NCBI GenBank assembly: GCA_000720995.1
Contig: JOEL01000036.1
Location: 1-64,000, forward strand
Length of the DNA stretch: 64,000 bases
Source of the DNA: Streptomyces celluloflavus
GTDB lineage: Bacteria > Actinomycetota > Actinomycetes > Streptomycetales > Streptomycetaceae
Reading direction: 5' to 3'
Of this stretch, positions 1-64,000 are shown piece by piece. The translations under genes and the position numbers were made by a program. The notes under the pieces are model-generated. The model was not told the DNA's origin. It worked only from the letters and a program-made list of their open reading frames with translations, and searched no databases. Positions within the stretch are counted from its first letter, which is position 1, and each line of letters begins with the position of its first letter.

Positions 1-126
1 GGTGAACGGGCCTATCCAAGACGGCTCCGACGCCGTGATCACACCAGACACAGCAAGATCATCTCACCCGTGACCAGCAGTTACGGGACAACCCTTAGGC
101 TGAGCTTCGACGATCAAGGAGACGGC

Positions 127-582
127 ATGGCACCCTGTGCGGAGTGCGGTGCGGCCGTGGGCTCACGAGCCTGTGGTGACCTGTTCCACGCCTTGCTTGC
201 GTTGGACCATGAACGGCAGGCGCCATGGGGGCCGTTGCACGGTGTCTCGGTCTCTTGCTTCCTGTTCCAGCACCCCAGTCGGCTTCCTGCTGACGATGGT
301 GCGATGGCTTGGGCGCTCCTGCACGCGTACCTCGAAGGCGGCCTCGATGAGGTGAACCAGCTTGTCGGTCAGGCTCGTCGTGGCAACTCCCATCGTGTGA
401 AGGGTGTGCCTTCACGAGTCGCCTGCGAGGCGGTACTGCCGCGCCGGGACGCGCCACCACCCCGTTTCTCTGTCACGATCGAAGACGTCGCTGTCGACGG
501 GACGTTCCCCGCCGAAGAGTTCGTGGAACGCGTCAGGGCCTGGGCTGGCGCCACGGTTGACGCGTGGAGCCACAGCACGTGA
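127..582 (+). CDS. DUF5946 family protein
   Basis: The protein has 151 residues. The N-terminus carries a CxxC pair (C4, C7) and a third cysteine at about residue 16, then a conserved-looking stretch containing LLALDHE, PWGPLHG and FQHPS. This layout matches DUF5946 proteins of Streptomyces, whose function is unknown; the cysteines suggest a small metal site, which is inference. The ATG at 127 was chosen because AAGGAGAC sits just upstream; an in-frame GTG at 70 has no such site. It lies immediately left of an inactivated insertion sequence and shows no operon partner. Confidence 0.75.
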   Translation: MAPCAECGAAVGSRACGDLFHALLALDHERQAPWGPLHGVSVSCFLFQHPSRLPADDGAMAWALLHAYLEGGLDEVNQLVGQARRGNSHRVKGVPSRVACEAVLPRRDAPPPRFSVTIEDVAVDGTFPAEEFVERVRAWAGATVDAWSHST

Positions 583-626
583 CCGGCCGTGGGCCCGTCC
601 GAGAGCGGGCCCCCCAGCGTGCCTCG

Positions 627-655
627 GCTGCTGAACGTGACATGGGTGATGTCGG
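627..655. repeat. IS630 terminal inverted repeat, left
   Basis: It shares GCT-CTGAAC at the outer side and GGGTGATGTCGG at the inner side with the reverse complement of 1759..1786. The two copies differ at a few central bases and by one indel. Confidence 0.7.
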
Positions 656-1712
656 TCAGCCGTCCATGGCCAGGCCGGTGCCGGCAAGGCAGCCGTCGAC
701 CAGGTCTGGGCGGTACTGGATCTGCTTGAGCCGGTGCTTCACCGCCCGGGTAATCTGTGCCAGGTCGGCGGCGGCAAGGTTGCCGATGTCGCGCTTGACC
801 AGCGACCAGACGCCCTCCTGCGGGTTGAGATCCGGCGAGTACGAGGGCAGTTGGAAGACGGTGAGCCAGTCGGCGTTCGCGGCGATGAACTCCCGCAGCG
901 GGGCGGTCAGGTGGATACGGACGTTGTCCCAGACCAGCACGATCGGGCCGCCGAGCTGGATACGGGCCCGGAGGTCGCGGAAGTCGCGCCAGCCGAACCC
1001 CTTCGGCTGGTCCTTGCGGCCGTTGTACTCGCGGACCGCAGAGAACATCCGGGACCGCTGGCCCGGTTTGTAGCAGGTCATGCCCGCCATCGACACCCGG
1101 CCTGAGCCCCGGCCCGCACCCGCACGACCGGGGTGCGGCCTCTGCGGCCCCAGGTCCTGGCGCGCGGCGGCGTCATCGACTGGCCGGCCTCGTCCTCGAA
1201 GACGATCCAGCCGCCGCACGCCGCCGCGGTGCTCTTACCCGCGGCCAGACCTCCTTCTTCCACAGCTCGACCGCTTCCTCGTCACGCTCGATTGCCCGTC
1301 GTGCGGGCTGCTGCCACGACCAGCTGTGCCGCTTCAGCAGACGCCAGGTACCCTCCACCGTGTACGAGACGTGGAACAGTCGGCCGATCAGCGTCTTCAC
1401 CCGTGCCAGCGTCCATCGCTGGTCCGCCCAGCCGTGGGTGAGTGGACCACGCGCCAATTCCCGTTCCAGCCTGGAGATTTGCGTCGCGCCGAGTCTCGGG
1501 CGGTCGGGCGATCCCTTCGTCAGGACCCCGGCCTCGCCGCGTTCTCGCCAGGCCCGGCGCCACCGCTCCACCGACCGCTCGCTCACCCGCAGCACAGCCG
1601 CGATCTCCCGGTTCTTCTCCCCGCGCCCGAAGCGTTCCACGGCCTCCAGCCGGATCCGCTACCGCGCGCCCCTCCCAGCGTCGGTCAGCCCACCGCCCTG
1701 CGCGTATCTCAC
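656..1712 (-). pseudogene. IS630-family DDE transposase, broken
   Basis: An N-terminal helix-turn-helix part (EIAAVLRVSERSVERWRRAW) and a C-terminal DDE part (VLVWDN, then SPDLNPQEGVWSLVK) are clearly IS630-type but cannot be read as one frame. A GTG at 1712 is followed by an in-frame TAG at 1659-1661. The reading frame then changes twice, around 1220-1260 and around 1100-1150. The transposase is therefore non-functional unless several indels are sequencing errors, which the additional nonsense codon makes unlikely. Confidence 0.85.
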
Positions 1713-1758
1713 GCCCCACAGCTACCGGAAGCAACCGACCACCGTCAAAAGAACAGCG

Positions 1759-1786
1759 CCGACATCACCCGATCAAGTTCAGTAGC
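1759..1786. repeat. IS630 terminal inverted repeat, right
   Basis: Partner of 627..655; it begins CCGACATCACCC at the inner side. It marks the end nearest the transposase start. Confidence 0.7.
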
Positions 1787-1817
1787 GGCTGATGCAGCCT
1801 GATAATGCCGCTGCATC

Positions 1818-2077
1818 GTGAGGGCTGATCTGTCGCGTCGGCTCGTCCCGGACGAGCTATGGGAGCTGACAGCTGCGTTGTTGCCGAGGCTCACGTCCCG
1901 TCCGCAGCGCGGAGGTACTGCTCAGGTGGATGAGCGGGCGGTGTTCGCGGCTGTGGTGTGTAGGTCCTGACGAGTGGGTGCGTGTGACGGTATCTGCCGG
2001 AGTCGTTCGGCGTCTCGTCGGCCACCACGCGCCGCCGGTTCACTGCGTGGGCCGAGGCCGGGCCATGGCGGCGAAGC
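1818..2077 (+). pseudogene. IS5-family transposase remnant (N-terminal part)
   Basis: From a GTG at 1818 the translation resembles the N-terminus of actinomycete IS5-family transposases (LSRRLVPDELWEL, then QVDERAVFAAVV). A frame change near 1965 then leads into TSG, and the next segment (RRRFTAWAEAG) is interrupted by TAG and TGA codons where Tyr and Trp codons are usual. The catalytic part is absent. It lies 32 bases beyond the IS630 copy, so two elements have decayed side by side. Confidence 0.7.
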
Positions 2078-2109
2078 TGGTTTCCGGGCAGAAGGTCGCG
2101 GAGACTGAC

Positions 2110-2288
2110 GAGCTTGTCCGGTCCCGGCGGCGGTGGGTGACAAACATTGGCCCGCGCGTACGGCCGTTCAGTCGGCGTGGCAGGAGCCGGGCGGTGTCAG
2201 CGTCCCGGTAGACGGTCTCCAGCATGCAGTCCTCGCGGACTTGGCCCCGGTGGCGGGCCTTGGCGCGGGCGCCTTCGGCACTGTATGA
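2110..2288 (-). pseudogene. Tyrosine recombinase/integrase fragment
   Basis: The minus strand reads ARAKARHRGQVREDCMLETV and then DADTARLLPRRLNGRTRGP. This resembles the internal segment of actinomycete tyrosine recombinases in which LLPRLLKGRTRGPVF-like text precedes the catalytic region. No Arg-His-Arg-Tyr catalytic core is present. It appears to be a scrap joined to the neighbouring transposase remnant. Confidence 0.45.
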
Positions 2289-2358
2289 ACAACCTCAACC
2301 GATCTATAAAATCTGACAATTGCTCGCTACTGAATACCTCAACACGCAGGTGGCCAAC

Positions 2359-2997
2359 ATGCATGAATCGCACCCGCTCCTGGCTTTCTTCATGAACGCT
2401 GCCGACAGCCGCTTCCCGCCCGTCGACGGCCGGGTGACGGTGCTGCCGCCCCTGCCCGGGGGACTCGAATGCTCGGTCGCCTTTACCGGTCACGCCGTCA
2501 TCGCCACTGCCATGACCAAACAGGCTGTACACGCCCAGAGCCCAGACGGTTTCGGCGGGTCGCTCTCTCCAGACTTCCTGCGCCACCTCGCAGGGCCCAA
2601 GGGCTGGATCGACGTCACCGATGCCACACTCACAGCCCGCGGCATCGGCGGCCCCCCACAGCTGGCGGAGCTGCCCGACGCAGACGACCATCCACGTGTC
2701 CGCCACGCCCGGTGGCTGCGGACGAATGTCCAGGTCTACGGAGACGAACGTGGCCTCATCACGCTGGCCGACGGCCTTGCCGGGCGGCGAGAGTTGAGTA
2801 TCGAACTCCACCGCACTGAGGACAGCAGCCGAGGGCACGGGCGGTCGCTCCTCACCGATGCCCTTTCGCTGGTCCCGGAAGGCGAACCCGTCTTCGCCGC
2901 CGTTTCCCCGGGCAACGCCCGCTCCCTGCGGGCCTTCCTCGCCTGCGGTTTCACTCCCATCGGCAGCGAGGTTCTGTTGCGCCCCGAGCGGGGATAG
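2359..2997 (+). CDS. GNAT-like N-acetyltransferase
   Basis: The protein has 212 residues. The C-terminal third resembles a GNAT acetyl-CoA-binding fold: RGHGRSLLTDAL is the Q/RxxGxG-type loop, followed by EPVFAAVSPGNARSLRAFLACGF, the usual strand-helix that closes the cofactor site. The N-terminal half is not recognisable and may hold the acceptor site; the substrate cannot be predicted. The ATG at 2359 follows AGGTGG; an in-frame TTG at 2320 is less likely. It stands alone, just right of mobile-element debris. Confidence 0.7.
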   Translation: MHESHPLLAFFMNAADSRFPPVDGRVTVLPPLPGGLECSVAFTGHAVIATAMTKQAVHAQSPDGFGGSLSPDFLRHLAGPKGWIDVTDATLTARGIGGPPQLAELPDADDHPRVRHARWLRTNVQVYGDERGLITLADGLAGRRELSIELHRTEDSSRGHGRSLLTDALSLVPEGEPVFAAVSPGNARSLRAFLACGFTPIGSEVLLRPERG

Positions 2998-3439
2998 CCG
3001 GACTGGGCTACTGGAATCGTGCGGTGACCGCATTGCTGTGCGCTGACTGCGGGCGGCGGCGTCTTCAAAGACCAACGGCCCAACCATCCGCCCTCATACG
3101 TAACAGCCAACCGGTCCACAGCTATTGGCAATTGCTTCCGAATTCTCGGGGGCAACAGAGCGGTCGGCCACCAGAGGCTGCTCATGGCGCGACCGCTCGA
3201 CCACGCAGCCTGACGGCGCCCCAGATGATCAGTGCTTGCCGAGAGCCGGTGTGAGTACGACCTCGTAGCGCAGGTGCAGTCGACGCCCTGCGAGGAGGCA
3301 CGAGATGCCAAGGCCCTCACTCCCTGCACGCCGACAGACCACCGGTGTGGGCGGCCTGTCGGGGGTGTACTCCCGGGCTTGGCGGCATCCTGCGGCAGCG
3401 GATGCGCTTCAGGATGCCGCCGGGGTGTGCGGGTTGTGG
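2998..3439. other. Intergenic region, nothing recognised
   Basis: This is 442 bases between two convergent genes. No convincing gene, hairpin or repeat was found; open frames here lack ribosome-binding sites and do not resemble known families. Confidence 0.4.
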
Positions 3440-3955
3440 TCAGGCGCCGGGCTGGACCGGGCCGACGAGGGTGCCGGTGCCGACGGTGAGTGGGCCGGAG
3501 GCGGTGGACTCGCCGGGGATCACCCCGTCCGGAGTCTTGAGCGTGAAAGCCGCCTCGTCGGCGGGGACGCCGCCGGCACTGTCGGGGACCTGGATGTCGA
3601 AGTGCACCGGATGACCGGGGCCGAAGTTCACCACCTTGTTCTGCGGGCCGTAGCGGCCGGCGGTGAACTTGGTGAGGGAACCGTGGTGGTAGAACCGCAC
3701 GCCGGTCGGTGATCCGGCCAGCCGGCACGGGCCGTACCCGCGTGCTGCGGTCATGGTGACCCGGTAATGGTGGTGCCCCGAGGTGGCAGGACCCGCGGTG
3801 ATCTTGGCGATGTGGTTCGCCGGACGGCACGCGTAGGGCGCCGGACCGCCCGCCGGCGCGGCCGTCGGCGACGACGCCTGCGCCGCTCCCCCTCCCGCCG
3901 CGCCCACCAGCACGGCGGCGGCAACGGTGACGGCGATCTTCCGGGTGGTTCGCAT
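3440..3955 (-). CDS. Secreted DUF4232-like protein
   Basis: The protein has 171 residues. A Sec signal peptide (basic RTTRK, hydrophobic core, cleavage near AQA) covers about residues 1-28. The mature part contains two cysteines and text such as VRFYHHG and HFDIQVPDSAGG, resembling the DUF4232 beta-sandwich proteins secreted by streptomycetes, whose role is unknown. A start at the second Met (3955) gives the better signal peptide than the one three codons upstream. No operon partner is visible. Confidence 0.7.
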   Translation of the reverse strand: MRTTRKIAVTVAAAVLVGAAGGGAAQASSPTAAPAGGPAPYACRPANHIAKITAGPATSGHHHYRVTMTAARGYGPCRLAGSPTGVRFYHHGSLTKFTAGRYGPQNKVVNFGPGHPVHFDIQVPDSAGGVPADEAAFTLKTPDGVIPGESTASGPLTVGTGTLVGPVQPGA

Positions 3956-4581
3956 CACGAACACTCCATTCCTGCTCGGCGGTTCACGGATGTTCCGCCA
4001 GAACCCTGGTCATCTCCATTCCTCCCCTCCAACCGGACCGAGGAATGTCATAAGTCCGTCACGGCTGCCCCATCCGCCCGTTCCCCAGGGCAGGAAAGTT
4101 CGCACGATGATGCGCTCGGCTGACGACCACGAGCGACGGAATCGGCGTGGGGCATAGCACTGAGCATGCCGTGATGTGACGCGTGCCGGTCCGTTCCTAG
4201 GCGGCCGGTTCGGCGGCCCGAGACCGAATGGGGACTGAAGTCGTGGGGACCGCACGCACGTTCGCGCCTACAGCCGAGCCTGCCTGGACGCAATGCGGCG
4301 ATGGCGAGCCCGTGCGGGGCTGCCCGACCTTTCCCCGCCACGAATCCGGACGACGCTAGCCAACGCGCCTCCATTTCAGGCAAGTTGACAGGCGGGCGAG
4401 TCAACCAATCCGTAGCCGAGGGTCTGCCGACCAGTGCGCTGCCGACCGGCGTAACCGCTACCCGAACCGGCGGAACACGACGACACCGTCCTCGTCATGC
4501 CCCTCCAAGATGCCGACGGCAGCGACACCCACCGCCCCTCACCGCCCACAACCCGGCATCGACGGGGATTCACAAGTGCCC
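3956..4581. other. Intergenic region, nothing recognised
   Basis: About 630 bases upstream of the secreted protein and downstream of the broken SDR gene. It presumably carries the promoter of the former. No gene, repeat or strong hairpin was found. Confidence 0.35.
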
Positions 4582-5407
4582 TCATCCGACCGAGCGCGTA
4601 GCCAGCTCGCCGAACTCCCGGTCCGGCAGTGCCCTGTTGAGCCTCAGGAGCTCCTCGTCGAGCCAGCCGACGGCGTAGCGGGTGTCCGGGTGATCGGACT
4701 CGACGGCCTGCCGTATGGTCTCCGCGACGACGCCGGGATCGGAGCCCTCGATCAGGCCGGTCTTGCCGCGCCGCGCCATGGCCTCGGCCATTTCCCGGTA
4801 GGCATCCCGGCCGGACATCTCCCTCAGCTGCGCAGTCGTCCGGTCCTCGAACTCGGTCTTGATGATGCCGGGTTGGATGATCACGACGCCGACGCCGAAC
4901 CGCGCCGCCTCCATACGGAGGGTGTCCGAGAGTGCCTCCAGAGCGTGCTTTGACGCGTAGTACCAGGCGCCGAGTGGCAGTGCGATCTCGCCGCCGATCG
5001 ACGAGACGTTGACGATCGTGCCGGATCTCTGCTCGCGCATGTGCAGCAGGACAAGTTGGGTCAGCCTGGCCGGTGCGGAGAGGTTGACCTCCAACTGGTC
5101 GCGCGCCCGGTCCAGCGGCACGTCCTCGACGGCGCCGTGCAGGATGGTTCCGGCGTTGTTGACCAGGACGTCGAACCGCTGTTGCTCGTCGAGGACGGTG
5201 GCGGCCACCCGGTCGAGTCCTCCTCGCTCCGCGCGTCCACCTCCAAGGCGTGGCCGCCGGCGGCGCGGATGTCGTCCATCCTGCGCACTCGCCGTGCGGC
5301 GCCGTACACCGTATGGCCCGCGCGCCGGAGCTCCCGTGCGGCGGCCCGGCCGATCCCCGACGACTCGCCGGCGACGCGCCGGTGACCAGGCATGTCTTGG
5401 CCGTCAC
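4582..5407 (-). pseudogene. SDR family oxidoreductase, two frameshifts
   Basis: Three frames together read as one classical short-chain dehydrogenase. The start is TAKTCLVTGAS from a GTG at 5407. SSGIGRAAARELRRAGHTVY follows in a second frame, and VLVNNAG, IVNVSS and the catalytic YxxxK (YYASKHALEAL) in a third. Frame changes lie near 5365-5380 (about 8 extra bases inside the cofactor loop) and near 5215. Its start is 3 bases after the P450 stop, so the two formed an operon. Either the gene is dead or these are sequencing indels; the catalytic half is intact and in frame. Confidence 0.75.
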
Positions 5408-5410
5408 CCC

Positions 5411-6604
5411 CTACACGTCCCAGGTGACGGGCAGCTGGTGCACGCCGTGGATGAGCATGTCGGTACGGAGCGCCACGTCCTCGGCGGGAACCGCCAGGCG
5501 CAGCCCCGGGAATCTGGTGAGCAGTGCGGAAAGCGCCACCTGCATCTCCACGCGGGCGAGTTGCTGGCCGAGGCATTGGTGGACGCCGTGGCCGAAGGCC
5601 ACGTGTCCGCGGGCCGGGCGGAGCAGGTCGAGGGTGTCGGGATCGGCGAAGCGTGCGGGGTCGCGGTTGGCCGTGGGGATCGAGACGGTGACCGTCTCAC
5701 CGGCCTTGATCCGTTCGCCGTGCAGCTCGATGTCCTCCAACGCGGTGCGCACCGTGAACGGGATGATGCTCAGATAGCGCAGCAGTTCCTCGACCGCGTC
5801 GCCGGCGATGCCCGGATCCGCGCGCAGGAGGGCGAGCTGGCCGGGGTGGCTCAGCAGGGCGAAGGTGCCCAGTGCGAGCATGTTGGCCGTGGTGTCCAGT
5901 CCCGCGCCCAGCAGCACGAAGCCGATGTTGACCAGTTCCTCGTCGCTGAGGTCGGCGGCGGTCAGGTCACTGAGCAAGTCGTCGGTGGGCGCCGCCCGCT
6001 TGGCCGGCACCAGCTCGCCGAGGAACTCCTGCACCGCCGCGTAGGCCGCCCCCGTCCGCTCCGGCGAGGAGTCCAGGCGGGACATGTCCAGCGCCTGCCT
6101 CTGGAAGCGCGCCCGGTCCGCGTACGGCACGCCGAGGAGTTCGCAGATCACCTGCGCGGGGACCGGCTGCGCCAGGGCCTCCACCAGATCCACCGGGCAG
6201 TCGCGACGCTCCATCGCGTCGAGGTGCTCGGCCGTGATGTCCTGGATCTGCTCGGTGAGCCGGCGCATGCGCCGCACGGTGAACTGGCCGGTGAGAAGAC
6301 GGCGGTAGCGGGTGTGCTCCGGTGCGTCCAGGGCGTTGAAGAATCCGGGCGGCGCGGGCCGGTTGCCGCCGGGGACACCCGCGATCGGCACGTGCCTCAG
6401 CTCGGCCCGGACGCTGAACCGCGGGTCGGCCAGCACCTCACGTACGAGGACGTGGCTGGTCACCAGCCACCCCGCGTGCCCGTCCGGGTAGTTCAGCCGG
6501 CTCAGCGGACGCTGCTCGCGCAGCTCGGCCAATCCTGCGGGCGGGTCGAACGGCCGGTCGGCCGGCCGCGCGGTCGGCAGTGAAGTGGTCACGTCGGTCT
6601 CCAT
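5411..6604 (-). CDS. Cytochrome P450
   Basis: The protein has 397 residues, the usual bacterial class I size. The I-helix reads GAGLDTTANM, the ExxR-type region is EELLRYL, and the haem loop is FGHGVHQCLGQQLAR with the Cys ligand at about residue 344. The family oxidises small molecules using ferredoxin electrons; no ferredoxin gene is adjacent. It shares an operon with the broken SDR and diverges from the MarR-type regulator. ATG 6604 was preferred over an in-frame GTG at 6610; neither has a clear ribosome-binding site. The substrate is unknown; bacterial relatives often act in secondary metabolism. Confidence 0.9.
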   Translation of the reverse strand: METDVTTSLPTARPADRPFDPPAGLAELREQRPLSRLNYPDGHAGWLVTSHVLVREVLADPRFSVRAELRHVPIAGVPGGNRPAPPGFFNALDAPEHTRYRRLLTGQFTVRRMRRLTEQIQDITAEHLDAMERRDCPVDLVEALAQPVPAQVICELLGVPYADRARFQRQALDMSRLDSSPERTGAAYAAVQEFLGELVPAKRAAPTDDLLSDLTAADLSDEELVNIGFVLLGAGLDTTANMLALGTFALLSHPGQLALLRADPGIAGDAVEELLRYLSIIPFTVRTALEDIELHGERIKAGETVTVSIPTANRDPARFADPDTLDLLRPARGHVAFGHGVHQCLGQQLARVEMQVALSALLTRFPGLRLAVPAEDVALRTDMLIHGVHQLPVTWDV

Positions 6605-6770
6605 CCCCACGCATCATTTGCGATGGGCGAAACGCTAGGACCGTGTTTCGCGTAGCCGCAACCGTTCATCTGTGTTCCAGCAGGTAGGAGCGGTATCGTC
6701 GGCGCAATGACATTGCGGCTGAATGCACTGACCGCTGCGATCGGCTTCATGTGACGGACAGGAGGACGGA

Positions 6771-7466
6771 GTGCCGGGCGGTCGTCTGACCCACGAGGAG
6801 CGTCAGTGTGTCGCCGCCGGACTGGCAGCGGGGCTCAGCTACGCCGAGATCGCCCGCCGGCTGGGGCGCCCCGGGTCCACCATCAGTCGCGAGGTCGGGC
6901 GCAACGGCGGGGCCCGCGGCTATCGGGCGAACCAGGCACAGCAGGCGACCAAGTGGCGGGCCCGCCGGCGCAAGCCGCACCCGGCCACGCCGTCCGAAAC
7001 CGGCGAGCGCGCCCCGCGGGCACAGTACGAGTTCGAGGACAGGTTCGCCGAGATGATGGCCCGGACAGGGGTTCCCGCCATGATGGCCAGGGTCCTCGTC
7101 TGCCTGTTCACCAGCGACACCGGCAGCCTCACCGCTCCCGAGCTCGTCGCCAGGCTGCAGGTCAGTCCGGCCTCCGTCTCCAAGGCCGTCGGCTGGCTGG
7201 AGCAGCGTGGCCTGGTCGGCCGCGAACGCGACGGCCGGCGCGAGCGATACGTGATCGACGACCACGTCTGGTACCAGGCGTGGCAGGTCAGCGTCCGGTC
7301 GATGGCCATGTGGGCAGACTTCACCCAACAAGGAGCCGATCTGTTCGGCAGCGCCTCTCCGGCCGGGGCGCGGCTGCGGGCCACGAGCCAGTTCTTCCAG
7401 CACCTCGGCCACGACATGGCCCAGGCGGCCGAGCACTGGCGGCAGACCCTCTCGGCGCGGCCGTGA
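6771..7466 (+). CDS. MarR/GbsR-type regulator with an extra N-terminal HTH
   Basis: The protein has 231 residues. Residues about 4-47 (LTHEERQCVAAGLAAGLSYA, then EIARRLGRPGSTISREVGRN) form an IS30-type helix-turn-helix (HTH_38). After a basic, Ala/Pro-rich linker, residues about 95-225 form a winged-helix domain of the GbsR/MarR kind, with recognition helix VSPASVSKAVGWLEQRGLV and wing GRRERYVIDD. Two DNA-binding modules in one chain are unusual but known in actinomycetes. The GTG start follows AGGAGGACGGA. It diverges from the P450/SDR operon, the obvious target. Confidence 0.85.
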   Translation: MPGGRLTHEERQCVAAGLAAGLSYAEIARRLGRPGSTISREVGRNGGARGYRANQAQQATKWRARRRKPHPATPSETGERAPRAQYEFEDRFAEMMARTGVPAMMARVLVCLFTSDTGSLTAPELVARLQVSPASVSKAVGWLEQRGLVGRERDGRRERYVIDDHVWYQAWQVSVRSMAMWADFTQQGADLFGSASPAGARLRATSQFFQHLGHDMAQAAEHWRQTLSARP

Positions 7467-7632
7467 GTCCGTCTGGCCCGGCGGCCGGCCACCGCACCGG
7501 AAGCGCTGCGAGACGAGAGGCGTCCCCCGTTCAGGGCTTCGAGTCATCGCAGGCAGGTGCCTCGGCCCGGCACGCGAGCGTCGTGGGACCGGTGTGCCGG
7601 CTCGCGCGGGCGGGTATGGCAGCGTCCCGCCG

Positions 7633-7664
7633 GCCGTCGAGCGGTGCGGCGACCGCTCGACGGC
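7633..7664. terminator. Bidirectional terminator between convergent genes
   Basis: A perfect 13-bp stem (GCCGTCGAGCGGT and its complement) with a 6-base loop lies between the ends of the regulator gene and the ligase gene. It lacks a T-run, as is usual in streptomycetes. Confidence 0.7.
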
Positions 7665-7684
7665 TCGGCACGAGATCGCCTACC

Positions 7685-9349
7685 TCAGGCCTGGGCGGCG
7701 GGCAGCTCCGCGGTGAACTCGACGATCCGGGACCTGCGCAGCACCCGGACGGCCTCTCGCTGGACCTTCCCCGATTCGGTGCGCGGCAGATCGTCCACGA
7801 ACTCCAGCAACCGGACGAGCTTGGGCGCGGGCAGCCGTTCCCGCAGGTGCGCGAAGAGCGCCTCGGCGGTGGCCCGGGTGGCGTTCCACCCGGCGGCGGG
7901 CACGACGTACGCCTTGGGTACCAGTGCTTCGCCCTCGGTCACCGGTACCACGGACAGTTCGGCGACGGCGGGGTGCAGCACCAGCACGTGTTCCAGTTCG
8001 AGTGGGGCGATCAGTGCCCCGTCCGGCCCCTCGAACACGTCCTTGCGCCGCCCGAGATAGACCAGGGAACCGTCGCTGTCCCACCGGGCCAGGTCACCGG
8101 TTCGGTAGAGGCCGCCCGGGGTGTGGCTGGTGGCGTTGTCCTCCGGGTCCAGGTAGCCGCGCATCATGCCGACGGGTTCGTTGGCCAGGTCCAGGCACAG
8201 CTCGCCCTCCTGAGCCGGCTCGTCGGAGTCGGGCCGGACCACCACCAGTTCGTAGCCCGGTAGCGGATAGCCCATGGATACCGGGTCCGCCGGGGAGGAG
8301 GCGGTGACCCCGGCCATGGCGGTGACCTCGGACTGGCCGAACCCGTTGCGGACGGTCACCCCGGCCAGCTCGCGGACCTGCTCGACCACGTCGCCCATGA
8401 GCGGTTCGCCGACGCTGACCGCGTGCCGCAACCCGGGCAGGCCGTCGGGTATTCCGGTGCGGATCAGTGCCCGCCAGATGCTGGGCGGGGCGCAGAAACT
8501 GGTGACCGTACCGGTCCGCAGTACGTCCAGCAGCCGCTGCGGGGTCGCCTCGGCGTTGTCCATGGACACCACGGTGGCCTCGGCGTTCCAGGGCCCGAAC
8601 AGCGAGCTCCACGGGTACTTCGCCCAGGCCGGGGCGGAGACGTTGAGGTGTACGTCCCCCGGTTTCAGCCCGTTCCAGTACATGCTCGCCAGATGCCCGA
8701 TGGCGTAGCTGACGTGTGTGTGCACCACGAGCTTCGGCCGTGAGGTGGAGCCGGAGGTGAAGTAGTAGAACAGCGGCTCGTCGGCCTCGGTGGGTCCCTC
8801 CGGCACGAAGTCGCCCTCATGCTCGGCCGAGGTGGCGAAGTCGGCCCAGCCCTCGTGCTCCCCGCCAACGATGATCTTGGTCTGGAGCCCGTCCACCGCG
8901 AGCCCCGGCACGATCCGGTGGTCGGCGATCACGTGCTTGGCTCCGGCCCTGCCGATCCTGGTGCGCAGTTCCTCGGGCGAGATGGTGATGAAGGCGGGGG
9001 CGACGATGGCACGGATCTTGATCAGTGCGAGCATCAGCTCCCACAGCTCGGTCCGGTTGTCCATCAGCAGCATCACCACCTCGCCGCGGCGCACGCCCTG
9101 CGACAGCAGCCAGCTGGCGACCCGGTCGGAGCGTTGGGAGAGCTCCTGGAAGGTCAGCTCGCCCTGCCCGACGATGCGCAGGGCCACCCGGTCGTTGCCC
9201 TCGGCGATCCGGTCGAACCAGTCGATCGCCCAGTTGAACTGCCGTGGCCGCGGCCACCGGAACGCCTTGCGCGCGGCGTCCTGGTCCTCGGCGTGGTGTA
9301 ACAGGAGGTCCCGTGCGGCCCGGAACTCCCGGTACGCATCGTCTTGCAC
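7685..9349 (-). CDS. Acyl/aryl-AMP ligase (ANL superfamily)
   Basis: The protein has 554 residues. The P-loop is YYFTSGSTSRPK, the adenine motif region GFGQSEVTAM, the hinge YRTGDLARWDSDG, and the catalytic Lys lies in RTESGKVQRE at about residue 528. The overall text resembles benzoate- and aminobenzoate-CoA ligases. It activates a carboxylic acid as an adenylate, then loads it on CoA or, given the neighbouring carrier protein, on ACP (inference). GTG 9349 was chosen; GGGGA lies 10 bases upstream and an in-frame TTG at 9355 is possible. It is the last gene of the five-gene operon. Confidence 0.9.
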   Translation of the reverse strand: MQDDAYREFRAARDLLLHHAEDQDAARKAFRWPRPRQFNWAIDWFDRIAEGNDRVALRIVGQGELTFQELSQRSDRVASWLLSQGVRRGEVVMLLMDNRTELWELMLALIKIRAIVAPAFITISPEELRTRIGRAGAKHVIADHRIVPGLAVDGLQTKIIVGGEHEGWADFATSAEHEGDFVPEGPTEADEPLFYYFTSGSTSRPKLVVHTHVSYAIGHLASMYWNGLKPGDVHLNVSAPAWAKYPWSSLFGPWNAEATVVSMDNAEATPQRLLDVLRTGTVTSFCAPPSIWRALIRTGIPDGLPGLRHAVSVGEPLMGDVVEQVRELAGVTVRNGFGQSEVTAMAGVTASSPADPVSMGYPLPGYELVVVRPDSDEPAQEGELCLDLANEPVGMMRGYLDPEDNATSHTPGGLYRTGDLARWDSDGSLVYLGRRKDVFEGPDGALIAPLELEHVLVLHPAVAELSVVPVTEGEALVPKAYVVPAAGWNATRATAEALFAHLRERLPAPKLVRLLEFVDDLPRTESGKVQREAVRVLRRSRIVEFTAELPAAQA

Positions 9350-9366
9350 GGACAACTTGTCCCCGA

Positions 9367-11280
9367 TCAGTGGAAGGCGTTGGACTTGGCCCGGCGCAGC
9401 ACGCTGAGTGCGATCACGTCGGCGTCTCGGGAGAACGAGGTGTGTACGCCCGGCCGGCCGTTGCCGATCTGGGTGAACCAGCACACCCGCTCGGTCGGGA
9501 TGCCCAGTGCGTAGACGGCCCGGTGCGGTCGGCCGTCGGCGGCGATCACCCGGCGCTCGGCCGGGGTGATGTGCAGTGCGCCAGTTTCGAACACGTCGTC
9601 GGCGTCGCGGTGCACGAACCCGACGGCCAGCCGCTCGTCGACCAGCTGCCGCATCAGCGGATCGGTGTTGCGCAGCAGGCCGGCGGTCGGGATCCGCGAG
9701 TCGATGAGCACGTCGCAGTGCCTGCGCGAGCCCTCGACGGCCGGGGACTCCATGAAGAACCGGCCCTGTTCGGCGTCGCATCCGTGCACCACATCCGGCC
9801 CCACCAGGTCGAGCACCCCGGCGTCGATCAGGGCCAGGAACTGCGCGGTGCGTTCCAGCGGCGGGCCGGTGAAGAGCAGCGAGGTTCGCGAGACGAACCG
9901 GCCGAGGAAGTCGGCCCGATGGGATCGCGGGGTCAGGCCGCCGAAGTCCACGGCGTGCCGCAGCACCTCGCGGGAGTCCCGGATGGCGTCCAGCGCGGCC
10001 TTGAGCGCGCTGTCCACGTTGCCCCGACCGGCCTCCGCGATGTCGGCGAGCAGGATGCGCCGCACCTCGGCGACGAGGCCGGCACCGGAGTCGAACCGCT
10101 TGGCGTGCAACGGTCTGGACAGCTGGTCGAGATTGACCGGCTCCACATCGTCGAGGCCGTGGCGCAGCGCCACCTCGCGCCAGCTCGCCAGTTCCGGGCC
10201 GAGCGCGAGCAGTTCGGCAGCGATCGCCTCGGCGCGCTCCGGCCCGTGCTGGGTTCTTGCCTGGGTGGTGTAGTACACATAGTTGATCTCGGCCTGCAAC
10301 AGGGGAAGCACGTCCTGGTCGAAGTCCAGGGTCGGGTTTCCCCGGTGCGCCACGTTGCGCTCGCGCAGCCGGCCGACGGCGGCCGAGGTGAGGAATTTCG
10401 GCGCGGCGCGGCCGGTCACCGCCTTCTGGTTGCGGCCCCGTGAATGGATCGGTAACCCGCTGCGCGAGCCCGCGACCACCCTGGGTTCGTTGCCGCTGGG
10501 CACGTAGAACATCGCCCCGTCGACGCTCTCCTTGAACTTCCCGCCGCGGCCGACGGTGAAGGACATCAGGATGTCGTAGAAGGACAGGCCGAGCCCCACG
10601 ACTCCGACCGCGGTGCGCGGCGCGATCGAGGACAGCTCCAGGTCGGCGGCCGAATCGCCGCTGAGGTAGTGGAGTTCGGGATGTTCCCGCGCGAACTGCG
10701 CCAACTCGTTCTGCTGCTCGGAAAGTTCCGCCAGGGCGTGCCCGGTGGTGACCACCACCGCGTCGGCGGTCACGGTGAACTCTTCGTCCGATGTGGTCAC
10801 TTGAAGTGTGTAGCTGTCCCCGTTCTCCCGTAACGAGGTCACCTTGCCGACCACCTCGACGACCTCGCCGAGCTCGGACATGTCACGCACCACCGAGTCG
10901 TACACGTACCGCAGGTACCTGCCGTAGGCGTACCTCGGTGCGTAGTCGTCATGGCCCAGACCGGACAGCGCCGGGTCCGGCTGGGTGGGTAACCACTGGT
11001 GGAAGGACAGGCCGGCGCCCGGCCGGCACGGCTCGCCGTCGGAGATCCCGGAGAACATGCTGATCTCACCGACCACGGTGTTCATCAGGAAGCTGGTCTC
11101 CTGGTCGGTGCGCCATATTCGGCCCGCCCCCAGTTCCACCGCGTCGATCAGCCAGATTCTGACCCTCGGCGGCTCCGGCTCGGCCCTCAGATTGGCCGCG
11201 ATCCGCTCGAACACCGAGATCCCGCGTGGACCGGTGCCCACGATCGCGACGTCCAGCACTTCGTCAGTCAGGTGTCGCAC
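9367..11280 (-). CDS. FAD/NAD(P)-binding oxidoreductase (NAD_binding_9 type)
   Basis: The protein has 637 residues. The N-terminal FAD loop is VAIVGTGPRGISVFERI, with FLMNTVVGEISMFSG typical of the large PF13454 flavoproteins, and a second nucleotide-binding loop VGVVGLGLSFYDILMSF at about residue 225. Some members of this broad class are N-oxygenases of amino acids in natural-product pathways; here the reaction is unknown. It is the fourth gene of the operon, ending 17 bases before the ligase start and beginning 32 bases after the TrpB-like stop. Confidence 0.8.
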   Translation of the reverse strand: MRHLTDEVLDVAIVGTGPRGISVFERIAANLRAEPEPPRVRIWLIDAVELGAGRIWRTDQETSFLMNTVVGEISMFSGISDGEPCRPGAGLSFHQWLPTQPDPALSGLGHDDYAPRYAYGRYLRYVYDSVVRDMSELGEVVEVVGKVTSLRENGDSYTLQVTTSDEEFTVTADAVVVTTGHALAELSEQQNELAQFAREHPELHYLSGDSAADLELSSIAPRTAVGVVGLGLSFYDILMSFTVGRGGKFKESVDGAMFYVPSGNEPRVVAGSRSGLPIHSRGRNQKAVTGRAAPKFLTSAAVGRLRERNVAHRGNPTLDFDQDVLPLLQAEINYVYYTTQARTQHGPERAEAIAAELLALGPELASWREVALRHGLDDVEPVNLDQLSRPLHAKRFDSGAGLVAEVRRILLADIAEAGRGNVDSALKAALDAIRDSREVLRHAVDFGGLTPRSHRADFLGRFVSRTSLLFTGPPLERTAQFLALIDAGVLDLVGPDVVHGCDAEQGRFFMESPAVEGSRRHCDVLIDSRIPTAGLLRNTDPLMRQLVDERLAVGFVHRDADDVFETGALHITPAERRVIAADGRPHRAVYALGIPTERVCWFTQIGNGRPGVHTSFSRDADVIALSVLRRAKSNAFH

Positions 11281-11312
11281 GACCTGTCACCACCCATCTG
11301 TAGATCTCGTCC

Positions 11313-12704
11313 TCAGCGCGCTGCCGCGTCCAGGTCGTCCATGGCCGGCAAGCGGCCCAGGGATGCGGCGATCAACTCGTCCGACGCCGCCATGTCGGTC
11401 ATGTTCCCGCTGAGGAACTGCTGGTAGGCCGACAGGTCGAGCAGTCCGTGGCCGCTGAGGTTGAACAGGATGACCTTCTCCCTGCCCTCCTTCTTGGCCA
11501 GCAGCGCCTCGTCGATCGCGGCCCGGATGGCGTGCGCCGACTCGGGGGCCGGGATGATGCCCTCCTCGTTGGCGAAGGTGATGCCGGCCTCGAACACCGG
11601 GCCCTGCGGGTAGGCCACCGCCTCGATCAGCTTCTGGTGGTACATCGCGCTCACCAGGGGGGCGGCGCCGTGGTAGCGCAGGCCGCCGGCGTGGATGCCC
11701 GGGGAGACGAAGGTGTGCCCCAGGGTGTACATCTTGGTCATCGGCGTGATGCCGGTGTAGTCGTTGTAGTCCCAGGCGTAGCGGCCCTTGGTGAGCTTCG
11801 GGCATGCCTCCGGTTCCACCGCGACGAACCGGGTGTCCAGGCCCTCGCGCACCTTCTCGTGGAAGAACGGCAGCGAGATACCGGAGAAGTTGCTGCCCGC
11901 GCCGACCGAGCCGATCACCACGTCCGGGAAGTCGCCGATCGCGTGGAACTGCCGGACCGCCTCCTGACCGATCACGGTCTGGTGCAGCAGGACGTGATTC
12001 TCCCCGCTGCCCACCGAGAGGTTGCAGCGCTCCACCTGGCGGGCGTGCTCGAACGCCTCCGCGTTGGCGATGGACAGGCTGCCGTCGGTGTTCGGGTCGC
12101 GGGCGAGCGCGGCGCGGCCGGCCTCGGAGTTCTCGGTGGGGCTGGAGATGACCTTGGCCCCGTTCATCTCCATCATGATCCGGCGGTAGGGCTTCTGGTC
12201 GTAGCTGACCCGGACCATGTAGACGGTGCACTCAAGGCCGAAGAGGCGGCAGGCGAGGGCGAGGGCCGAGCCCCACTGGCCGGCACCGGTGCCGGTGGTC
12301 AGGCTGGTGATACCGGCCTGCTTGTAGTAGTACGCCTGGGCCAGCGCGGTGTTCAGCTTGTGGCTGCCGGTGGTGTTGGTGCCCTCGTACTTGTAGTAGA
12401 TACGGGCCGGGGTGTCGAGCAGCTTCTCCAGCCGGCGGGCCCGGTTGAGCGGGGTCGGCCGCCAGCGAAGGTACTCCTCGCGCACCGGCTGCGGGATCTC
12501 CACGAACCGCTCCCGGCCCATGCTCTGCCGGTACATCGAGAGCGGGATCTGCGGGGCGACCGCGCCACCGTCCTTACGGGTCTCCGGCCTTGCCTGGCGC
12601 AGCTTCGCCGCGTCCTCGACGCCGGTGAGGTCGGACAGCACGTTGTACCAGTGCGTGGGAACGATTTCTTCAGCGGTCAGCGAGGCTTCTGCCGAATTCA
12701 CCAT
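11313..12704 (-). CDS. TrpB2-like PLP-dependent enzyme
   Basis: The protein has 463 residues, longer than canonical TrpB and typical of TrpB2. The PLP lysine is K116 in GTNTTGSHKLNTALAQ. TGAGQWGSALALAC and SVGAGSNFSGI are the other cofactor loops, and GIIPAPESAHAI carries the conserved Glu. Such enzymes catalyse beta-elimination or beta-replacement on serine-like substrates, classically with indole. No trpA is nearby and the gene sits between an acyl carrier protein and a flavoprotein, so a role in making a modified amino acid is more likely than primary tryptophan synthesis (inference). Confidence 0.88.
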   Translation of the reverse strand: MVNSAEASLTAEEIVPTHWYNVLSDLTGVEDAAKLRQARPETRKDGGAVAPQIPLSMYRQSMGRERFVEIPQPVREEYLRWRPTPLNRARRLEKLLDTPARIYYKYEGTNTTGSHKLNTALAQAYYYKQAGITSLTTGTGAGQWGSALALACRLFGLECTVYMVRVSYDQKPYRRIMMEMNGAKVISSPTENSEAGRAALARDPNTDGSLSIANAEAFEHARQVERCNLSVGSGENHVLLHQTVIGQEAVRQFHAIGDFPDVVIGSVGAGSNFSGISLPFFHEKVREGLDTRFVAVEPEACPKLTKGRYAWDYNDYTGITPMTKMYTLGHTFVSPGIHAGGLRYHGAAPLVSAMYHQKLIEAVAYPQGPVFEAGITFANEEGIIPAPESAHAIRAAIDEALLAKKEGREKVILFNLSGHGLLDLSAYQQFLSGNMTDMAASDELIAASLGRLPAMDDLDAAAR

Positions 12705-12724
12705 TGCTTTTCCGATCCTGTTTT

Positions 12725-12988
12725 CTAGGAATTTCCAACGTGCGACTGGACTAACTTCACGAGATCGCCGACCCGGCTCAGCGCGGCCTCAAAGATCTCG
12801 CTGTCACCGACCTTGATGCCGCACTCGTTCTCAATGCGGACGACAATTTCAAGAATGGTCAACGACTCGATTCCGATTTCATGCAGCTCGTCATCGAGTC
12901 CGATCTCGGCCGGTGCGGACGAGCCGAGTACGGCCGTGATGATCTCGCACACCTGAGCTTCAATGTCAACCTTTTCAGGAGACGTCAA
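12725..12988 (-). CDS. Acyl carrier protein
   Basis: The protein has 87 residues, acidic, four-helix ACP pattern, with the phosphopantetheine Ser at residue 42 in HEIGIESLTILEIV. It starts with TTG at 12988, preceded by GAGGG at a good distance. It would carry an acyl or amino-acyl intermediate as a thioester between the operon's ligase and its oxidising or PLP enzymes. A free-standing ACP next to an AMP ligase is the key sign that the operon is biosynthetic. The stop lies 20 bases before the TrpB-like start. Confidence 0.92.
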   Translation of the reverse strand: MTSPEKVDIEAQVCEIITAVLGSSAPAEIGLDDELHEIGIESLTILEIVVRIENECGIKVGDSEIFEAALSRVGDLVKLVQSHVGNS

Positions 12989-13035
12989 GGTAATCCCTCT
13001 TCCTTGGACGGTTCTTCACTTCGCCGGCCGCTCCG

Positions 13036-13668
13036 CTACGCCATGGGGCCCGTCATCACCGCGGTGCGCAGCCCGAGCACCAGCAGGATCGCCCCGCTCA
13101 CCCAGGCCAGTCCCACCCGCACCGCCGGCCTCGCCAGCAGCCGCCTCACCAGGCCGACGAGGGTGACCACCACCGCGTACCAGGCGGCGCTGATCATGAT
13201 CTGTACGGCGGTCAGCGTGACCACATCGGCGGGCGAACCACCGCCGGGCGGCAGGAACTGCGGGATCAGGGCCAGGTAGACGGTGGCCATTTTGGGGTTG
13301 GCGGCACTGGTGACCAGCCCTGATCGGTAGGACCGCCACAGGGTGGCCGCGCCGTACCCCTCGGGCACTTCCGCCGGCTGGTGGCCGAAGTTCCGCCGGT
13401 TGCGCACCGTCATCACCGCGAGGTAGCAGAGGTAGGCGGCACCGGCCAGCTTGAAGGCGGTGAACACCACCTCAGAGGTCTGCATCAGCGCGGCCAGCCC
13501 GAGAGTGGAGGTCGCGGCCCACATGAGCAGTCCGGTGCTGCTACCGAGAATGGTCACCAGACCGGCCACGCGGCCGAAACGCAATGTCTCGTTCACCAAC
13601 ACCATGAATGACGGCCCCGGCGCGGCCACCATCACGAAAACCGTCGCGATGAAAACCCCACTCACCAC
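13036..13668 (-). CDS. LysE family amino-acid exporter
   Basis: The protein has 210 residues with about six hydrophobic segments. The N-terminal family signature APGPSFMVLVNETLRFG and the later AANPKMATVYLALIPQF are those of LysE/RhtB translocators, which export amino acids and derivatives by proton antiport. As first gene of the operon it probably exports the pathway product, or protects the cell from an amino-acid-like intermediate (inference). About 47 bases separate it from the ACP start. Confidence 0.9.
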   Translation of the reverse strand: MVSGVFIATVFVMVAAPGPSFMVLVNETLRFGRVAGLVTILGSSTGLLMWAATSTLGLAALMQTSEVVFTAFKLAGAAYLCYLAVMTVRNRRNFGHQPAEVPEGYGAATLWRSYRSGLVTSAANPKMATVYLALIPQFLPPGGGSPADVVTLTAVQIMISAAWYAVVVTLVGLVRRLLARPAVRVGLAWVSGAILLVLGLRTAVMTGPMA

Positions 13669-13832
13669 GGGACTACCGCAATTCCAGTCGTCATTCGACC
13701 GGAGTGCGGGGCTAACGCTTGCGCATCCAACCGAAAGGGCCCCTCTCTAAGGTCCGACACCCCCGGCTCTTGATCACCACCCTTAGAACGCTAGCTGCTT
13801 TGGCTGATTCAGGCAACCAGCGCCAAGAACAA

Positions 13833-13861
13833 ATTTCGGTGAGCGCGAAATGTAAATTTAC
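13833..13861. promoter_or_regulatory. Inverted repeats upstream of the biosynthetic operon
   Basis: Two palindromes lie about 170-190 bases before the LysE start: ATTTCG-N7-CGAAAT (13833..13851) and the perfect GTAAATTTAC (13852..13861). The surrounding 13669..14089 stretch is much richer in A and T than the rest of the window and contains no recognisable gene. The palindromes may be operator sites for this operon; no regulator gene is adjacent on this side. Confidence 0.35.
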
Positions 13862-14079
13862 GGACCGATGGGCTCCGGTTTTGGTTACCCCGAAGTACGA
13901 CCACGAAAACACCATGTCGGATGCACCTCTTCAACTGACGCACGCCAGTCATGAGACCGCCCTCGTCCGAGTTCTGGACTAACTGCCCGAGACCACACTT
14001 CATCTTCACAGGCAAGTGCCGCATGGCACTGAGCCACCGTCGCGTGATTCTGTTTGTGTCACTTCGAACTGTTCCTGTC

Positions 14080-14798
14080 CGGTTTCTTCATGTTGGTCCG
14101 GACGAGGCGGACCTCGGCGAGGACCTCACCGGTGGTGACGTACAGGGCGGCGAACGAGTGGAGGCAGTGCCACACGTAGTCGGGGGTGCGCTTCTCGATG
14201 GCCGCGAAGATGGCCGGCAGGAAACGGGCCGGGTCCGGTCCGGCGCCCGGACCCACGTCTCCTCCTCGATGGACCGGACCACCGCACCGCCCGCCAGGGC
14301 CGGATACCGGCCGGCCCGGCGCGCCGGCGGCCTGCTCGGCGAACGCCAGATCCTTCAGATCTTGGAGGCGCCCGAGCGGTTCGGTTTGAGGTTCTCCTCA
14401 CGCCAGACGCGGGCGATGTAATGCCAGGACACCGTGATGCCCTCACGCCGCCTCAGGTATGACGAAAGGGTCCGGGTCGACCAGTGCGTCAGCCCGGAAT
14501 CAGCCGGCGGGGACATCTTCGTCAGCGCGATCACGCGGCCCCGCGTCCGCGGCGGCACCTGGTCGCGCGGCCCGCCCCGGCGCTTCTCCGCCAGCCCGGC
14601 CAGACCGTGGGCGGCATAGCGGGCCTTGCAACGGTCGACCGTGACCGGCGATACCCCGGCGAGTTCGGCGATGTCCTTGCGCCGCCTGCCCTCGCCGGAC
14701 CACAACACGATCCGGGCCCGCAGGGCCACATCGCCCGACACATGACGCGAGGCCGCCAACTCCCGTAAAGCATCCAGCTGTTCAGTGGAGAGAATCAT
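14080..14798 (-). pseudogene. IS630-family transposase remnant
   Basis: From an ATG at 14798 the text is the N-terminal half of an IS630 transposase (ALRARIVLWSGEGRRRKDIA, then winged-helix text ending WHYIARVWREENLKP). The next element, SIEEETWVRAPDRTRPV, is in a second frame and AAIEKRTPDYVWHCLHSF in a third, and the C-terminal DDE part is missing. This copy belongs to a different IS630 subgroup from the one at 627..1786. Confidence 0.75.
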
Positions 14799-15074
14799 GC
14801 TGAGCCCAACGAGCCAACCGGCGTCAGGTTCTACAAACAGGGTCACGGGACACCGGGCATCGATGCGGTTCAGCCAGTGGGAGTTGGCTGTGAGGTCGCG
14901 ATGAATCGGTGTTCGCGCCGAGTTTTTGGCGAACTGGGGGTTGGCGGAGGAGATCGCCTGGGTTGGGCAGGCGCGTACCGCACATGCCCCGGCAGGGGCC
15001 GGGCGGCCGCGGTGGTAGCCCGCTGGAGGCGGACCGGGAAGCGGAATCCCTGCCGGTTTGCCCGCCTCTTGGTA

Positions 15075-15223
15075 CCTGCCAGGTTGCGGCGGCGTCCTGC
15101 TTGTCCGAGCGGGCCGGCACGAGCACCCCGTCCAGGTCCGCGATCACCTGACCGCCTGGGTCCGGGCCGATGTCCCGGCCAGCTTTCCGGACGCGCTCGC
15201 GGGCTTCGGCTGGCGCGTACGGG
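15075..15223 (-). pseudogene. IS1380-family transposase fragment
   Basis: The minus strand reads ARERVRKAGRDIGPDPGG and then VIADLDGVLVPARSDKQDAA. This corresponds to the segment around the first catalytic Asp of IS1380-type transposases (usually V-DLDGVLV-AHSEKQ-AA-TWK). Nothing on either side continues it. The 14799..15074 stretch holds no other recognisable feature. Confidence 0.5.
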
Positions 15224-15256
15224 ATCCGCGCTCCCCCACGCTCCGGACCGGCCGTC

Positions 15257-15433
15257 CTACTTGCCCGCGTGACTGCCCAGGTAGAACAGGAGAGCCAGGA
15301 ACCCCAGCAGGAGATGGCTGCCCGCGATGTAGATGAACACCCGCCAGGACGCGCCCCGCTCCTTCTTGGCCTCGCTCATACCTCCCCCGAAACGGGGCGG
15401 GGCGGCGGGCTCGTCGGTGGTGTCGTCGGTCAT
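15257..15433 (-). CDS. Small single-pass membrane protein (DUF6126-like)
   Basis: The protein has 58 residues. An acidic then basic N-terminus (SEAKKERGASWR) precedes one membrane segment of about 20 residues (VFIYIAGSHLLLGFLALLFY). The layout matches DUF6126 proteins of streptomycetes, function unknown. ATG 15433 is preceded by AAGGAGA, and it overlaps the ArsR-type gene by 4 bases, so the two are translationally coupled. Confidence 0.75.
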   Translation of the reverse strand: MTDDTTDEPAAPPRFGGGMSEAKKERGASWRVFIYIAGSHLLLGFLALLFYLGSHAGK

Positions 15434-15891
15434 GGCTGCTCTCCTTCTCGTAGGGCGCTGGCTTTCCGCAACGTCGGGGGCCGGGGTCCGGCCAGGCACC
15501 GGGCCGCCGTCCGCCCGGTCCGCTCCCCTACCGGTGCGTCCGCCCGCACACCCGCGCCGGGCTGCCGCAGCTGAATCAGCAGGGCTTCCTGCCCCGCCGG
15601 CAGCTCCGCCAAGACTCGCCGGGCCGCTCGCAGCAACTCCGCGACGTACCCGCACGCCAGCTCGTACACCACGGTCGACCCACCCCGGGCCGCGGTCACG
15701 ATCCCCGCCCGGCGCAGCACCGCCAGTTGCTGGGAGAGGCTGGACGGCTCGATCCCGATCGCGGCCGGCAAGCTCCGTACCGGCATCGGACCGTCCTGCA
15801 ACAGCTCCAGGACACGGATACGCACCGGGTGCCGCAGCATCCGGAAGAATTCCGCCTTCGCCTCATACAGCGGAACCTGCGCCCCGCTCAC
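15430..15891 (-). CDS. ArsR family transcriptional regulator
   Basis: The protein has 153 residues. A winged helix spans about residues 12-85, with HPVRIRVLELLQDG, the recognition helix IEPSSLSQQLAVLRRAGIV and wing text GGSTVVYEL. No ArsR-type metal-binding CxC is visible in the DNA-recognition helix, so the effector is unknown. It is the middle gene of a three-gene operon with 4-base overlaps on both sides. The palindrome at 16125..16140 upstream of the operon is the probable autoregulatory operator. Confidence 0.88.
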   Translation of the reverse strand: MSGAQVPLYEAKAEFFRMLRHPVRIRVLELLQDGPMPVRSLPAAIGIEPSSLSQQLAVLRRAGIVTAARGGSTVVYELACGYVAELLRAARRVLAELPAGQEALLIQLRQPGAGVRADAPVGERTGRTAARCLAGPRPPTLRKASALREGEQP

Positions 15892-16076
15892 ACCGGGCTC
15901 GCGTTCCCCGGCCCGCCGTCCGGGTCGACATCCACGCTCGATGCCAGCCGGAGCGCGTCATCCAGATCGTCCTCCGCCACGGCCGGCGCGTACGGATCTG
16001 CAGCCTCGCGCGCCTCCGCCACAGCGACCCGCGCCAAGCGCACCCGCTCCCGCACCGCCTCGGCGTAGCCGCCCAC
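15888..16076 (-). CDS. Small conserved-type hypothetical protein
   Basis: The protein has 62 residues, charged and Ala-rich (YAEAVRERVRLARVAVAEAR), predicted helical and soluble. The GTG start at 16076 has GGAGG six bases upstream, and the stop overlaps the ArsR-type start by 4 bases. No function is recognised; its position as the first gene of an autoregulated operon suggests it may work with the regulator. Confidence 0.7.
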   Translation of the reverse strand: MGGYAEAVRERVRLARVAVAEAREAADPYAPAVAEDDLDDALRLASSVDVDPDGGPGNASPV

Positions 16077-16124
16077 CCCAGACCTCCGCGCTCGGCCCCA
16101 TTGACCATCACGACAACTGGCGAA

Positions 16125-16140
16125 TTGAAGAACTCTTCAA
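16125..16140. promoter_or_regulatory. Candidate ArsR operator
   Basis: The perfect inverted repeat TTGAAGA-AC-TCTTCAA lies 49 bases upstream of the first gene of the ArsR operon. Its 2-base centre and AT-rich arms are of the type bound by ArsR/SmtB dimers, and it stands out in GC-rich surroundings. The adjoining 16141..16484 stretch, up to the end of the DUF1259 gene, contains no recognisable gene. Confidence 0.6.
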
Positions 16141-16484
16141 GTCTAGGTGATGGGGAACGGGCGACATGGCGCGGCACTAGGTAGCGGTGGATGCACACGC
16201 CGATCCGCCTCGGGTCGAACCGAGCCGTACGCCCCCGAGGATGTCGGCAGCCACCTGGCCGGGCCCCTGCCGGCACGACGTTCCTCGTCGGCCACCCGCC
16301 CCGACCGGCCCCGTCCCGCCCGACCCCGGGCGTACCACCGCATGTGCGAGGGCTCCGATCCGGTGCGGCCTACCCTCCACGCGGACGCCCGCGGCGTACC
16401 CGCATCCACCTGCGAGCCGTCCGGGCGACCCAGCCTTGTCGTCAGCGGTCGGGGAGCGCTGCCCAGGCCGGAGCGGCACCCTCC

Positions 16485-17492
16485 CTAGCCCGCCACCCCC
16501 GACGCCGGTGCCATGTTGGTGGCGTCCACCGCGTTCCGTAGCGTCCTGGCCAGTTTCACGGCGTCGTCGACGGCCCAGAAGTGGAGGTAGAACAGCCTGG
16601 GCTCGTCCATCAGCATGTGGTTGTGGAGCGAGACGATGTCGATCCCGCCGCAGCGGAGCGCCTTCACCACGGGCTGGACCTCGTCGGCGGTCATCACGAA
16701 GTCGCCGTTGATCGCCGCCTGTCCCCCGCCGACCGGCTGGAAGGAGAGCGCCGTGGTCGCCCCCGTCATCGGGGGCAGCACCCGGCCGTGGTCGGTGATG
16801 GTCTCGCGACGGGCGAAGACGATCTTGTAGATGTCCCCCTCCGCGGCGCCCTCGGCGCAGAGCGCCGCGTCGATGCCGTCGGTGTCCAGGTCGATGTCGA
16901 CCGGCACGGGGCGCCACGTCCCGGTCGGCGTACCGGTCCTGGACAGCGCCGCGCGCAGCCCCCGGGCCAGCGTCCGCGGATCGTCGCTGACCCCGTGGAC
17001 GTGCAGGAACCAGACCGCGGGCTCGGTGTCGAGCAGATGCTTGTGTACCGCGGCCTGCCCGATTCCGTGCGCGTTCAGGGCGTCGATCACATGCTGGAGC
17101 TCCCGCTCCACGACCCCCACGTCGCCCATCACCGTCGTACAGCCGTCGGCGTACTGGACGAAGGAGAAGAACGAGCCGACCCCCATGGTCTCGTTGAGCG
17201 GGATCCCTTGGCACACCACTCGCAGGTCACGGCGGGGCAGGTCCACCCGGTAGACCATGCCGCCCGCCAGCCTGCCCCGGACTCCCATCACCTCGGAGAC
17301 GCCCCGCCAGTCCTCCTCGGTGGTGGGCACGGACTCGATCAGCTCCTGGCGACGCCCGGCGCGGGTGCCCGCGGCGCGCGCGTCCGCCGCCCCCGCACCG
17401 GCCAGTACCGGCACCAAGGCGGCGGTGGTCAGCACCGCGCGCCGAGATGTGCTCGCCCGCATTCCCTTGTCCCGTTGTCTGTATCCGGTCAT
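16485..17492 (-). CDS. Tat-exported DUF1259 protein (LppY/LpqO type)
   Basis: The protein has 335 residues. A twin-arginine signal (TSRRAVLTTAALVPVLAG) covers about residues 10-42. The mature protein contains two DUF1259 copies, visible as repeated blocks: one with HKHLLDTEPAVWFLHVHGV and one with HNHMLMDEPRLFYLHFWAV. Mycobacterial LppY and LpqO belong to this family; their biochemical role is unknown. The paired His-x-His-containing repeats suggest a metal site (inference). It appears monocistronic. Confidence 0.85.
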   Translation of the reverse strand: MTGYRQRDKGMRASTSRRAVLTTAALVPVLAGAGAADARAAGTRAGRRQELIESVPTTEEDWRGVSEVMGVRGRLAGGMVYRVDLPRRDLRVVCQGIPLNETMGVGSFFSFVQYADGCTTVMGDVGVVERELQHVIDALNAHGIGQAAVHKHLLDTEPAVWFLHVHGVSDDPRTLARGLRAALSRTGTPTGTWRPVPVDIDLDTDGIDAALCAEGAAEGDIYKIVFARRETITDHGRVLPPMTGATTALSFQPVGGGQAAINGDFVMTADEVQPVVKALRCGGIDIVSLHNHMLMDEPRLFYLHFWAVDDAVKLARTLRNAVDATNMAPASGVAG

Positions 17493-17782
17493 GCAAGATC
17501 ACCTCCGCCGCGATGCAACCACGGCCGTACCGTTTCGTCGGGGAGGCGCTCTACAGGCCATCACATGAACCACGTGTCTGCCGGAGTCCACCGCGGACCC
17601 CGCTACGCAGCATCTTCTGCACGAATCAGTCGCGCAAATGCCGCCACGTTGCACGTTCCGAGAGCGTGACTGCCGATTTCTGTTCACGTTCGGACGGCGC
17701 CTCGTCGACATGGCCAGGTACGAGGGCTGAAGGGGTGCGGGGTGATGGGGTACGGGATACCAGGTACGAGGCTCGTCCGCCG

Positions 17783-17810
17783 GGCGCCGGCCCGGTAGTG
17801 GGCCGGCGCC
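17783..17810. terminator. Terminator of the SDR-ADH-ALDH operon
   Basis: A perfect 11-bp GC stem (GGCGCCGGCCC) with loop GGTAGT starts 14 bases after the aldehyde dehydrogenase stop. The remaining 17493..17782 stretch contains no recognisable gene. Confidence 0.75.
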
Positions 17811-17823
17811 ATCCCGCGAACCG

Positions 17824-19308
17824 TCACCGGCCTCGCGGGTCCCGTACGGCGGGCCCGGTGGGGATCATCCCCGCGGTGAGGGTGATGTGTTTGTGTTCGA
17901 GGAAGTCCTCCATCGCCGCCAGACCGTTCATCCGGCCCAGGCCGGACTGTTTGAAGCCGCCTTCCTCGAACTCGTCGTAGACCTTCGCCCAGTCGTTGAT
18001 CCAGATCGTGCCGGCGTCCAGTGCGCGGGCCACCCGCAGGGGGCGGTCGATGTCGCGGGACCAGATACTGGCGGCGAGTCCGTACTGGTTGTCGTTGGCC
18101 AGGCGCACCGCCTCGGCCTCGCTGCCGAAGGTCTGGAGGGTGAGCACGGGGCCGAACGTCTCCTCCTGGATGATTTCCAGGGAGTTGTCGTCCACTTCGA
18201 GCAGGCTCGCCCGGTAGAACGCGCCTTTGGCGAGCGGGCCGTCGAGAATCGGGCCGCCGCGTACCAGCGGCTTGGCTCCGGCGGCGATCGCCGTTCTCAC
18301 CACGTTGTCGATCCGCTCGGCGCTGGACTTGTCGATGACGGGGCCGAGTTCGCTGTCCGGGTCGCTGGCCGGTCCCACGCGCAGCTGTTCCAGGCGCGGT
18401 ACCAGCCGTTGCCGCAGGGCGTCGGCGATCGGTTCGTGGACCAGCAGGCGGCTGCCGGTCATACAGAACTGCCCGTTGAAGACGGTGAGGGCGGTCACCA
18501 GCGCGGGCACCACGGCATCGAGATCCGCGTCGTCGAACACGATCATCGGTGTCTTGCCGCCCAGTTCGAGGCCGAAGCGCTTCAGGTGCTGGGCGCCGGT
18601 GGCGGAGATGGCGCGGCCGACCTCGGTGCTGCCGGTGTAGCTGATGCACGGGACGTCGGCCGAGGCGACCAGGTGGCGGGCGCCGTTCCCGTGGAGTTCG
18701 GTGAAGGCGTTGATGACGCCCCGTGGCAGGGCCGTGACCTGGGAGAAGAGCCGGTAGATCAGGGAGTTGGTCTGGGCGGTCCGGCCGGGCATCTTGACGA
18801 CGGTGGTGGTGCCGGCGGCCAGCGCCGGGGCGAGTGATCGGATCAGCAGGACCACCGGCGAGTTCCAGGGCACGATGATCCCGGCGACACCGCGCGCCTG
18901 GCGCAGCACCATGGAGAAGGTCCCGGGCCGCACCTCCATGGCGCGGCCGTGGTCGGTGCGGGCCAGTGCGGCGTAGAAGCGCAGTTTGGGCGGCACCATC
19001 TCCACCTCGAACCGCGCATGCGGTTTGAGCTTGCCGTTCTCCAGGGCCAGTGCCTCGACGAGTTCCTCGGTGTGGGCCGCGAAGACATGGGCCATCTCGT
19101 TCAGCACTCGGGCGCGCAGCAGGCGGTCGTCCCGCCATGAGGTCTCCTCGAAGGCGGCTCCGGCCGCCGAGATCGCTGCGGCCGCCTCGTTCTCGCCCCC
19201 GTCGGCGTACCGGCCGATCGTCTCTCCGGTGGCCGGGTTCACGCTGTCGGCGTGCTCCTGCGAGTCCACCCATTCGCCGTTGATCCAGTGGAGCGCGGTC
19301 GGATTCAT
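17824..19308 (-). CDS. NAD(P)-dependent aldehyde dehydrogenase
   Basis: The protein has 494 residues, the standard family length. IIVPWNSP holds the cofactor-site Asn, LELGGKTPMIVFDDADLD the general-base Glu, and FNGQFCMTGSRLLV the catalytic Cys at about residue 285. FGPVLTLQTF and INDWAKVYDEFEEGGFKQSG are the C-terminal signatures. It oxidises an aldehyde to the acid; the substrate is unknown. It is the last gene of an operon with an alcohol dehydrogenase and an SDR, suggesting stepwise oxidation alcohol-aldehyde-acid. The gap to the upstream gene is 58 bases. Confidence 0.92.
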   Translation of the reverse strand: MNPTALHWINGEWVDSQEHADSVNPATGETIGRYADGGENEAAAAISAAGAAFEETSWRDDRLLRARVLNEMAHVFAAHTEELVEALALENGKLKPHARFEVEMVPPKLRFYAALARTDHGRAMEVRPGTFSMVLRQARGVAGIIVPWNSPVVLLIRSLAPALAAGTTTVVKMPGRTAQTNSLIYRLFSQVTALPRGVINAFTELHGNGARHLVASADVPCISYTGSTEVGRAISATGAQHLKRFGLELGGKTPMIVFDDADLDAVVPALVTALTVFNGQFCMTGSRLLVHEPIADALRQRLVPRLEQLRVGPASDPDSELGPVIDKSSAERIDNVVRTAIAAGAKPLVRGGPILDGPLAKGAFYRASLLEVDDNSLEIIQEETFGPVLTLQTFGSEAEAVRLANDNQYGLAASIWSRDIDRPLRVARALDAGTIWINDWAKVYDEFEEGGFKQSGLGRMNGLAAMEDFLEHKHITLTAGMIPTGPAVRDPRGR

Positions 19309-19366
19309 GAAGTTCCCGTCTTGTGGCTGTGCAGTGGCCGGTGTACGGCGGTGGTGACCCGCCCTG

Positions 19367-20377
19367 TCAGGGGACGAGGACGGCGCGGTACCGGGCCTTG
19401 CCCATGTTCTGGAAGGTGTTCTCGGCGTCGGCGAGCGGATGGGTCTCCACCAGCGGCCGGACGCCCTTGAGCGCGGCGAAGGCCATGGCCTCCTCGCTGT
19501 CCTTGGCGTGGCCGCTGTACCAGCCGGTGACCGAGCGGCGGCCGAAGACGAGCAGTTCGGGCGATATTTCGAGCGGCTGCTGTCCGGTGGCGATCACTAT
19601 GAGGCGGCCGTTGGGCCGCAGCCCCTGGACGAGGTCGGCCTGGGAGGGACTGTGACCGACGGTGGAGACGACCGCGCTCGCACCGCCGAGCTTGGTCAGT
19701 GCCTCGCCGGCGCTGCCCTCGTCGCTGTCGACGTACTCGTCCGCGCCCAGTTGCCGGGAGACATCCTCCTTGCCGCGGCCGCGGTTGACGGCCACCGTGC
19801 GGAAGCCCATCCTGGCGGCGAACTGCACGGCCAGGTGGCCGAGGCCGCCGATGCCGTGGACGGCGACGGTCTCGCCGGGCCGGGCGCCGGAGTTGCGCAG
19901 CGAGTTGAAGGTGGTGATGCCCGCGCACATCAGCGGTCCCGCTTCCTCGAACGGGACCGTGTCGGGGATCCGCGCGAGCGCGTCCTGCGGTGCCACCGCG
20001 TACTCGGCATATCCGCCGTCGTAGGAGACTCCGACGATCTTGCCGTCCGCACAGTTGGTGAAGTCGCCCTGGCGGCAGTGGTCGCAGACGAAGCAGCTGC
20101 CGCCGTGCCAGCCGATACCGGCCCGGTCGCCCGGCTGCCAGGCGGTCACACCGGGGCCGACGGCGTCGACCTCCCCGGCGACCTCATGGCCGGGCACCCG
20201 CGGCAGCCGTACGCCGAGCAGGCCGAGGCGGGCGATGTTCTCGCCGCCGCACACCCCGCAGGCGCGTACCCGCACCCGGACCTGACCCGGTCCCGGTTCG
20301 GGGACGGGGAGTTCGGTGACCACGAAGGGCCGGCCGGCCTCGACCACCTGTACCGCCCGCATCGTCGCTGCGCTCAT
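19367..20377 (-). CDS. Zinc-dependent alcohol dehydrogenase (MDR)
   Basis: The protein has 336 residues. ACGVCGGEN and VPGHEVAGEVDAVG give the catalytic zinc ligands, and CDHCRQGDFTNC is part of the structural-zinc cysteine cluster. The Rossmann loop is VHGIGGLGHLAVQFA, followed by VAVNRGRGKEDVSRQLGAD. The catalytic region reads CGGEN where many relatives have CxTD. It oxidises an alcohol with NAD(P). It is the middle gene of the operon; the likely product is the aldehyde used by the downstream dehydrogenase (inference). Confidence 0.9.
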   Translation of the reverse strand: MSAATMRAVQVVEAGRPFVVTELPVPEPGPGQVRVRVRACGVCGGENIARLGLLGVRLPRVPGHEVAGEVDAVGPGVTAWQPGDRAGIGWHGGSCFVCDHCRQGDFTNCADGKIVGVSYDGGYAEYAVAPQDALARIPDTVPFEEAGPLMCAGITTFNSLRNSGARPGETVAVHGIGGLGHLAVQFAARMGFRTVAVNRGRGKEDVSRQLGADEYVDSDEGSAGEALTKLGGASAVVSTVGHSPSQADLVQGLRPNGRLIVIATGQQPLEISPELLVFGRRSVTGWYSGHAKDSEEAMAFAALKGVRPLVETHPLADAENTFQNMGKARYRAVLVP

Positions 20378-20425
20378 GACCGTCTCTCCTCGCGTCCGGA
20401 CTCGGTGCCTCGCCAGGGCATGGCG

Positions 20426-21175
20426 TCAGTTGCTGGAGCCGCCGTTCATCAGGATCTCCTCGCCCGTGATGAAGAACGACTGATCGCCGGCAAGGAACTC
20501 GGCGACATCCGCGACATCCTCCGCGGTGGCGAGGCGGCCGATCGGCACGGTGTCCAGCAGCGCCTTCTTGTAGGGGTCGGCATCGCTGACGCCGGTGAAG
20601 ATCCCGGAGCCGTCGATGGGGCCGGGGAGCAGCGAGTTCACCGTGACCTTGCGGTGTCCGAGCTCCTGGGCGAGGACCCTCACCAGGTATTTCGGCGCGG
20701 TCTTACTGGTCCCGTACAGGCCGAGGCCCTGCTGCGGTCGCACGGTGGAGCTGGAGGCCATGTTGATGATCCGTCCGCCGTCGGCGATGTGCCGCGCGGC
20801 GGCCCGGAGCACGAAGAACGGCCCTTTGGTGTTGACCCGGAACAGCAGGTCGTAGTCGTCCTCGGTGATGTCGACGACCGGGATGTTGACCTTCTCGATA
20901 CCGGCGTTGGCCACCACGATGTCTATCGTGCCGAAGGCTTCGAGGGTGGTCTGGAAGAGCGCCTCGATCCCGGCGACGTCCGACACGTCCGCCTGGACGC
21001 AGATGGCCCGCACGCCGCAGGCCGTGGCCCGGTCCAGGGTCTCGTCGGCCGCCGTTTTGTCCCGGGAGTAGTTGATGGCGACGTCCGCGCCGCGCGAGGC
21101 GAACCGCAGCGCTACCGCCTTGCCCAGGCCCTTGGAGGAGCCGGTCACCAGAGCGGCCTTGTTCTGCAACGACAT
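20426..21175 (-). CDS. SDR family NAD(P)-dependent oxidoreductase
   Basis: The protein has 249 residues, classical SDR. The cofactor loop is TGSSKGLGKAVAL, ADV at about residues 62-64, VANAG, the catalytic Ser in MASSSTV, and YGTSKTAPKYLVR supplies YxxxK. The C-terminal GEEILMNGGSS resembles FabG-like ketoreductases. It is the first gene of a three-gene operon; the 48-base gap to the next gene is small enough for cotranscription. The substrate is unknown. Confidence 0.92.
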   Translation of the reverse strand: MSLQNKAALVTGSSKGLGKAVALRFASRGADVAINYSRDKTAADETLDRATACGVRAICVQADVSDVAGIEALFQTTLEAFGTIDIVVANAGIEKVNIPVVDITEDDYDLLFRVNTKGPFFVLRAAARHIADGGRIINMASSSTVRPQQGLGLYGTSKTAPKYLVRVLAQELGHRKVTVNSLLPGPIDGSGIFTGVSDADPYKKALLDTVPIGRLATAEDVADVAEFLAGDQSFFITGEEILMNGGSSN

Positions 21176-21857
21176 GGCGAGCTCCCCATCTGGTCCCGGC
21201 GGACCGGGGCGCGCGACGAATCTCCCGTCAGTCCATTCAACCCACAGATCCCACCAGGACGCATCCGCGCACCCACCCGCTCGCGCACCACTGACGGCGC
21301 CCGCCTGACCGGCCGGCGCCGGGCCCGCCCGGGGACCTGTACCGGGTCACTCCGCGCAATCGTCACACCACAGCCATGCCGCTTGCCTGAGGTGTGTGGG
21401 GAACGGTCGCGGAACGCCTCGTCGCACGAGCTGTGAGGTGACTTTGGTGAGGCACCAGGGACCGCCCCGGAGTCTCGCGGAGCACCGGACGGCAGCGGCA
21501 GATAGAAGGACAAGAGCAAGCTCCTCTATACGCGGGTGCGCCGACGCGGAGTGCGGGGCCGGACCAGGGGGCGCGGCCGGTCCCGGCGCCGACAGCACGT
21601 CGATCGCGGTCGGCAGCCGGACTCGCGGTGGCGTGAGTCGCGCCGACCACACGCCCGCCGCCGCCCCGCGACAACACCGCCCGCAGGAGAGCACTCGCAC
21701 TCGGCGGGCGCTCACTCCGGATGCCGGCGTCGCCCCTCCACGGAGCAGCCCCGCGGTACCGGTGTCCGGAATCAGACGCGGCATTGGCCGGCTCCGCGAC
21801 GGGGTGGTTACCCTGCGCCAACTGTCCGTGATCATCAGCGCGTAAGGGAATTCCCGC
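21176..21857. other. Divergent intergenic region
   Basis: About 680 bases separate the SDR operon from the TNT-domain gene, long enough for both promoters. Open frames in it are not supported by ribosome-binding sites or family resemblance. No strong repeat was found. Confidence 0.4.
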
Positions 21858-22532
21858 GTGAACCGCATTCGCACCGTACTCGCCGCCCTTGGCCTCGCCG
21901 CCGGGCTGGCAGCGGCCCCGGCCGCCAACGCCGCTCCGCAACACGAGCAGCGACCGGCGGCCGCACCGTCGCCGCACGAGCCCTGCACCGGGAAGTTCCA
22001 CGACGACGCACGGCTCGGACCGGAGTGGCTGCCGAACAAACAGCAGAAGCCGGTCGGCCCGCTGCTGAAGGGCTATCAGCGGACCGGGAAGCTGTCGCCG
22101 GACGCCTTCCTCAAGAAGTACTGGGAGGGGCCGGCCGGCACGGGCAGCTGGAAGTACCCGCCCAACGACGGATTCGGCGAGGTCAACGGCAAGGTCGACA
22201 AGAAGCCCACGAAGCTGCGTACCGGTGAGCGGCTGGACCGCTTCGGCTCCGAGTACGGCGGGTATCTGGCGCCGGCCGGCGACCCGTACGCCAAGCGCGC
22301 ACTGCCCCCGCAGAATCTCAACACGCGGGACGCGGCGGTGCCTTGCGACTATCACGTCTACAAGGTCACCAAGCCGTTCCAGGTGTGGCAGGGCGGTATC
22401 GCCCCCTGGTTCGAGCAGCCCGGCAAGGGACAGCAGATCAAGCTCGACCCGGTGTTTCTGGACCCGGGCCAGGGTGAGCGGCTGAACGTGAAGTGGCTGC
22501 TGGAGCACGGCTATCTCCAGACCGCCGCGTAG
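21858..22532 (+). CDS. Secreted TNT-domain protein, probable NAD glycohydrolase
   Basis: The protein has 224 residues. A Sec signal peptide covers about residues 1-26 (cleavage near ANA-A). The C-terminal half has the features of the tuberculosis necrotizing toxin domain of CpnT: ERLDRFGSEYGGYLAP, KRALPP, YHVYKVTKPFQVWQG, APWFEQPGKG and a final LLEHGYL. By eye, R128, Y136, H166 and Q187/Q193 occupy the positions of residues needed for NAD cleavage in that toxin. Cysteines 43 and 163 could form a disulfide. The GTG start has AAGGGA eight bases upstream. A secreted toxin or NADase is the best call; a small gene follows at once. Confidence 0.85.
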   Translation: MNRIRTVLAALGLAAGLAAAPAANAAPQHEQRPAAAPSPHEPCTGKFHDDARLGPEWLPNKQQKPVGPLLKGYQRTGKLSPDAFLKKYWEGPAGTGSWKYPPNDGFGEVNGKVDKKPTKLRTGERLDRFGSEYGGYLAPAGDPYAKRALPPQNLNTRDAAVPCDYHVYKVTKPFQVWQGGIAPWFEQPGKGQQIKLDPVFLDPGQGERLNVKWLLEHGYLQTAA

Positions 22533-22539
22533 CACCGCC

Positions 22540-22773
22540 ATGGACCGCCACGCACTGCGGGCCGCACTCCGCGCGGCAGGGGTGGCCGATGGCTACTACC
22601 GCATCGCGGGCGTCCACGAACCGGTCCCCACTCCCCCCGACTTCCTGTTCCTGCGGAAGGGCCCGGACGGGGCGTGGGAGACCGGAGCGTACGAACGAGG
22701 TACGTATCAGGTCATCGCCCGCCACCCGAGCGAATCAGCGGCCTGCGCGCATCTGCTGCGGCTGCTCACCTGA
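22540..22773 (+). CDS. Small protein, candidate immunity partner
   Basis: The protein has 77 residues, no signal peptide, no membrane segment, so probably cytoplasmic. It has aromatic and acidic text (VADGYYRIAGVHEP, ETGAYERGTYQVIARHP) and a helical end. No family is recognised with confidence. The ATG lies 7 bases after the TNT stop without a strong ribosome-binding site of its own, so translation is probably coupled. Position and size fit an immunity protein for the toxin, which is inference from context only. Confidence 0.65.
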   Translation: MDRHALRAALRAAGVADGYYRIAGVHEPVPTPPDFLFLRKGPDGAWETGAYERGTYQVIARHPSESAACAHLLRLLT

Positions 22774-22839
22774 TACCCGTACGGCCCCGCCGAGGCACCC
22801 CTGACCGGACCGGGCCCGCCAAGCCTGCGGGCAAACAGC

Positions 22840-22872
22840 AGTCGGCGCCGTGGGACACCCACGGCGCCGACT
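22840..22872 (+). terminator. Strong terminator after the TNT pair
   Basis: A perfect 15-bp stem (AGTCGGCGCCGTGGG) with loop ACA is followed by CCTTT. It closes the two-gene transcription unit and separates it from the oppositely oriented membrane gene. Confidence 0.85.
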
Positions 22873-23032
22873 CCTTTCCCGCACACCCCCGACGCGGCCT
22901 GCCGCTCGTCATGCGGAGCACAGCACTACGAGCGATCGAACGACCGGTCATACGTCACTGCGTCTCCCCCTGATGGCGGCAATCCCGTCTCCCACCGGGC
23001 CGTACCCCGTCGGAGCGCGGTGCCGTATCTTC

Positions 23033-23758
23033 TCAACCGGCCTCGGTGGGGGCGCTGTTGTGCTGTAGCGGCACCGCGAGGGAAAGTGTTCCGCACCCAT
23101 CGGTCAGCGCGGATCCTCTGCGCATTCCGGAGTGCGGATCGACCGGGAGGGGGCGTACGACAACGGCACCGTGCGGCAATTCGGGGCGGCTGTTCGCGAG
23201 GACGGTACTGTCCGCGAGGACGGTGGTGGAAAGGCTTCGCAGCATCTCCGCATGTGCGGCCAGCGCATCCCGGGTGCGGTCGTCCTCGGGGTCCGTCAGA
23301 AGAATACGGGCGGCCGTGTTGAGCGCGCGCAGCCGCGGCTTCTGTGTCTCCCGATGCGCGCGCGGCAGACATCGCCAGGAGGAATTTCCGATGGTGACCA
23401 GGCGCCAGAGCGGGTTGGTGCTCGGATCGACGTCGTAGAACCGCAGCCCGTACCGTCCCACCAGCCAGTACGACGCCGTCAGGCACAGGCCGAGGACGGC
23501 GTCGAAGCCCAGCCAGAATCGGACCAGCCAGTGGCAGCCCGTCACTTCCACGGCCAGCAACGCGAAACCCGCGCCGCCCGCGCCGAAGACGGCCCCGGCG
23601 ATCAGCGTGAAAAAGGTGACCGTGGCAACGACCCCGACTCCGTTCTCGCTTTCCAGATAGAGCAGCCCCTTCCAATGCGGCGCCAGATAACGCGCCAACT
23701 GAGCCAGTCTTGGTGCGGGCTCAGCAATAGCGATTCCCTTCGCCCAGCTTACGGCCAC
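23033..23758 (-). CDS. Membrane protein of unknown function
   Basis: The protein has 241 residues. After about 40 residues (APHWKGLLYLESENG) come roughly three membrane segments between residues 41 and 100, then a soluble helical part containing RALNTAARILLTDPEDD and a Pro/Gly-rich end. No family is recognised. The GTG at 23758 is preceded by GAAGG. It is the only plausible reading of this stretch, since the opposite strand gives only Arg-rich text. Confidence 0.6.
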   Translation of the reverse strand: MAVSWAKGIAIAEPAPRLAQLARYLAPHWKGLLYLESENGVGVVATVTFFTLIAGAVFGAGGAGFALLAVEVTGCHWLVRFWLGFDAVLGLCLTASYWLVGRYGLRFYDVDPSTNPLWRLVTIGNSSWRCLPRAHRETQKPRLRALNTAARILLTDPEDDRTRDALAAHAEMLRSLSTTVLADSTVLANSRPELPHGAVVVRPLPVDPHSGMRRGSALTDGCGTLSLAVPLQHNSAPTEAG

Positions 23759-24281
23759 CAGCGATCACACCTTCGAAAGTAGACGCAACGAACCCTCTGC
23801 TTTTCAGAACGAGCCGGTGTACCCAAAGGAATTGCCTGTACCCCAAATGGGGTCCCGGTACCCGCACGCGAACACATACCTACTAAACGATTACTCAATG
23901 ATTTCCCGGATCGGATTTCCCGTTCGGTCGCGAGACGGCCCCGGTGCGGGTGGGCGAGCACGGCGCCGGAGGCGGGGGCGCTCGACCGTTCCCGGGTCTC
24001 GCGAGCGGCGGTTCCGCCGGCCCGCGGGCCTCGTACGGCGGCGGGCGGTGGCGATGCGCCGCCCGGAGTCCGGCAGCGGGGTTTCCGTCGGCGCGCTCAC
24101 GGCCCGGTATGCCGCCGGACCCGCCGCCCGGTCCGGCGTCCTCGGGGGCACTGCATATACGCCTGCCCCGCCAAAGACGACACACGGCGAGAGAAGAGTA
24201 TCTAGACCCAATATCACCTCTTGTGGTGATTCAACTTCGGCAGGCGGTGCAAATCCGCCGGGTCCGGGCGTTGTCGCAGGC
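23759..24281. promoter_or_regulatory. Intergenic region with two inverted repeats
   Basis: This 520-base stretch between divergent genes contains ACCCC-AAAT-GGGGT at 23840..23853 and ATCACC-TCTTGT-GGTGAT at 24213..24230, the latter about 50 bases before the rightward start. Part of it (23759..23920) is relatively AT-rich. These may be promoter or operator elements; no gene was recognised. Confidence 0.35.
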
Positions 24282-25052
24282 ATGGAGCCGAGGGAGTTGT
24301 GGGAGCGCCATGAGGTGATGGCGCGAGCGTTTTGCAGCAGCGATGACGAGGTGCGCCGCGTACAGAGCGCCTTGGACGAGGCACAGGCGGGCCGTGCGCG
24401 CACCCTGGCCGCCTTCGCGGTGACGGTGGGCAGCGATGGAGCGGTGGCCGGACTCCTGGGGCTGAACGAGCGCGAGGTGCGGGTGGCTCGCCGTACGGTG
24501 GGCAAGGACGATGCCCACCGGGTCGCCGAGGCCCTGTGGGAGCGCTCCCGCCTCGACCGGCAGCCCGCACCGCAGGACGGCACACCGGAGCCCGACAGCA
24601 CTGCGTACCCGAACGAGGCCCCCGCCCAGCCCGGCCCGACACCGCATGTCGCGGGGCAGGCCGGCGAGCCGGAGAGCTCACCGGCGGTGGACGCGGTGCT
24701 GACCGGCGCCTGGCACACCGGCGCCGATCTCACCACGCTCGCCGCCGAACTCGGCCTCGACCCCGATTTCCTGGCCGCCCGCGCACAGCAGCTCGCCGCC
24801 GAAGGCCGCCTCACCCCGACCCCGGCGCCCGACCACACCGGCCGGCACCGGCGCATGGTCGAGGGCCCGCCGCCACCGGCGGACGAGACCACCTACCTGC
24901 ACTGGCACCAGCCGGCGCCGCAGTCTCCGCACCACCAGCACGTCTCCTGGGAACAGCAGCCCCCTGTCACCTGGGGCACCCCCGTGACCGCTCCGCAGCA
25001 CGCCTGGGACGGATACCTCAGCCATGGCCAGTACTCCGGCACGACTTCGTGA
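24282..25052 (+). CDS. Hypothetical protein with HTH-like N-terminus and disordered tail
   Basis: The protein has 256 residues. Residues 1-90 are helical and charged (RELWERHEVMARAFCSSDDE, then VRRVQSALDEA and GLLGLNEREVRVARRTVG), possibly a DNA-binding helix-turn-helix. A second helical element near residues 145-175 (TTLAAELGLDPDFLAARAQQ) repeats that idea, and the remainder is Pro/His/Gln-rich and probably disordered. No family was recognised. ATG 24282 is the first start compatible with the folded part; upstream in-frame text is Arg-rich and unlikely to be coding. Confidence 0.6.
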   Translation: MEPRELWERHEVMARAFCSSDDEVRRVQSALDEAQAGRARTLAAFAVTVGSDGAVAGLLGLNEREVRVARRTVGKDDAHRVAEALWERSRLDRQPAPQDGTPEPDSTAYPNEAPAQPGPTPHVAGQAGEPESSPAVDAVLTGAWHTGADLTTLAAELGLDPDFLAARAQQLAAEGRLTPTPAPDHTGRHRRMVEGPPPPADETTYLHWHQPAPQSPHHQHVSWEQQPPVTWGTPVTAPQHAWDGYLSHGQYSGTTS

Positions 25053-25082
25053 TCCATGTGCTGCTTCGTGATCCATGTGCTG
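25045..25082. repeat. Tandem 19-bp direct repeat
   Basis: Two perfect head-to-tail copies of CTTCGTGATCCATGTGCTG straddle the stop of the preceding gene. A local duplication; the copy across the stop shows it does not change the protein beyond its last codons. Confidence 0.8.
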
Positions 25083-25242
25083 GTTGTGTTCGCAAGCGGT
25101 TGACGAGAGCGGCGGCGCCGGGCTGTTGCCCGGTGGCATCCGCCCGCCGAAGCCTCAACCCATAACGCACATCCACCAGGCGGATCCCGAAGTCGCGCCG
25201 GAGTACCCGGTGGCCCCGTCACGGCACGGGGCGCACCGCCGG

Positions 25243-26436
25243 CTACGGAGCAGCCGGTGCTGCCGCGGGCGCCTCCTCGGGGTGGTGTGCCATGCGGTGC
25301 CGGACTCCGCGGGCCGCGCCGGCGGTGGCCAGGGCGAGGGCCACCAGCAGCGCGCTGACCCACAGGGGTGCGCGGTAGCCGAGCCCCGCGCCGATGGCGA
25401 TGCCGCCGAACGAGGGGCCGATGGCGGCACCCACGTTGAGCGCGGCCGTGGCGAATCCGCCGGCCAGGGTCGGCGCTCCGGGCGCCGCGTAGAGCGCCTG
25501 CGCGATCAGGGTGGACCCGACGGCGAACGAGAGGGTGCCCTGGACGAAGACGAGCACGGTCGTCGCCACCGGGTTCCCGGCCGTCACCGCGAAGGCCACC
25601 CAGCCCACGAGCAGCCACGCCCCACCGGTCACCAGCAGTTGTCGGGGCCGTACGTCGGCCAGACGGCCACCGGCGGTGACACCGGCGAACGACCCCAGTC
25701 CGAAGAGGGCCAGTACGGCGGGCACCCAGCCGGGTCCGAATCCGGTGACGTGGGTGACCAGCGGCGCGAGGTAGGTGAAAGTGCAGAACGTCGCGCCGTT
25801 CACCAGGGCGCCCAGGAGCAGCGTCACCAGGAGCCGCGGGCTGCGCAGGGCGCGCAGCTCCCGGCGGGCGCTCGTCCTGGCGGGGTCGGGAGCGGTGGCC
25901 GGTACCGACCGCAGGATCGCGAGAAGGGCAGGCACCGACACGACGGCCACCGCCCAGAATGCCGCGCGCCATCCCCACTGCTGACCGAGCAGCGCACCGG
26001 CCGGGACGCCGACGATGCAGGCCAGGGTGGTGCCGCCGAGCAGGACCGAAGTGGCACGGCCCTTGGCGTCCGGCCCGGCCATACCGGTCGCGGTCGCCAG
26101 CCCCACGGCCAGGAACCCGGCGTTGGCCACCGCGCCGACCACCCGGGTGGCCAGCAGCACCCCGAAGCTGGTGGTGAGCGCGCCGAGGACGTGCACCAGC
26201 AGGAAGGCGGTCAGGAAGACCAGGAGCGCGCGCCGTCGCGGCCAGCGCAGGCTCAGGATGGCCAGCAACGGCGCGCCGACGATCATCCCTGCCGCGAACG
26301 CCGTGGTCAGCGATCCCGCGGCCGGGATGGACACATGCATGTCTCTCGCGATGTCCGGTATGAGGCCGGACAGCATGAACTCGGACGTCCCCTGGGCGAA
26401 AACCGCCAGCCCGAGGAGGTAGATGGCAAATGGCAC
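25243..26436 (-). CDS. MFS exporter, CmlA/CmlR (chloramphenicol) type
   Basis: The protein has 397 residues, about 12 membrane segments. The N-terminal text PFAIYLLGLAVFAQGTSEFM and DIARDMHVSIPAAG closely resemble the actinomycete CmlR/Cmx chloramphenicol exporters; LATRVVGAVANAGFLAVGLA and TTLACIVGVPAGALLG continue the match. GTG 26436 was chosen because GGAG lies 7 bases upstream and the protein then starts exactly where family members do. It probably expels a drug by proton antiport; whether chloramphenicol is the substrate needs testing. Confidence 0.88.
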   Translation of the reverse strand: MPFAIYLLGLAVFAQGTSEFMLSGLIPDIARDMHVSIPAAGSLTTAFAAGMIVGAPLLAILSLRWPRRRALLVFLTAFLLVHVLGALTTSFGVLLATRVVGAVANAGFLAVGLATATGMAGPDAKGRATSVLLGGTTLACIVGVPAGALLGQQWGWRAAFWAVAVVSVPALLAILRSVPATAPDPARTSARRELRALRSPRLLVTLLLGALVNGATFCTFTYLAPLVTHVTGFGPGWVPAVLALFGLGSFAGVTAGGRLADVRPRQLLVTGGAWLLVGWVAFAVTAGNPVATTVLVFVQGTLSFAVGSTLIAQALYAAPGAPTLAGGFATAALNVGAAIGPSFGGIAIGAGLGYRAPLWVSALLVALALATAGAARGVRHRMAHHPEEAPAAAPAAP

Positions 26437-26901
26437 AGCACACTCCGCAACCACGTCATGGGTCGAAATTCTTCGGTCCGAAGGGACCGGCGAGGAGCGG
26501 TCGGCCGCGGCAGTGCCCGGGGCGGCGTCGGAGATGACCACCGTCCGGCCGGGCATGCGCGAGCGTCGCGCACAAGAACCCGCCGGCGTCAGGGAGATGA
26601 CGCGCGGACAGGACGAGAACAGCCCGTACTACGGTGATTCGACGGCAGTGGTCGCGGCTGACTCGGCTCGCGGCCGCTAGGGCGGCGGAGCGTCAACGCG
26701 ACGTCACGAGGAGGCCACCGAACGACCGGTGGCTAGCGTCTTGATGCCTCAGGGCTGGACATGTCGGCAGGTTAGTAAGGCCGGGTGCGCCGCGTCCACT
26801 TTTTTTGACGTTGCTCTGTTCGACTCGTTCCTTTCGACGTCACTCCGCGGCGGCGAGGCCGTGGAACGCACCCGGCGGCCGTATCGCCGTCGCCGCCCGC
26901 G
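26437..26901. promoter_or_regulatory. Leader region of the exporter gene
   Basis: This 465-base stretch lies before the exporter start and contains a small hairpin, CGGTCC-GAAG-GGACCG at 26474..26489, about 40-55 bases upstream of the start. Chloramphenicol exporter genes in actinomycetes are known to use leader hairpins; whether this one acts so is inference. A T7 run occurs near 26800. No gene was recognised. Confidence 0.35.
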
Positions 26902-27888
26902 TCAGCCGCCGGGGCGCGAGGCCGGGGGTCGCGGTGGCTGCGGGAGCCCGGTGTGCTCGGGTGCCGTTGAGGTCCGCGCGGCCGATTCGAGCCGGTCAAG
27001 GACATGGCGGGTGTCGGGGTGACGGCCGGTTCCGGTGCGGTACAGGGCGTGCACGCTGCGCCGGACGGGGGTGCTCAGGGGGTGGAAGCACAGCTCGGGG
27101 GTGGGGGCCGGGAGGGCGAGACGGGGGATGAGGGCGACGCCCGCACGCCGGGCGGCCAGCGCCGCCAGGACGGCGAAGTCACCGGCCGAGACGACGGTCC
27201 GGGGGACGAATCCCGCGGCGCCGCAGACCCGCTGCGTCATGTCGTGGCAGGCGGTGTCCGGGCTCGGCAGGAGCCAGCAGGCGTCGGCGAACCGCGCCAG
27301 CTCGGCCTGCTCTCCCGGGGCCAGTCGGTGCGCTGCGGCGTCGGCCGGGTGCAGAACGAGGAAGACGGGTTCGTCGAAGAGCGGGCGGCTCTCGCAGCCC
27401 GGCGGCAGGGGGCGCGGCAGCAGGCTGTAGGAGTGGGTGACGGCGATGTCGACCCGGTGCCGGAGGAGGGCGGCTTCGGCGGCCTCCGGTTCGTGCTCGA
27501 CGAGATGGAGCGTCGGCGCCTGGTGGCCGGCGGCGTACGGATCGGGCCACAGGAGGGGGATCAGGGTGCGGGCCGCGGACGGGAACGCGGCGATACGGAC
27601 CGTGCCGCGCTCGCCCCGGCGCAGGGCGGCGAGATCGGATTCGGCCGCGGCGAGGTTGTCCAGCAGGACGCGGGCGTGGTCCACGAGGAGCTGTCCGGCA
27701 CTCGTGAGATGCAGGGTCCGGCCGCGTTTCTCCAGCAGCGGCACGCCGGACTCCTTCTCCAGCGCGGCCAGCTGCTGGGAGACGGCCGGTCCCGTCAGAT
27801 GCAGGGCTTCCGCCGTGGCGGCCACCGTCCCCCGCGTGGCGAACTCGGCCAGCAGCCGCAGTCTCCGCACCTCCAACAAGAAGCTCAC
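26902..27888 (-). CDS. LysR family transcriptional regulator
   Basis: The protein has 328 residues. The N-terminal winged helix (RLRLLAEFATRGTVAATAEA, recognition helix GPAVSQQLAALEKESG, then LLEKRGRTLHLTSAG) spans residues 5-65, followed by a two-lobed effector domain (VRIAAFPSAARTLIPLLW, VDIAVTHSY) and a Pro-rich tail. It diverges from the EamA transporter gene with 63 bases between starts, so it most likely controls that gene and itself. Confidence 0.92.
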   Translation of the reverse strand: MSFLLEVRRLRLLAEFATRGTVAATAEALHLTGPAVSQQLAALEKESGVPLLEKRGRTLHLTSAGQLLVDHARVLLDNLAAAESDLAALRRGERGTVRIAAFPSAARTLIPLLWPDPYAAGHQAPTLHLVEHEPEAAEAALLRHRVDIAVTHSYSLLPRPLPPGCESRPLFDEPVFLVLHPADAAAHRLAPGEQAELARFADACWLLPSPDTACHDMTQRVCGAAGFVPRTVVSAGDFAVLAALAARRAGVALIPRLALPAPTPELCFHPLSTPVRRSVHALYRTGTGRHPDTRHVLDRLESAARTSTAPEHTGLPQPPRPPASRPGG

Positions 27889-27893
27889 CTACC

Positions 27894-27926
27894 GATTAGC
27901 GCAAGAAAGAGTAACTGGACCTAATC
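27894..27926. promoter_or_regulatory. Candidate LysR binding site
   Basis: GATTAG-N21-CTAATC is an inverted repeat centred between the divergent LysR and EamA genes; its left arm begins inside the presumed leader just upstream of the LysR start. The arms are AT-rich in a GC-rich context. Confidence 0.5.
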
Positions 27927-27951
27927 CATAGTAGGCGGGACAGTCGGTTCC

Positions 27952-28872
27952 GTGAAGCTCGACAGAACCTCGCTCGCCCTGGCCGCCACCGTGCTGCTGT
28001 GGGCCTCCGCGTTCCCCGCGATCCGCGTCGCCCTGGACGGCTACGGGGCGGGCGGACTGTCCTTCGTCCGCCTCGCCGTCGCCTCGCTCGCGCTCGCGGT
28101 GGTCGCTCCGCTGCTGAAGGTGCGGCGCCCCCGCGGACGGGACCTGCCCCGTATCGTCCTCGTCGGCGCGAGCGGTATGAGCGCCTACCAACTGCTGCTG
28201 AACTGGGGCGAAATCCATGTGCCGGCGGGTACCGCCAGTCTGATCGTGGCCGTTGTACCCGCCATCAGCGCACTGCTCGCCGCCGCGTTCCTGGGCGAAC
28301 GGCTCACGCTCGCCGTGGTCGCCGGTTCGGCCGTGGCCCTGGGCGGCGCCGCGCTCATCGCCGTGGCCGGTGGCGACACCCGTTACACGGTCGCCGCGTG
28401 GGCGGTCCTCGCCGCCGCCGTCGCCCAGGCCGGCTACCACTTCGCCATCAAACCGCTGCTGCGCCGGTACACCGGTCTCGAAGTCGCCTGCTACGCGATG
28501 TGGGCCGGCACCGTTCTCCTTCTCCCCCTCGCCCCCGACGCCGTCCGCACCGCGCTGAGCGCCCCTGCGGACGCCACACTCGCCGCGGTCTACCTCGGTG
28601 TGCTCCCCTCCGCCGCCGGATTCGTGGTCTGGGGCCATGCCGTCGCCCGTCTCACCGTCACCGCGGCCACCGCCGCCCTCTATCTCGTCCCCGTCGTCGC
28701 TCTCGCCGTCGCCGGTGTCTGGCTCGGTGAGCGGCCGCGGCCCGTGGAACTCCTGGGTGGCCTCATCGGCATCGCGGGCGTCGCCCTCGTCAACCGCCGG
28801 CCACGCCCCGAGCGCGCGCGGACGGCGGCCGGCACGTCCCCCCGCGCCGCGCCGACGCGCCGCCGCTCCTGA
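27952..28872 (+). CDS. EamA/DMT family transporter
   Basis: The protein has 306 residues, ten hydrophobic segments arranged as two EamA halves. The first half has VLLWASAFPAIRVAL, the second WAVLAAAVAQAGYHFAIKPL, and the GERLTLAVVAGSAVALGGA and GERPRPVELLGGLIGIAGVA blocks end each half. Such proteins export amino acids or other metabolites. The GTG start is close to the divergent LysR gene, its probable regulator. Confidence 0.92.
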   Translation: MKLDRTSLALAATVLLWASAFPAIRVALDGYGAGGLSFVRLAVASLALAVVAPLLKVRRPRGRDLPRIVLVGASGMSAYQLLLNWGEIHVPAGTASLIVAVVPAISALLAAAFLGERLTLAVVAGSAVALGGAALIAVAGGDTRYTVAAWAVLAAAVAQAGYHFAIKPLLRRYTGLEVACYAMWAGTVLLLPLAPDAVRTALSAPADATLAAVYLGVLPSAAGFVVWGHAVARLTVTAATAALYLVPVVALAVAGVWLGERPRPVELLGGLIGIAGVALVNRRPRPERARTAAGTSPRAAPTRRRS

Positions 28873-28931
28873 CCTGAGGAGCGAACACCGGCGCCTAACG
28901 GGCCGACAGCCCCCGCGGCCCCGCCGGGCGG

Positions 28932-29366
28932 TCAGTCACCGGCGTTCCTGGCGCGGCGCAGGCCGACGAACTCGCACTCGGTGAAGACCGCGACCACGAG
29001 CGCGCCGGAGACCAGGAAGGCACGCCCGAGCCCGGTGAGCGGCAGCACGTCGGTGAACGCGAGCAGGAGCAGTGCCGCGCAGGACAGCGTGTTGCCCGCC
29101 ACGACGGTCACGGCGAGGTGCGCCGGGATCCGCGGATAGCCGGCGATGAGGGCGAGCGCGGCGGCCCCGCCGAGCAGGGCGATCCCGAACGGGACGGACC
29201 AGGTGGTCGGCAGGCCGAGCGGGCCGCTGAGCCAGGTGTTGCCGACGAGCATGACGAGGCCGAAGACGGCGGAGCTCCAGCCGTCGACGCGCAGGCTGCT
29301 GCGCAGCAGGTCCGGTGCCGCGCGGCCGGCCGCCGGGCGGGGGGCGGTCATGACGGGGGTGCTCAT
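28932..29366 (-). CDS. Four-segment membrane protein
   Basis: The protein has 144 residues with four hydrophobic segments (for example SAVFGLVMLVGNTWLSGPLG and VTVVAGNTLSCAALLLLAF). ATG 29366 has GGAGA upstream and was preferred to an in-frame start at 29498. No function is recognised. It diverges from the XRE regulator gene, which may control it. Confidence 0.75.
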   Translation of the reverse strand: MSTPVMTAPRPAAGRAAPDLLRSSLRVDGWSSAVFGLVMLVGNTWLSGPLGLPTTWSVPFGIALLGGAAALALIAGYPRIPAHLAVTVVAGNTLSCAALLLLAFTDVLPLTGLGRAFLVSGALVVAVFTECEFVGLRRARNAGD

Positions 29367-29557
29367 ACAGGTCTCCTCGGTCCGTGGGCCGGGGTGCGAT
29401 CCGGCCCCGGCCCGGCCACGATCCGACCGTGGTCCGGCCGTGATCAGGGGAGACAGTGACATCGCGAGGGGCAGGGGCTCAATGACCTCCGAGGTCATGG
29501 CCGCCTTGATCCGCGGCCGGATACCCTCCGCCGTATGGATGTGAAGCAGCCTCCCGG

Positions 29558-30349
29558 GTGGGTGCCCTGCTACGGGAGTGGCGGCGCCGCCGCAGGCTCA
29601 GCCAACTCGAACTCGCCCTCCTGGCGGATACCTCCGCGCGGCATCTGTCCTGCGTGGAGACCGGCCGCGCGCGGCCGAGCCGGACGATGGTGCTGCGCCT
29701 GTCCGCCGCCCTGGACGTCCCCCTGCGGGAGCGCAACACCTTGCTGCTGGCCGCCGACTACGCGCCCGCGTACCGGGAGAGCGGTCTGGACGACGCGGAC
29801 ATGGCGTCGGTCCGTGCCGCGCTCGACGTGATGCTGACGGCGCACGAGCCGTACCCCGCCGTCGTGGTCGACCGCTGCTGGAACGTACTGGCCGCCAACC
29901 GGGCGCTGTCCGTCCTGATGGACGGCATACCGCCGCATCTGCTGGAACCGCGGCCGAACGTGTTCCGGCTGCCCCTGCACCCCCAGGGGCTGGCCCCGCG
30001 GCTGGCCAACCTGGGCGAGGTCCGGGCCCTCTTCCTCGAACGGCTCCGGCGGCAGGCCGACGCCACCGGGGACGAGCGGCTGCGCGCGCTGTACGAGGAG
30101 GTGTGCCGGTACCCGGTCCACGCGGACGAGGAGCCGGCCGGGGCGGGCGCCCCGCCGCCGCGGCCGAGTCCGGTGCAGGTACCGCTGAGGGTCCGCACCC
30201 CGCAGGGCGAGCTGTCGATGTTCAGCACCATGGCGACGTTCGGGGCCCCGGCCGATGTGACGCTGTCGGAGCTGGCGATCGAGTTGTTCTATCCGCTCGA
30301 CGAGTTCACCACCCAGGCGCTGCGCGGGTTGGCGGGGGTGCCTAGCTAG
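29558..30349 (+). CDS. XRE-family regulator with MmyB-type ligand domain
   Basis: The protein has 263 residues. An XRE helix-turn-helix covers about residues 1-60 (LREWRRRRRLSQLELALLA, then HLSCVETGRARPSRTMV), followed by an MmyB-like domain (YPAVVVDRCWNVLAANRAL ... TMATFGAPADVTLSELAIE). The GTG at 29558 has no clear ribosome-binding site. An ATG at 29535 in another frame encodes an MDVKQPP-like opening, so the true start may be upstream with a one-base indel or sequencing error in between. Confidence 0.85.
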   Translation: MGALLREWRRRRRLSQLELALLADTSARHLSCVETGRARPSRTMVLRLSAALDVPLRERNTLLLAADYAPAYRESGLDDADMASVRAALDVMLTAHEPYPAVVVDRCWNVLAANRALSVLMDGIPPHLLEPRPNVFRLPLHPQGLAPRLANLGEVRALFLERLRRQADATGDERLRALYEEVCRYPVHADEEPAGAGAPPPRPSPVQVPLRVRTPQGELSMFSTMATFGAPADVTLSELAIELFYPLDEFTTQALRGLAGVPS

Positions 30350-30355
30350 CCTGCG

Positions 30356-30392
30356 GGGGCCCGGCCTCCTACCCGCCGTACCGACGGGCCCC
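30356..30392. terminator. Putative bidirectional terminator
   Basis: GGGGCCCG pairs with CGGGCCCC across a 21-base loop in the 83-base gap between convergent genes. Confidence 0.45.
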
Positions 30393-30432
30393 GGGCCGGC
30401 GAACCGGCGGGCACGGCACCGGCGTCGACGGT

Positions 30433-31008
30433 TCAGTCGGTGCCGTCCATCCGCCGCAGTTCCCAGTCGGCCCGGGTCAGGGCGTACTCGACCTCGCCGT
30501 GCTCGGAGCCCTCGATGGCGTCCGGCCAGTCTCCGAAGTAGGTGCGGACGTGGGTCAGGCCGGCCTTCTCCATCACGCGCCGCGAGCGGGTGTTGACCGC
30601 CATCGTGTTCGCGACCACCCGTTGGACGCCCAGGTCGGTGAAGCCCTTGCGGATCAGGGCGCGGGATCCTTCGGTGGCGTACCCGCTGCCCCAGCCGGTC
30701 CGGCGCAGTCGGTAGCCCAGTTCCACCACCACGGGGCCGGTGTCGTCCAGCGGCCGGAACTCGAACCAGCCCAGGAACCGTTCGGTGGACTTCTCCTCGG
30801 CGGCCCAGAAGCCGCGGGTCCCGATGCTCGGGTGGTGGTGGAGGAGCCGCGGCAGGACGCGGGCCCGTACCGTTCCGCGAGGCGTCGGCCGGCCGCCGTT
30901 GAGGAAGCGCATGACCTCGGGGTCGCTGTCGAGGTCCGTCAGGTGGTCCACATCGGCCTCGGTGAACGGTCGCAGTACCAGCCGTTCGGTTTCCAGGAAG
31001 GAGGGCAT
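30433..31008 (-). CDS. GNAT N-acetyltransferase (RimJ/RimL-like)
   Basis: The protein has 191 residues. ETERLVLRPFTEADVDHLT is the typical RimJ/L opening; ELGYRLRRTGWGSGYATEGS holds the acetyl-CoA pyrophosphate loop, and VQRVVANTMAVNTRSRRVMEKAGL the cofactor-closing strand-helix. The acceptor (protein N-terminus or small molecule) cannot be told. It is not clearly in an operon. Confidence 0.9.
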   Translation of the reverse strand: MPSFLETERLVLRPFTEADVDHLTDLDSDPEVMRFLNGGRPTPRGTVRARVLPRLLHHHPSIGTRGFWAAEEKSTERFLGWFEFRPLDDTGPVVVELGYRLRRTGWGSGYATEGSRALIRKGFTDLGVQRVVANTMAVNTRSRRVMEKAGLTHVRTYFGDWPDAIEGSEHGEVEYALTRADWELRRMDGTD

Positions 31009-31197
31009 ACCGCGATCCTCACCTTCTGCGGCACGGACGGCACCGTATTTTCCCGCGGCGGGCCGGTGCCGTTCTTGTAACTGGACCGCGGTCGGCTGCG
31101 GTGAGCTGGTCGCGGAGCCCCGTACGAGGCTGCCGGGCGGGGGCGTACTCCGAGTTACGCGACGCCGCGCCGGTGTAGGCCGGCCAGCGCGGCCCGT

Positions 31198-32553
31198 TCA
31201 GTCCCGGCACGCCTTGTCGAGCGCGGCCGCGATGTGGTCGAGCGCGGCGGACGGCGGGGTGTACGGCACGCGCAGGTGGTGGGTGAGCGTGCCGTCGGCG
31301 GCGAATCGCGGGCCCGCGGAGAGATCGAGCCGGTGGGTACGGGCGCGTTCGACGACCGTGTCGGCCCGGGTGCCGGTCAGTCGCAGCCACAGGGAGAGCC
31401 CGCCGGGCGGGACCGCGAAGTGCCAGCGGTCGTCCCCGGCGAGCAGCCCGCTCAGCCGGTCCCGTTGCCGCCGGAGTTCGGCGCGGCGCCGGTCCAGCAC
31501 GGGATCCGGATCGCCCAGCAGCTCGATGGCGACCATCTGCTGCATCGGTGCCGCGGACAGCGGCGCGCACAGCGGATTGCCGGCCAGTTCGCCGATGAGC
31601 CGGGCGGGGCCGCGGATCCAGCCGACGCGCAGACCGCCCCAGACCGCTTTGCTGGCCGAGCCGATCAGGACCGCGTCCCGGATGCGCGGCTCGGGACCGG
31701 GGTTGTCGCGCAGGTCGAGGTCCCGCATGGTCTCGTCCACCACGAGCACGACCCCGTGGCGGGCGGCCAGTGCGGCGACCGTCCGGCGGGTCCGCGCGGT
31801 CATCAGCGCACCGGTCGGGTTCTGGAAGTCGGGCACCAGGTAGGCGAGTCCGCCGTGCGCGGTGCGCAGCGCGTCGTCGAGCTGGTCCAGGTCCCAGCCG
31901 TCGGTGGTGACCCGGCAGCCGGCCAGCCGCGCCCCGCCGCCGCGCAGCACGTTGAGCGCGTCGAAGAACGTGGGGATCTCGACGGCCGCGGCCCGTGGGC
32001 GCAGCTGGGCGCAGAGCAGCGCGAGCGCGGCCCGGGTCCCGGAGGTGACCAGGATCTGCTCGGGCCGGGTGGGCAGGCCCTCGCGGGTGTACCGCTCGGC
32101 GATCAGGGCGCGGAACTCGGGCAGGCCCGCTCCTGGTTCCCCGTCCTGGGCCAGCAGGGGTGCCACCCGTTCCATGGCGCGCCGGGTCGCCGCCAGATAG
32201 GCCGCCTGCGGCGCGGCCGGGACGGCGCGGCGCAGGTCGATGGAGTGGATCTCCCCCGTCGCCGAGATCGGCGCGATCCGCTCGGCCGCCTCGGCCGGCA
32301 GCCGGACCGTGCTCGCGCTGCCGTGGTGGGTGCGCACCCATCCGCCGTCGCGCAGCCGGGCCAGTGCGGCGGTCACCGTGCCGCGGCTGATGCCGAGGGC
32401 GGTGGCCAGGCGGCGTTCCGCGGGCAGGCTGCTGCCGGTCCGCAGCCGCCCGTCGAGTACCGCTTCCCGCACCGCGCCCGCCAGCGCCTCGCTCAGCGGG
32501 ACGCCGGGTCTGCGCCATTCGCCGAGGGCTCCCGCCAGCCGGTCGTCGCTCAT
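31198..32553 (-). CDS. MocR-type regulator (GntR HTH fused to aminotransferase fold)
   Basis: The protein has 451 residues. A GntR winged helix covers residues about 15-80 (LRTGSSLPAERRLATALGIS, then RGTVTAALARL). An aminotransferase class I fold follows, with PDFQNPTG and the PLP lysine K302 in LIGSASKAVWGGLRVGW. MocR proteins sense PLP or an amino-acid adduct and control a divergent metabolic gene. ATG 32553 was chosen; the upstream extension overlaps the divergent gene and is not family-like. The inverted repeat at 32559..32586 is its likely site. Confidence 0.92.
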   Translation of the reverse strand: MSDDRLAGALGEWRRPGVPLSEALAGAVREAVLDGRLRTGSSLPAERRLATALGISRGTVTAALARLRDGGWVRTHHGSASTVRLPAEAAERIAPISATGEIHSIDLRRAVPAAPQAAYLAATRRAMERVAPLLAQDGEPGAGLPEFRALIAERYTREGLPTRPEQILVTSGTRAALALLCAQLRPRAAAVEIPTFFDALNVLRGGGARLAGCRVTTDGWDLDQLDDALRTAHGGLAYLVPDFQNPTGALMTARTRRTVAALAARHGVVLVVDETMRDLDLRDNPGPEPRIRDAVLIGSASKAVWGGLRVGWIRGPARLIGELAGNPLCAPLSAAPMQQMVAIELLGDPDPVLDRRRAELRRQRDRLSGLLAGDDRWHFAVPPGGLSLWLRLTGTRADTVVERARTHRLDLSAGPRFAADGTLTHHLRVPYTPPSAALDHIAAALDKACRD

Positions 32554-32558
32554 CCGCA

Positions 32559-32586
32559 CTGGTCCAGTTTCCCACGATTGGACCAG
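32559..32586. promoter_or_regulatory. Candidate MocR operator
   Basis: CTGGTCCA-N12-TGGACCAG is a perfect 8-bp inverted repeat just upstream of the MocR start and between two divergent genes. TGGTCCA-like half-sites are common for MocR regulators. Confidence 0.65.
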
Positions 32587-32641
32587 GACGGCCGTCGTGC
32601 GCCGGGCTAGCGTCGTGGCGAACCGACGAACGGAGCCCCCA

Positions 32642-34042
32642 GTGCACCCCCGACTCGCAGCAGATCTCGCCCGGCTGCCGGACCTTTTGGACGTCACCCG
32701 GCGGCAGGCCACCGCCTTCCTCGACGGGCTGGCGGAGCGCCCCGTCGTCCAGGCCGTACGGGCGCCGGAACCCGTACCGCTACCCGCCTCCGGTGCCGGT
32801 CTCCAGGCCGCTTTGCAGGATTTCGCCACGCGCTGGGAGCCGGGCCTCTCGGCCGGTGCGGGGCCGCGCTACCTGGGTTTCGTCACCGGCGGTGTGACGC
32901 CCGCGGCGCTCGCCGGCGACTGGCTGACCGCGGCCGTGGACCAGAACCCCACCTCGTCGCTGGACGCCGCAGGGCAGCAGGTGGAGGAGGAGGCGATCGG
33001 CTGGCTGCGGGACCTCTTCGGTCTCTCCGCCGGCCACCAGGGAACCTTCGTCAGCGGCGCCACCATGTCCAACACCGTCGGGCTGGCGATCGCCCGCGAA
33101 TGGCTCGGCGAACAGCTCGGCGTCTCGCCGGCCGAGGACGGGGTGGGCGCCCTGGGTACGGTGCGGGTGCTGTCGGGGAGTCCCCATTCGAGCGTGGTCA
33201 AGGGCCTGTCGGTACTCGGCCTCGGCCGCACCGCCCTGGTACCGGTGCCCACCCTGCCCGACCGGGAGGCGGTCGATCCCGCGGCCCTGGAACGGGCCCT
33301 GCGCGAGGCGGACGGCCCCTGTGTCGTCGTGGCCAACGCCGGTACGGTCAACACCGTCGACTTCGACGATCTGCGGGCCATCGCGGCGCTCCGGGACCGC
33401 TACGGCTTCTGGCTGCACGTGGACGCCGCGTTCGGTGCCTTCGCCGCGCTCTCCCCGGCACACGCCCATCTCGTCGACGGCCTCGACCTGGCCGACTCGC
33501 TCTGCGTGGACCTGCACAAATGGCTGAACGTGCCGTACGACAGCGCGGTGCAGTTCACCCGCCGACGCGACCTGCAGGCCCGCGTCTTCCAGAACGCGGC
33601 CGCCTATCTCGGCCCACTGGGCGACACCCCCGACCCCGTCCATCTGACGCCGGAGAACTCCCGGCGCCTGCGCGCACTGGCGGCCTGGTTCACCCTGCGC
33701 GCCTACGGACGGGAGGGGTACCGCGAGATCGTGGAGCGCTGCGTGGCCTGCGCGCACACGCTGGGCGAGGCCGTCGGGGCCCTCGACGGGCTGCGGCTGC
33801 TGGCGCCGGTCCGGCTGAGCGTCGTCTGTTTCACGCTGGCCGACGCCCCCACCGCCGAGCGGCTCGCCGCGCTCGCCGGCCAACTGGCGGACGAGGTCTT
33901 CCTGACGCCCACGGTCTACGCCGGTGTGCCCGCACTGCGGGCCGCGTTCAGCAACTGGCGTACCACCGAGGAGGACACCCGGCTGGTCATCAGGGCTCTG
34001 GAGCGGGCCGTCCGCGACCTGCCGGAGCCGTCATCCCGCTGA
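32642..34042 (+). CDS. PLP-dependent group II decarboxylase-like enzyme
   Basis: The protein has 466 residues. The glycine-rich N-terminal region reads YLGFVTGGVTPAALAGDWL and FVSGATMSNTVGLA. HVDAAFGAF contains the cofactor Asp, and the PLP lysine lies in CVDLHKWLNVPYD at about residue 292. This is the fold of aromatic L-amino acid and related decarboxylases, though family members also act as aldolases or transaminases. GTG 32642 follows GGAG. The divergent MocR regulator suggests control by an amino acid or PLP. Confidence 0.9.
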   Translation: MHPRLAADLARLPDLLDVTRRQATAFLDGLAERPVVQAVRAPEPVPLPASGAGLQAALQDFATRWEPGLSAGAGPRYLGFVTGGVTPAALAGDWLTAAVDQNPTSSLDAAGQQVEEEAIGWLRDLFGLSAGHQGTFVSGATMSNTVGLAIAREWLGEQLGVSPAEDGVGALGTVRVLSGSPHSSVVKGLSVLGLGRTALVPVPTLPDREAVDPAALERALREADGPCVVVANAGTVNTVDFDDLRAIAALRDRYGFWLHVDAAFGAFAALSPAHAHLVDGLDLADSLCVDLHKWLNVPYDSAVQFTRRRDLQARVFQNAAAYLGPLGDTPDPVHLTPENSRRLRALAAWFTLRAYGREGYREIVERCVACAHTLGEAVGALDGLRLLAPVRLSVVCFTLADAPTAERLAALAGQLADEVFLTPTVYAGVPALRAAFSNWRTTEEDTRLVIRALERAVRDLPEPSSR

Positions 34043-34247
34043 CGCGCCCGGCGACCGGCACCCCGTGAAGCAGCCTCGATCTCCCGGCGGAGAGGCTCCC
34101 GTATCGGCGCGTCGGCAGACCTGCCGGGAGACCTGGCACGGGGCGCAGGAATCCTCACCTCCGCTCCGGCCCGGCCTGCGAGTTGGCGGTACCCGGGCCT
34201 CGGGCCGGCCCCTTGTCCCCCGCTGTTCCCGGCCTACTGTGGGGCGC

Positions 34248-35009
34248 ATGACGTACATCGAGATCAATGGTGCGCCCGCGTCGGCGGACACGCTGCGGGT
34301 GCCCGCGCTGACCAGCTACGGGCACTTCACCGCCATGCAGGTCAGGGACCGCCGGGTGCGCGGCCTGGACCGCCACCTCGGCCGGCTGGGCGCGGCGACC
34401 CGGGAGCTGTTCGGCGCGGACCTCGACGGCGGGCGCGTACGGGCGGAGATCCGGCACGCGCTGGAGGCGGCCGAGGCCCGCGACGCCTCGGTCCGGGTCT
34501 ATGTCTACTGGCCCGACGGCGACGAGCGGGCGACGCTCATGGTCACCGTGCGGCCGCCGCAGACGATGGCGGTGCATCCGAAGAGTGTGACGTCCGTGCC
34601 GTACGTCCGGGAGATGGCGCACATCAAGCATCTGGGCGCGTTCGGGCAGAGCCACCATCTGACGTCCGCGCTCCGGGCCGGCTTCGACGAGGCCCTGCTG
34701 ACGGATGCGCAGGGAGTGGTGACGGAGGGCGCGATCACCAACATCGCCTTCTGGGACGGCACTTCGGTGGTCTGGCCGGACGCCCCTTCGCTGCTCGGTA
34801 TGACGATGGCGCTGCTGGAGCCGCGGCTGCCGTCGGTACGCCGCCGCGTGACGCTCGCCGATCTCCCCTCGTACGACGCGGCGTTCCTCACCAACTCGCA
34901 GGGGTTCGCGCCGGTGCGCCGGATCGATGACGTGGCGTACGCGGTCGACGCGGAGCTGATGGCGAGGGTGCAGGCGGCGTACGACGCGGTGGCGTGGGAT
35001 GTGATCTGA
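34248..35009 (+). CDS. Class IV aminotransferase
   Basis: The protein has 253 residues, the length of class IV enzymes (branched-chain aminotransferase, D-amino-acid aminotransferase, aminodeoxychorismate lyase). The PLP lysine is K127 in REMAHIKHLGAFGQ, ALLTDAQGVVTEGAITNIAF carries the phosphate-binding and tail-side signature, and AAFLTNSQGFAPVRRID closes the site. The substrate is unknown. ATG 34248 is 205 bases after the decarboxylase stop, so a shared transcript is possible but not certain. Confidence 0.9.
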   Translation: MTYIEINGAPASADTLRVPALTSYGHFTAMQVRDRRVRGLDRHLGRLGAATRELFGADLDGGRVRAEIRHALEAAEARDASVRVYVYWPDGDERATLMVTVRPPQTMAVHPKSVTSVPYVREMAHIKHLGAFGQSHHLTSALRAGFDEALLTDAQGVVTEGAITNIAFWDGTSVVWPDAPSLLGMTMALLEPRLPSVRRRVTLADLPSYDAAFLTNSQGFAPVRRIDDVAYAVDAELMARVQAAYDAVAWDVI

Positions 35010-35027
35010 CCTCCTCCCGCCTCCCTC

Positions 35028-35054
35028 ACGCATCAGGCGTCGCACCTGATGCGT
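35028..35054 (+). terminator. Terminator after the aminotransferase gene
   Basis: A perfect 10-bp stem (ACGCATCAGG) with a 7-base loop lies 18 bases after the stop. Confidence 0.7.
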
Positions 35055-35173
35055 CATACGGGGGAACCGTCCGGGACGCGCCGCGTCACAGGTCCCGCAG
35101 GCACCGGCCGGATGCCCGCCCCGAGTCCCGCGAATCGGGCGCTCACCTGTGATGGCTCAATGTCACCGGGCGC

Positions 35174-35191
35174 CGTCAAACAGCTTTGACG
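35174..35191. promoter_or_regulatory. Palindrome and possible promoter for the glycosyltransferase gene
   Basis: CGTCAAA-CAGC-TTTGACG is a perfect inverted repeat. Its right arm supplies TTGACG, a -35-like element, with TTACGG 17 bases on as a weak -10 candidate. The remaining 35192..35506 is an untranslated leader or intergenic stretch with no recognised gene. Confidence 0.4.
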
Positions 35192-35506
35192 TGCTCTTTG
35201 TGCCCTACTTACGGTGATCACGTCATGAGCTGTTGTCCCGTGCGGCCCGGTGGAGAGACATGACCTCGACACCACCGTTCGGGTCCGGCCCGCCGGTGAG
35301 AGAGTCTCCGTGCGGAATCCCTCCGTGCGGACGCGGGGCACGGCGCGGCAACCGGGTTCTCACGGAGCCGGGGCCGCGCCGCGAGGCGGCCCGTTCGCGA
35401 AGGGGCCCGCACCACGGCGCCGCGCCGGGGACACCCGTACGACAGCGCCGCCCGGCGTGCGTCCGCCTTCCGGCACGCACAGCCACCGCCCACGGAAGAG
35501 GTACCC

Positions 35507-36745
35507 ATGCGTGTTCTGTGCACCGCGACCGGCTCGCCCTCACACGGCCGGGCCCTGCTGCCACTGGCCCGCGCGCTGGCCGCGGCCGGTCATGAGGTCA
35601 CGGTGGCGTCGACATCGGACGTGGCGCCGGTCTTCGCCGCCGACCAGGTCACCGTGTCCGAGTGCCTGCCGCAGTTGCAGCTCGCACCGCCGTCCACCGC
35701 GGCGGCACCGTCCGACGCGGCCGGCCCGCCGGTCCCCGCCGGCTCCCCCGATTCCCCGGCTCTCGGCGCCGATCCCGAAACGAATCCGCATCTCCGGATG
35801 ATGCTGGAACGGCTCACGGGCGCCCAGGCCACCGAAGGGCACCAGGCGCTGCTGACGCTGTCCCGCGAGGCGCGTCCCGACGTCATCATCCGCGACGGCA
35901 TGGACCTGGGCGCCGTGCTGCTGGCGGAGCAGCTCGGCATCCCGCATCTGCCCATCCCCTCCGGCCTGGTCAACATAATCGATCCGGCGGCCCTGTTGCC
36001 GGGCCTGAACCGGCTGCGCGAACAGCTCGGGCTGCCCGTGCAGGACGACCCCGCGTCGCTGTACCCGTACGGCCGGTTCGACTACCTGCCTGCCGAGTAC
36101 TCCTTCGCCCGTTTCCCGGCCACCGTCCTGGCCTACCGGCAGACCACCGTCGTGGACCGCACCGCCGGGCTGCCGGACTGGGTGACGCGCCTCCCCACGG
36201 ACCGGCCGCTGGTCTTCGCCGCGGTCGGTACCGCCCTGCCGATGGTCCGCGCCATGCTGGCCGAAGGCACCCCGCTCCCGCAGGGGATGACCGATCCCTC
36301 CGAGGTGCTTCGGTCGATCATCGCCGGACTGTCGGAGCTGAACTGCACCGCCGTGGTGGCGACCGCGGACATACCGCTGCACGACGTCCGGCCGGGCCCG
36401 AACGTCCATCTGACGGACCGGCTGGCGCAGCCGCTCCTGCTGGAGTGCGCCGACCTGTTCGTCACCCACGGCGGCTACAACAGCATCCGGGAGGCGGTGC
36501 GCACCGGTACGCCCATGGCGGTCCTGCCGAACTTCGGCGACCAGCCGCTCAACGCGGAGCGGGTACAGGCCCTCGGCCTCGGCCGGCACCTCACCGACAC
36601 CCGGCCCGAAGCGCTCGCCGCCGCCTGTCAGGACCTTCTCGACGACCGTGCCGTCGCGGCCCGGACGCGCCAGGCACGGCTCGCCACGCTCGCCCTGCCG
36701 GACATCGGCCAGGCCGCGGCCGATCTGGAGAAGCTGGTCTCCTGA
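35507..36745 (+). CDS. UDP-glycosyltransferase family protein (GT1, macrolide-type)
   Basis: The protein has 412 residues, GT-B fold. The N-terminus ([20 protein letters not shown]) is a GT1 acceptor domain; the C-terminal donor domain shows [19 protein letters not shown], with the HGG sugar-nucleotide motif, then [20 protein letters not shown]. It transfers a nucleotide-activated sugar to a small hydrophobic acceptor. No sugar-biosynthesis genes are near, so a self-resistance or xenobiotic-tailoring role is possible (inference). ATG 35507 has GGAAGAGG upstream. Confidence 0.9.
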
Positions 36746-36784
36746 CCCGCGTCACGGCTGCCCCGGTCCGCTACGAACGGGGCT

Positions 36785-36822
36785 CGCGGTCCCTCCGGCA
36801 GGTGTGCGCCGGAGGGACCGCG
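36785..36822 (+). terminator. Terminator after the glycosyltransferase gene
   Basis: A perfect 15-bp stem (CGCGGTCCCTCCGGC) with an 8-base loop lies 39 bases after the stop. Confidence 0.8.
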
Positions 36823-37024
36823 GGGCCGACCGAGTCGCCGCGAGCGGCCATCCGGCCGTACGGACGGGAGTGGCGGTCCATCTCCTGCGTCACCGGCAGC
36901 GGTACGCGGGCGGGCCCGGAAGACCGGCGGCGTCCGTCCGGCTCCGGAGGGTTTCGGAGCCCGATGTAGTGTCGGGCACGTCCGCCCGGCGGTGTCCGGG
37001 ACGTACGGCGAGAGCGAAAGCCCT

Positions 37025-37996
37025 ATGACGTTGGCGTATCTGCCGAGCCCCTCCCAAGGGGTCTGGTATCTCGGTCCGTTGCCGATCCGCGCGTATGCGC
37101 TGTGCATCATCGCCGGCATCTTCGTCGCGGTGTGGCTGACCGGACGGCGCTGGGCCGCGCGGGGCGGCAACCGCGAAGACATCGCCGATATCGCGGTGTG
37201 GGCCGTACCGTTCGGCCTGCTCGGCGGTCGGCTGTACCACGTGATCACCGACCCGGAGCTGTACTTCGCCGCCGGGAAGGAGCCCATCCGCGCCCTGTAC
37301 GTCTGGGACGGCGGGCTCGGCATCCCGGGCGCCGTCGCCCTCGGCGCCGTCGGGGCGTGGCTGGGCTGCCGCCGGCGCGGCATCACACTGGCCCAGTTCG
37401 CGGACGTCGCCGCCCCCGGTCTCATCCTGGCGCAGGCGATCGGGCGGTGGGGCAACTACTTCAACCAGGAGTTGTACGGCGGCCCCACCGACCTGCCCTG
37501 GAAGCTGCTGATCGACCCGGCGCACCGGCCGGCCGACAGCCCCGATATCGCCTTCTACCACCCGACGTTCCTGTACGAGTCGCTGTGGAACCTCGGTGTG
37601 CTGGCGCTGCTGCTCTGGCTCGACCGGCGCTACCGGCTGCGCCACGGCCGCCTGTTCGCCTGCTATGTGCTCGCCTACTCCGTGGGGCGCGCCTGGATCG
37701 AGGCGCTGCGCATCGATCACGCCAACCACTTCCTGGGCCTGCGGCTCAACGACTGGGTCTCCGCCGCCCTGTTCCTCGGCGCGCTGTGCTACCTCTACGC
37801 GACCCGGCACAAGGGGGCCGGAGATGACCGGCCCGGCGATCCGGCATCCGACGCCCCGCAGTCCGGCCCCGACGGGCCCGGGGACTCCCGGCCCACCGGC
37901 TCTCGGCCCACCGGCACCGAGTCGGACGACACCCGGTCCCCGGACGCGCCACCGGACACCGGGGCCGAGCCCGGTCCGCACGACAAGGCGCCCTGA
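37025..37996 (+). CDS. lgt: Prolipoprotein diacylglyceryl transferase
   Basis: The protein has 323 residues with about seven membrane segments. It carries the Lgt signature as IGRWGNYFNQELYGGPTDLP, plus PIRAYALCIIAG near the N-terminus and FYHPTFLYESLWNL. It transfers diacylglycerol from phosphatidylglycerol to the lipobox cysteine of prolipoproteins. A Pro/Asp-rich cytoplasmic tail of about 60 residues ends the protein, usual in Streptomyces copies. Streptomycetes often have two Lgt genes; whether this is the main one cannot be told here. Confidence 0.93.
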   Translation: MTLAYLPSPSQGVWYLGPLPIRAYALCIIAGIFVAVWLTGRRWAARGGNREDIADIAVWAVPFGLLGGRLYHVITDPELYFAAGKEPIRALYVWDGGLGIPGAVALGAVGAWLGCRRRGITLAQFADVAAPGLILAQAIGRWGNYFNQELYGGPTDLPWKLLIDPAHRPADSPDIAFYHPTFLYESLWNLGVLALLLWLDRRYRLRHGRLFACYVLAYSVGRAWIEALRIDHANHFLGLRLNDWVSAALFLGALCYLYATRHKGAGDDRPGDPASDAPQSGPDGPGDSRPTGSRPTGTESDDTRSPDAPPDTGAEPGPHDKAP

Positions 37997-38056
37997 CGAC
38001 AGGCGCCGCGACGGCGCACCGCCCGCGGACCATGGCGCGGTCGGCTGTCCGCGGCA

Positions 38057-38473
38057 TCAGCTGTCGAGCGTGATCGTGTTCTCGGCCCGTTCGCCGGATT
38101 CTTCGCCGGCCGGACCGCCGGGATGCTCCGTCACGAGGGCCGCAACAACCTGGCGGAGCTCACCGAAGGATCCTCGGGCTTTCCCGTGGCGGGCGGACGA
38201 GGTGCGGTGCCCGTCGCCCGTTCCGCCGAGTTCGTCGGCCGGTGCACGGCTGCCCGGCAGAGCCGGACCGGTGGGCCGGCCGGGGCAGGAGCCCGCGTCC
38301 TCGGTCCGCGTGAGGTGGACGCTGTAACTCTCGGAGCCGTCCTGGAACCCCGTCACGCCTGCCGGTTGCCGAGGTGCCGGAGACGGCGACGTGCGCGCCG
38401 AGGTGGTGGAGAAAGGCCGCTCCGCGCCGGAGGACGGCTGCCGCGCCTTCGCATGCGGTCCGTCCGCCCCCAT
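38057..38473 (-). CDS. Possible hypothetical protein
   Basis: An open frame of up to 138 residues ends with FGELRQVVAALVTEHPGG and ENTITLDS. Its third codon positions are strongly G/C in the final 50 codons, which suggests coding, but the N-terminal half is low-complexity and no ribosome-binding site or family was recognised. It may be a short gene with a later start, or a degenerate gene. Confidence 0.3.
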   Translation of the reverse strand: MGADGPHAKARQPSSGAERPFSTTSARTSPSPAPRQPAGVTGFQDGSESYSVHLTRTEDAGSCPGRPTGPALPGSRAPADELGGTGDGHRTSSARHGKARGSFGELRQVVAALVTEHPGGPAGEESGERAENTITLDS

Positions 38474-38826
38474 CGCCAGGACGGATGTCCGCGCGCGAAG
38501 CCGGCTCGTGAAGGGCTGCGTCCCGCGTCCGGGCGAGGAGCGATCGAGGCCGGTCCCCGGACGATGTTCGACGGGCCCGGCCCGCTCGGCGAGGGCCGCA
38601 GCGCCGGACGGCGGCCCCGCGCTGCGACTGGTGTGCCCGGGACGGCGCGATGGCGGCGCCGTCCCGGCCGGCTGCTGCGGATGCGCGCCGAGCGCGGGCC
38701 AGTCACGAGGAAGGGCCCGCGTACACCGGCGGCGGGTGCCGGACCGCCTGTCCGGAGTCCGGTCGGCGGACGGTCGCGGACCGTGCCGGCCGGTGCCTCC
38801 GGAGGCGTTCCCGGACGTTTTCCGCC
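38474..38826. other. Stretch without a recognised gene
   Basis: About 350 bases of very GC-rich sequence where open frames on both strands give only Arg/Gly/Pro-rich text. Confidence 0.35.
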
Positions 38827-39048
38827 TTACCGCCAGCTGTCCCAGAAGCCCCAGTCGCCGCCCAGACAGCCCTCACCGAAGACGGGGTTGCCTTCGATGA
38901 CGCCCGCGGTGAGGCCACAGACACCGAACTTGCCGACGCCGCCACGGTTGGATTCGTGGTCCCTGCCGCCGGCCAGGGCGGAGCTCGCACCGCCGAGGAC
39001 GATGGTGACGGCCAGGGCACTAGCAGCGATCGCGGCGCGAATGCGCAT
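38827..39048 (-). CDS. Very small secreted protein with two cysteines
   Basis: The protein has 73 residues. A Sec signal peptide (RIRAAIAASALAVTIVLGGA, cleavage near ALA-G) is followed by a mature peptide of about 47 residues, rich in Gly, with two Cys (GVCGLTAGV and GEGCLGGD) that could form one disulfide and an aromatic end, WGFWDSWR. ATG 39048 has GGAG five bases before it. No family is recognised; the shape recalls small secreted surface-active or signalling peptides, but there is no chaplin motif. Confidence 0.7.
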   Translation of the reverse strand: MRIRAAIAASALAVTIVLGGASSALAGGRDHESNRGGVGKFGVCGLTAGVIEGNPVFGEGCLGGDWGFWDSWR

Positions 39049-39317
39049 ATTTACTCCATGAGGATCGGGTTGAGATATCGGTCCCCTCAGGGATCACCTG
39101 CACCAATGCCCCCAAAACATCCGTTCAGCCAATCGCCGCACAGAATGCGTACGTCCCGGTGAGCGGACCCCGGACCGTCGGCCCCGTCCCCACCACGGAG
39201 CGCAAGAGGGCCTCGTGACGTGGACTCAATTCCGATGGCGGGCCGGGACGGCGCCCCCGCCCGCTCCGGGAGGCTGGCAAGCTGTGCCGGACGCGCAACG
39301 CGGTTCAGGCACGGCAC

Positions 39318-39349
39318 TTCGGTTCGGGCGTATTTCGGTTCGGGCGTAT
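39318..39349. repeat. Two tandem 16-bp repeats before the methyltransferase gene
   Basis: TTCGGTTCGGGCGTAT is repeated perfectly head to tail, ending 13 bases before the start codon and next to the ribosome-binding site. A degenerate third copy (GGTTCAGGC) precedes it near 39302. The placement suggests an operator or translation-control element; otherwise 39049..39317 shows nothing. Confidence 0.8.
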
Positions 39350-39362
39350 ATGGAGGCGATCC

Positions 39363-40412
39363 ATGAACGAAGACCTTCGCGAGGCGGACACCGAGGCAGC
39401 GGGGCGGCGGAGTTCCGCCCAGGTCGTCGAGGAGGCGCTGGGGTTCCTGTATCCCGCCGCGCTCCGTGCGGCGGCGGCCGTGGGGGTGGCGGACCATCTG
39501 GCCGACGGGCCCCGTACCGCGGCGGAGTTGGCGCAGGCGACGGGCACCGACCCGCGCAACCTCCACCGTGTCCTGCGGCTGCTGGCCACCCGGGGACTGT
39601 TCGAGGAGGACGACCGGGGACGGTTCCGGCTGACCGCGGCGGGCGACGCCCTGCGGACCGACGCACCGGTCTCGGCGCGGTCCGCGGTCCTGATGCTGAC
39701 GGACCGGGCGCTGTGGCTGCCGAGCGGGGAGATGGCCCACTGCCTGGAGAAGGGCACCTCGCCATTCGGCCAGATCTTCGGCATGCCGTTCTTCGACTAC
39801 TTCGCGCAGAACGAGGACACCGCCGCCGTCTTCCACGACGGTATGGCCGCCATGTCCGATGCCGAGAACAAACCCCTCGCCGACAGCTACGGCTTCCCGG
39901 CGACCGGGACCGTCGTGGACGTCGGCGGCGGACACGGCGGCTTTCTGCTGGCCGCGCTGCGCGGCGGGCCGGGGCTGCGCGGGGTGCTCTACGACCGGGC
40001 GCACGTGCTGGCGGGCAACCGGATCGACACATCGGACGTGGCCGGGCGCTGTGCTGTGGAGAAGGGCGACTTCTTCGCGTCGGTGCCGCCCGGGGACCTC
40101 TATCTGCTCAAGCGCATCCTGCACGACTGGGACGACGAGCAGTGCGTGGGCATCCTGCGCAACTGCCGGCGGGCGATGGCACCGGGCGGGCGGGTGCTCG
40201 TCGTCGACGCCGTCATCCCGCCGGGCAACGCCCCGCATCAGGGCAAGACCCTGGACCTGATGATGATGGCGTCCCTGGTCGGCCGGGAGCGGACGGAGGC
40301 GGACTTCGCCGAGCTGTTCGGCGCGGCCGGACTGCGGGTGGCCCGGGTCATACCCACGCCCACCGTGCTGTCGATCGTCGAGGGCGTCGCGGACGGCGAC
40401 GGCCGGCCCTGA
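39363..40412 (+). CDS. SAM-dependent O-methyltransferase (acetylserotonin type)
   Basis: The protein has 349 residues. An N-terminal dimerisation winged helix (ALRAAAAVGVADHLADGPRT ... LHRVLRLLATRGLFEED) is followed by the SAM loop VVDVGGGHGGFLLA and the catalytic-base region LKRILHDWDDEQC, where the His is conserved in small-molecule O-methyltransferases. It methylates a hydroxyl of an aromatic or polyketide-like acceptor; none is suggested by the neighbours. ATG 39363 follows GGAGGCG. Transcription ends at the hairpin at 40493. Confidence 0.92.
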   Translation: MNEDLREADTEAAGRRSSAQVVEEALGFLYPAALRAAAAVGVADHLADGPRTAAELAQATGTDPRNLHRVLRLLATRGLFEEDDRGRFRLTAAGDALRTDAPVSARSAVLMLTDRALWLPSGEMAHCLEKGTSPFGQIFGMPFFDYFAQNEDTAAVFHDGMAAMSDAENKPLADSYGFPATGTVVDVGGGHGGFLLAALRGGPGLRGVLYDRAHVLAGNRIDTSDVAGRCAVEKGDFFASVPPGDLYLLKRILHDWDDEQCVGILRNCRRAMAPGGRVLVVDAVIPPGNAPHQGKTLDLMMMASLVGRERTEADFAELFGAAGLRVARVIPTPTVLSIVEGVADGDGRP

Positions 40413-40492
40413 GGAAGGCCGGCGCGCGTCCCGGAGGCCGCCGGCCGCGACGGGGGCCCGGACTTCGGCGGTGTCCGCATGACGACGGGTCA

Positions 40493-40517
40493 CCGGCGCG
40501 TGGCCGCCACGCGCCGG
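40493..40517 (+). terminator. Terminator after the methyltransferase gene
   Basis: A perfect 11-bp stem (CCGGCGCGTGG) with loop CCG. Confidence 0.6.
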
Positions 40518-40578
40518 CTGCCGGGCCGCCGGCCGGGCGCGCGGTCCGGGCCGCTCGCGGGCTCGTTTTGGAGTGCGG

Positions 40579-40588
40579 GAGAATTCTC
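40579..40588. promoter_or_regulatory. Palindrome before the vWA gene
   Basis: GAGAATTCTC, a perfect palindrome in an AT-richer patch 15 bases before the start codon, just upstream of the ribosome-binding region. Possible operator. Confidence 0.3.
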
Positions 40589-40602
40589 AATACGATCCGG
40601 CG

Positions 40603-41874
40603 ATGATCACAAGAAAACGGCTGGCAGCCGGGGTGTGCGGGCTGCTTGCCGCGCTGGCTGTCGGGCTCCTTCCCACCCCCGCCGCCGCTGACGCACCGGA
40701 CACGAAATCCTCCCCCAAGGTCGAGTTGGTGCTCGACGTCAGCGGCTCGATGCGGTCGCGCGACATCGACGGCCAGAGCCGGATGGCCGCGGCGAAGCAG
40801 GCGTTCAACGAGGTGCTGGACGCGGTACCCGAAGAGGTCCAGCTCGGCATACGCACGCTCGGCGCCGACTACCCCGGCCAGGACCGGAAGCTCGGCTGCA
40901 AGGACACCCGGCAGCTCTACCCGGTCGGACCGCTCAACCGCACCGAGGCGAAGGCCGCGGTGGCGACGCTCAACCCCACCGGCTGGACGCCGATCGGACC
41001 GGCTCTGCTGGGCGCGGCCGATGACCTCAAGGACGGTGACTCGACCCGCCGGATCGTCCTCATCACGGACGGCGAGGACACCTGTGCCCCGCTCGACCCC
41101 TGCCAGATCGCCCGTGACATCGCCGCCAAGGGCATCCACCTCGTCATCGACACCCTCGGGCTGCTGCCGGACGCCAAGACCCGCAACCAGCTGAGCTGCA
41201 TCGCCGAGGCGACCGGCGGTACGTACACCTCGGTGCAGCACAGCGACCAACTGCGCAAGCGGGTACACCAGTTGGTGGACCGGGCCGCCAAACCGGTCGT
41301 CACCCCGGTGGCGACCGAGGGCGCGCAGCAGTGCAGCAGCGCCCCGAAGCTCACGGCCGGTCTCTACAGCGACCGCGAGAAGTTCGCCGAGCACCGCTGG
41401 TACCGGGTGGACGTCCCGCCCGGCCAGGAGTTGCGCGCGTCGGTGAGCATCGCCGCCGACCGGGCGGTCAACAACGACTACGGGGTGCTGCTGCGGGCCT
41501 CGACCCCGCAGGGCCGGGAGATCGTCCGCGGCTCGGAGGCGGGTGACGGCCGCACCGATGTGATCTCCTCGGGGCTGCGCTATCCCACGGCCCCGGCCGA
41601 CAAGGCGAGCGGTGACACCCAGCCCGCGCGGACCGTCTGCCTCCAGGTCAGCAACTCCTTCTCGGCGCCCGCCTCGGTCAAGACCGACCCGGGCCTGCCC
41701 GTCGAGCTGAGCATCGATCTGGTGGACGGGCCCGACAACGCGGCCGACACGGCCTTCTTCGGCCTCGGCCACGGCTGGTGGCTGCTGGGCGCACTGGCTC
41801 TCGCCGGTCTGCTCGCCGGTCTGCTGTGGGGCTGGATCTCACGTTGGCGCGTCGCCGTCTGGAGGACCAACTGA
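40603..41874 (+). CDS. Secreted, membrane-anchored von Willebrand factor A protein
   Basis: The protein has 423 residues. A signal peptide covers about residues 1-29 and a vWA domain about 38-225, with the metal-ion site DVSGS at residues 45-49, a Thr-Pro region (GWTPIGPAL), and LITDGEDTC. A beta-rich domain follows, and a C-terminal membrane segment (WWLLGALALAGLLAGLLWGW) with a short basic tail anchors it. vWA proteins bind partners through a metal ion. The gene overlaps the next start by one base, so the two proteins are coupled. Confidence 0.88.
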   Translation: MITRKRLAAGVCGLLAALAVGLLPTPAAADAPDTKSSPKVELVLDVSGSMRSRDIDGQSRMAAAKQAFNEVLDAVPEEVQLGIRTLGADYPGQDRKLGCKDTRQLYPVGPLNRTEAKAAVATLNPTGWTPIGPALLGAADDLKDGDSTRRIVLITDGEDTCAPLDPCQIARDIAAKGIHLVIDTLGLLPDAKTRNQLSCIAEATGGTYTSVQHSDQLRKRVHQLVDRAAKPVVTPVATEGAQQCSSAPKLTAGLYSDREKFAEHRWYRVDVPPGQELRASVSIAADRAVNNDYGVLLRASTPQGREIVRGSEAGDGRTDVISSGLRYPTAPADKASGDTQPARTVCLQVSNSFSAPASVKTDPGLPVELSIDLVDGPDNAADTAFFGLGHGWWLLGALALAGLLAGLLWGWISRWRVAVWRTN

Positions 41875-42707
41875 TGGGCATCGTACGTAAATTGACGGTG
41901 GGCATGCTGGCCGGTGCGAGCCTGTTCGGCCCGGTGGGCGTGGCCGCCGCCGACAGTCCCTCGCCGAGTGCGAGCGCGAGCGACGACGCGAGCGCGGCCG
42001 CGCCGACCGAGGCGGGCACCTCCTTCCGCACCGCGACCGCGATCAAGCTGGACCAGCCGGCCACGGCCGGTGCCTCCACCGGTGACTACCTCTACTGGTC
42101 GGTCCCCGTGGACACGGGGCAGCGCGCCACGGTGAAGGCCAAGGTGACGCTGCCCGAGGCGGCCGCCCGGCACGGCGCCGCCACCTGGCAGCTCGATGTG
42201 TACGACGGGCTCCGCCGTCACCAGGCGTGCAAGTACGGCACGCCGGTCAAGGCGGCGGCCAAGGACGCCCGCACCGTCGAACTGACCTGCTCCCTGCGCA
42301 CGGTCCGCGCCTGGGCCGAACCGTGGGCGAACGATCCGCTGCCGGGCAGCTACTACATCCGGCTGACGGTTGTCGATCTACCGCAGGACGATCTCGGCCT
42401 GCCGGTGCGGGCCGAGGTCTCGGTCGGGGCGACCGACGCGGGCGGTTCGCAGGCGGTGGACGGCATGCTCGCCGCTCCGCTGGTACCCGGTGCCACCGCC
42501 GCGCCGCGGCCGCAACCGAGCGCGAGCTCGACGGCCGCGCAGCCGGTGGCCCTGGACGAGCCGGACGGCGGCTGGTCCTCCGGCTGGTGGTCCGACCGCT
42601 GGATCTGGACCGCGGCCGGCGGGCTGCTGGCGGCGCTCGGGGGCATCGCGGGTTACTGCCTCACCCGGGGGTCCGGCCGCCCGTCACGGGTACCGCCGGG
42701 CTACTGA
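41874..42707 (+). CDS. Secreted membrane-anchored partner of the vWA protein
   Basis: The protein has 277 residues. A signal peptide covers about residues 1-26, a Ser/Ala-rich spacer follows, then a beta-rich domain (FRTATAIKLDQPATAG, YLYWSVPVDTGQRATVKAKV) like the C-terminal domain of the upstream protein. A final membrane segment lies near residues 245-270. ATG overlaps the vWA stop (TGATG). No function is recognised; the coupling implies an equal-stoichiometry surface complex (inference). Confidence 0.82.
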   Translation: MGIVRKLTVGMLAGASLFGPVGVAAADSPSPSASASDDASAAAPTEAGTSFRTATAIKLDQPATAGASTGDYLYWSVPVDTGQRATVKAKVTLPEAAARHGAATWQLDVYDGLRRHQACKYGTPVKAAAKDARTVELTCSLRTVRAWAEPWANDPLPGSYYIRLTVVDLPQDDLGLPVRAEVSVGATDAGGSQAVDGMLAAPLVPGATAAPRPQPSASSTAAQPVALDEPDGGWSSGWWSDRWIWTAAGGLLAALGGIAGYCLTRGSGRPSRVPPGY

Positions 42708-42714
42708 CCCTGCC

Positions 42715-42747
42715 GCGGCGGCCACGGCCCGGTGCCGTGGCCGCCGC
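42715..42747. terminator. Bidirectional terminator
   Basis: A perfect 14-bp stem (GCGGCGGCCACGGC) with a 5-base loop lies between the convergent vWA-partner and RodA-type genes. Confidence 0.8.
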
Positions 42748-42817
42748 CCCCCGCCGCTTCCGTGCGGCCCCCGGACCGGGTTCCCGGCAATTCGGGCCCC
42801 CGTCCGCCCCTGAGGTC

Positions 42818-44014
42818 TCAGGGGCGCAGCGGGCGTTGCAGTCTGATGGCTTCCAGCAGGCCGATGGCGATCCAGCCCGCGAACATCGACGATCCTCCGT
42901 AGCTGACGAACGGCAGCGGCAGGCCGGTCACCGGCATGATGCCGAGGTTCATCCCGATGTTCTCGAACGACTGGAAGGCCAGCCAGGAGACGATGCCGGC
43001 CGCCAGCACCGTCCCGTACAGCTCGGAGCACTCGCGGGCGATCCGGCAGGCCCGCCAGAGCACCACGGCGATCAGCGCGATGATCAGGCCCGCGCCGACG
43101 AAGCCCAGCTCCTCGCCGGCGACGGAGAAGACGAAGTCGGTCTGCTGTTCCGGTACGAACTGCCCGTTGGTCTGGGCTCCGTGGAAGAGCCCCGAGCCGG
43201 TGAGTCCGCCCGCGCCGATCGCGATCCGGGCCTGGCTGGTGTTGTAGCCGACGCCGACCGGGTCGAGCGCGGGGTCGGCGAACGCGGCGAACCGGTTGAC
43301 CTGGTACTGGTCCATGAGGTGGAACTGCCAGACGGCCACCGCGCCGAGCACGCCCGCCGCCAGCAGCCCGATGATCCACCGCGCCCGCACCCCGGCGGCG
43401 ATCAGCACGCCCAGCACCACCGCCGCGACCCCCATCGTCTGGCCGAGGTCGGGGGTGAGCAGGATGAGCAGAGCGGGAAAGCCCGCCACGGCGAGCGCCT
43501 GGAGGACACCGCGGTGGTCCGGGCGCGCCAGCTCGCCCGCGTCCACCCGGGCCGTCAGCACCAGCGCCATCATGAGGATGATCGTGACCTTGACGAACTC
43601 GGCGGGCTGTACGGAGAAGCCGCCGCCGAGCACGATCCAGCGTTTGGAGCCGTTGATGGTCGCGCCGACCGGTGTCAGGACGAGCAGGACCAGCAGGGCC
43701 GTGATGCCGTAGAGGATTGGTGCGAGGTCGCGGACCCGACGGTGTCCCCACCACAGGGTGCCGGCGGCCAGCGCCACCCCGATGCCGGTGTTGGCGACAT
43801 GGCGCAGCAGGAAGAAGTGCGGGTCTCCCTGGTTGAGTACCGTGCGGCCGCGGGTGGCGGAGTAGACGAGCAGGGCGCCGGTCGCCGAGAGGGCGAAGGC
43901 CGCGCCGAGCAGCAGCCAGTCCAGCCGGCGCAGCAGCGAACCGCGCGCCAACAGCCTGCTCCGGAACGGCTTTTCGGGAAGGGCATCACGGATGGGGTAG
44001 GCACGCGAGGCCAC
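42818..44014 (-). CDS. FtsW/RodA/SpoVE family glycosyltransferase
   Basis: The protein has 398 residues with about ten membrane segments. GSKRWIVLGGGFSVQPAEFVK, ILLTPDLGQTMG and FVFSVAGEELGFVGAGLI with PLPFVSYGGSSM are the SEDS signatures; the Asp in TPDLG is the catalytic region known from RodA. It polymerises lipid II into glycan strands with a class B PBP, none of which is in this window. GTG 44014 was chosen because AGGAGG precedes it; an ATG at 44047 has no ribosome-binding site. Confidence 0.9.
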   Translation of the reverse strand: MASRAYPIRDALPEKPFRSRLLARGSLLRRLDWLLLGAAFALSATGALLVYSATRGRTVLNQGDPHFFLLRHVANTGIGVALAAGTLWWGHRRVRDLAPILYGITALLVLLVLTPVGATINGSKRWIVLGGGFSVQPAEFVKVTIILMMALVLTARVDAGELARPDHRGVLQALAVAGFPALLILLTPDLGQTMGVAAVVLGVLIAAGVRARWIIGLLAAGVLGAVAVWQFHLMDQYQVNRFAAFADPALDPVGVGYNTSQARIAIGAGGLTGSGLFHGAQTNGQFVPEQQTDFVFSVAGEELGFVGAGLIIALIAVVLWRACRIARECSELYGTVLAAGIVSWLAFQSFENIGMNLGIMPVTGLPLPFVSYGGSSMFAGWIAIGLLEAIRLQRPLRP

Positions 44015-44130
44015 GCCGCCTCCTGAGCTGTGCGGAATCAGTTCCATGGGATGTGCGGTGGTTCAGCGGTTCGGTGGTCCGGTTGCGCAGCGGCGCAGTG
44101 TTCGGCGGGGGTGTGATCGGCGAACTTGCT

Positions 44131-44155
44131 TGCTGCATTGCGCAACCGTACAACC
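44131..44155. promoter_or_regulatory. Copy 1 of a 25-bp conserved motif
   Basis: Contains CATTGCGCAACCGTACAACC preceded by TGCTG. A copy differing at 3 of 25 positions lies at 54431..54455, also upstream of envelope genes. It is about 115 bases upstream of the RodA-type start. The remaining 44015..44333 stretch shows no gene. Confidence 0.6.
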
Positions 44156-44333
44156 AGAGGCGTGGGCGAACCGTGATCTGCCGCAGAAGTCGCGGGCGGG
44201 GGCGGCGGCGGTCGAGGGCGGTGCGGGGTGCGTACCCGGGCGGGCGGTCCGGCGAGGTGTCGCGCGTCGCCGGACCGCCGGTGTGCGGGCGGCGCGGGTC
44301 AGCCGGGGGCCGGGCCCGGCGCCGCGCGGCGGG

Positions 44334-45737
44334 TCACCGTCCGGTCTTCGGTGTCACGGTGAACCAGGTGGCGCGGGACTTCTTCCACTCGTCGTGGTCG
44401 AGGTCCTTGGCCTCGGTGCCGTCGCCGTAGAGGTCGGCGGAGCCGCAGTCGGTGATGAGCTGGGCGCGGGCGCCGGGCGTCCGCAGGTCGGGCACGTCCA
44501 CCACGGCCTCCCAGCCGCCGACGTCGTCCGTCGGCAGCGACTGCAGCTTGACGGGTGCGTGCCCGGCGACGCCGTCCCAGGAGTAGAGGGTGTACGGGGC
44601 GCTGTTGTCCTCGGCCGCCCACGAACCGGCCACGAACAGATACTGATTCGCGGCGTTCTTGCGGATGTCGCGGATGCTGAGGCCGCCGAGGTCCAGCTCG
44701 ACCGGGGTGCCGAAGGTGGCGTGCTTGCCGGTGACGACCTTGTCGATGTTGGTGACCGGCACCAGCAGCGCCTTGCCGCCCTTCTTCGGCGGCACCAGCG
44801 GCGCACGGAAGCCGATGTACGCGGTGGTGGTGGACCCCGGCGCGAACTCCAGGCCCTCCACGTTGAATCCGTCGATCTGCTTCGGCACCTGCCCGTCGGC
44901 GGTGCCCGCCGCGAAGCCGTACCGGTCGTCGTGGTCCTGGTCCCAGGCGACGAGATCGGCGCGCAGGCCCTTGTAGGAGCCGGCCAGCGACAGCTGGGTG
45001 CGGGCGCCGGAGCCGGTCACGGTGGTGGTGAAGAGCGTGGAGCGGTCGGGCTTGAACTTGCCGCTCTTGTTGTTGCCCATCGAGCCGGTCCAGTAGATGG
45101 TGTCGCCGACCCTCGCCGCGGCCTCCATGTCCATCTCCTTGGAGACACCGAGTTCCGAGCTGAAGTCCCAGGTCTTGACGGGGCCGCCGGAGGCGTTCCG
45201 GTCGTAGAGGCGCAGCACGTTGGACTCGTCGTCGGCGACGATGACGTAGCCGTCGCCCGCGTCGACGGCGGCGGAGGCGTCGCTGGACCCGGTGAAGTAG
45301 CGGGTGCCCGCGGTGTGCTGGACCTTCGCGGACGCCGCGTAGTGCAGCGTCCTGGTGGCCGTCTTGCCGCCGCTGCCGGTGACCTTGAGCTTCAGGTCGG
45401 TGTAGCCGACGCCGTGGGCGGCGACCGTCACCCGGCGGGTGGTGCCGCTCCCGCTGACGGTGACATCCCCCGTACCGGCCACGCCGGGCTTGGAGCTGGA
45501 TGCCGCCGTCACCTTGAGTTTCGAGGCGTCGGTGCCGCTCTGGGAGACCGTGACGGTCACGGTGGGGTCCCCGGTGGCGTCCACGGCGCCGGAGAGGTAG
45601 TCGGCCGACAGGGAGATCACCGGCGTGGCGGGGCCCGCGGCGAGGGCGGGGCCCCCGGCGGCCATGGTGCTCAGGAGTACGGCCGCGCCCGCGGCGAGTG
45701 ACGTCCGGCGGACGGACGGGGAAAGACGATTGCGCAC
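44334..45737 (-). CDS. Secreted DUF3616-like/phytase-like protein
   Basis: The protein has 467 residues. A signal peptide covers about residues 1-35 (SLAAGAAVLLSTMAAGG, cleavage near ALA). After a beta-sandwich region of about 110 residues comes a probable beta-propeller (YVIVADDESNVLRLYDRNA, EMDMEAAARVGDTIYWTGSM, IDGFNVEGLEFAPG), the pattern of DUF3616 and phytase-like proteins. Function is unknown; a role with an extracellular phosphoester is only a guess. GTG 45737 has AAGG upstream. It diverges from the M6 protease gene. Confidence 0.8.
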   Translation of the reverse strand: MRNRLSPSVRRTSLAAGAAVLLSTMAAGGPALAAGPATPVISLSADYLSGAVDATGDPTVTVTVSQSGTDASKLKVTAASSSKPGVAGTGDVTVSGSGTTRRVTVAAHGVGYTDLKLKVTGSGGKTATRTLHYAASAKVQHTAGTRYFTGSSDASAAVDAGDGYVIVADDESNVLRLYDRNASGGPVKTWDFSSELGVSKEMDMEAAARVGDTIYWTGSMGNNKSGKFKPDRSTLFTTTVTGSGARTQLSLAGSYKGLRADLVAWDQDHDDRYGFAAGTADGQVPKQIDGFNVEGLEFAPGSTTTAYIGFRAPLVPPKKGGKALLVPVTNIDKVVTGKHATFGTPVELDLGGLSIRDIRKNAANQYLFVAGSWAAEDNSAPYTLYSWDGVAGHAPVKLQSLPTDDVGGWEAVVDVPDLRTPGARAQLITDCGSADLYGDGTEAKDLDHDEWKKSRATWFTVTPKTGR

Positions 45738-45999
45738 GAGAAGTGCCCTTCGACGGCTCCGGTATCGCACAACAATTTCCGGGACCGCCGCCAACAGCGG
45801 GTGCACGCAGGGGTGTACGGCAGGCGAACACCGGCGGACGGCCCTCGCACACCATACGGAGCAGCCGTCCCGTCCACCACGGCCAGGAGCCCGACGGCCG
45901 GATTTCCGGGCGGCGGCGAGAGCGCCGGGCGGCTGTGCCGGGTGGGCCCCCTGGCATCGCGTCCCGCCCCGCCCTACCTTTGCTGGGTCGGGCACACCG

Positions 46000-46017
46000 C
46001 TCGAACAACTCGAACAA
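46000..46017. promoter_or_regulatory. Tandem 9-bp repeat between divergent secreted-protein genes
   Basis: CTCGAACAA occurs twice head to tail, about 45-60 bases before the M6 protease start. The region 45738..46060 separates two divergent genes and should hold both promoters; no other gene was found in it. Confidence 0.4.
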
Positions 46018-46060
46018 TTTGTCATGCTCTTGCCCAGGCACTCCCGACAAGAGGTGAGCT

Positions 46061-48100
46061 TTGTTCCTCCGCCGCAGCAGAATCCGCCGGCTGAGCGCCG
46101 GTGCCGCGCTCCTCGCCCTCGCGACCGCCGCCGTGGCCACCGGACCCGCACGGGCCACCCCCGACGACGCGTCCCGGGCCCGGCCCTCGCTCGTCCGCCC
46201 CGTCGACCCGCAGCACTGGCGCAATCCCGACGACATGACCTGGTCCGACTACCGCGCCGTACCCGGAACCCACTGGGCCGACCCCGGCGTCCGGCCCACG
46301 CAGCGCATGTTCAAGGGTGCTCTGGTCCTCCTGGACTACCCCGACGAGGAGTTCACCGTCAGCCGGCCGGCCGGCTCGACCCTCTTCGGCAACCCCCAGC
46401 CCACCGCGTCCGGCATCCCCCGCTCCCAGCTCCCCCGCTTCTACCAGGACTTCCTCAACACACCGGGTTCCCTCAACCACGGCCACACCATCAACGAGTA
46501 CTGGATGGAGGACTCCGGCGGCCGGATCGGCGTCGAGCTGACCGCCTTCGGCGTGTACCGCATGCCGTGGAAGTCGTACCAGTACGGGATCGAAGACGGT
46601 ATGAACCCCGGCGCCTGCCCGGCCGGTGACACCTGCGGCAAGGACATCAGGGCCGACGGCAAGGCCGCCTGGACCGCCGACGCGGGCGACGGGACGACCG
46701 GGAAATTCGACTTCGTCTTCTATCTCACCGCCGGTCAGGACGAGTCCTCCACCTGGCAGGAGTTCGGCCAGATGAAGTTCGCCGGACCACAGGCCGTACC
46801 GGCCGCCTGGGGCCCTCCGGCGTCCACCGCCACGGGCGACAGCTCCGCCGCCACCCGCTATGTGCCGTGGACCTCGTGGCAGGCCGCGGCCCGTATCTGG
46901 CCCAACGCCATGGACGGCTCGTCCACCCAGGCCGAGAGTTCCGGTATGGCGGTGTACGCCCACGAGTTCAGCCACATCCTGGGCATCGCCGACAACTACA
47001 ACAACCCCTACGGGACCCCGCTCCGCCGCAGCTACACCGGCATCTGGGGCATGCTCTCGCGAGGTTCCTTCAACGGCCCCGGCGGCCCGCACACCCGCTG
47101 GCAGATCCCCGCCACCAACGGCGCGTCCATGGGCGCCCAGCATGTGCTCCGCGACAAGATCAAACTCGGCATCGTCGACGAGAAGAACGTCCTGCGGCTG
47201 GACCGCGACGCACTCAAGGACTCCGGGATCGTCGTCGCCGAGGTCACCGCACGCGCCGCGCCACCCGGTGCGAAGGGCCTCTCCGGGGTGAACATCGCCA
47301 TGAAGTCCGACTTGGCGCCGCGCTGCGACACCACCACCGACCCGCTGTGCGACGGCGGCGGCTACGACAACTACACCGTCGAGGTCGTCGACCGCATGGG
47401 CATGGACTCCTTCACGCCGGACCACGGAGTGCTGCTCACCAAGACCAAGGACAAGGACCGGGCCCCCTTCGCCTGGGTGATCGACGCCCACCCCGAGGAC
47501 ATCCGCGTGGCGGACTTCCGGCGCCCCGACGGCACCCGGCAGAACATCACCATGGGCGACTACCGCCAGCTCAGCGACGCCCTCTTCCATGCGGGCGCCG
47601 ACTCCGGCAGCCAGTACGAGTACATCGACCGGGCCAACCGACTGCACTTCTACGTCCTCGGCCTCCGGCGGACCCCGTCCGGCGTCCTCAGCTACACCAT
47701 CGCCGTCAAGTCCCTGGACGGCTCCGGTCCCCAGCCCCGGGGCGTCGCCCTCGGCACCGGCCGGGCGCACGGCGCCGCCGTCGACAGCCGGGCCACCTGC
47801 ACCTTCCCGCTCACCAACACCGCCCGCCCCAGCCCCCGTTCGGGCCCCGGCCACCCGGAAGCCGGCACGCCCTCCCCCACCGCCGACGTCTACCGCCTGC
47901 ACACCGCCACCACCGGCCGCGGCTGGGCCGCCTGGCTCCCCAACGACCTGGCCACCGCCACGGCGGGCGCCACGGTCACCGTCCCGGTGGCCGTCACCGC
48001 CCGGCCGGACGCCGCCCGCCACGGCGGCATCACCCTGACCGCCCGCTCCGAAAGCGACCCGCACAAGACCGCGCGGGCCTCCTGCACCCTCACGAAATGA
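46061..48100 (+). CDS. Secreted M6-family metalloprotease
   Basis: The protein has 679 residues. A signal peptide covers about residues 1-31. The zinc motif is HEFSH at residues 301-305 in YAHEFSHILGIADNYNN, followed by a Met-turn-like region (GMLSRGSF). The N-terminal part (LVLLDYPDEEF, HGHTINEYWMEDSGGRIGVE) matches the M6 (immune inhibitor A-like) family, and a C-terminal beta domain follows. It cleaves extracellular proteins. The start is TTG at 46061 with GAGGTGAG just upstream. It diverges from the DUF3616-like gene. Confidence 0.9.
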   Translation: MFLRRSRIRRLSAGAALLALATAAVATGPARATPDDASRARPSLVRPVDPQHWRNPDDMTWSDYRAVPGTHWADPGVRPTQRMFKGALVLLDYPDEEFTVSRPAGSTLFGNPQPTASGIPRSQLPRFYQDFLNTPGSLNHGHTINEYWMEDSGGRIGVELTAFGVYRMPWKSYQYGIEDGMNPGACPAGDTCGKDIRADGKAAWTADAGDGTTGKFDFVFYLTAGQDESSTWQEFGQMKFAGPQAVPAAWGPPASTATGDSSAATRYVPWTSWQAAARIWPNAMDGSSTQAESSGMAVYAHEFSHILGIADNYNNPYGTPLRRSYTGIWGMLSRGSFNGPGGPHTRWQIPATNGASMGAQHVLRDKIKLGIVDEKNVLRLDRDALKDSGIVVAEVTARAAPPGAKGLSGVNIAMKSDLAPRCDTTTDPLCDGGGYDNYTVEVVDRMGMDSFTPDHGVLLTKTKDKDRAPFAWVIDAHPEDIRVADFRRPDGTRQNITMGDYRQLSDALFHAGADSGSQYEYIDRANRLHFYVLGLRRTPSGVLSYTIAVKSLDGSGPQPRGVALGTGRAHGAAVDSRATCTFPLTNTARPSPRSGPGHPEAGTPSPTADVYRLHTATTGRGWAAWLPNDLATATAGATVTVPVAVTARPDAARHGGITLTARSESDPHKTARASCTLTK

Positions 48101-48435
48101 CGGACGACGAGGCGCTCACCCGACGGCTCACCGGCGAGCGGTCGGCGGACGCCTCGTTTGCGGGCCGCGTGGGTGCGGACCGGTGGTCGGCGCGGGCGGC
48201 GGCCGGATGCGGGATGGCGCAATCGGCGCCCGCCGAACCTCGGCACCCAGGCCGACAGCCGATACACCGGGCCGGACCTGGCACAGTGCGATGGCCCGCC
48301 GCCGGAACCGCACCCAGCTCTCCCACCTGACCGTCGAGGACGCACTGCGGCCGGCCCCGTAGCCGATCGACTCCGCGGAGTGCGCGACGCCGCGTTCCCG
48401 GTTCCGTCGGCCGGACCACGACCGTGTCGCGGACG

Positions 48436-48477
48436 CGCCCGCACGGCCTCGGTCCGTCGGCCGGATCCGTGCGGGCG
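48436..48477. terminator. Terminator of the MFS gene
   Basis: CGCCCGCACGG pairs with CCGTGCGGGCG across 20 bases; the stem extends with one mismatch. It lies about 40 bases after the MFS stop. The rest of 48101..48515 contains no recognised gene. Confidence 0.6.
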
Positions 48478-48515
48478 TGTCCCGGGCGACGGTGGAGCGC
48501 GGGAGGGGCAGGCGG

Positions 48516-49736
48516 TCAGATCCGTCGCGGCGCCGCCGGTGTACGGACGGGGAGCACGCCGACGATCAGGCCGGCCACGGTGGCGGCGGCCCCGGTGGCC
48601 ACCACGGCGGGCCAGCCGCCCGCCGACCAGGCGAGTGAGCCGGCCAGGGAGCCGAGCGCGATGCCGAGGAAGCGGAGGGTGAAGTAGAGGGTGTTGAGGC
48701 GGTTGTGGATGGCGGGTTCGAGCGTGAACAAGGCCGTCTGGCTGGCGGCCTGGCCGCCCCAGACGCCGACGTCGAGGACGATCACCCCCGCGATCAGCCA
48801 GCCGAGGCCGGTGCCGCCCGGCAGCAGGATCAGCCATCCCGCGACGACCAGGCCGATGAGCATCGCCAGGGCGCCACGGTGGCCGAGCCGGTCGGCCGCC
48901 CGCCCGGCGTACGGCGAGGCGACAGCACTGGCCGCGGCCAGCAGGCCGAACAGCCCGATCGCGGTCGGGCCCAGGTGGTAGTGGCCCACCAGCAGAAACG
49001 TCAGGGTCGTCCAGAAGGCACCGAACGCGATGCCGACCAGCGCCCCGGAGACGGTCACCCGTCGGACCAGCGGAGCGGAGCGGAACAGCCGTGGGAGCGA
49101 CGCCAGCGTGTCGCGGTAGCGGACGGCGGCGGCCGCCGGGACCCGGGGCAGGGCCCGCCGGAGGACGAGCACCAGCAGGAGGGTGAGCACGGCGGAGCAG
49201 CCGTACACGGCACGCCATCCGGCCAGATCGGCGAACGATCCGGAGTAGGCGCGGGAGGCGAGCACGCCGATCAGCAGGCCGCCCTGTACGGTGCCCACGG
49301 TCCGGCCCCGGCCGCCGTCCGCCCCGTCGGCCAGTGCGACGGCCAGGGGCGTGACCAGCTGCGGGACCGGGGACAGCACGCCGACGGCGAAGCTCGCCGC
49401 GATCAGCCACCCCGCCGAGGGAGCCGCGGCACAGACCGCGAGGGCGAGCGCGGAGGCCGTGCCCAGGCCGAGGATCAGCCTGCGCCGGTCGTGGCTGTCA
49501 CCGGCCGGTACGAGCAGCAGGATGCCTGCCGCATAGCCCAGCTGGGTGGCGGTGGGGACGGCCCCGAGGAGGTCGGGACCGACCCCCAGCGAGGCGGCCA
49601 CGGCTCCCAGCAGGGGCTGGCTGAGGTAGACATTGGCCGCCGTGACGGCGCTGGTGGCCGCCAGCAGCAGGATCAGCCGCCGGGCAGGTCTGCGGACCGT
49701 GCCGCCGGAAACGAGGTCGGAGTCGAGTGCGATCAC
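48516..49736 (-). CDS. MFS transporter
   Basis: The protein has 406 residues with about 12 membrane segments. N-terminal text (VTAANVYLSQPLLGAVAASL, TATQLGYAAGILLLVPAGD and the DRR loop) and the later WTTLTFLLVGHYHLGPTAIG resemble DHA1-type exporters. It diverges from an AraC regulator gene with 72 bases between starts, so the substrate probably induces it through that regulator. Drug or metabolite efflux is likely; the substrate is unknown. Confidence 0.9.
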   Translation of the reverse strand: MIALDSDLVSGGTVRRPARRLILLLAATSAVTAANVYLSQPLLGAVAASLGVGPDLLGAVPTATQLGYAAGILLLVPAGDSHDRRRLILGLGTASALALAVCAAAPSAGWLIAASFAVGVLSPVPQLVTPLAVALADGADGGRGRTVGTVQGGLLIGVLASRAYSGSFADLAGWRAVYGCSAVLTLLLVLVLRRALPRVPAAAAVRYRDTLASLPRLFRSAPLVRRVTVSGALVGIAFGAFWTTLTFLLVGHYHLGPTAIGLFGLLAAASAVASPYAGRAADRLGHRGALAMLIGLVVAGWLILLPGGTGLGWLIAGVIVLDVGVWGGQAASQTALFTLEPAIHNRLNTLYFTLRFLGIALGSLAGSLAWSAGGWPAVVATGAAATVAGLIVGVLPVRTPAAPRRI

Positions 49737-49808
49737 ATGAGCCGACGCTAGGCCGACCGCGTACCGTCATACTTTCGTGGCCACGCCATCGTCTATCGAG
49801 AATGCGCC

Positions 49809-50633
49809 ATGTACGGGAAGAGCGAACACCGCGACGACTACCAGAACGTGCCCCGGCCCCTCGCGGCCATGGCACGCGACCTGCCCGACGGCCATCACAT
49901 CCCCGCCCACCACCACCGGCGCGCCCAGCTGATCTACGGCACGACCGGGGCCATCACCGCCGCCACCGGCCACGGCGTCTGGGTGGTCCCGGCCACCCGG
50001 GGCGTCTGGATCCCGGCCGGGCTGACCCACGCGATGACCTGCGCGGGCGCGGTCGCGATGCGGACCCTCTACATCGAACCGCGGGCGGCCCGGCAGCTGC
50101 CCGAGGAGCCGGCCGTCATCCCGGTCTCCCCGCTGCTGCGGGAACTCATCGACGAGGCGACCCGGCTTCCCGTGGAGTACGCGCGCGAGGGCCGCGACGG
50201 CAAGGTCATGGATCTGCTGCTCCTCCAGCTCACCCCGCGGCCCGTCCCGGCGCTGTACCTGCCCGCGCCGGCCGATGCCCAGCTCGACGGCGTCTGCGCG
50301 GCGATCCGGCAGGACCCCAGTATGCGGTGGACGACCGCGTACGCCGCGGCCCGCGCGCGGATGAGTCCGCGCAGCCTCCAGCGCAGATTCGCCGCCGCGA
50401 CCGGGATGAGCCTGTCCGGCTGGGTGCGGCAGGCCCGGCTCGTCCATGCGGTCACCCTGCTCGCCCAGGGCACACCGGTCACGGTCATCGCCAGCGGTCT
50501 CGGCTACGCCACACCCAGCGCGTTCACCGCGATGTTCCGCCGGGCGCTCGGCACCACGCCCACGGCCTACTTCGCCGACGGGGACCCCGCGCACCCGGCC
50601 GCCGGTGCGGCCCCGGCCACGGAAGCCCCCTGA
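49809..50633 (+). CDS. AraC family regulator with cupin sensor
   Basis: The protein has 274 residues. An N-terminal cupin (HIPAHHHRRAQLIYGTTGA, VPATRGVWIPAGLTHAM) senses an effector. The C-terminal double helix-turn-helix spans about residues 155-260 (AARARMSPRSLQRRFAAATG, VTVIASGLGYATPSAFTAMF, RRALGTTPTAYF). It probably controls the divergent MFS gene, the usual arrangement for this regulator class. Confidence 0.92.
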   Translation: MYGKSEHRDDYQNVPRPLAAMARDLPDGHHIPAHHHRRAQLIYGTTGAITAATGHGVWVVPATRGVWIPAGLTHAMTCAGAVAMRTLYIEPRAARQLPEEPAVIPVSPLLRELIDEATRLPVEYAREGRDGKVMDLLLLQLTPRPVPALYLPAPADAQLDGVCAAIRQDPSMRWTTAYAAARARMSPRSLQRRFAAATGMSLSGWVRQARLVHAVTLLAQGTPVTVIASGLGYATPSAFTAMFRRALGTTPTAYFADGDPAHPAAGAAPATEAP

Positions 50634-50823
50634 TCACTCCGCAGGTGCCCGCGCCCTGAATCCGCGGTCGGGCCGCGGCGGTTCGCCGGAGAGGCCGGGC
50701 TGCGCGGTGGTACGCCCCGAAGCCGGGCCGAGGTCCGGCGGCGCCGCCCTCGGGCTATCCCCACCCCCGTTCCGGTGGCCTGCCGGATGGGCGCCGACCG
50801 GTGTCATGGCACAGCATCGGCGC

Positions 50824-52005
50824 ATGGAACGCCACCGCCGCCGACCCGCGCGCCTCGTCCTCACGCTCACCGCCGCACTCACCGTGCTCCTCACCGCATC
50901 GCCGGCCCCGGCCGCCACCGCGCCGACCCGGTCCGACCGGCTCCAGCGCGACACCGACGCGCTGCGCGACGCCGGCGTCAGCGGTGTCGCCGTACGTCTG
51001 CGCACCCCCGCCGGTGTCCGTACCGCGACCAGCGGTACCGCGGTCCTGGGCACCGACCGGCCCGTGCCGCGCGCCGGCTCGCTGCGCATCGGCAGCACCA
51101 CCAAGTCGTTCGTCGCCACCGTCGTGCTCCAACTCGTCGGCGAGGGGCGGCTCTCGCTCGATGACACGGTGGACTCCTGGCTGCCCGGCACGGTCTCGGG
51201 CAACGGCAACGACGGCCGCGCCATCACCGTGCGCAACCTCCTCGGCCACACCAGCGGACTGGCCAACTACGTCGCCGACGTCGCCCCGGGCGGCGCCCGC
51301 GACTACCTGGCCAACCGGGACCGCACCTACTCCCCCGAGCAGCTGGTGGCGCTGGCCATGGGGCACCGCCCCGACTTCCGGCCCGGGACGCGCTATGCGT
51401 ACTCCAACACCAACTACGTGCTGGCGGGCATGGTGATCCGCGCCGTCACCGGGCACACCTGGCAGCAGGAGGTCCGCACGCGCATCCTGCGTCCGCTCGG
51501 CCTGCGGCACACCACCGCACCGGAGGGGCGCCCGCGGGTGCCGGGGCCGCACGCCACCGAGTACCAGCAGTTCACTCCTGACGGCCCGTACGTCGACACC
51601 ACGGCGCCGTATCTGCCGTTCGACACCGGCGCCGACGGCGCCATGATCAGCACGGCGGCCGACCTCGACCGCTTCTTCACCGCACTGAGCACCGGACGGC
51701 TGCTCGCCCCCGCCCAACTCGCCGAGATGCGCCGGACGGTGCGGTTGCCGGCGGAACCGGGGACGCCCGAGGGCCGGAGCGCCGGACTCGGTCTCTTCCG
51801 GACCCCGCTCTCCTGCGGCGGCTTCTACGAGGGCCACGACGGCTCGGGCATCGGCTACGTCGTCGCACCCGCGGCCACCGCCGACGGACGCACCGCCCTC
51901 ACGGTCTCCCTGCACAGCCGGCCCGGCGAACAACACCTGGCAGAGCGCCAGTTGGCGGCGATGAACACCCTCGTTGACCACGCGCTGTGCGACGCGCGCC
52001 GCTGA
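50824..52005 (+). CDS. Secreted serine hydrolase (class C beta-lactamase / DD-peptidase fold)
   Basis: The protein has 393 residues. A signal peptide covers about residues 1-31. Catalytic S91xxK94 lies in RIGSTTKSFVATVV; YSN in RYAYSNTNYVLAGMV; and HDGSG replaces the KTG motif, as is common in this family. The Streptomyces R61 DD-peptidase belongs to this fold; the enzyme may cut D-Ala-D-Ala or another ester or amide. An ATG at 50806 is an alternative start six residues longer. Confidence 0.9.
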   Translation: MERHRRRPARLVLTLTAALTVLLTASPAPAATAPTRSDRLQRDTDALRDAGVSGVAVRLRTPAGVRTATSGTAVLGTDRPVPRAGSLRIGSTTKSFVATVVLQLVGEGRLSLDDTVDSWLPGTVSGNGNDGRAITVRNLLGHTSGLANYVADVAPGGARDYLANRDRTYSPEQLVALAMGHRPDFRPGTRYAYSNTNYVLAGMVIRAVTGHTWQQEVRTRILRPLGLRHTTAPEGRPRVPGPHATEYQQFTPDGPYVDTTAPYLPFDTGADGAMISTAADLDRFFTALSTGRLLAPAQLAEMRRTVRLPAEPGTPEGRSAGLGLFRTPLSCGGFYEGHDGSGIGYVVAPAATADGRTALTVSLHSRPGEQHLAERQLAAMNTLVDHALCDARR

Positions 52006-52022
52006 ACCCCGGCGGGCCGGGA

Positions 52023-52050
52023 CGGGTGCGGGCGGCCCGGCCCGCACCCG
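52023..52050. terminator. Bidirectional terminator
   Basis: A perfect 11-bp stem (CGGGTGCGGGC) with a 6-base loop lies between convergent genes. Confidence 0.7.
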
Positions 52051-52083
52051 CCACCTCCCCCGCGCCGGCCCCCGACGGGCCCG

Positions 52084-52986
52084 TCACTCCCCCCGCTTCC
52101 CCGTCCGCGCATCCGGTCCGGTGAAGTCGGGGCTGCCGAAATCCGGACTGCTGAAGTCGGGGCTCGCGAAGTCCGGGCTGCTGAAGTCCGGACTCGCGAA
52201 ATCCGGGCTGGCGAAGTCCGGACTCGCGAAGTCGGGCGCGGTGAACCCGGGGCCGCCCTTGCGCGGCGCCGCCTTGCCGCCGTTCGTCGCGTTCACCGGG
52301 TCGGCCGGCGCCCGGGGCGGGGCCGGGAGCCCTGCCGCGCCATCGGTGCGGCCGGTGCTCGCGTCGTCGGCCCGGTCCCGCAGGAACGGCATGATGCCGC
52401 GCTCCAGCAGCGCGAGTTGCCATGCCTCGCGCGCCTGCGCCAGTGCGCGGTCCGCGCCACCGGCCGCGCCGCCGCCCGCCGTCCGGCCGTCCGGCGCCGA
52501 GCGATTGCGCGCCGCCGTGACGAACAGCCACAGCAGTGCGAGCGCCGTCGTCGCGACGGCGACGCCCGCGGAAGTGAGCCCGGCGAAGACCAGTTCATCG
52601 GCGAGGTGGACATACGCACCGATCACCCGCAGCCCGAAACCGAACAGCAGGAAGACGGCCGCGGCGACGATCGCCAGGCCCGGTACGAGCACGGCCAGCG
52701 CCGGCAGCAGTCCGCCCCCGGTGCGCGAGGTGGTCCCGGTGGCCGCCTGCGGCGGGCGGGAGCGGTCCGCGGAGATGCGCAGCCGGAGGTAGCTGCCGTA
52801 TTCTGCGGACGCCGCGGCGGCGATGTCGGCCCGCGCCCGGAGCGCCTGGGTGCGCAGTTGCTCGGCGTTGAGGGCGCCGGCGGTCCGGCGTACCGCGTCC
52901 TTGATTTCCTGGGAGCTCAGGGCGCGGTCGAGGATCCGCTCGAATTCCGGCGCGTCCTCCGCCCTTAAACGGTCAAGCTGGTGCAC
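52084..52986 (-). CDS. Membrane protein with an S-P-D-F repeat tail
   Basis: The protein has 300 residues. A soluble helical N-terminus (FERILDRALSSQEIKDAVRR) of about 90 residues is followed by two membrane segments at about 95-120 and 133-158 (LPALAVLVPGLAIVAAAVFL; VAVATTALALLWLFVTAA). A soluble helix containing REAWQLALLERGIMPFLRD follows, then eight tandem five-residue units of the type (A/S/G)SPDF, and a basic end. The tail resembles pentapeptide repeats, which give a right-handed beta helix with Phe inside, though eight units are few. The role is unknown; it lies next to TerD. Confidence 0.8.
   Translation of the reverse strand: MHQLDRLRAEDAPEFERILDRALSSQEIKDAVRRTAGALNAEQLRTQALRARADIAAAASAEYGSYLRLRISADRSRPPQAATGTTSRTGGGLLPALAVLVPGLAIVAAAVFLLFGFGLRVIGAYVHLADELVFAGLTSAGVAVATTALALLWLFVTAARNRSAPDGRTAGGGAAGGADRALAQAREAWQLALLERGIMPFLRDRADDASTGRTDGAAGLPAPPRAPADPVNATNGGKAAPRKGGPGFTAPDFASPDFASPDFASPDFSSPDFASPDFSSPDFGSPDFTGPDARTGKRGE
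52123..52242. repeat. Eight tandem 15-bp repeats within the coding region
   Basis: On the plus strand the units begin GAAGTCCGG, GAAATCCGG or GAAGTCGGG and differ at a few positions each; each encodes one S-P-D-F-x unit. Degeneration between copies suggests selection at the protein level. Confidence 0.85.
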
Positions 52987-53043
52987 GGGTGTCCCCCGAT
53001 GGGTGAGAGGGCCGAGGCCGATCAGTGATGCGGTGCGGCGGGG

Positions 53044-53631
53044 TCAGCAGACGTTGACCCCGTAGTCGGTGGCGATCCCGGCCAGGCCGGAGGCGTAGCC
53101 CTGGCCGATGGCACGGAACTTCCACTCACCGTTGCGGCGGTAGAGGGCGCCGAAGACCATCGCGGTCTCGCCGGCGGCGTCCAGGGAGAGTTCGTAGCGG
53201 CACATCTCGCGGCCGGTGAGGTTGTCCACGACGCGGATGAAGGCGTCGCCGACCTGGCCGAAGCTGTGGTCGCGCCGTTCGGCGTCGTGGATGGAGACGG
53301 TGAAGACGACCTGGCTGACCTTGGCGTCGGGGGCGTCGAGGCGGTCGAGGTCGACGAGGAGTTGTTCGTCGTCACCGTCACCGTCGCCGGTGAGGTTGTC
53401 GCCGGTGTGGCGGACCGCGCCGTCGGGGCTGGTGAGGTTGTTGTAGAAAATGAAGTGTTCGTCGGATATGACTTTGTGGTCGGGGCCGCAGACGATCGCC
53501 GAGGCGTCCAGGTCGAAGTCTCCGCCCGCGGTGGGCCGCGCGTCCCAGCCCAGGCCGATGGTGACATCCGCGAGCGGGGTGCCGTCCTGGTGGAGGACGA
53601 CGTTCTGGCCCTTGGTGAGGCTGACGCCCAT
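53044..53631 (-). CDS. TerD family protein
   Basis: The protein has 195 residues, the standard length. MGVSLTKGQNVVL is the TerD opening; GGDFDLDASAIVC and DGDGDDEQLLVDL supply the calcium-binding acidic residues; VGDAFIRVVDNLTG and GEWKFRAIGQGYASGL close the fold. TerD proteins bind calcium and are linked to tellurite resistance, stress tolerance and, in streptomycetes, development. It diverges from the small gene at 53759. Confidence 0.93.
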   Translation of the reverse strand: MGVSLTKGQNVVLHQDGTPLADVTIGLGWDARPTAGGDFDLDASAIVCGPDHKVISDEHFIFYNNLTSPDGAVRHTGDNLTGDGDGDDEQLLVDLDRLDAPDAKVSQVVFTVSIHDAERRDHSFGQVGDAFIRVVDNLTGREMCRYELSLDAAGETAMVFGALYRRNGEWKFRAIGQGYASGLAGIATDYGVNVC

Positions 53632-53731
53632 GGGTGTTGCTGCTCCTCTTGCGTACGGTGGGGGTGACCGCGCGGCAGCGCCGCCCGGTCGTCATTCGGT
53701 ACCAACGCGGGGTACCTCATGATGGTTCCCA

Positions 53732-53743
53732 GATTGCGCAATC
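53732..53743. promoter_or_regulatory. Perfect 12-bp palindrome between TerD and the small gene
   Basis: GATTGCGCAATC shares its ATTGCGCAA core with the motifs at 44131..44155 and 54431..54455. It is 16 bases before the small gene start and may be an operator. Confidence 0.45.
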
Positions 53744-53758
53744 CCTAAAGTATTGGTC

Positions 53759-54010
53759 ATGGTTAACAACGGCGCACCAAGGTGGGAAACAGCCATCCTC
53801 GACGGCGGACCGGCGGACGGAATGCGCGTCCGGGTGGCCGACCGGCCCAGCGTGCTCCAGGTGAACCGCCCGTGCGCGATCGAGGATCCGCAGGACGGGG
53901 TCCGCGATCCGCAGGAGGTGGTCCACGTGGCCGCACTGCACATCTACCGCCGCGACCTGAAGGTGAAGAGCGAACCGCTGCGGTACGGGTTCGACGGGGT
54001 CAGCCCCTGA
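53759..54010 (+). CDS. Small hypothetical protein
   Basis: The protein has 83 residues with text WETAILDGGPADGMRVRVAD and a final YRRDLKVKSEPLRYGFDG. The layout resembles a streptomycete small-protein family without known function. ATG 53759 was chosen over an upstream TTG at 53753. It diverges from TerD and converges on TatA. Confidence 0.65.
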   Translation: MVNNGAPRWETAILDGGPADGMRVRVADRPSVLQVNRPCAIEDPQDGVRDPQEVVHVAALHIYRRDLKVKSEPLRYGFDGVSP

Positions 54011-54028
54011 GGCGTACCGACACGGACG

Positions 54029-54370
54029 TCAGCGGGGCGCGCCCGGCCGGCTCTCCGGCTCCCGGGGCGCACCCGGCTTGGCCTCCCGCTCCGGCTCCGG
54101 GCGGCCGGAGTCCGGACGGGGGTTCGGTGCGGTGCCGTCGGCGGGCACGGCGTGGATCGTCCGGGGCTCGCCCGGCCCTTCCGCGCCGGGCGAGTAGGTC
54201 GCGGTCGCCGGGCCGTCGTCGTCCTTCATCGCCTTGGTCTCACTCTTGAGGATCCGCAGCGATTTACCCAACGCGCGTGCGGTGTCGGGTAGTTTCTTGG
54301 AACCGAAAACCAAGATCACCACCAGCACCACGATCAGCAGATGCCAGGGCTCCAGCCCGTTGCGCAGCAT
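54029..54370 (-). CDS. tatA: TatA/E family twin-arginine translocase component
   Basis: The protein has 113 residues. One membrane segment ([20 protein letters not shown]), the FGxKKLP hinge and amphipathic helix ([19 protein letters not shown]), then a Pro/Glu-rich tail: the TatA plan. TatA oligomers form the pore for folded Tat substrates; no tatC is in the window, so it may be an extra copy. ATG 54370 has GAGAGGG upstream. It diverges from the LCP gene, with the conserved 25-bp motif between them. Confidence 0.9.
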
Positions 54371-54430
54371 CGCCGCACACCCTCTCTCGTCAAAGCGACG
54401 GGCCCATGGGGCCGCGTCCACGGTTTAACT

Positions 54431-54455
54431 TGCTACATTGCGCAACTGTATAACC
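54431..54455. promoter_or_regulatory. Copy 2 of the 25-bp conserved motif
   Basis: Contains CATTGCGCAACTGTATAACC preceded by TGCTA; it matches 22 of 25 positions of the copy at 44131..44155. It lies between the divergent TatA and LCP genes. Confidence 0.6.
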
Positions 54456-54513
54456 CTGGGCGGGGGGTGAACCGTCTTTCCCTTGCACGGACCGCACGGA
54501 TGGGTGTTCACAC

Positions 54514-56025
54514 GTGACAGGCAGCCACAAGGCACGAGGCGAACGCCGTAGCGGGGACGCCCCCGCCCCGAGGCGGCGGAAGCGCAGCCGGGTGCGGATA
54601 GCCGCGACGATAACGCTCTCGATTCTCCTGCTCCTCACCGCCGGAGCCGGCTGGTTCTACCTCCGGCTCAACGGGAACATCACCACGTTCGGCGCGGACG
54701 GGGTGAGTCAGGACCGGCCCGGGGAGGGTGCGGGTGGCAGCAATGTGCTGGTCATCGGCTCGGACTCACGGTCCGGCGACAACAGCAAACTGGGTGGCGG
54801 GGAAGGCGATGTGGGGCGTTCGGACACCGCGTTCCTGCTGCATGTCTACGGCGACAACAAGCATGCGGTCGCGGTGTCGTTCCCGCGCGACACGCTCGTG
54901 GACATCCCGTCCTGCAAGCTTCCCGACGGCGGCTGGACCAAGCCGCGGACCAATGTCATGTTCAACGTCGCGTTCACCGTGGGCGAGACCGCCAAGGGCA
55001 ATCCCGCCTGCGCGCAGAACACCGTGGAGAAGCTGACCGGTCTGCGCGTCGACCACACCGTGGTCGTCGACTTCGCGGGCTTCTCGAAGATCACGGCCGC
55101 GATCGGCGGCGTACCCGTGTGCCTGCCCAAGAACGTCTACGAGGGCGAGCTCAACCCCAATCTGGGCCGGCAGGGGAAGATCATCTTCGCCAAGGGGCCG
55201 CAGACGGTCGCGGGCCAGCAGGCGCTGGACTACGTACGGGTGCGGCACGGCATCGGCGACGGCTCCGACATCGGCCGGATCAAGCGTCAGCAAGCCTTCC
55301 TCTCCAGCCTGGTCAAGAAGGTCAAGTCGCAGGGGTTCAGCCCCTCCACCCTGCTGCCGCTGGCGAACGCCGCCACCGAGTCGCTGACCGTCGACCCGGG
55401 GCTGGGCTCGGCGAACAAGCTGCTCTCCTTCGCGATGTCGATGAAGGACATCGACCTGCACAACACCAAGTTCGTCACCATGCCCTGGCGCTATCAGGGC
55501 GCGCGGGTGGCGATCGTGCACCCCCAGGCGGACGAGCTGTGGGCGGCGTTGCGGGCGGACCGCACCGTCGACGGCAAGGACGCCAGCGGCAAGCCCGAGG
55601 GCGGCGCGGCGTCCGCGACGCCCGACGGCCCGGTCTCCGGTGCGGGCATAAGCGTCAGCGTCTACAACGGCACCGTCGTCAAGGGGCTGGGCGCCCGCGC
55701 GGCCGGTGAACTGAAGTCCGCGGGCTTCACCGTCACCATCACCGACACCGCCCCCGACCAGCACCACGCCACCACAGAGATCACCTACGGACCGGGCGCG
55801 CAGGACCGGGCAAAGACCGTCGCCCGCCTCTTCCCCGGCGCGCAGCTGCACCAGTCCGCCGCCGCCGGGATCAGCGTCACGGTCGGCCAGTCGTACGCGG
55901 ACCAGCCCGCGGGCTCCGCCTCCGCCTCCGCGTCCTCCTCCGTCCCCGCCGAGGTGCCCTCGGACGTGGCCGACAAGGCCCGCTCCGCCGACGACAACCC
56001 CTGCTCCGATCTCTCGTACGGTTAG
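54514..56025 (+). CDS. LytR-CpsA-Psr (LCP) family protein
   Basis: The protein has 503 residues. A basic cytoplasmic start, one membrane segment near residues 30-50, the LCP domain about residues 75-260 (VLVIGSDSRSGDN, RSDTAFLLHV, VSFPRDTLVDIP, ALDYVRVRHGIGDGSDIGRI), then a LytR_C domain about 375-455 (ISVSVYNGTVVKGLGARAAGE). It attaches undecaprenyl-linked glycopolymers to peptidoglycan; the Arg and Asp residues in DSRS and FPRD bind the pyrophosphate lipid. The Ser/Ala-rich C-terminus is typical of secreted extensions. Confidence 0.92.
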   Translation: MTGSHKARGERRSGDAPAPRRRKRSRVRIAATITLSILLLLTAGAGWFYLRLNGNITTFGADGVSQDRPGEGAGGSNVLVIGSDSRSGDNSKLGGGEGDVGRSDTAFLLHVYGDNKHAVAVSFPRDTLVDIPSCKLPDGGWTKPRTNVMFNVAFTVGETAKGNPACAQNTVEKLTGLRVDHTVVVDFAGFSKITAAIGGVPVCLPKNVYEGELNPNLGRQGKIIFAKGPQTVAGQQALDYVRVRHGIGDGSDIGRIKRQQAFLSSLVKKVKSQGFSPSTLLPLANAATESLTVDPGLGSANKLLSFAMSMKDIDLHNTKFVTMPWRYQGARVAIVHPQADELWAALRADRTVDGKDASGKPEGGAASATPDGPVSGAGISVSVYNGTVVKGLGARAAGELKSAGFTVTITDTAPDQHHATTEITYGPGAQDRAKTVARLFPGAQLHQSAAAGISVTVGQSYADQPAGSASASASSSVPAEVPSDVADKARSADDNPCSDLSYG

Positions 56026-56074
56026 ACGTAGTTCACCCCCCCTTGTCCCGACCTCAATTGAGGAGAACAGCACC

Positions 56075-57430
56075 ATGTCTGCCATCCGCCGGACGTTGCC
56101 CAGGCTTCTGTCCGGTCTCATCCTCGCCGTGCTCGCGCTGGCCGCGGCGGCGGCCTTCATACCGCGTCCGGCGCACGCGGCGGGCGGCCTCGACGCTGTG
56201 GCCGATGCCCTCAAGAAGAGCCCGGTGTACGTCGATCCCCGCGTCCGGGCACAGCTGCCGGAGGCGGACGCCGAGGCCCTCGCCAAGAAGATCCGCGACG
56301 CGGACCGGCCGGTCTTCGTCGCCGTGCTGCCCGCCACCGCCGAGTTCCCGCCGCAGACGCTGCTCCAGGACCTGCGCACCAAGGTCGGTGTCACCGGTGT
56401 CTACGCCGTCCACCTCGGCGCCACCGGGTTCAACGCGGGGGCCGACCCGCGGGCGATGTCCCGCAATGCGGTGACCAACCTCAAGAGCGCCGTGAAGCAC
56501 TCCCACCCCGGTGACGCCAAGGGCGTCGTGACGGACTTCGCCGAGCAGGCGGCCGCACAGGCCAAGGGGCACGCGCCCGACTCCTGGAGCGGCGGCTCGG
56601 GTGGCGGCTCCGGCACCGGGCTGCTGATCGGCGGCGCAGTGGTCGTGGCCGGCGGCGTGGGCGCGTACGCCCTGTTCCGGCGCGCGAAGAAGAAGCGGGA
56701 GGAGCGCGAGCGCGCCGAACTGGACGCCCTGCGGGTCGTGGTGGACGAGGACATCACCGCCTTCGGCGAGGCGCTGGAACACCTCGACTTCAGCCCCTCC
56801 GAGCCCGGCGCCGACGACGCCATGCGGCGGGACTACTCCGGTGCCCTGGACGCGTACGAGTCCGCCAAGACCAAGATGGCGGCGGCGCGCAGGCCCGAGG
56901 ACGTCCGGGCGGTGACGGAGGTGCTGGAGGACGGCCGGTTCGCGCTGGCCACGCTCGCCGCGCGGCGCGGCGGCAAGCCGCTGCCCGAACGCCGCGTCCC
57001 GTGCTTCTTCGACCCGCGGCACGGGCCGTCGACCGTCGATGTGCAGTGGGCCCCGCCCGGCGGGGCGGCGCGTGCCGTGCCCGCGTGCGCGGCCGACGCG
57101 GCGCGGCTGGCCGACGGCCACGAGCCGATGTCCCGCACGGTGCAGACCGACAACGGTCCCCAGCCGTACTGGAACGCCGGACCGGCCTACTCGCCGTGGG
57201 CGGGCGGCTACTTCGGTGGCGGCATGCTCACCGGGCTCGTCGCGGGCACCATGCTCGGCTCCCTCATCAGCGCCCCGTCCGCCTTCGCCGACTCCCCCTC
57301 CCCCGACCTCGGTGCGCAGGGCGGCGACGTCTCCGGCGCCGACTTCAACGCCGCCGACTTCTCGGGCGGCTTCGGCGGCGGGGACCTGGGCGGCGGAGAC
57401 GGCGGCTTCGGTGGCGGCGACGACTGGTGA
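56075..57430 (+). CDS. Membrane-anchored TPM-like protein with Gly-rich tail
   Basis: The protein has 451 residues. A signal peptide covers about residues 1-36. An extracytoplasmic domain (VRAQLPEADAEALAKKIRDA) is followed by Gly-rich text and a membrane segment near residues 185-205 (LLIGGAVVVAGGVGAYALF), then a cytoplasmic coiled or helical part (KKREERERAELDAL). A final hydrophobic segment lies near 380-405, with a FGGGDxGGGD tail. The layout resembles TPM-containing membrane proteins of actinomycetes, function unknown. It starts 50 bases after the LCP stop, so an operon is likely. Confidence 0.75.
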   Translation: MSAIRRTLPRLLSGLILAVLALAAAAAFIPRPAHAAGGLDAVADALKKSPVYVDPRVRAQLPEADAEALAKKIRDADRPVFVAVLPATAEFPPQTLLQDLRTKVGVTGVYAVHLGATGFNAGADPRAMSRNAVTNLKSAVKHSHPGDAKGVVTDFAEQAAAQAKGHAPDSWSGGSGGGSGTGLLIGGAVVVAGGVGAYALFRRAKKKREERERAELDALRVVVDEDITAFGEALEHLDFSPSEPGADDAMRRDYSGALDAYESAKTKMAAARRPEDVRAVTEVLEDGRFALATLAARRGGKPLPERRVPCFFDPRHGPSTVDVQWAPPGGAARAVPACAADAARLADGHEPMSRTVQTDNGPQPYWNAGPAYSPWAGGYFGGGMLTGLVAGTMLGSLISAPSAFADSPSPDLGAQGGDVSGADFNAADFSGGFGGGDLGGGDGGFGGGDDW

Positions 57431-57485
57431 GTGACATCCGGCCGGTGGTGCGCGCCCCGCGGGGCCGTGCCGCCGGCCGGGTGCC

Positions 57486-57525
57486 CGGGGCCCGGGGCGG
57501 CGGCAGGACCGCTCCCCGGGCCCCG
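57486..57525. terminator. Bidirectional terminator
   Basis: A perfect 12-bp stem (CGGGGCCCGGGG) with a partly pairing loop lies between convergent genes. Confidence 0.75.
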
Positions 57526-57530
57526 TCGGC

Positions 57531-60218
57531 TCAGGACCCCTGCGACCGGCGGAGATAGCGCGCGCTGGCGGCCGCGAGCGCGACCCCGTACAGCGCGAGG
57601 ACCACCGCGAGCAGCAGGTAGTACAGCGGCGGCGGGGCGTACATGCCCAGCAGCGGCCCCAGCGGGGAGAGCGGCAGCAGCACCCCCACGGCCGCGAGGG
57701 CGACGACGGCGAGCTGGACCGGGCCGGGCGCGCGCCCTTCGGCGGCCCGGCGGCCGGCGCGCAGCAGCAGCATCACCATCGCCTGGGTGAGCAAATTCTC
57801 GGTGAACCAGCCGGCGTGGAATATCTGCGGGTCACCGGAGCCCGCCGTCGTGTGGACGGCGAAGGCGAGGACCGCGAACGTGGCCATGTCGGCGGTGGCG
57901 TTGAGCACGCCGAACGCGGTGATGAAGCGGAGGAACGCACGCGGGCGCAGGACGGTCGGCCGGCGCATCGCGGCGGGACCCGGCCGGTCGAAGGCGAAGG
58001 CGAGCTGGGCGGCATCGAAGCAGAGGTTCTGCACCAGGACCTGCGCCGGGAGCATCGGCAGGAACGGCAGCAGCAGCCCGGCGGCGAGCATCGCGATGAC
58101 GTTGCCGAGGTTGGAGGAGAGCGTGATGCGCAAGTAGGCCGCGATGTTGGCGCTGCTGCCGCGCCCGGCGGTGATCGCGCCGTCGATGGCGGTGAGGTCC
58201 TTCTCGGCGAGCACCACATCGGCGCCCTCCCGCGCCACATCCACCCCGCCGCGCGGACAGATGCTCACGTCGGCGGCTTGCAGCGCGGGCAGGTCGTTGA
58301 CGCCGTCGCCGAGAAAGCCGGTGCTGCGCCCGCTCTCGCGCAGCGCGGTGACGATGCGGGCCTTGTCCTGCGCCGTGCAGCGCGCCACGGCCGTGGCCCG
58401 GCCGACGGCCGCGGCCAGCGCCTCTCCGCTGAGCGCGCCGAGCCGGTCGGCGGTGAGCACCTCGCCGGGGTCCAGGCCGAGGTCGTGGCAGGCCCTGGCC
58501 GCGGTGCCCGGGTGATCGCCGGTCAGGACCTTCACCTCCACACCGCGCCGCGCGAGGACCTCCAGTGCGGCGGCGGCGGAGGGCGCGAGCGCGTCACGCA
58601 GTTCGATGAGCCCGAGGAAGGTCAGCCCGCGCAGGTCCGCGGCGGTGTACGCGCCGGAGCGGGCGGGGCGTTCGGCGACCGCGACTGCCAGCAGGCGCAG
58701 ACCGCTCGCCGCGCCCCGGTCGGCCAGGGCGAGCAGGTGCTCGCGGGTGGCCGTGTCCAGTTCCGGTTCCGCGCCGTCGGCGCGGAACGACGCGCACCGG
58801 TCCAGGACGTCCTCCACCGCGCCCTTGACGACGAGGGTGTGCGTACCGTGTTGCCCGGGGCGGCGGACCACGGCCGTGGCGAGCCGGCGGACCGGATCGA
58901 ACGGCAGCGCCGCGATCCCGTCGTACTCCAGCGGGTCCGCGGCGAGTTCCCCGGCCGCCTCCAGCACCGCTTCGTCGAGGCTGTCCGGGACGGGCAGTTC
59001 GGCGAGTTCGAGGGTCCAGAAGCTGTTGACGGCCGCCCAGCCCAGAACGTCCGGGTCGGGGCGGCCGCGCGCGTCCACGGCCCGTTCCACCACCGGGCGG
59101 TCCTGGGTGAGCGTGCCCGTCTTGTCCAGGCACAGCACATCGATCGCGCCGAGGTCGTGCAGTGCGGGCAGCCGCTTGACGATCACGCCGCTGGTACGTG
59201 CGAGGGCGGAGGCCCCCCGGGCCAGCGCGGCGGTCACGATGACCGGCAGCATCTCCGGGGTGAGGCCGACCGCGACGGCGACCGCGAACGGCAGGGTCTC
59301 CAGTCCGCGGCCGCGCAGCGCGCCGTCCGCCATCAGCACCAGCGGCGGCATGATCAGCATGAAGCGGATCAGCGTCCAGGCGATGCCGTGCACCGAGCGG
59401 TCGAAGGCGCTCTGCGCGCGCCGCCGGGGCGGGCGGTAGGCGGCGAACCGGGTGTCCGCGCCGGTGGCGACGACCAGCGCCGTCCCGCTCCCGGAGGCCA
59501 CGCTGCTGCCCTGGAAGCACATGTGCGGCGGCTCCGGCAGCCCCGCGCTCTCGTCGGACGGCGCGTCGACGGCGTACTTCGCCACCGGTGCGGACTCGCC
59601 GGTCAGGGCCGCCTGATGCACGGTCAGCCCGCTCGCGCGCAGCAGCCGCAGATCGGCCGGCACCAGGTCGCCGGGCCCCAGGCGGACCACATCGCCGACC
59701 ACGAGCTGGTCGACGGGGATCTCCCGCGTCTGCGGCGGCGCCGCGTCGTCCGCCCGCCGCTGTACGGAGGCCGTGGTGGCGACCAGTTCGCGCAGGGCGG
59801 CCATCGACCGGCTGGCGTGGTGCTCGCCGCCGGACCGCAGGACGCAGCTGACCACGACGAGCACCATGATCACGCAGGCCGTCCCCCAGGAGGCGACGGC
59901 CGCCGAGACCAGGCCCAGACAGAGCAGGACCGTGGTGAAGGGATCGCGCAGACTGCCCAGAAAGCGCCGCGGCCAGGAGACCGGCCGCCAGGCGGGGACC
60001 GTGTTCTCGCCGTGCCGGACCAGGAGGTCCCCGGCCTGTTCCTCCGTCAGACCGCGCGGTCCGCTGCCCAGCAGCCGCAACAGCTGAAGGGTGGTGAGCG
60101 CGGCCGGCTCGCCGCCGCCCGAGCCGTCCGGCGGGGCATGGCCGGCCGGAACGTCCCGGATACCGGAAGGGGTGCGGCCGGTTCCGGGTACCGCGGTGGT
60201 CTCAGGCACCGACGTCAC
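57531..60218 (-). CDS. P-type ATPase, magnesium-translocating (P3B) type
   Basis: The protein has about 895 residues and ten membrane segments. It has TGES, the phosphorylation site CLDKTGTLTQDRP, GDGVNDLPALQAADV and the MgtA/B-type tail. The lysine-rich linker and AVAVGLTPEMLPVIV match P3B ATPases such as MgtA, which import magnesium. The start is uncertain: GTG 60218 overlaps the ArsR stop by 17 bases, and GTG 60209 overlaps by 8. Overlap with an upstream ArsR regulator suggests metal-responsive control; other substrates are possible. Confidence 0.9.
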   Translation of the reverse strand: MTSVPETTAVPGTGRTPSGIRDVPAGHAPPDGSGGGEPAALTTLQLLRLLGSGPRGLTEEQAGDLLVRHGENTVPAWRPVSWPRRFLGSLRDPFTTVLLCLGLVSAAVASWGTACVIMVLVVVSCVLRSGGEHHASRSMAALRELVATTASVQRRADDAAPPQTREIPVDQLVVGDVVRLGPGDLVPADLRLLRASGLTVHQAALTGESAPVAKYAVDAPSDESAGLPEPPHMCFQGSSVASGSGTALVVATGADTRFAAYRPPRRRAQSAFDRSVHGIAWTLIRFMLIMPPLVLMADGALRGRGLETLPFAVAVAVGLTPEMLPVIVTAALARGASALARTSGVIVKRLPALHDLGAIDVLCLDKTGTLTQDRPVVERAVDARGRPDPDVLGWAAVNSFWTLELAELPVPDSLDEAVLEAAGELAADPLEYDGIAALPFDPVRRLATAVVRRPGQHGTHTLVVKGAVEDVLDRCASFRADGAEPELDTATREHLLALADRGAASGLRLLAVAVAERPARSGAYTAADLRGLTFLGLIELRDALAPSAAAALEVLARRGVEVKVLTGDHPGTAARACHDLGLDPGEVLTADRLGALSGEALAAAVGRATAVARCTAQDKARIVTALRESGRSTGFLGDGVNDLPALQAADVSICPRGGVDVAREGADVVLAEKDLTAIDGAITAGRGSSANIAAYLRITLSSNLGNVIAMLAAGLLLPFLPMLPAQVLVQNLCFDAAQLAFAFDRPGPAAMRRPTVLRPRAFLRFITAFGVLNATADMATFAVLAFAVHTTAGSGDPQIFHAGWFTENLLTQAMVMLLLRAGRRAAEGRAPGPVQLAVVALAAVGVLLPLSPLGPLLGMYAPPPLYYLLLAVVLALYGVALAAASARYLRRSQGS

Positions 60219-60561
60219 GGAGGGGTGCCGCGGCCGGGTGTCCGGCGCGGTCGGCCAACTGGACGACCAGCAGCCGGACCACGGCCACCACATCGGGGTC
60301 GTCGACGAGGTACACCACCCGGCGGCCTTCCCGGCGCGACCGCACCAGTCCGGCCAGCTTCAGCTTCGTCAGATGCTGGCTCACCGCGGGCAGCGCGCCG
60401 CCGACCCGCTCCGCGAGCCCGCTCACATCGCTCTCGCCCTGCGCCAGCGCCCAGACGATGTGCAGCCGCGGCGGCGAGGCCAGCAGTCCGAACATCGCGG
60501 CCGCTTCGGCCAGCACCTCGGCCGGCGGATCCACCATGCCACCCTTGCTGCCCATCACCAC
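60202..60561 (-). CDS. ArsR/SmtB family metal-responsive regulator
   Basis: The protein has 119 residues. Winged helix: FGLLASPPRLHIVWALAQGE, recognition helix LPAVSQHLTKLKLAGLV, wing REGRRVVYLVDD. A His-rich C-terminus (ADRAGHPAAAP) and no cysteine pair suggest that any metal site uses His/Asp, as in zinc or nickel sensors. Its stop overlaps the P-type ATPase start, so both are made from one message, and it probably represses that operon. Confidence 0.88.
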   Translation of the reverse strand: MVMGSKGGMVDPPAEVLAEAAAMFGLLASPPRLHIVWALAQGESDVSGLAERVGGALPAVSQHLTKLKLAGLVRSRREGRRVVYLVDDPDVVAVVRLLVVQLADRAGHPAAAPLRDVGA

Positions 60562-60835
60562 TGCCGCTCTCCATCCCCCTGGGGCGTCACCCGTGTCCCC
60601 GGAACGCCCAGTCTAGGCGCCGCGCGACACGCCCTCCGGCGTACGGGGGCACGGGGCAACCCGGCGACCCGGCGACCACGGACGGCAGGGCCGCCGCTCC
60701 GGGCGACCGGGTGTCCGTCAGGGCGGCCGTGGTCCGTTCCGGCATGCCGGTGCGCCCCGGGCGGTACGCGCGGTACGGGGTTCGCCGTCCGTCACGTACG
60801 GCCCGGGGCATCGCCGGCCGCTCGGGGGCCGCGGT

Positions 60836-61546
60836 TCAGGCACGTTTGGACGAGGTGAGGTGGGCGAACACCACCACGTTGTCGGTGTAGTCCTTGGCCG
60901 TCTTGTTGTAGGCGCCGCCGCAGGTGATCAGGCGCAGCTGCGGGGTGGCCGCCTCGCCGTAGACCCGCTCGTCGGGGAACTCCGCCTTGCTGAACGTCTC
61001 CACGGTGTCGACCTTGAACGTGGCGACGGTGCCGTCGTCACGGGTGACGGAGACCGTGTTCCCGGCCTTGAGCGTGCTGAGCTGGAGGAACACGGCCGGG
61101 CCGGTCTTGGTGTCGACATGGCCCGCGACGATCGACGTGCCGGACTCACCGGGTGTGGCTCCGCCCTGGTACCAGCCGACGAGATTGCTGTTGTCCGCGG
61201 CCGGTGCGTTGAGCTGTCCCTTCGCGTCGAGGGTCAGCGCGGTGAAGGGCGCGTCGACGGCGATCGACGGGATCGTGAGCCGCTTCGGGGTGGCGGGAGG
61301 CAGCGCCTGGGCCACCGAGGTGGCCGGCCTGGGGGCGTCGGGAGCCTCGGGGGCGTCAGGGGCGGCGGGGGCGGGGACGGCGGCCCGGGGGCGGGGCAGT
61401 GGCTGGGTCTGTGCGGAGGTGCCCATGGAGTTGTAGAGGAGGAAAACGCCCAGCCCCACCGCGGCGATGGGCCACAGCAGGGCACGGCCGAGGGAACGGG
61501 GGGCGGGGGCGGAGGGGTCCGGTTGGGGTGGCGGCTGGGTGGCCAT
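60836..61546 (-). CDS. Class F sortase
   Basis: The protein has 236 residues. A membrane anchor at about residues 21-40, a Pro/Ala-rich stalk to about 85, then the sortase fold with H143 in SIVAGHVDTKTG and C209 in LITCGGAYNKT. The usual catalytic Arg just before DNVVVFA is Thr here (DYTDNVVVFA), so the triad is either completed elsewhere or weakened. It joins surface proteins to cell-wall or other amines. ATG 61546 has AAAGG about 10 bases upstream. It lies downstream of the repetitive secreted protein, its likely substrate. Confidence 0.88.
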   Translation of the reverse strand: MATQPPPQPDPSAPAPRSLGRALLWPIAAVGLGVFLLYNSMGTSAQTQPLPRPRAAVPAPAAPDAPEAPDAPRPATSVAQALPPATPKRLTIPSIAVDAPFTALTLDAKGQLNAPAADNSNLVGWYQGGATPGESGTSIVAGHVDTKTGPAVFLQLSTLKAGNTVSVTRDDGTVATFKVDTVETFSKAEFPDERVYGEAATPQLRLITCGGAYNKTAKDYTDNVVVFAHLTSSKRA

Positions 61547-61611
61547 GGGGCGGTGCCTTTCGGGTGGCGGACACGATGGCGGGGCGGGAGGGGGAGCACA
61601 CATGCAATCGC

Positions 61612-61644
61612 CGCGGCCACCGTCCGCGAGGGACGGTGGCCGCG
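61612..61644 (-). terminator. Hairpin between the repetitive protein and sortase genes
   Basis: A perfect 14-bp stem (CGCGGCCACCGTCC) with loop GCGAG lies in the 122-base gap. It may end most transcripts after the upstream gene, lowering sortase expression relative to its presumed substrate, or be a processing site. Confidence 0.7.
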
Positions 61645-61668
61645 ACAGGCAAACAGCCTGCGGCCGGA

Positions 61669-62606
61669 TCAGGCCGCCGTGGTGCCGGAGTTGTTGCGAC
61701 GACGCAGGACGTACGCCCCGGCGCCGAGGCCACCGAGCAGCAGCACACCGCCGGCCGCCATGCCGCCACCGGTCATCGCCATGGCACCGCCACCGGTGTG
61801 CATACCACCGTGCGGACGCCCGCCACGGTCCCAGCCGCGGTCCCAGCCGCGGTCGTGGTCCCGGCCGCGGTCCCAGCCGTGCGCCCGCGGTCGTGGTCAC
61901 GGCCCCGGTCGTGGTCCCGGCCACGGTCGTGGTCACGACCCCGGTCACGGTCACGGTCCCGGTCACGGTCCCGACCGCGGTCACGGTCACGGTCCCAGTC
62001 CCCGGTCACAACCTTGGCGAGGGCACCGCCACCGGTGTGCATACCACCGTGCGGACGCCCGCCACGGTCCCAGCCGCGGTCCCAGCCGCGGTCGTGGTCC
62101 CGGCCGCGGTCCCAGCCGTGGTCCCGACCGCGGTCACGGTCACGGTCGTGGTCACGGTCACGGTCCCAGTCCCCGGTCACGATCATGGACAGGGCACCGC
62201 CACCGGTGTGGACGCCGCCGTGCGGCCGGCCACCCCGACGGCCGTGGTCGTGGTCCCAGCCGCGGTCCCAGCCACGCCCGCGGTCGTGGTCCCGACCCCG
62301 GTCGTGGTCACGGCCACGGCCACGGTCGTGGTCCCGACCGCGGTCACGGTCACGGCCCCGGTCGTGGTCCCGGCCACGGTCGTGGTCACGGCCCCGGTCA
62401 CGGTCACGCCCGCGGTCGTGGTCCCGACCCCGGTCGTGGTCACGACCCCGGTCACGGTCACGGTCGCGGTCGTGGTCCCGGCTGTGGCCCGGACCGCCGT
62501 CCGTGCCCAGGCTCTCGGTCAGTGTGATGGCATTCGCCGCGGGAGAGGTGATCGCGAGGACCGCCGTGATGGCGGCCGAGGCGAACAAGGTGCGGGCAGT
62601 GCGCAT
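61669..62606 (-). pseudogene. Secreted Arg/Asp/His/Gly-repeat protein with out-of-frame membrane anchor
   Basis: ATG 62606, with AAAGGAAAA upstream, starts a clear signal peptide (residues 1-29). About 235 residues follow of D-R-G-R and D-H-D-R-G-R repeats interrupted by GGRPHGGVHTGGGAL-type modules. In a different frame the sequence continues with a third GGRPHGGMHTGGGAMAMTGG module, a membrane segment (AAGGVLLLGGLGAGAYVL) and RRRNN, the layout of a cell-wall-sorted protein. The switch lies near 61875-61890, where comparison with the sister repeat suggests a 4-base loss. Expressed as read, the protein lacks its anchor. No LPxTG-like sorting signal is evident. Confidence 0.7.
61784..62120. 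repeat. Two identical 98-bp repeats, 239 bp apart
   Basis: 61784..61881 and 62023..62120 are the same as far as can be checked by eye, both within the repetitive gene. A third, diverged copy begins near 62190. Shorter CGGTCGTGGTC-like units fill 61800..62490. Such repeats can expand or contract by slippage or recombination. Confidence 0.85.
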
Positions 62607-63808
62607 GGGGAATTTTTCCTTTCGCCGCGTCTGCGAGGGCCGACACGTCATCGGCTCATGGCATCGCAGTAGCGACGTGATCACCGTCAGTCGGATCGCG
62701 ACTCGGCACCACCGGAGAACGCCGCAGTCGAGTTACTCCCTGGGCCCTTCGGGTTGCCCGGGGCCCGCAATTCACCCATTGGGCGGCGCGCGGCGCCTCA
62801 GCGGCGTCATCACGTTGGGGTAGCGGCCGCTCCCGCGACGGATTCCGGTGGGTCGCCGCGGCCGCTGCGGACAGCCGAGCGGCCCGGTACGAGCCCCGGC
62901 CGCCGGGTTGAGCGGAACCAGCCGCGCAACCGCGACAAGGGCCGGTCACCTGGGCACAAGGGCCGATCGCCCCGGCACGGAGACCGCTTGCCTTGGCACG
63001 GTGGCGGCGACGGTGGCGCTGGACGGGCTCGCCCCTGCGACGGCGGGGGGCCGGGCGACTCGGAGTACCGGGGTCCGGTGCCGCCGCAGATAGGGGGAGC
63101 GGGCGCCTGGCAGAGGGAGGCGGGTTCCGGGGCTGCTCGGGTCGGCCGCGTCCGGCATCGAGGACGCGCCCCCAACCAGCTTTCACATACGGGAACTTGA
63201 GGTGCCCCAGCCCACTCCTCCCCCTCCCCGTCCGCTTCTCCCCTGCCGCCTGCCCTGTGGCGGCGACGGCACGGCGCACCCGGTTCACGCGATCCGGATC
63301 ACCCCATCTCCCCCTGACCGTGCCCTCACCGCCGGCCGGGGTACAGACTCCACGGTCACAACAACGCCTCCACGTAAGCCTGTTGAGACAGTGCATGCTT
63401 TCACCGAGCTCTCCTGGACAGCACTCGGGCGGGAAGCCGCCCGCCGCCCGCACCGATCTCCACCACCGGCCGCTACTTCCGCCACGACCGCACCGTCCTG
63501 CACTGCATCGCCCTCGCGCACCGCACCGCCATCGCACACCGCCCCACCCTTCGACAACGCTCCACCGCTCACGCCACCGACAGATCGCACACAGCGGGGC
63601 TCGTTCCCCGCTTGTACAGGCCGCTCTTCAACGGCGCGCCCCCGTGCGCGTACCGGCCCGACAAGCCTGGGACCCCGGCACGGGCGACGGCGTGCCCGCT
63701 GCCGGGTTGACCTCTCACGGCCCGTCCGCCGGAGCCCGTGGAACGGCACGGCACGTACCTGCCGGTGATCACGGGGCCGGTGGGGCGCGGGATCGTACTG
63801 TGGCGACC
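62607..63808. other. Long stretch without a recognised gene
   Basis: About 1.2 kb. Frames on both strands give Arg/Pro/Gly- or Thr/Pro-rich text with no family resemblance. A polypyrimidine tract lies near 63210-63250 and a Thr/Ala/Pro-coding-like tract near 63440-63600. The left part should hold the promoter of the repetitive-protein gene and the right end the promoter of the MFS gene. Confidence 0.4.
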
Positions 63809-64000
63809 ATGCCCCTTCGCCATGGCGGAAATCAGCGCTTCGGATATCCGGTGGCGGCGGTCGTGTTCGCCATCGGGATGGCCGGCACGACGCTGCCCAC
63901 GCCGTTGTACGGGCTCTACCGCGAGCAGCTCGGGTTCTCCGAACTGATGGTGACCGTGGTCTTCGCCGCGTACGCCGTCGGTGTGATCACCGTTCTCCTC
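63809..64000 (+). CDS. MFS transporter, N-terminal part (cut by window end)
   Basis: From ATG 63809 the text reads MPLRHGG and then PVAAVVFAIGMAGTTLPTPL, YGLYREQLGFSELMVTVVFA. The first membrane segment, TLPTPLY and the following segment match MFS transporters of the DHA1 kind. Only 64 codons are visible, so substrate and regulation cannot be judged. Confidence 0.85.
   Translation, partial: MPLRHGGNQRFGYPVAAVVFAIGMAGTTLPTPLYGLYREQLGFSELMVTVVFAAYAVGVITVLL

Follow-up and report, generated by a model that had tools for sequence, protein, structure and literature searches.

A five-gene Streptomyces cassette pairing a carrier protein with a TrpB2-like enzyme that lacks the catalytic glutamate, and its possible amino acid product

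The catalytic glutamate of tryptophan synthase activates the second substrate, and the TGAGQ loop of TrpB binds the carboxylate of the amino acid. The plant enzyme for beta-(isoxazolin-5-on-2-yl)alanine is of the cysteine-synthase type, and to our knowledge there is no bacterial gene cluster known for this compound or for its isomer TAN-950 A. TAN-950 is described as a Streptomyces product with A136 as the producer strain, and pea extract is reported to convert O-acetylserine and isoxazolin-5-one into beta-(isoxazolin-5-on-2-yl)alanine. Among N-oxidising flavoproteins, the aspartate N-hydroxylase of structure 8cp2 carries out three oxidations of aspartate and yields 3-nitropropanoate. The N413E exchange, so named in the text and figure of that paper (its Table 2 prints N413A), was reported to abolish aspartate hydroxylation in this enzyme, and V571F was reported to raise its KM while leaving it active.

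The window analysed here is a stretch of 64,000 nucleotides from Streptomyces celluloflavus, and its operon at 7685-13668 combines relatives of these families (Table 1). The first-pass annotation had described five tightly spaced leftward genes, and this description was borne out: all five lie on the minus strand where it placed them, with gaps of 47, 20, 32 and 11 bp from lysE to the ligase gene, and each scores above the Pfam gathering score of its family. In relatives the lysE start codon aligns at 13671, and the window gene is possibly one codon longer than listed. The TTG start of the ligase gene was picked by hand; the mechanical reading frame extends to 9781 and overlaps the preceding gene. 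The annotation had also called the motifs intact in all five proteins. This is correct for the PLP lysine, the TGAGQ loop and the phosphopantetheine serine of the ACP (which is also kept in six listed homologues and in locus L135), but not for the residue before TGAGQ, which is glycine instead of glutamate, nor for two substrate-site positions of the flavoprotein. Beyond that first reading lie a Gly-type, ACP-linked TrpB2, an altered flavoprotein pocket, a self-contained unit and the fit of TAN-950 A to the gene set.

Table 1. Features of the five-gene cassette, with positions in the window.
Feature	Position	Strand	Remarks
AMP-dependent acyl ligase	7685..9355	-	PF00501 and PF13193; TTG start
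FAD/NADPH N-oxygenase, aspartate N-hydroxylase (nitrosuccinate synthase) family	9367..11280	-	PF13454, 123 bits; Glu413 and Phe571 (8cp2 numbering)
TrpB2-like PLP enzyme	11313..12704	-	TIGR01415 and NF009057 matches; catalytic Glu replaced by Gly138
Acyl carrier protein (ACP)	12725..12988	-	PF00550, 45 bits (cut-off 20.8); TTG start; motif GIESL
LysE-family exporter	13036..13668	-	PF01810, 102 bits (cut-off 25.6)
Upstream (presumed promoter) region moving with the cassette	13672..13820	-	conserved blocks; no Rfam match

The first-pass annotation would have given up its reading had the set been conserved nowhere else; nine other records contain the same five genes in identical order. In all eight of these that were aligned to the window, DNA homology reaches no further than the ligase stop codon at one border and ends about 75-265 bp upstream of lysE (13745-13934) at the other, suggesting that nothing further is needed in cis. 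The five genes appear to be kept by selection, because dN/dS between the window and the eight other cassettes lies between 0.087 and 0.367 in 40 of 40 gene comparisons. Together they look like a complete, movable and self-contained cassette. A comparison of window positions 1000-24000 with the eight cassettes at E 1e-5 gave no further match outside the cassette, and the P450, SDR and HTH regulator genes at 4582-7466 were ruled out as members, as homology in all eight cassettes ends at the ligase stop. An RNA regulatory element was likewise rejected, since a search of positions 4000-18000 against Rfam returned 0 matches.

The TrpB2-like enzyme belongs to the TIGR01415/PRK12391 family, with profile scores of 555 bits for TIGR01415 (cut-off 519) and 633 bits for NF009057 (cut-off 366), and it matches the TrpB2 tryptophan synthases 6hul, 4qys and 6hte with E values from 1.5e-122 to 4.9e-102. 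Its Gly138 corresponds to position 109 of Salmonella TrpB. Glutamate precedes TGAGQ in all five PDB homologues listed and in 67 of the 99 distinct TrpB2 sequences read; the remainder comprise 29 Gly-type, 2 Asp-type and 1 Ser-type sequences, and the PLP lysine is present in 99/99. These were drawn from a genus search that listed 45 places, all taken as loci except L146 (an incomplete match that lacks the motif), and from a phylum search that matched 188 of 296 genomes, from which 30 loci and 20 further hand-chosen stretches were read. Besides position 138, Ser61, Tyr127, Ala269 and Lys303 are found in 29/29 Gly-type and 0/67 Glu-type sequences. In quick trees, the Gly group received a support of 96 with 64 sequences, was split by the single long-branch Ser-type sequence L147 with 99, and was set apart from the rest by a single branch (support 95) after L147 was removed, leaving 98; a single origin is not secure. 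On these sequence grounds the window enzyme is a member of a Gly-type, ACP-associated subfamily and no ordinary TrpB2. Plain tryptophan synthesis was rejected as its role, as the catalytic glutamate is lost and another TrpB gene with this glutamate is present elsewhere in the genome, at C4.

An ACP gene lies directly upstream of TrpB2 in 28 of 29 distinct Gly-type loci and in 0/67 Glu-type, 0/2 Asp-type and 0/1 Ser-type loci, as counted with profiles built from the ACPs of Gly-type loci, which might miss a dissimilar carrier protein next to a Glu-type gene. A lax ACP search (E up to 10) beside Glu-type TrpB2 genes gave a best E of 0.82. The sole Gly-type locus without an ACP, L137, sits at a contig end with no upstream DNA. 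In an earlier count of records including duplicates (45 Gly, 37 Glu and 4 Asp), an ACP was found in 44 of the 45 Gly-type records, the miss being a short duplicate (L004) of L060. The pairing exceeds self-recognition, because a profile built solely from near ACPs recovers the far ACPs at E 2.8e-9 or better; in reverse, the far-ACP profile finds the near ACPs weakly, 15 of 18 below 1e-3 and three at 0.0017-0.0033. Among 20 loci of the flavoprotein subfamily outside the cassettes, the only one with an ACP is L028, which is also the one with TrpB2. The ACP thus goes with TrpB2 and not with the flavoprotein.

The sister operon L127, from another actinobacterial lineage, contains the same ACP-TrpB2 pair together with LysE and an esterase. 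In this operon the flavoprotein and ligase are replaced by a relative of prolyl-ACP dehydrogenase (4irn, E 1.5e-112) and an amino-acid adenylating ligase, which resembles the proline ligase 6o6e (E 1.8e-101) and has its best matches among NRPS adenylation domains (up to 1.5e-133). Proline would be the substrate of this ligase, and the acyl unit that the operon provides seems to be of the pyrrole or pyrroline type.

The window flavoprotein has 8cp2 as its closest solved relative (E 3.8e-84 over residues 9-631) and keeps the cofactor-site residues Trp51 and Asn62 as well as Arg13, Arg276, Arg416 and Arg577. The aspartate entry chamber differs, with Asn413 changed to Glu, Val571 to Phe and the tunnel-mouth residue Arg593 to Leu. 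Position 413 is acidic wherever the flavoprotein occurs with TrpB2 (Glu in 10/10 cassettes, Asp in L028) and in 0/19 subfamily relatives without TrpB2 in the stretch read, counts that exclude two sequences (L003 and L048) with 30% identity in which the arginine cluster is not kept. Phe571 occurs throughout the subfamily read, and is therefore no cassette-specific mark. Glu413 argues against free aspartate as the substrate, without naming the substrate. The first-pass annotation was also right that the cassette contains no nitrosuccinate lyase; a predicted synthase/lyase pair does occur elsewhere in the genome, at C5, where the lyase scores 751 bits against NF052556 (cut-off 650) and the N-oxygenase paralogue beside it keeps Asn413. 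The N-oxygenase paralogues of this genome can thereby be told apart as one linked to the lyase and one, with an acidic pocket residue, linked to TrpB2.

The best PDB match of the window ligase is the 4-hydroxybutyrate-CoA ligase 8biq (E 2.7e-81), and the first amino-acid adenylation domain among its PDB matches is 6mfy (E 1.5e-35). Among the NCBIfam matches listed (25 of 98), all fall below the cut-off. The ligase is thus closer to acyl-CoA synthetases than to adenylation domains for amino acids, and identity as an amino-acid ligase was rejected on this ground. Because of this relationship, N-oxidation probably precedes loading onto the ACP.

Taken together, the cassette most likely makes and exports an unusual amino acid, which supports the earlier suggestion of a small operon with the potential to produce and export a modified amino acid. 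In the general scheme, which we hold at a probability of roughly 0.55, TrpB2 couples an N-oxidised acyl unit on the carrier with a unit derived from serine. We infer the chemical steps and the product as follows. The flavoprotein would act on a small amine acid, either beta-alanine or one resembling aspartate, and N-oxidise it as far as the oxime or the nitro acid, an oxidation level that is not readable from sequence, and the ligase would load the N-oxidised acid onto the ACP. The Gly-type TrpB2 would then form the aminoacrylate of (O-phospho)serine and join it, by C-C coupling, to the carbon beside the carrier thioester. The product would leave the ACP without a thioesterase, through closure of the oxime oxygen onto the thioester to give an isoxazol-5-one, and LysE would export the finished amino acid. 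The favoured product, put forward tentatively, is TAN-950 A, beta-(isoxazolin-5-one-4-yl)alanine (4-alanyl-isoxazol-5-one). Beta-alanine as the flavoprotein substrate is a guess, and its sole help is the incorporation of beta-alanine reported, as an unpublished result, for leaf beetles. Literature searches found no isoxazolone biosynthetic gene cluster in Streptomyces, nothing on nitrosuccinate with an ACP and tryptophan synthase, nothing related under pyrrolyl-alanine, and nothing on TrpB E105 with a nucleophile; a search on the mutase discussed below gave no title on the N-oxygenase clusters.

Other readings of the same genes concern the level and the timing of the oxidation. Since 8cp2 oxidises aspartate as far as 3-nitropropanoate, the flavoprotein could make this acid for the ligase and ACP to carry, with TrpB2 using the nitronate carbon as nucleophile to give a nitro amino acid or a derived lactam; this is unlikely, as Glu413 and Phe571 match exchanges that leave 8cp2 with lost or impaired aspartate oxidation, and the cassette has no release enzyme for a non-cyclising chain. 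Membership in the same protein family would also allow a cre/fzm-type pathway, in which nitrosuccinate is made on the way to a diazo product or to an N-N bond. With the altered pocket, no lyase in the cassette and the predicted lyase next to another paralogue in which Asn413 is retained, nitrosuccinate or nitrous-acid supply was rejected, and such a pathway is a very remote prospect. If the ligase, ACP and TrpB2 instead built a beta-substituted alanine that the flavoprotein N-oxidised last, Glu413 could hold the extra ammonium of a larger amino acid, and the pairing of the ACP with TrpB2 and not with the flavoprotein would be accounted for. This order is quite improbable given that the flavoprotein stands beside glutamate mutase in 13 of 20 sister loci, fused to the mutase E subunit in 9 of the 13, which points to a small, early amino acid as its probable substrate, and that 12 of these 13 have a ligase and, over the stretch read, lack TrpB2.

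The Gly-type TrpB2 itself might catalyse no beta-replacement, and might eliminate or rearrange an ACP-bound amino acid (in a dehydratase-like reaction, for example). The loss of the glutamate that activates the second substrate and the strict pairing with a carrier protein both fit this proposal, and the ACP adjacency could indeed signal an aminoacyl-ACP substrate instead. However, the intact TGAGQ loop, given its role in carboxylate binding, suits a free amino acid and not an aminoacyl thioester, and the sister operon seems to provide a pyrrole- or pyrroline-type acyl unit; elimination or rearrangement is accordingly improbable.

The wider claim joins the TAN-950 A pathway in the window to an undescribed TrpB2 subfamily that, without the indole-activating glutamate, would use carrier-bound carbon nucleophiles to form beta-substituted alanines, the nucleophile being an isoxazolone precursor in the window and pyrrole-type acyl units in the sister operons. 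We regard this joint claim as possible but doubtful. If it is true, five genes would form a small, movable route to an amino-acid antimetabolite, and nature would have a branch of TrpB that does without the catalytic glutamate and has a carrier protein as its partner. As TrpB is among the chief tools for preparing non-standard amino acids, natural enzymes that take non-indole, carrier-bound carbon nucleophiles would be useful, and the idea is directly testable.

In comparison with known systems, the window enzyme shares its sequence family, PLP lysine and TGAGQ loop with the TrpB2 tryptophan synthases, and differs from them in its glycine and in the adjacent carrier protein gene. With the L-aspartate N-hydroxylases or nitrosuccinate synthases (8cp2; FzmM, CreE), the flavoprotein has full-length homology, Trp51, Asn62 and the arginine cluster in common, but it carries Glu413, Phe571 and Leu for Arg593 and has no lyase partner. 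The clusters of glutamate mutase, N-oxygenase and ligase (13 of L029-L046) share the flavoprotein subfamily and, in 12 of 13, the ligase, and have the mutase in place of the ACP and TrpB2, with no ACP detected by the profile used. In the ACP-TrpB2 operons L115-L118 and L127, a Gly-type TrpB2 follows directly after the ACP gene, as in the window, with LysE nearby in L127; unlike the window, these operons contain an enzyme of the prolyl-carrier-protein-dehydrogenase type and an amino-acid adenylating ligase, then an esterase-like gene. TAN-950 A and beta-(isoxazolin-5-on-2-yl)alanine are, on paper, products that the window gene set could make.

The five genes of the cassette stand tightly packed at the coordinates and on the strand that the first-pass annotation had read, with intergenic gaps of 47, 20, 32 and 11 bp in the order lysE, acyl carrier protein (ACP), TrpB2, flavoprotein, ligase. 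Among the matches listed, the exporter, ACP, flavoprotein and ligase each stay under the cut-off of every NCBIfam model (the ligase list covers 25 of 98 families), and TrpB2 exceeds it only for two general TrpB-like models (25 of 26 listed). Between the window and eight other cassettes, dN/dS is 0.087-0.367 in all 40 gene comparisons; thus, the five genes have been kept by selection.

Genes of the cassette in the window
Gene	Position	Strand	Family assignment
lysE	13036-13668	minus	Pfam family above curated score
ACP	12725-12988	minus	Pfam family above curated score
TrpB2	11313-12704	minus	Pfam family above curated score
Flavoprotein	9367-11280	minus	Pfam family above curated score
Ligase	7685-9355	minus	Pfam family above curated score

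Database searches found nine other copies of the five-gene set, mutually distinct at DNA identities of no more than 95.5%. A flavoprotein scan of GTDB genome contigs yielded 35 candidate stretches and five loci, all in Streptomyces (NBC_01306, S. zagrosensis, S. diastatochromogenes, S. coffeae and SID10853; 81-86% identical), each with the order lysE-ACP-TrpB2-flavoprotein-ligase. With TrpB2 as the query, 392 genomes of the window's genus gave three further cassettes at 95% identity, and PLSDB holds one, with only generic annotation, on the 616-kb, predicted non-mobilizable plasmid p1 of Streptomyces angustmyceticus (L135; NZ_CP104318.1, 405739-411692). In eight cassettes, homology to the window runs from the ligase stop codon (7687-7695) to 13745-13934, which lies about 75-265 bp upstream of lysE; within window positions 1000-24000, the eight have no match beyond this stretch. 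The plasmid copy was not among the eight, and its match spans query bases 28-6132 of 6136. No flank is common to the window and any of the eight, and shared flanks between some cassettes were seen by eye (L131 with L132; S. coffeae, L026, with the plasmid copy). These borders and differing flanks indicate that the cassette is a self-contained unit and has moved from one genetic background to another.

The P450, SDR and regulator genes beside the window cassette were rejected as members, since homology to the eight cassettes stops before them. Also outside the cassette, positions 6771-7466 (plus strand) encode a regulator-like protein with an HTH_38 domain and a MarR-type winged helix. Just upstream, at 14355-14846 (minus strand), lies the apparently incomplete N-terminal part of an IS630-type transposase, below the NCBIfam cut-off (69.5 bits vs 100). 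A pabB/DAHP-synthase/AMP-ligase cluster adjoins the cassette in L135 and, by eye, in S. coffeae.

In a PDB search, the closest solved relatives of the window TrpB2 are TrpB2 tryptophan synthases. The residue preceding the TGAGQ loop is Glu in all five printed PDB alignments and Gly in the window enzyme (position 138), as it is in the five GTDB cassettes, L028, the three further genus cassettes and the plasmid copy. Another TrpB gene of the same genome (contig C4, 250215-251219) has the Glu. This Glu is residue 109 of Salmonella TrpB, where it helps the serine hydroxyl to leave and indole to be activated. O-phosphoserine is preferred by TrpB2 enzymes, and engineered TrpBs have been changed at this Glu to accept other nucleophiles.

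Among 99 distinct TrpB2 places (29 Gly-, 67 Glu-, 2 Asp- and 1 Ser-type), a carrier-protein gene lies directly upstream at 28 of the 29 Gly loci, the exception being L137, where upstream DNA is absent, and at 0/67, 0/2 and 0/1 of the others. As a control, ACP profiles of the near and far groups of Gly-type loci were each run on the other group: the near profile recovers the far ACPs at E 2.8e-9 or better; in the reverse direction, E is under 1e-3 for 15 of the 18 near ACPs and 0.0017-0.0033 for the other three. Besides position 138, Ser61, Tyr127, Ala269 and Lys303 occur in 29/29 Gly-type and 0/67 Glu-type rows; Tyr127 is found in one of three Asp-/Ser-type rows, and archaeal 6hul also has Lys at 303. 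The PLP lysine is kept in all 99 rows. When the Glu/Gly residue is left out of tree building, the Gly group falls on one side of a branch, with support 96 for 64 rows and 95 for 98 rows. A single origin of the Gly type is likely, but not secure, because one long-branch Ser-type row, L147, splits the group into near (18) and far (11) sets in the 99-row tree.

The Gly-type TrpB2s of L121-L126, L133, L134, L138 and L139 are distant ones (43-46%), each preceded by an ACP gene; by eye, the L121-L126 clusters contain NRPS-like, ligase and acyl-CoA-dehydrogenase-like genes, and L121 has a KamA-like neighbour (TIGR00238, 125 bits, under the cut-off of 199; no Pfam match). The TrpB2s of L128 and L129, with Asp at the catalytic Glu position and no ACP upstream, adjoin ALDH-like and SDR-like genes and large ligase-containing proteins. 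The TrpB2-like protein of L147 is strongly diverged, with Ser in place of the Glu and TAAGQ in place of TGAGQ; no ACP was found upstream.

The flavoprotein has a single strong PDB relative, the L-aspartate N-hydroxylase of Streptomyces sp. V2 (8cp2, E 3.8e-84). Both have Arg13, Trp51, Asn62, Arg266, Arg276, Arg409, Arg412, Arg416, Arg577 and Arg597 (8cp2 numbering), whereas Asn413, Val571 and Arg593 are replaced by Glu, Phe and Leu in the window enzyme. In the study of the hydroxylase, N413E (printed as N413A in Table 2) abolished aspartate hydroxylation, and V571F raised the aspartate KM to 4 mM with activity retained (PMC10404684). Glu413 is present in all ten cassettes (window, L023-L027, L130-L132 and L135), and L028, which also has ACP and TrpB2, has Asp. 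Of 19 subfamily members whose stretch read lacks TrpB2, none is acidic at position 413 and all have Phe571. Asn413 is found in the five members read of a 36-38% identity group, including a paralogue on contig C5 of the same genome that adjoins a nitrosuccinate lyase gene predicted with NF052556 (751 bits, cut-off 650). Given Glu413, the reported inactivity of N413E on aspartate and the Asn413 of the lyase-linked paralogue, the flavoprotein most likely acts as an N-oxygenase on something other than free aspartate. A compound without one of the carboxylates, such as beta-alanine, would fit. Besides predicted nitrosuccinate synthase and lyase, the C5 locus (L047, 15500-35000) has two AMP ligases, one of them with a weak resemblance to diazotase AvaA6 (91 bits, cut-off 975); the locus appears to be a separate N-N/diazo-type cluster of this strain.

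Outside the cassettes, 20 sister loci of the flavoprotein subfamily were compared (the best matches of the flavoprotein search plus L054). Glutamate mutase S and E genes occur in 13, with a ligase in 12 of these, and the rest comprise five with isopropylmalate-type genes, L028, and L054, cut by a contig end; the ACP profile found no ACP in the 20 except in L028. The accompanying mutase and ligase genes suggest that enzymes of the subfamily act early, oxidising small amino acids, and pass the product to a ligase. In nine mutase loci (L036:9057-12242; L033, L035, L037, L039, L042, L043, L045 and L046), mutase E and the PF13454 N-oxygenase share one open frame beside mutase S and the ligase, the domains being shown for L036. 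The fusion to glutamate (methylaspartate) mutase E implies a predicted N-oxygenase acting on 3-methylaspartate. In L032, L034, L038, L040 and L041, 3-isopropylmalate dehydratase and synthase homologues and, by eye in some, isochorismatase-like genes point to another putative N-oxidation pathway.

The ACP-TrpB2 pair also occurs without the flavoprotein, for example in L127:6053-13857 (genome G477; same phylum, another class). There, in a compact operon, it is followed by a prolyl-ACP dehydrogenase relative (4irn, 1.5e-112), an adenylating ligase and an esterase, with LysE nearby on the opposite strand. The ligase matches proline ligase 6o6e over its full length (1.8e-101), and its matches to NRPS adenylation domains are stronger (up to 1.5e-133); a carboxypyrrolyl-alanine pathway is possible. 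L115-L118 are similar, with NRPS-like genes alongside by eye, and the L115 dehydrogenase matches RedW/PigA models under their cut-offs. Across operons, ACP plus TrpB2 is the constant part, with a variable part predicted to make the carrier-bound acyl unit.

In the proposed pathway, an N-oxidised C3 acid would be loaded by the ligase onto the ACP, and TrpB2 would join the carrier-bound unit to a serine-derived aminoacrylate; ring closure and export would follow, giving in the oxime case a 4-substituted isoxazol-5-one, TAN-950 A. Unlike the L127 operon, whose esterase could release its product, the cassette has no release enzyme among its five genes, so self-release by ring closure would suit it. 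A review gives TAN-950, found in Streptomyces sp. A136, the name beta-(isoxazolin-5-one-4-yl)alanine and states that pea extract forms its isomer out of O-acetylserine and isoxazolin-5-one (PMC9293202). Leaf beetles contain isoxazolin-5-one and 3-nitropropanoate compounds, with beta-alanine incorporation reported there as unpublished (excerpts of PMC4839037). The excerpted text of a 2025 review of 3-nitropropanoate derivatives does not mention Streptomyces (PMC12383939).

In the literature searched, from which subscription journals were mostly missing, no account joined isoxazolone with a biosynthetic gene cluster and Streptomyces, none brought nitrosuccinate together with acyl carrier protein and tryptophan synthase, and TAN-950 was mentioned in one paper. 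A pathway for the cassette may nevertheless already have been published. Compared with known systems, the folds are familiar, and what appears new is a carrier-protein-tied TrpB2 subfamily without the catalytic Glu, inside an unnamed cassette.
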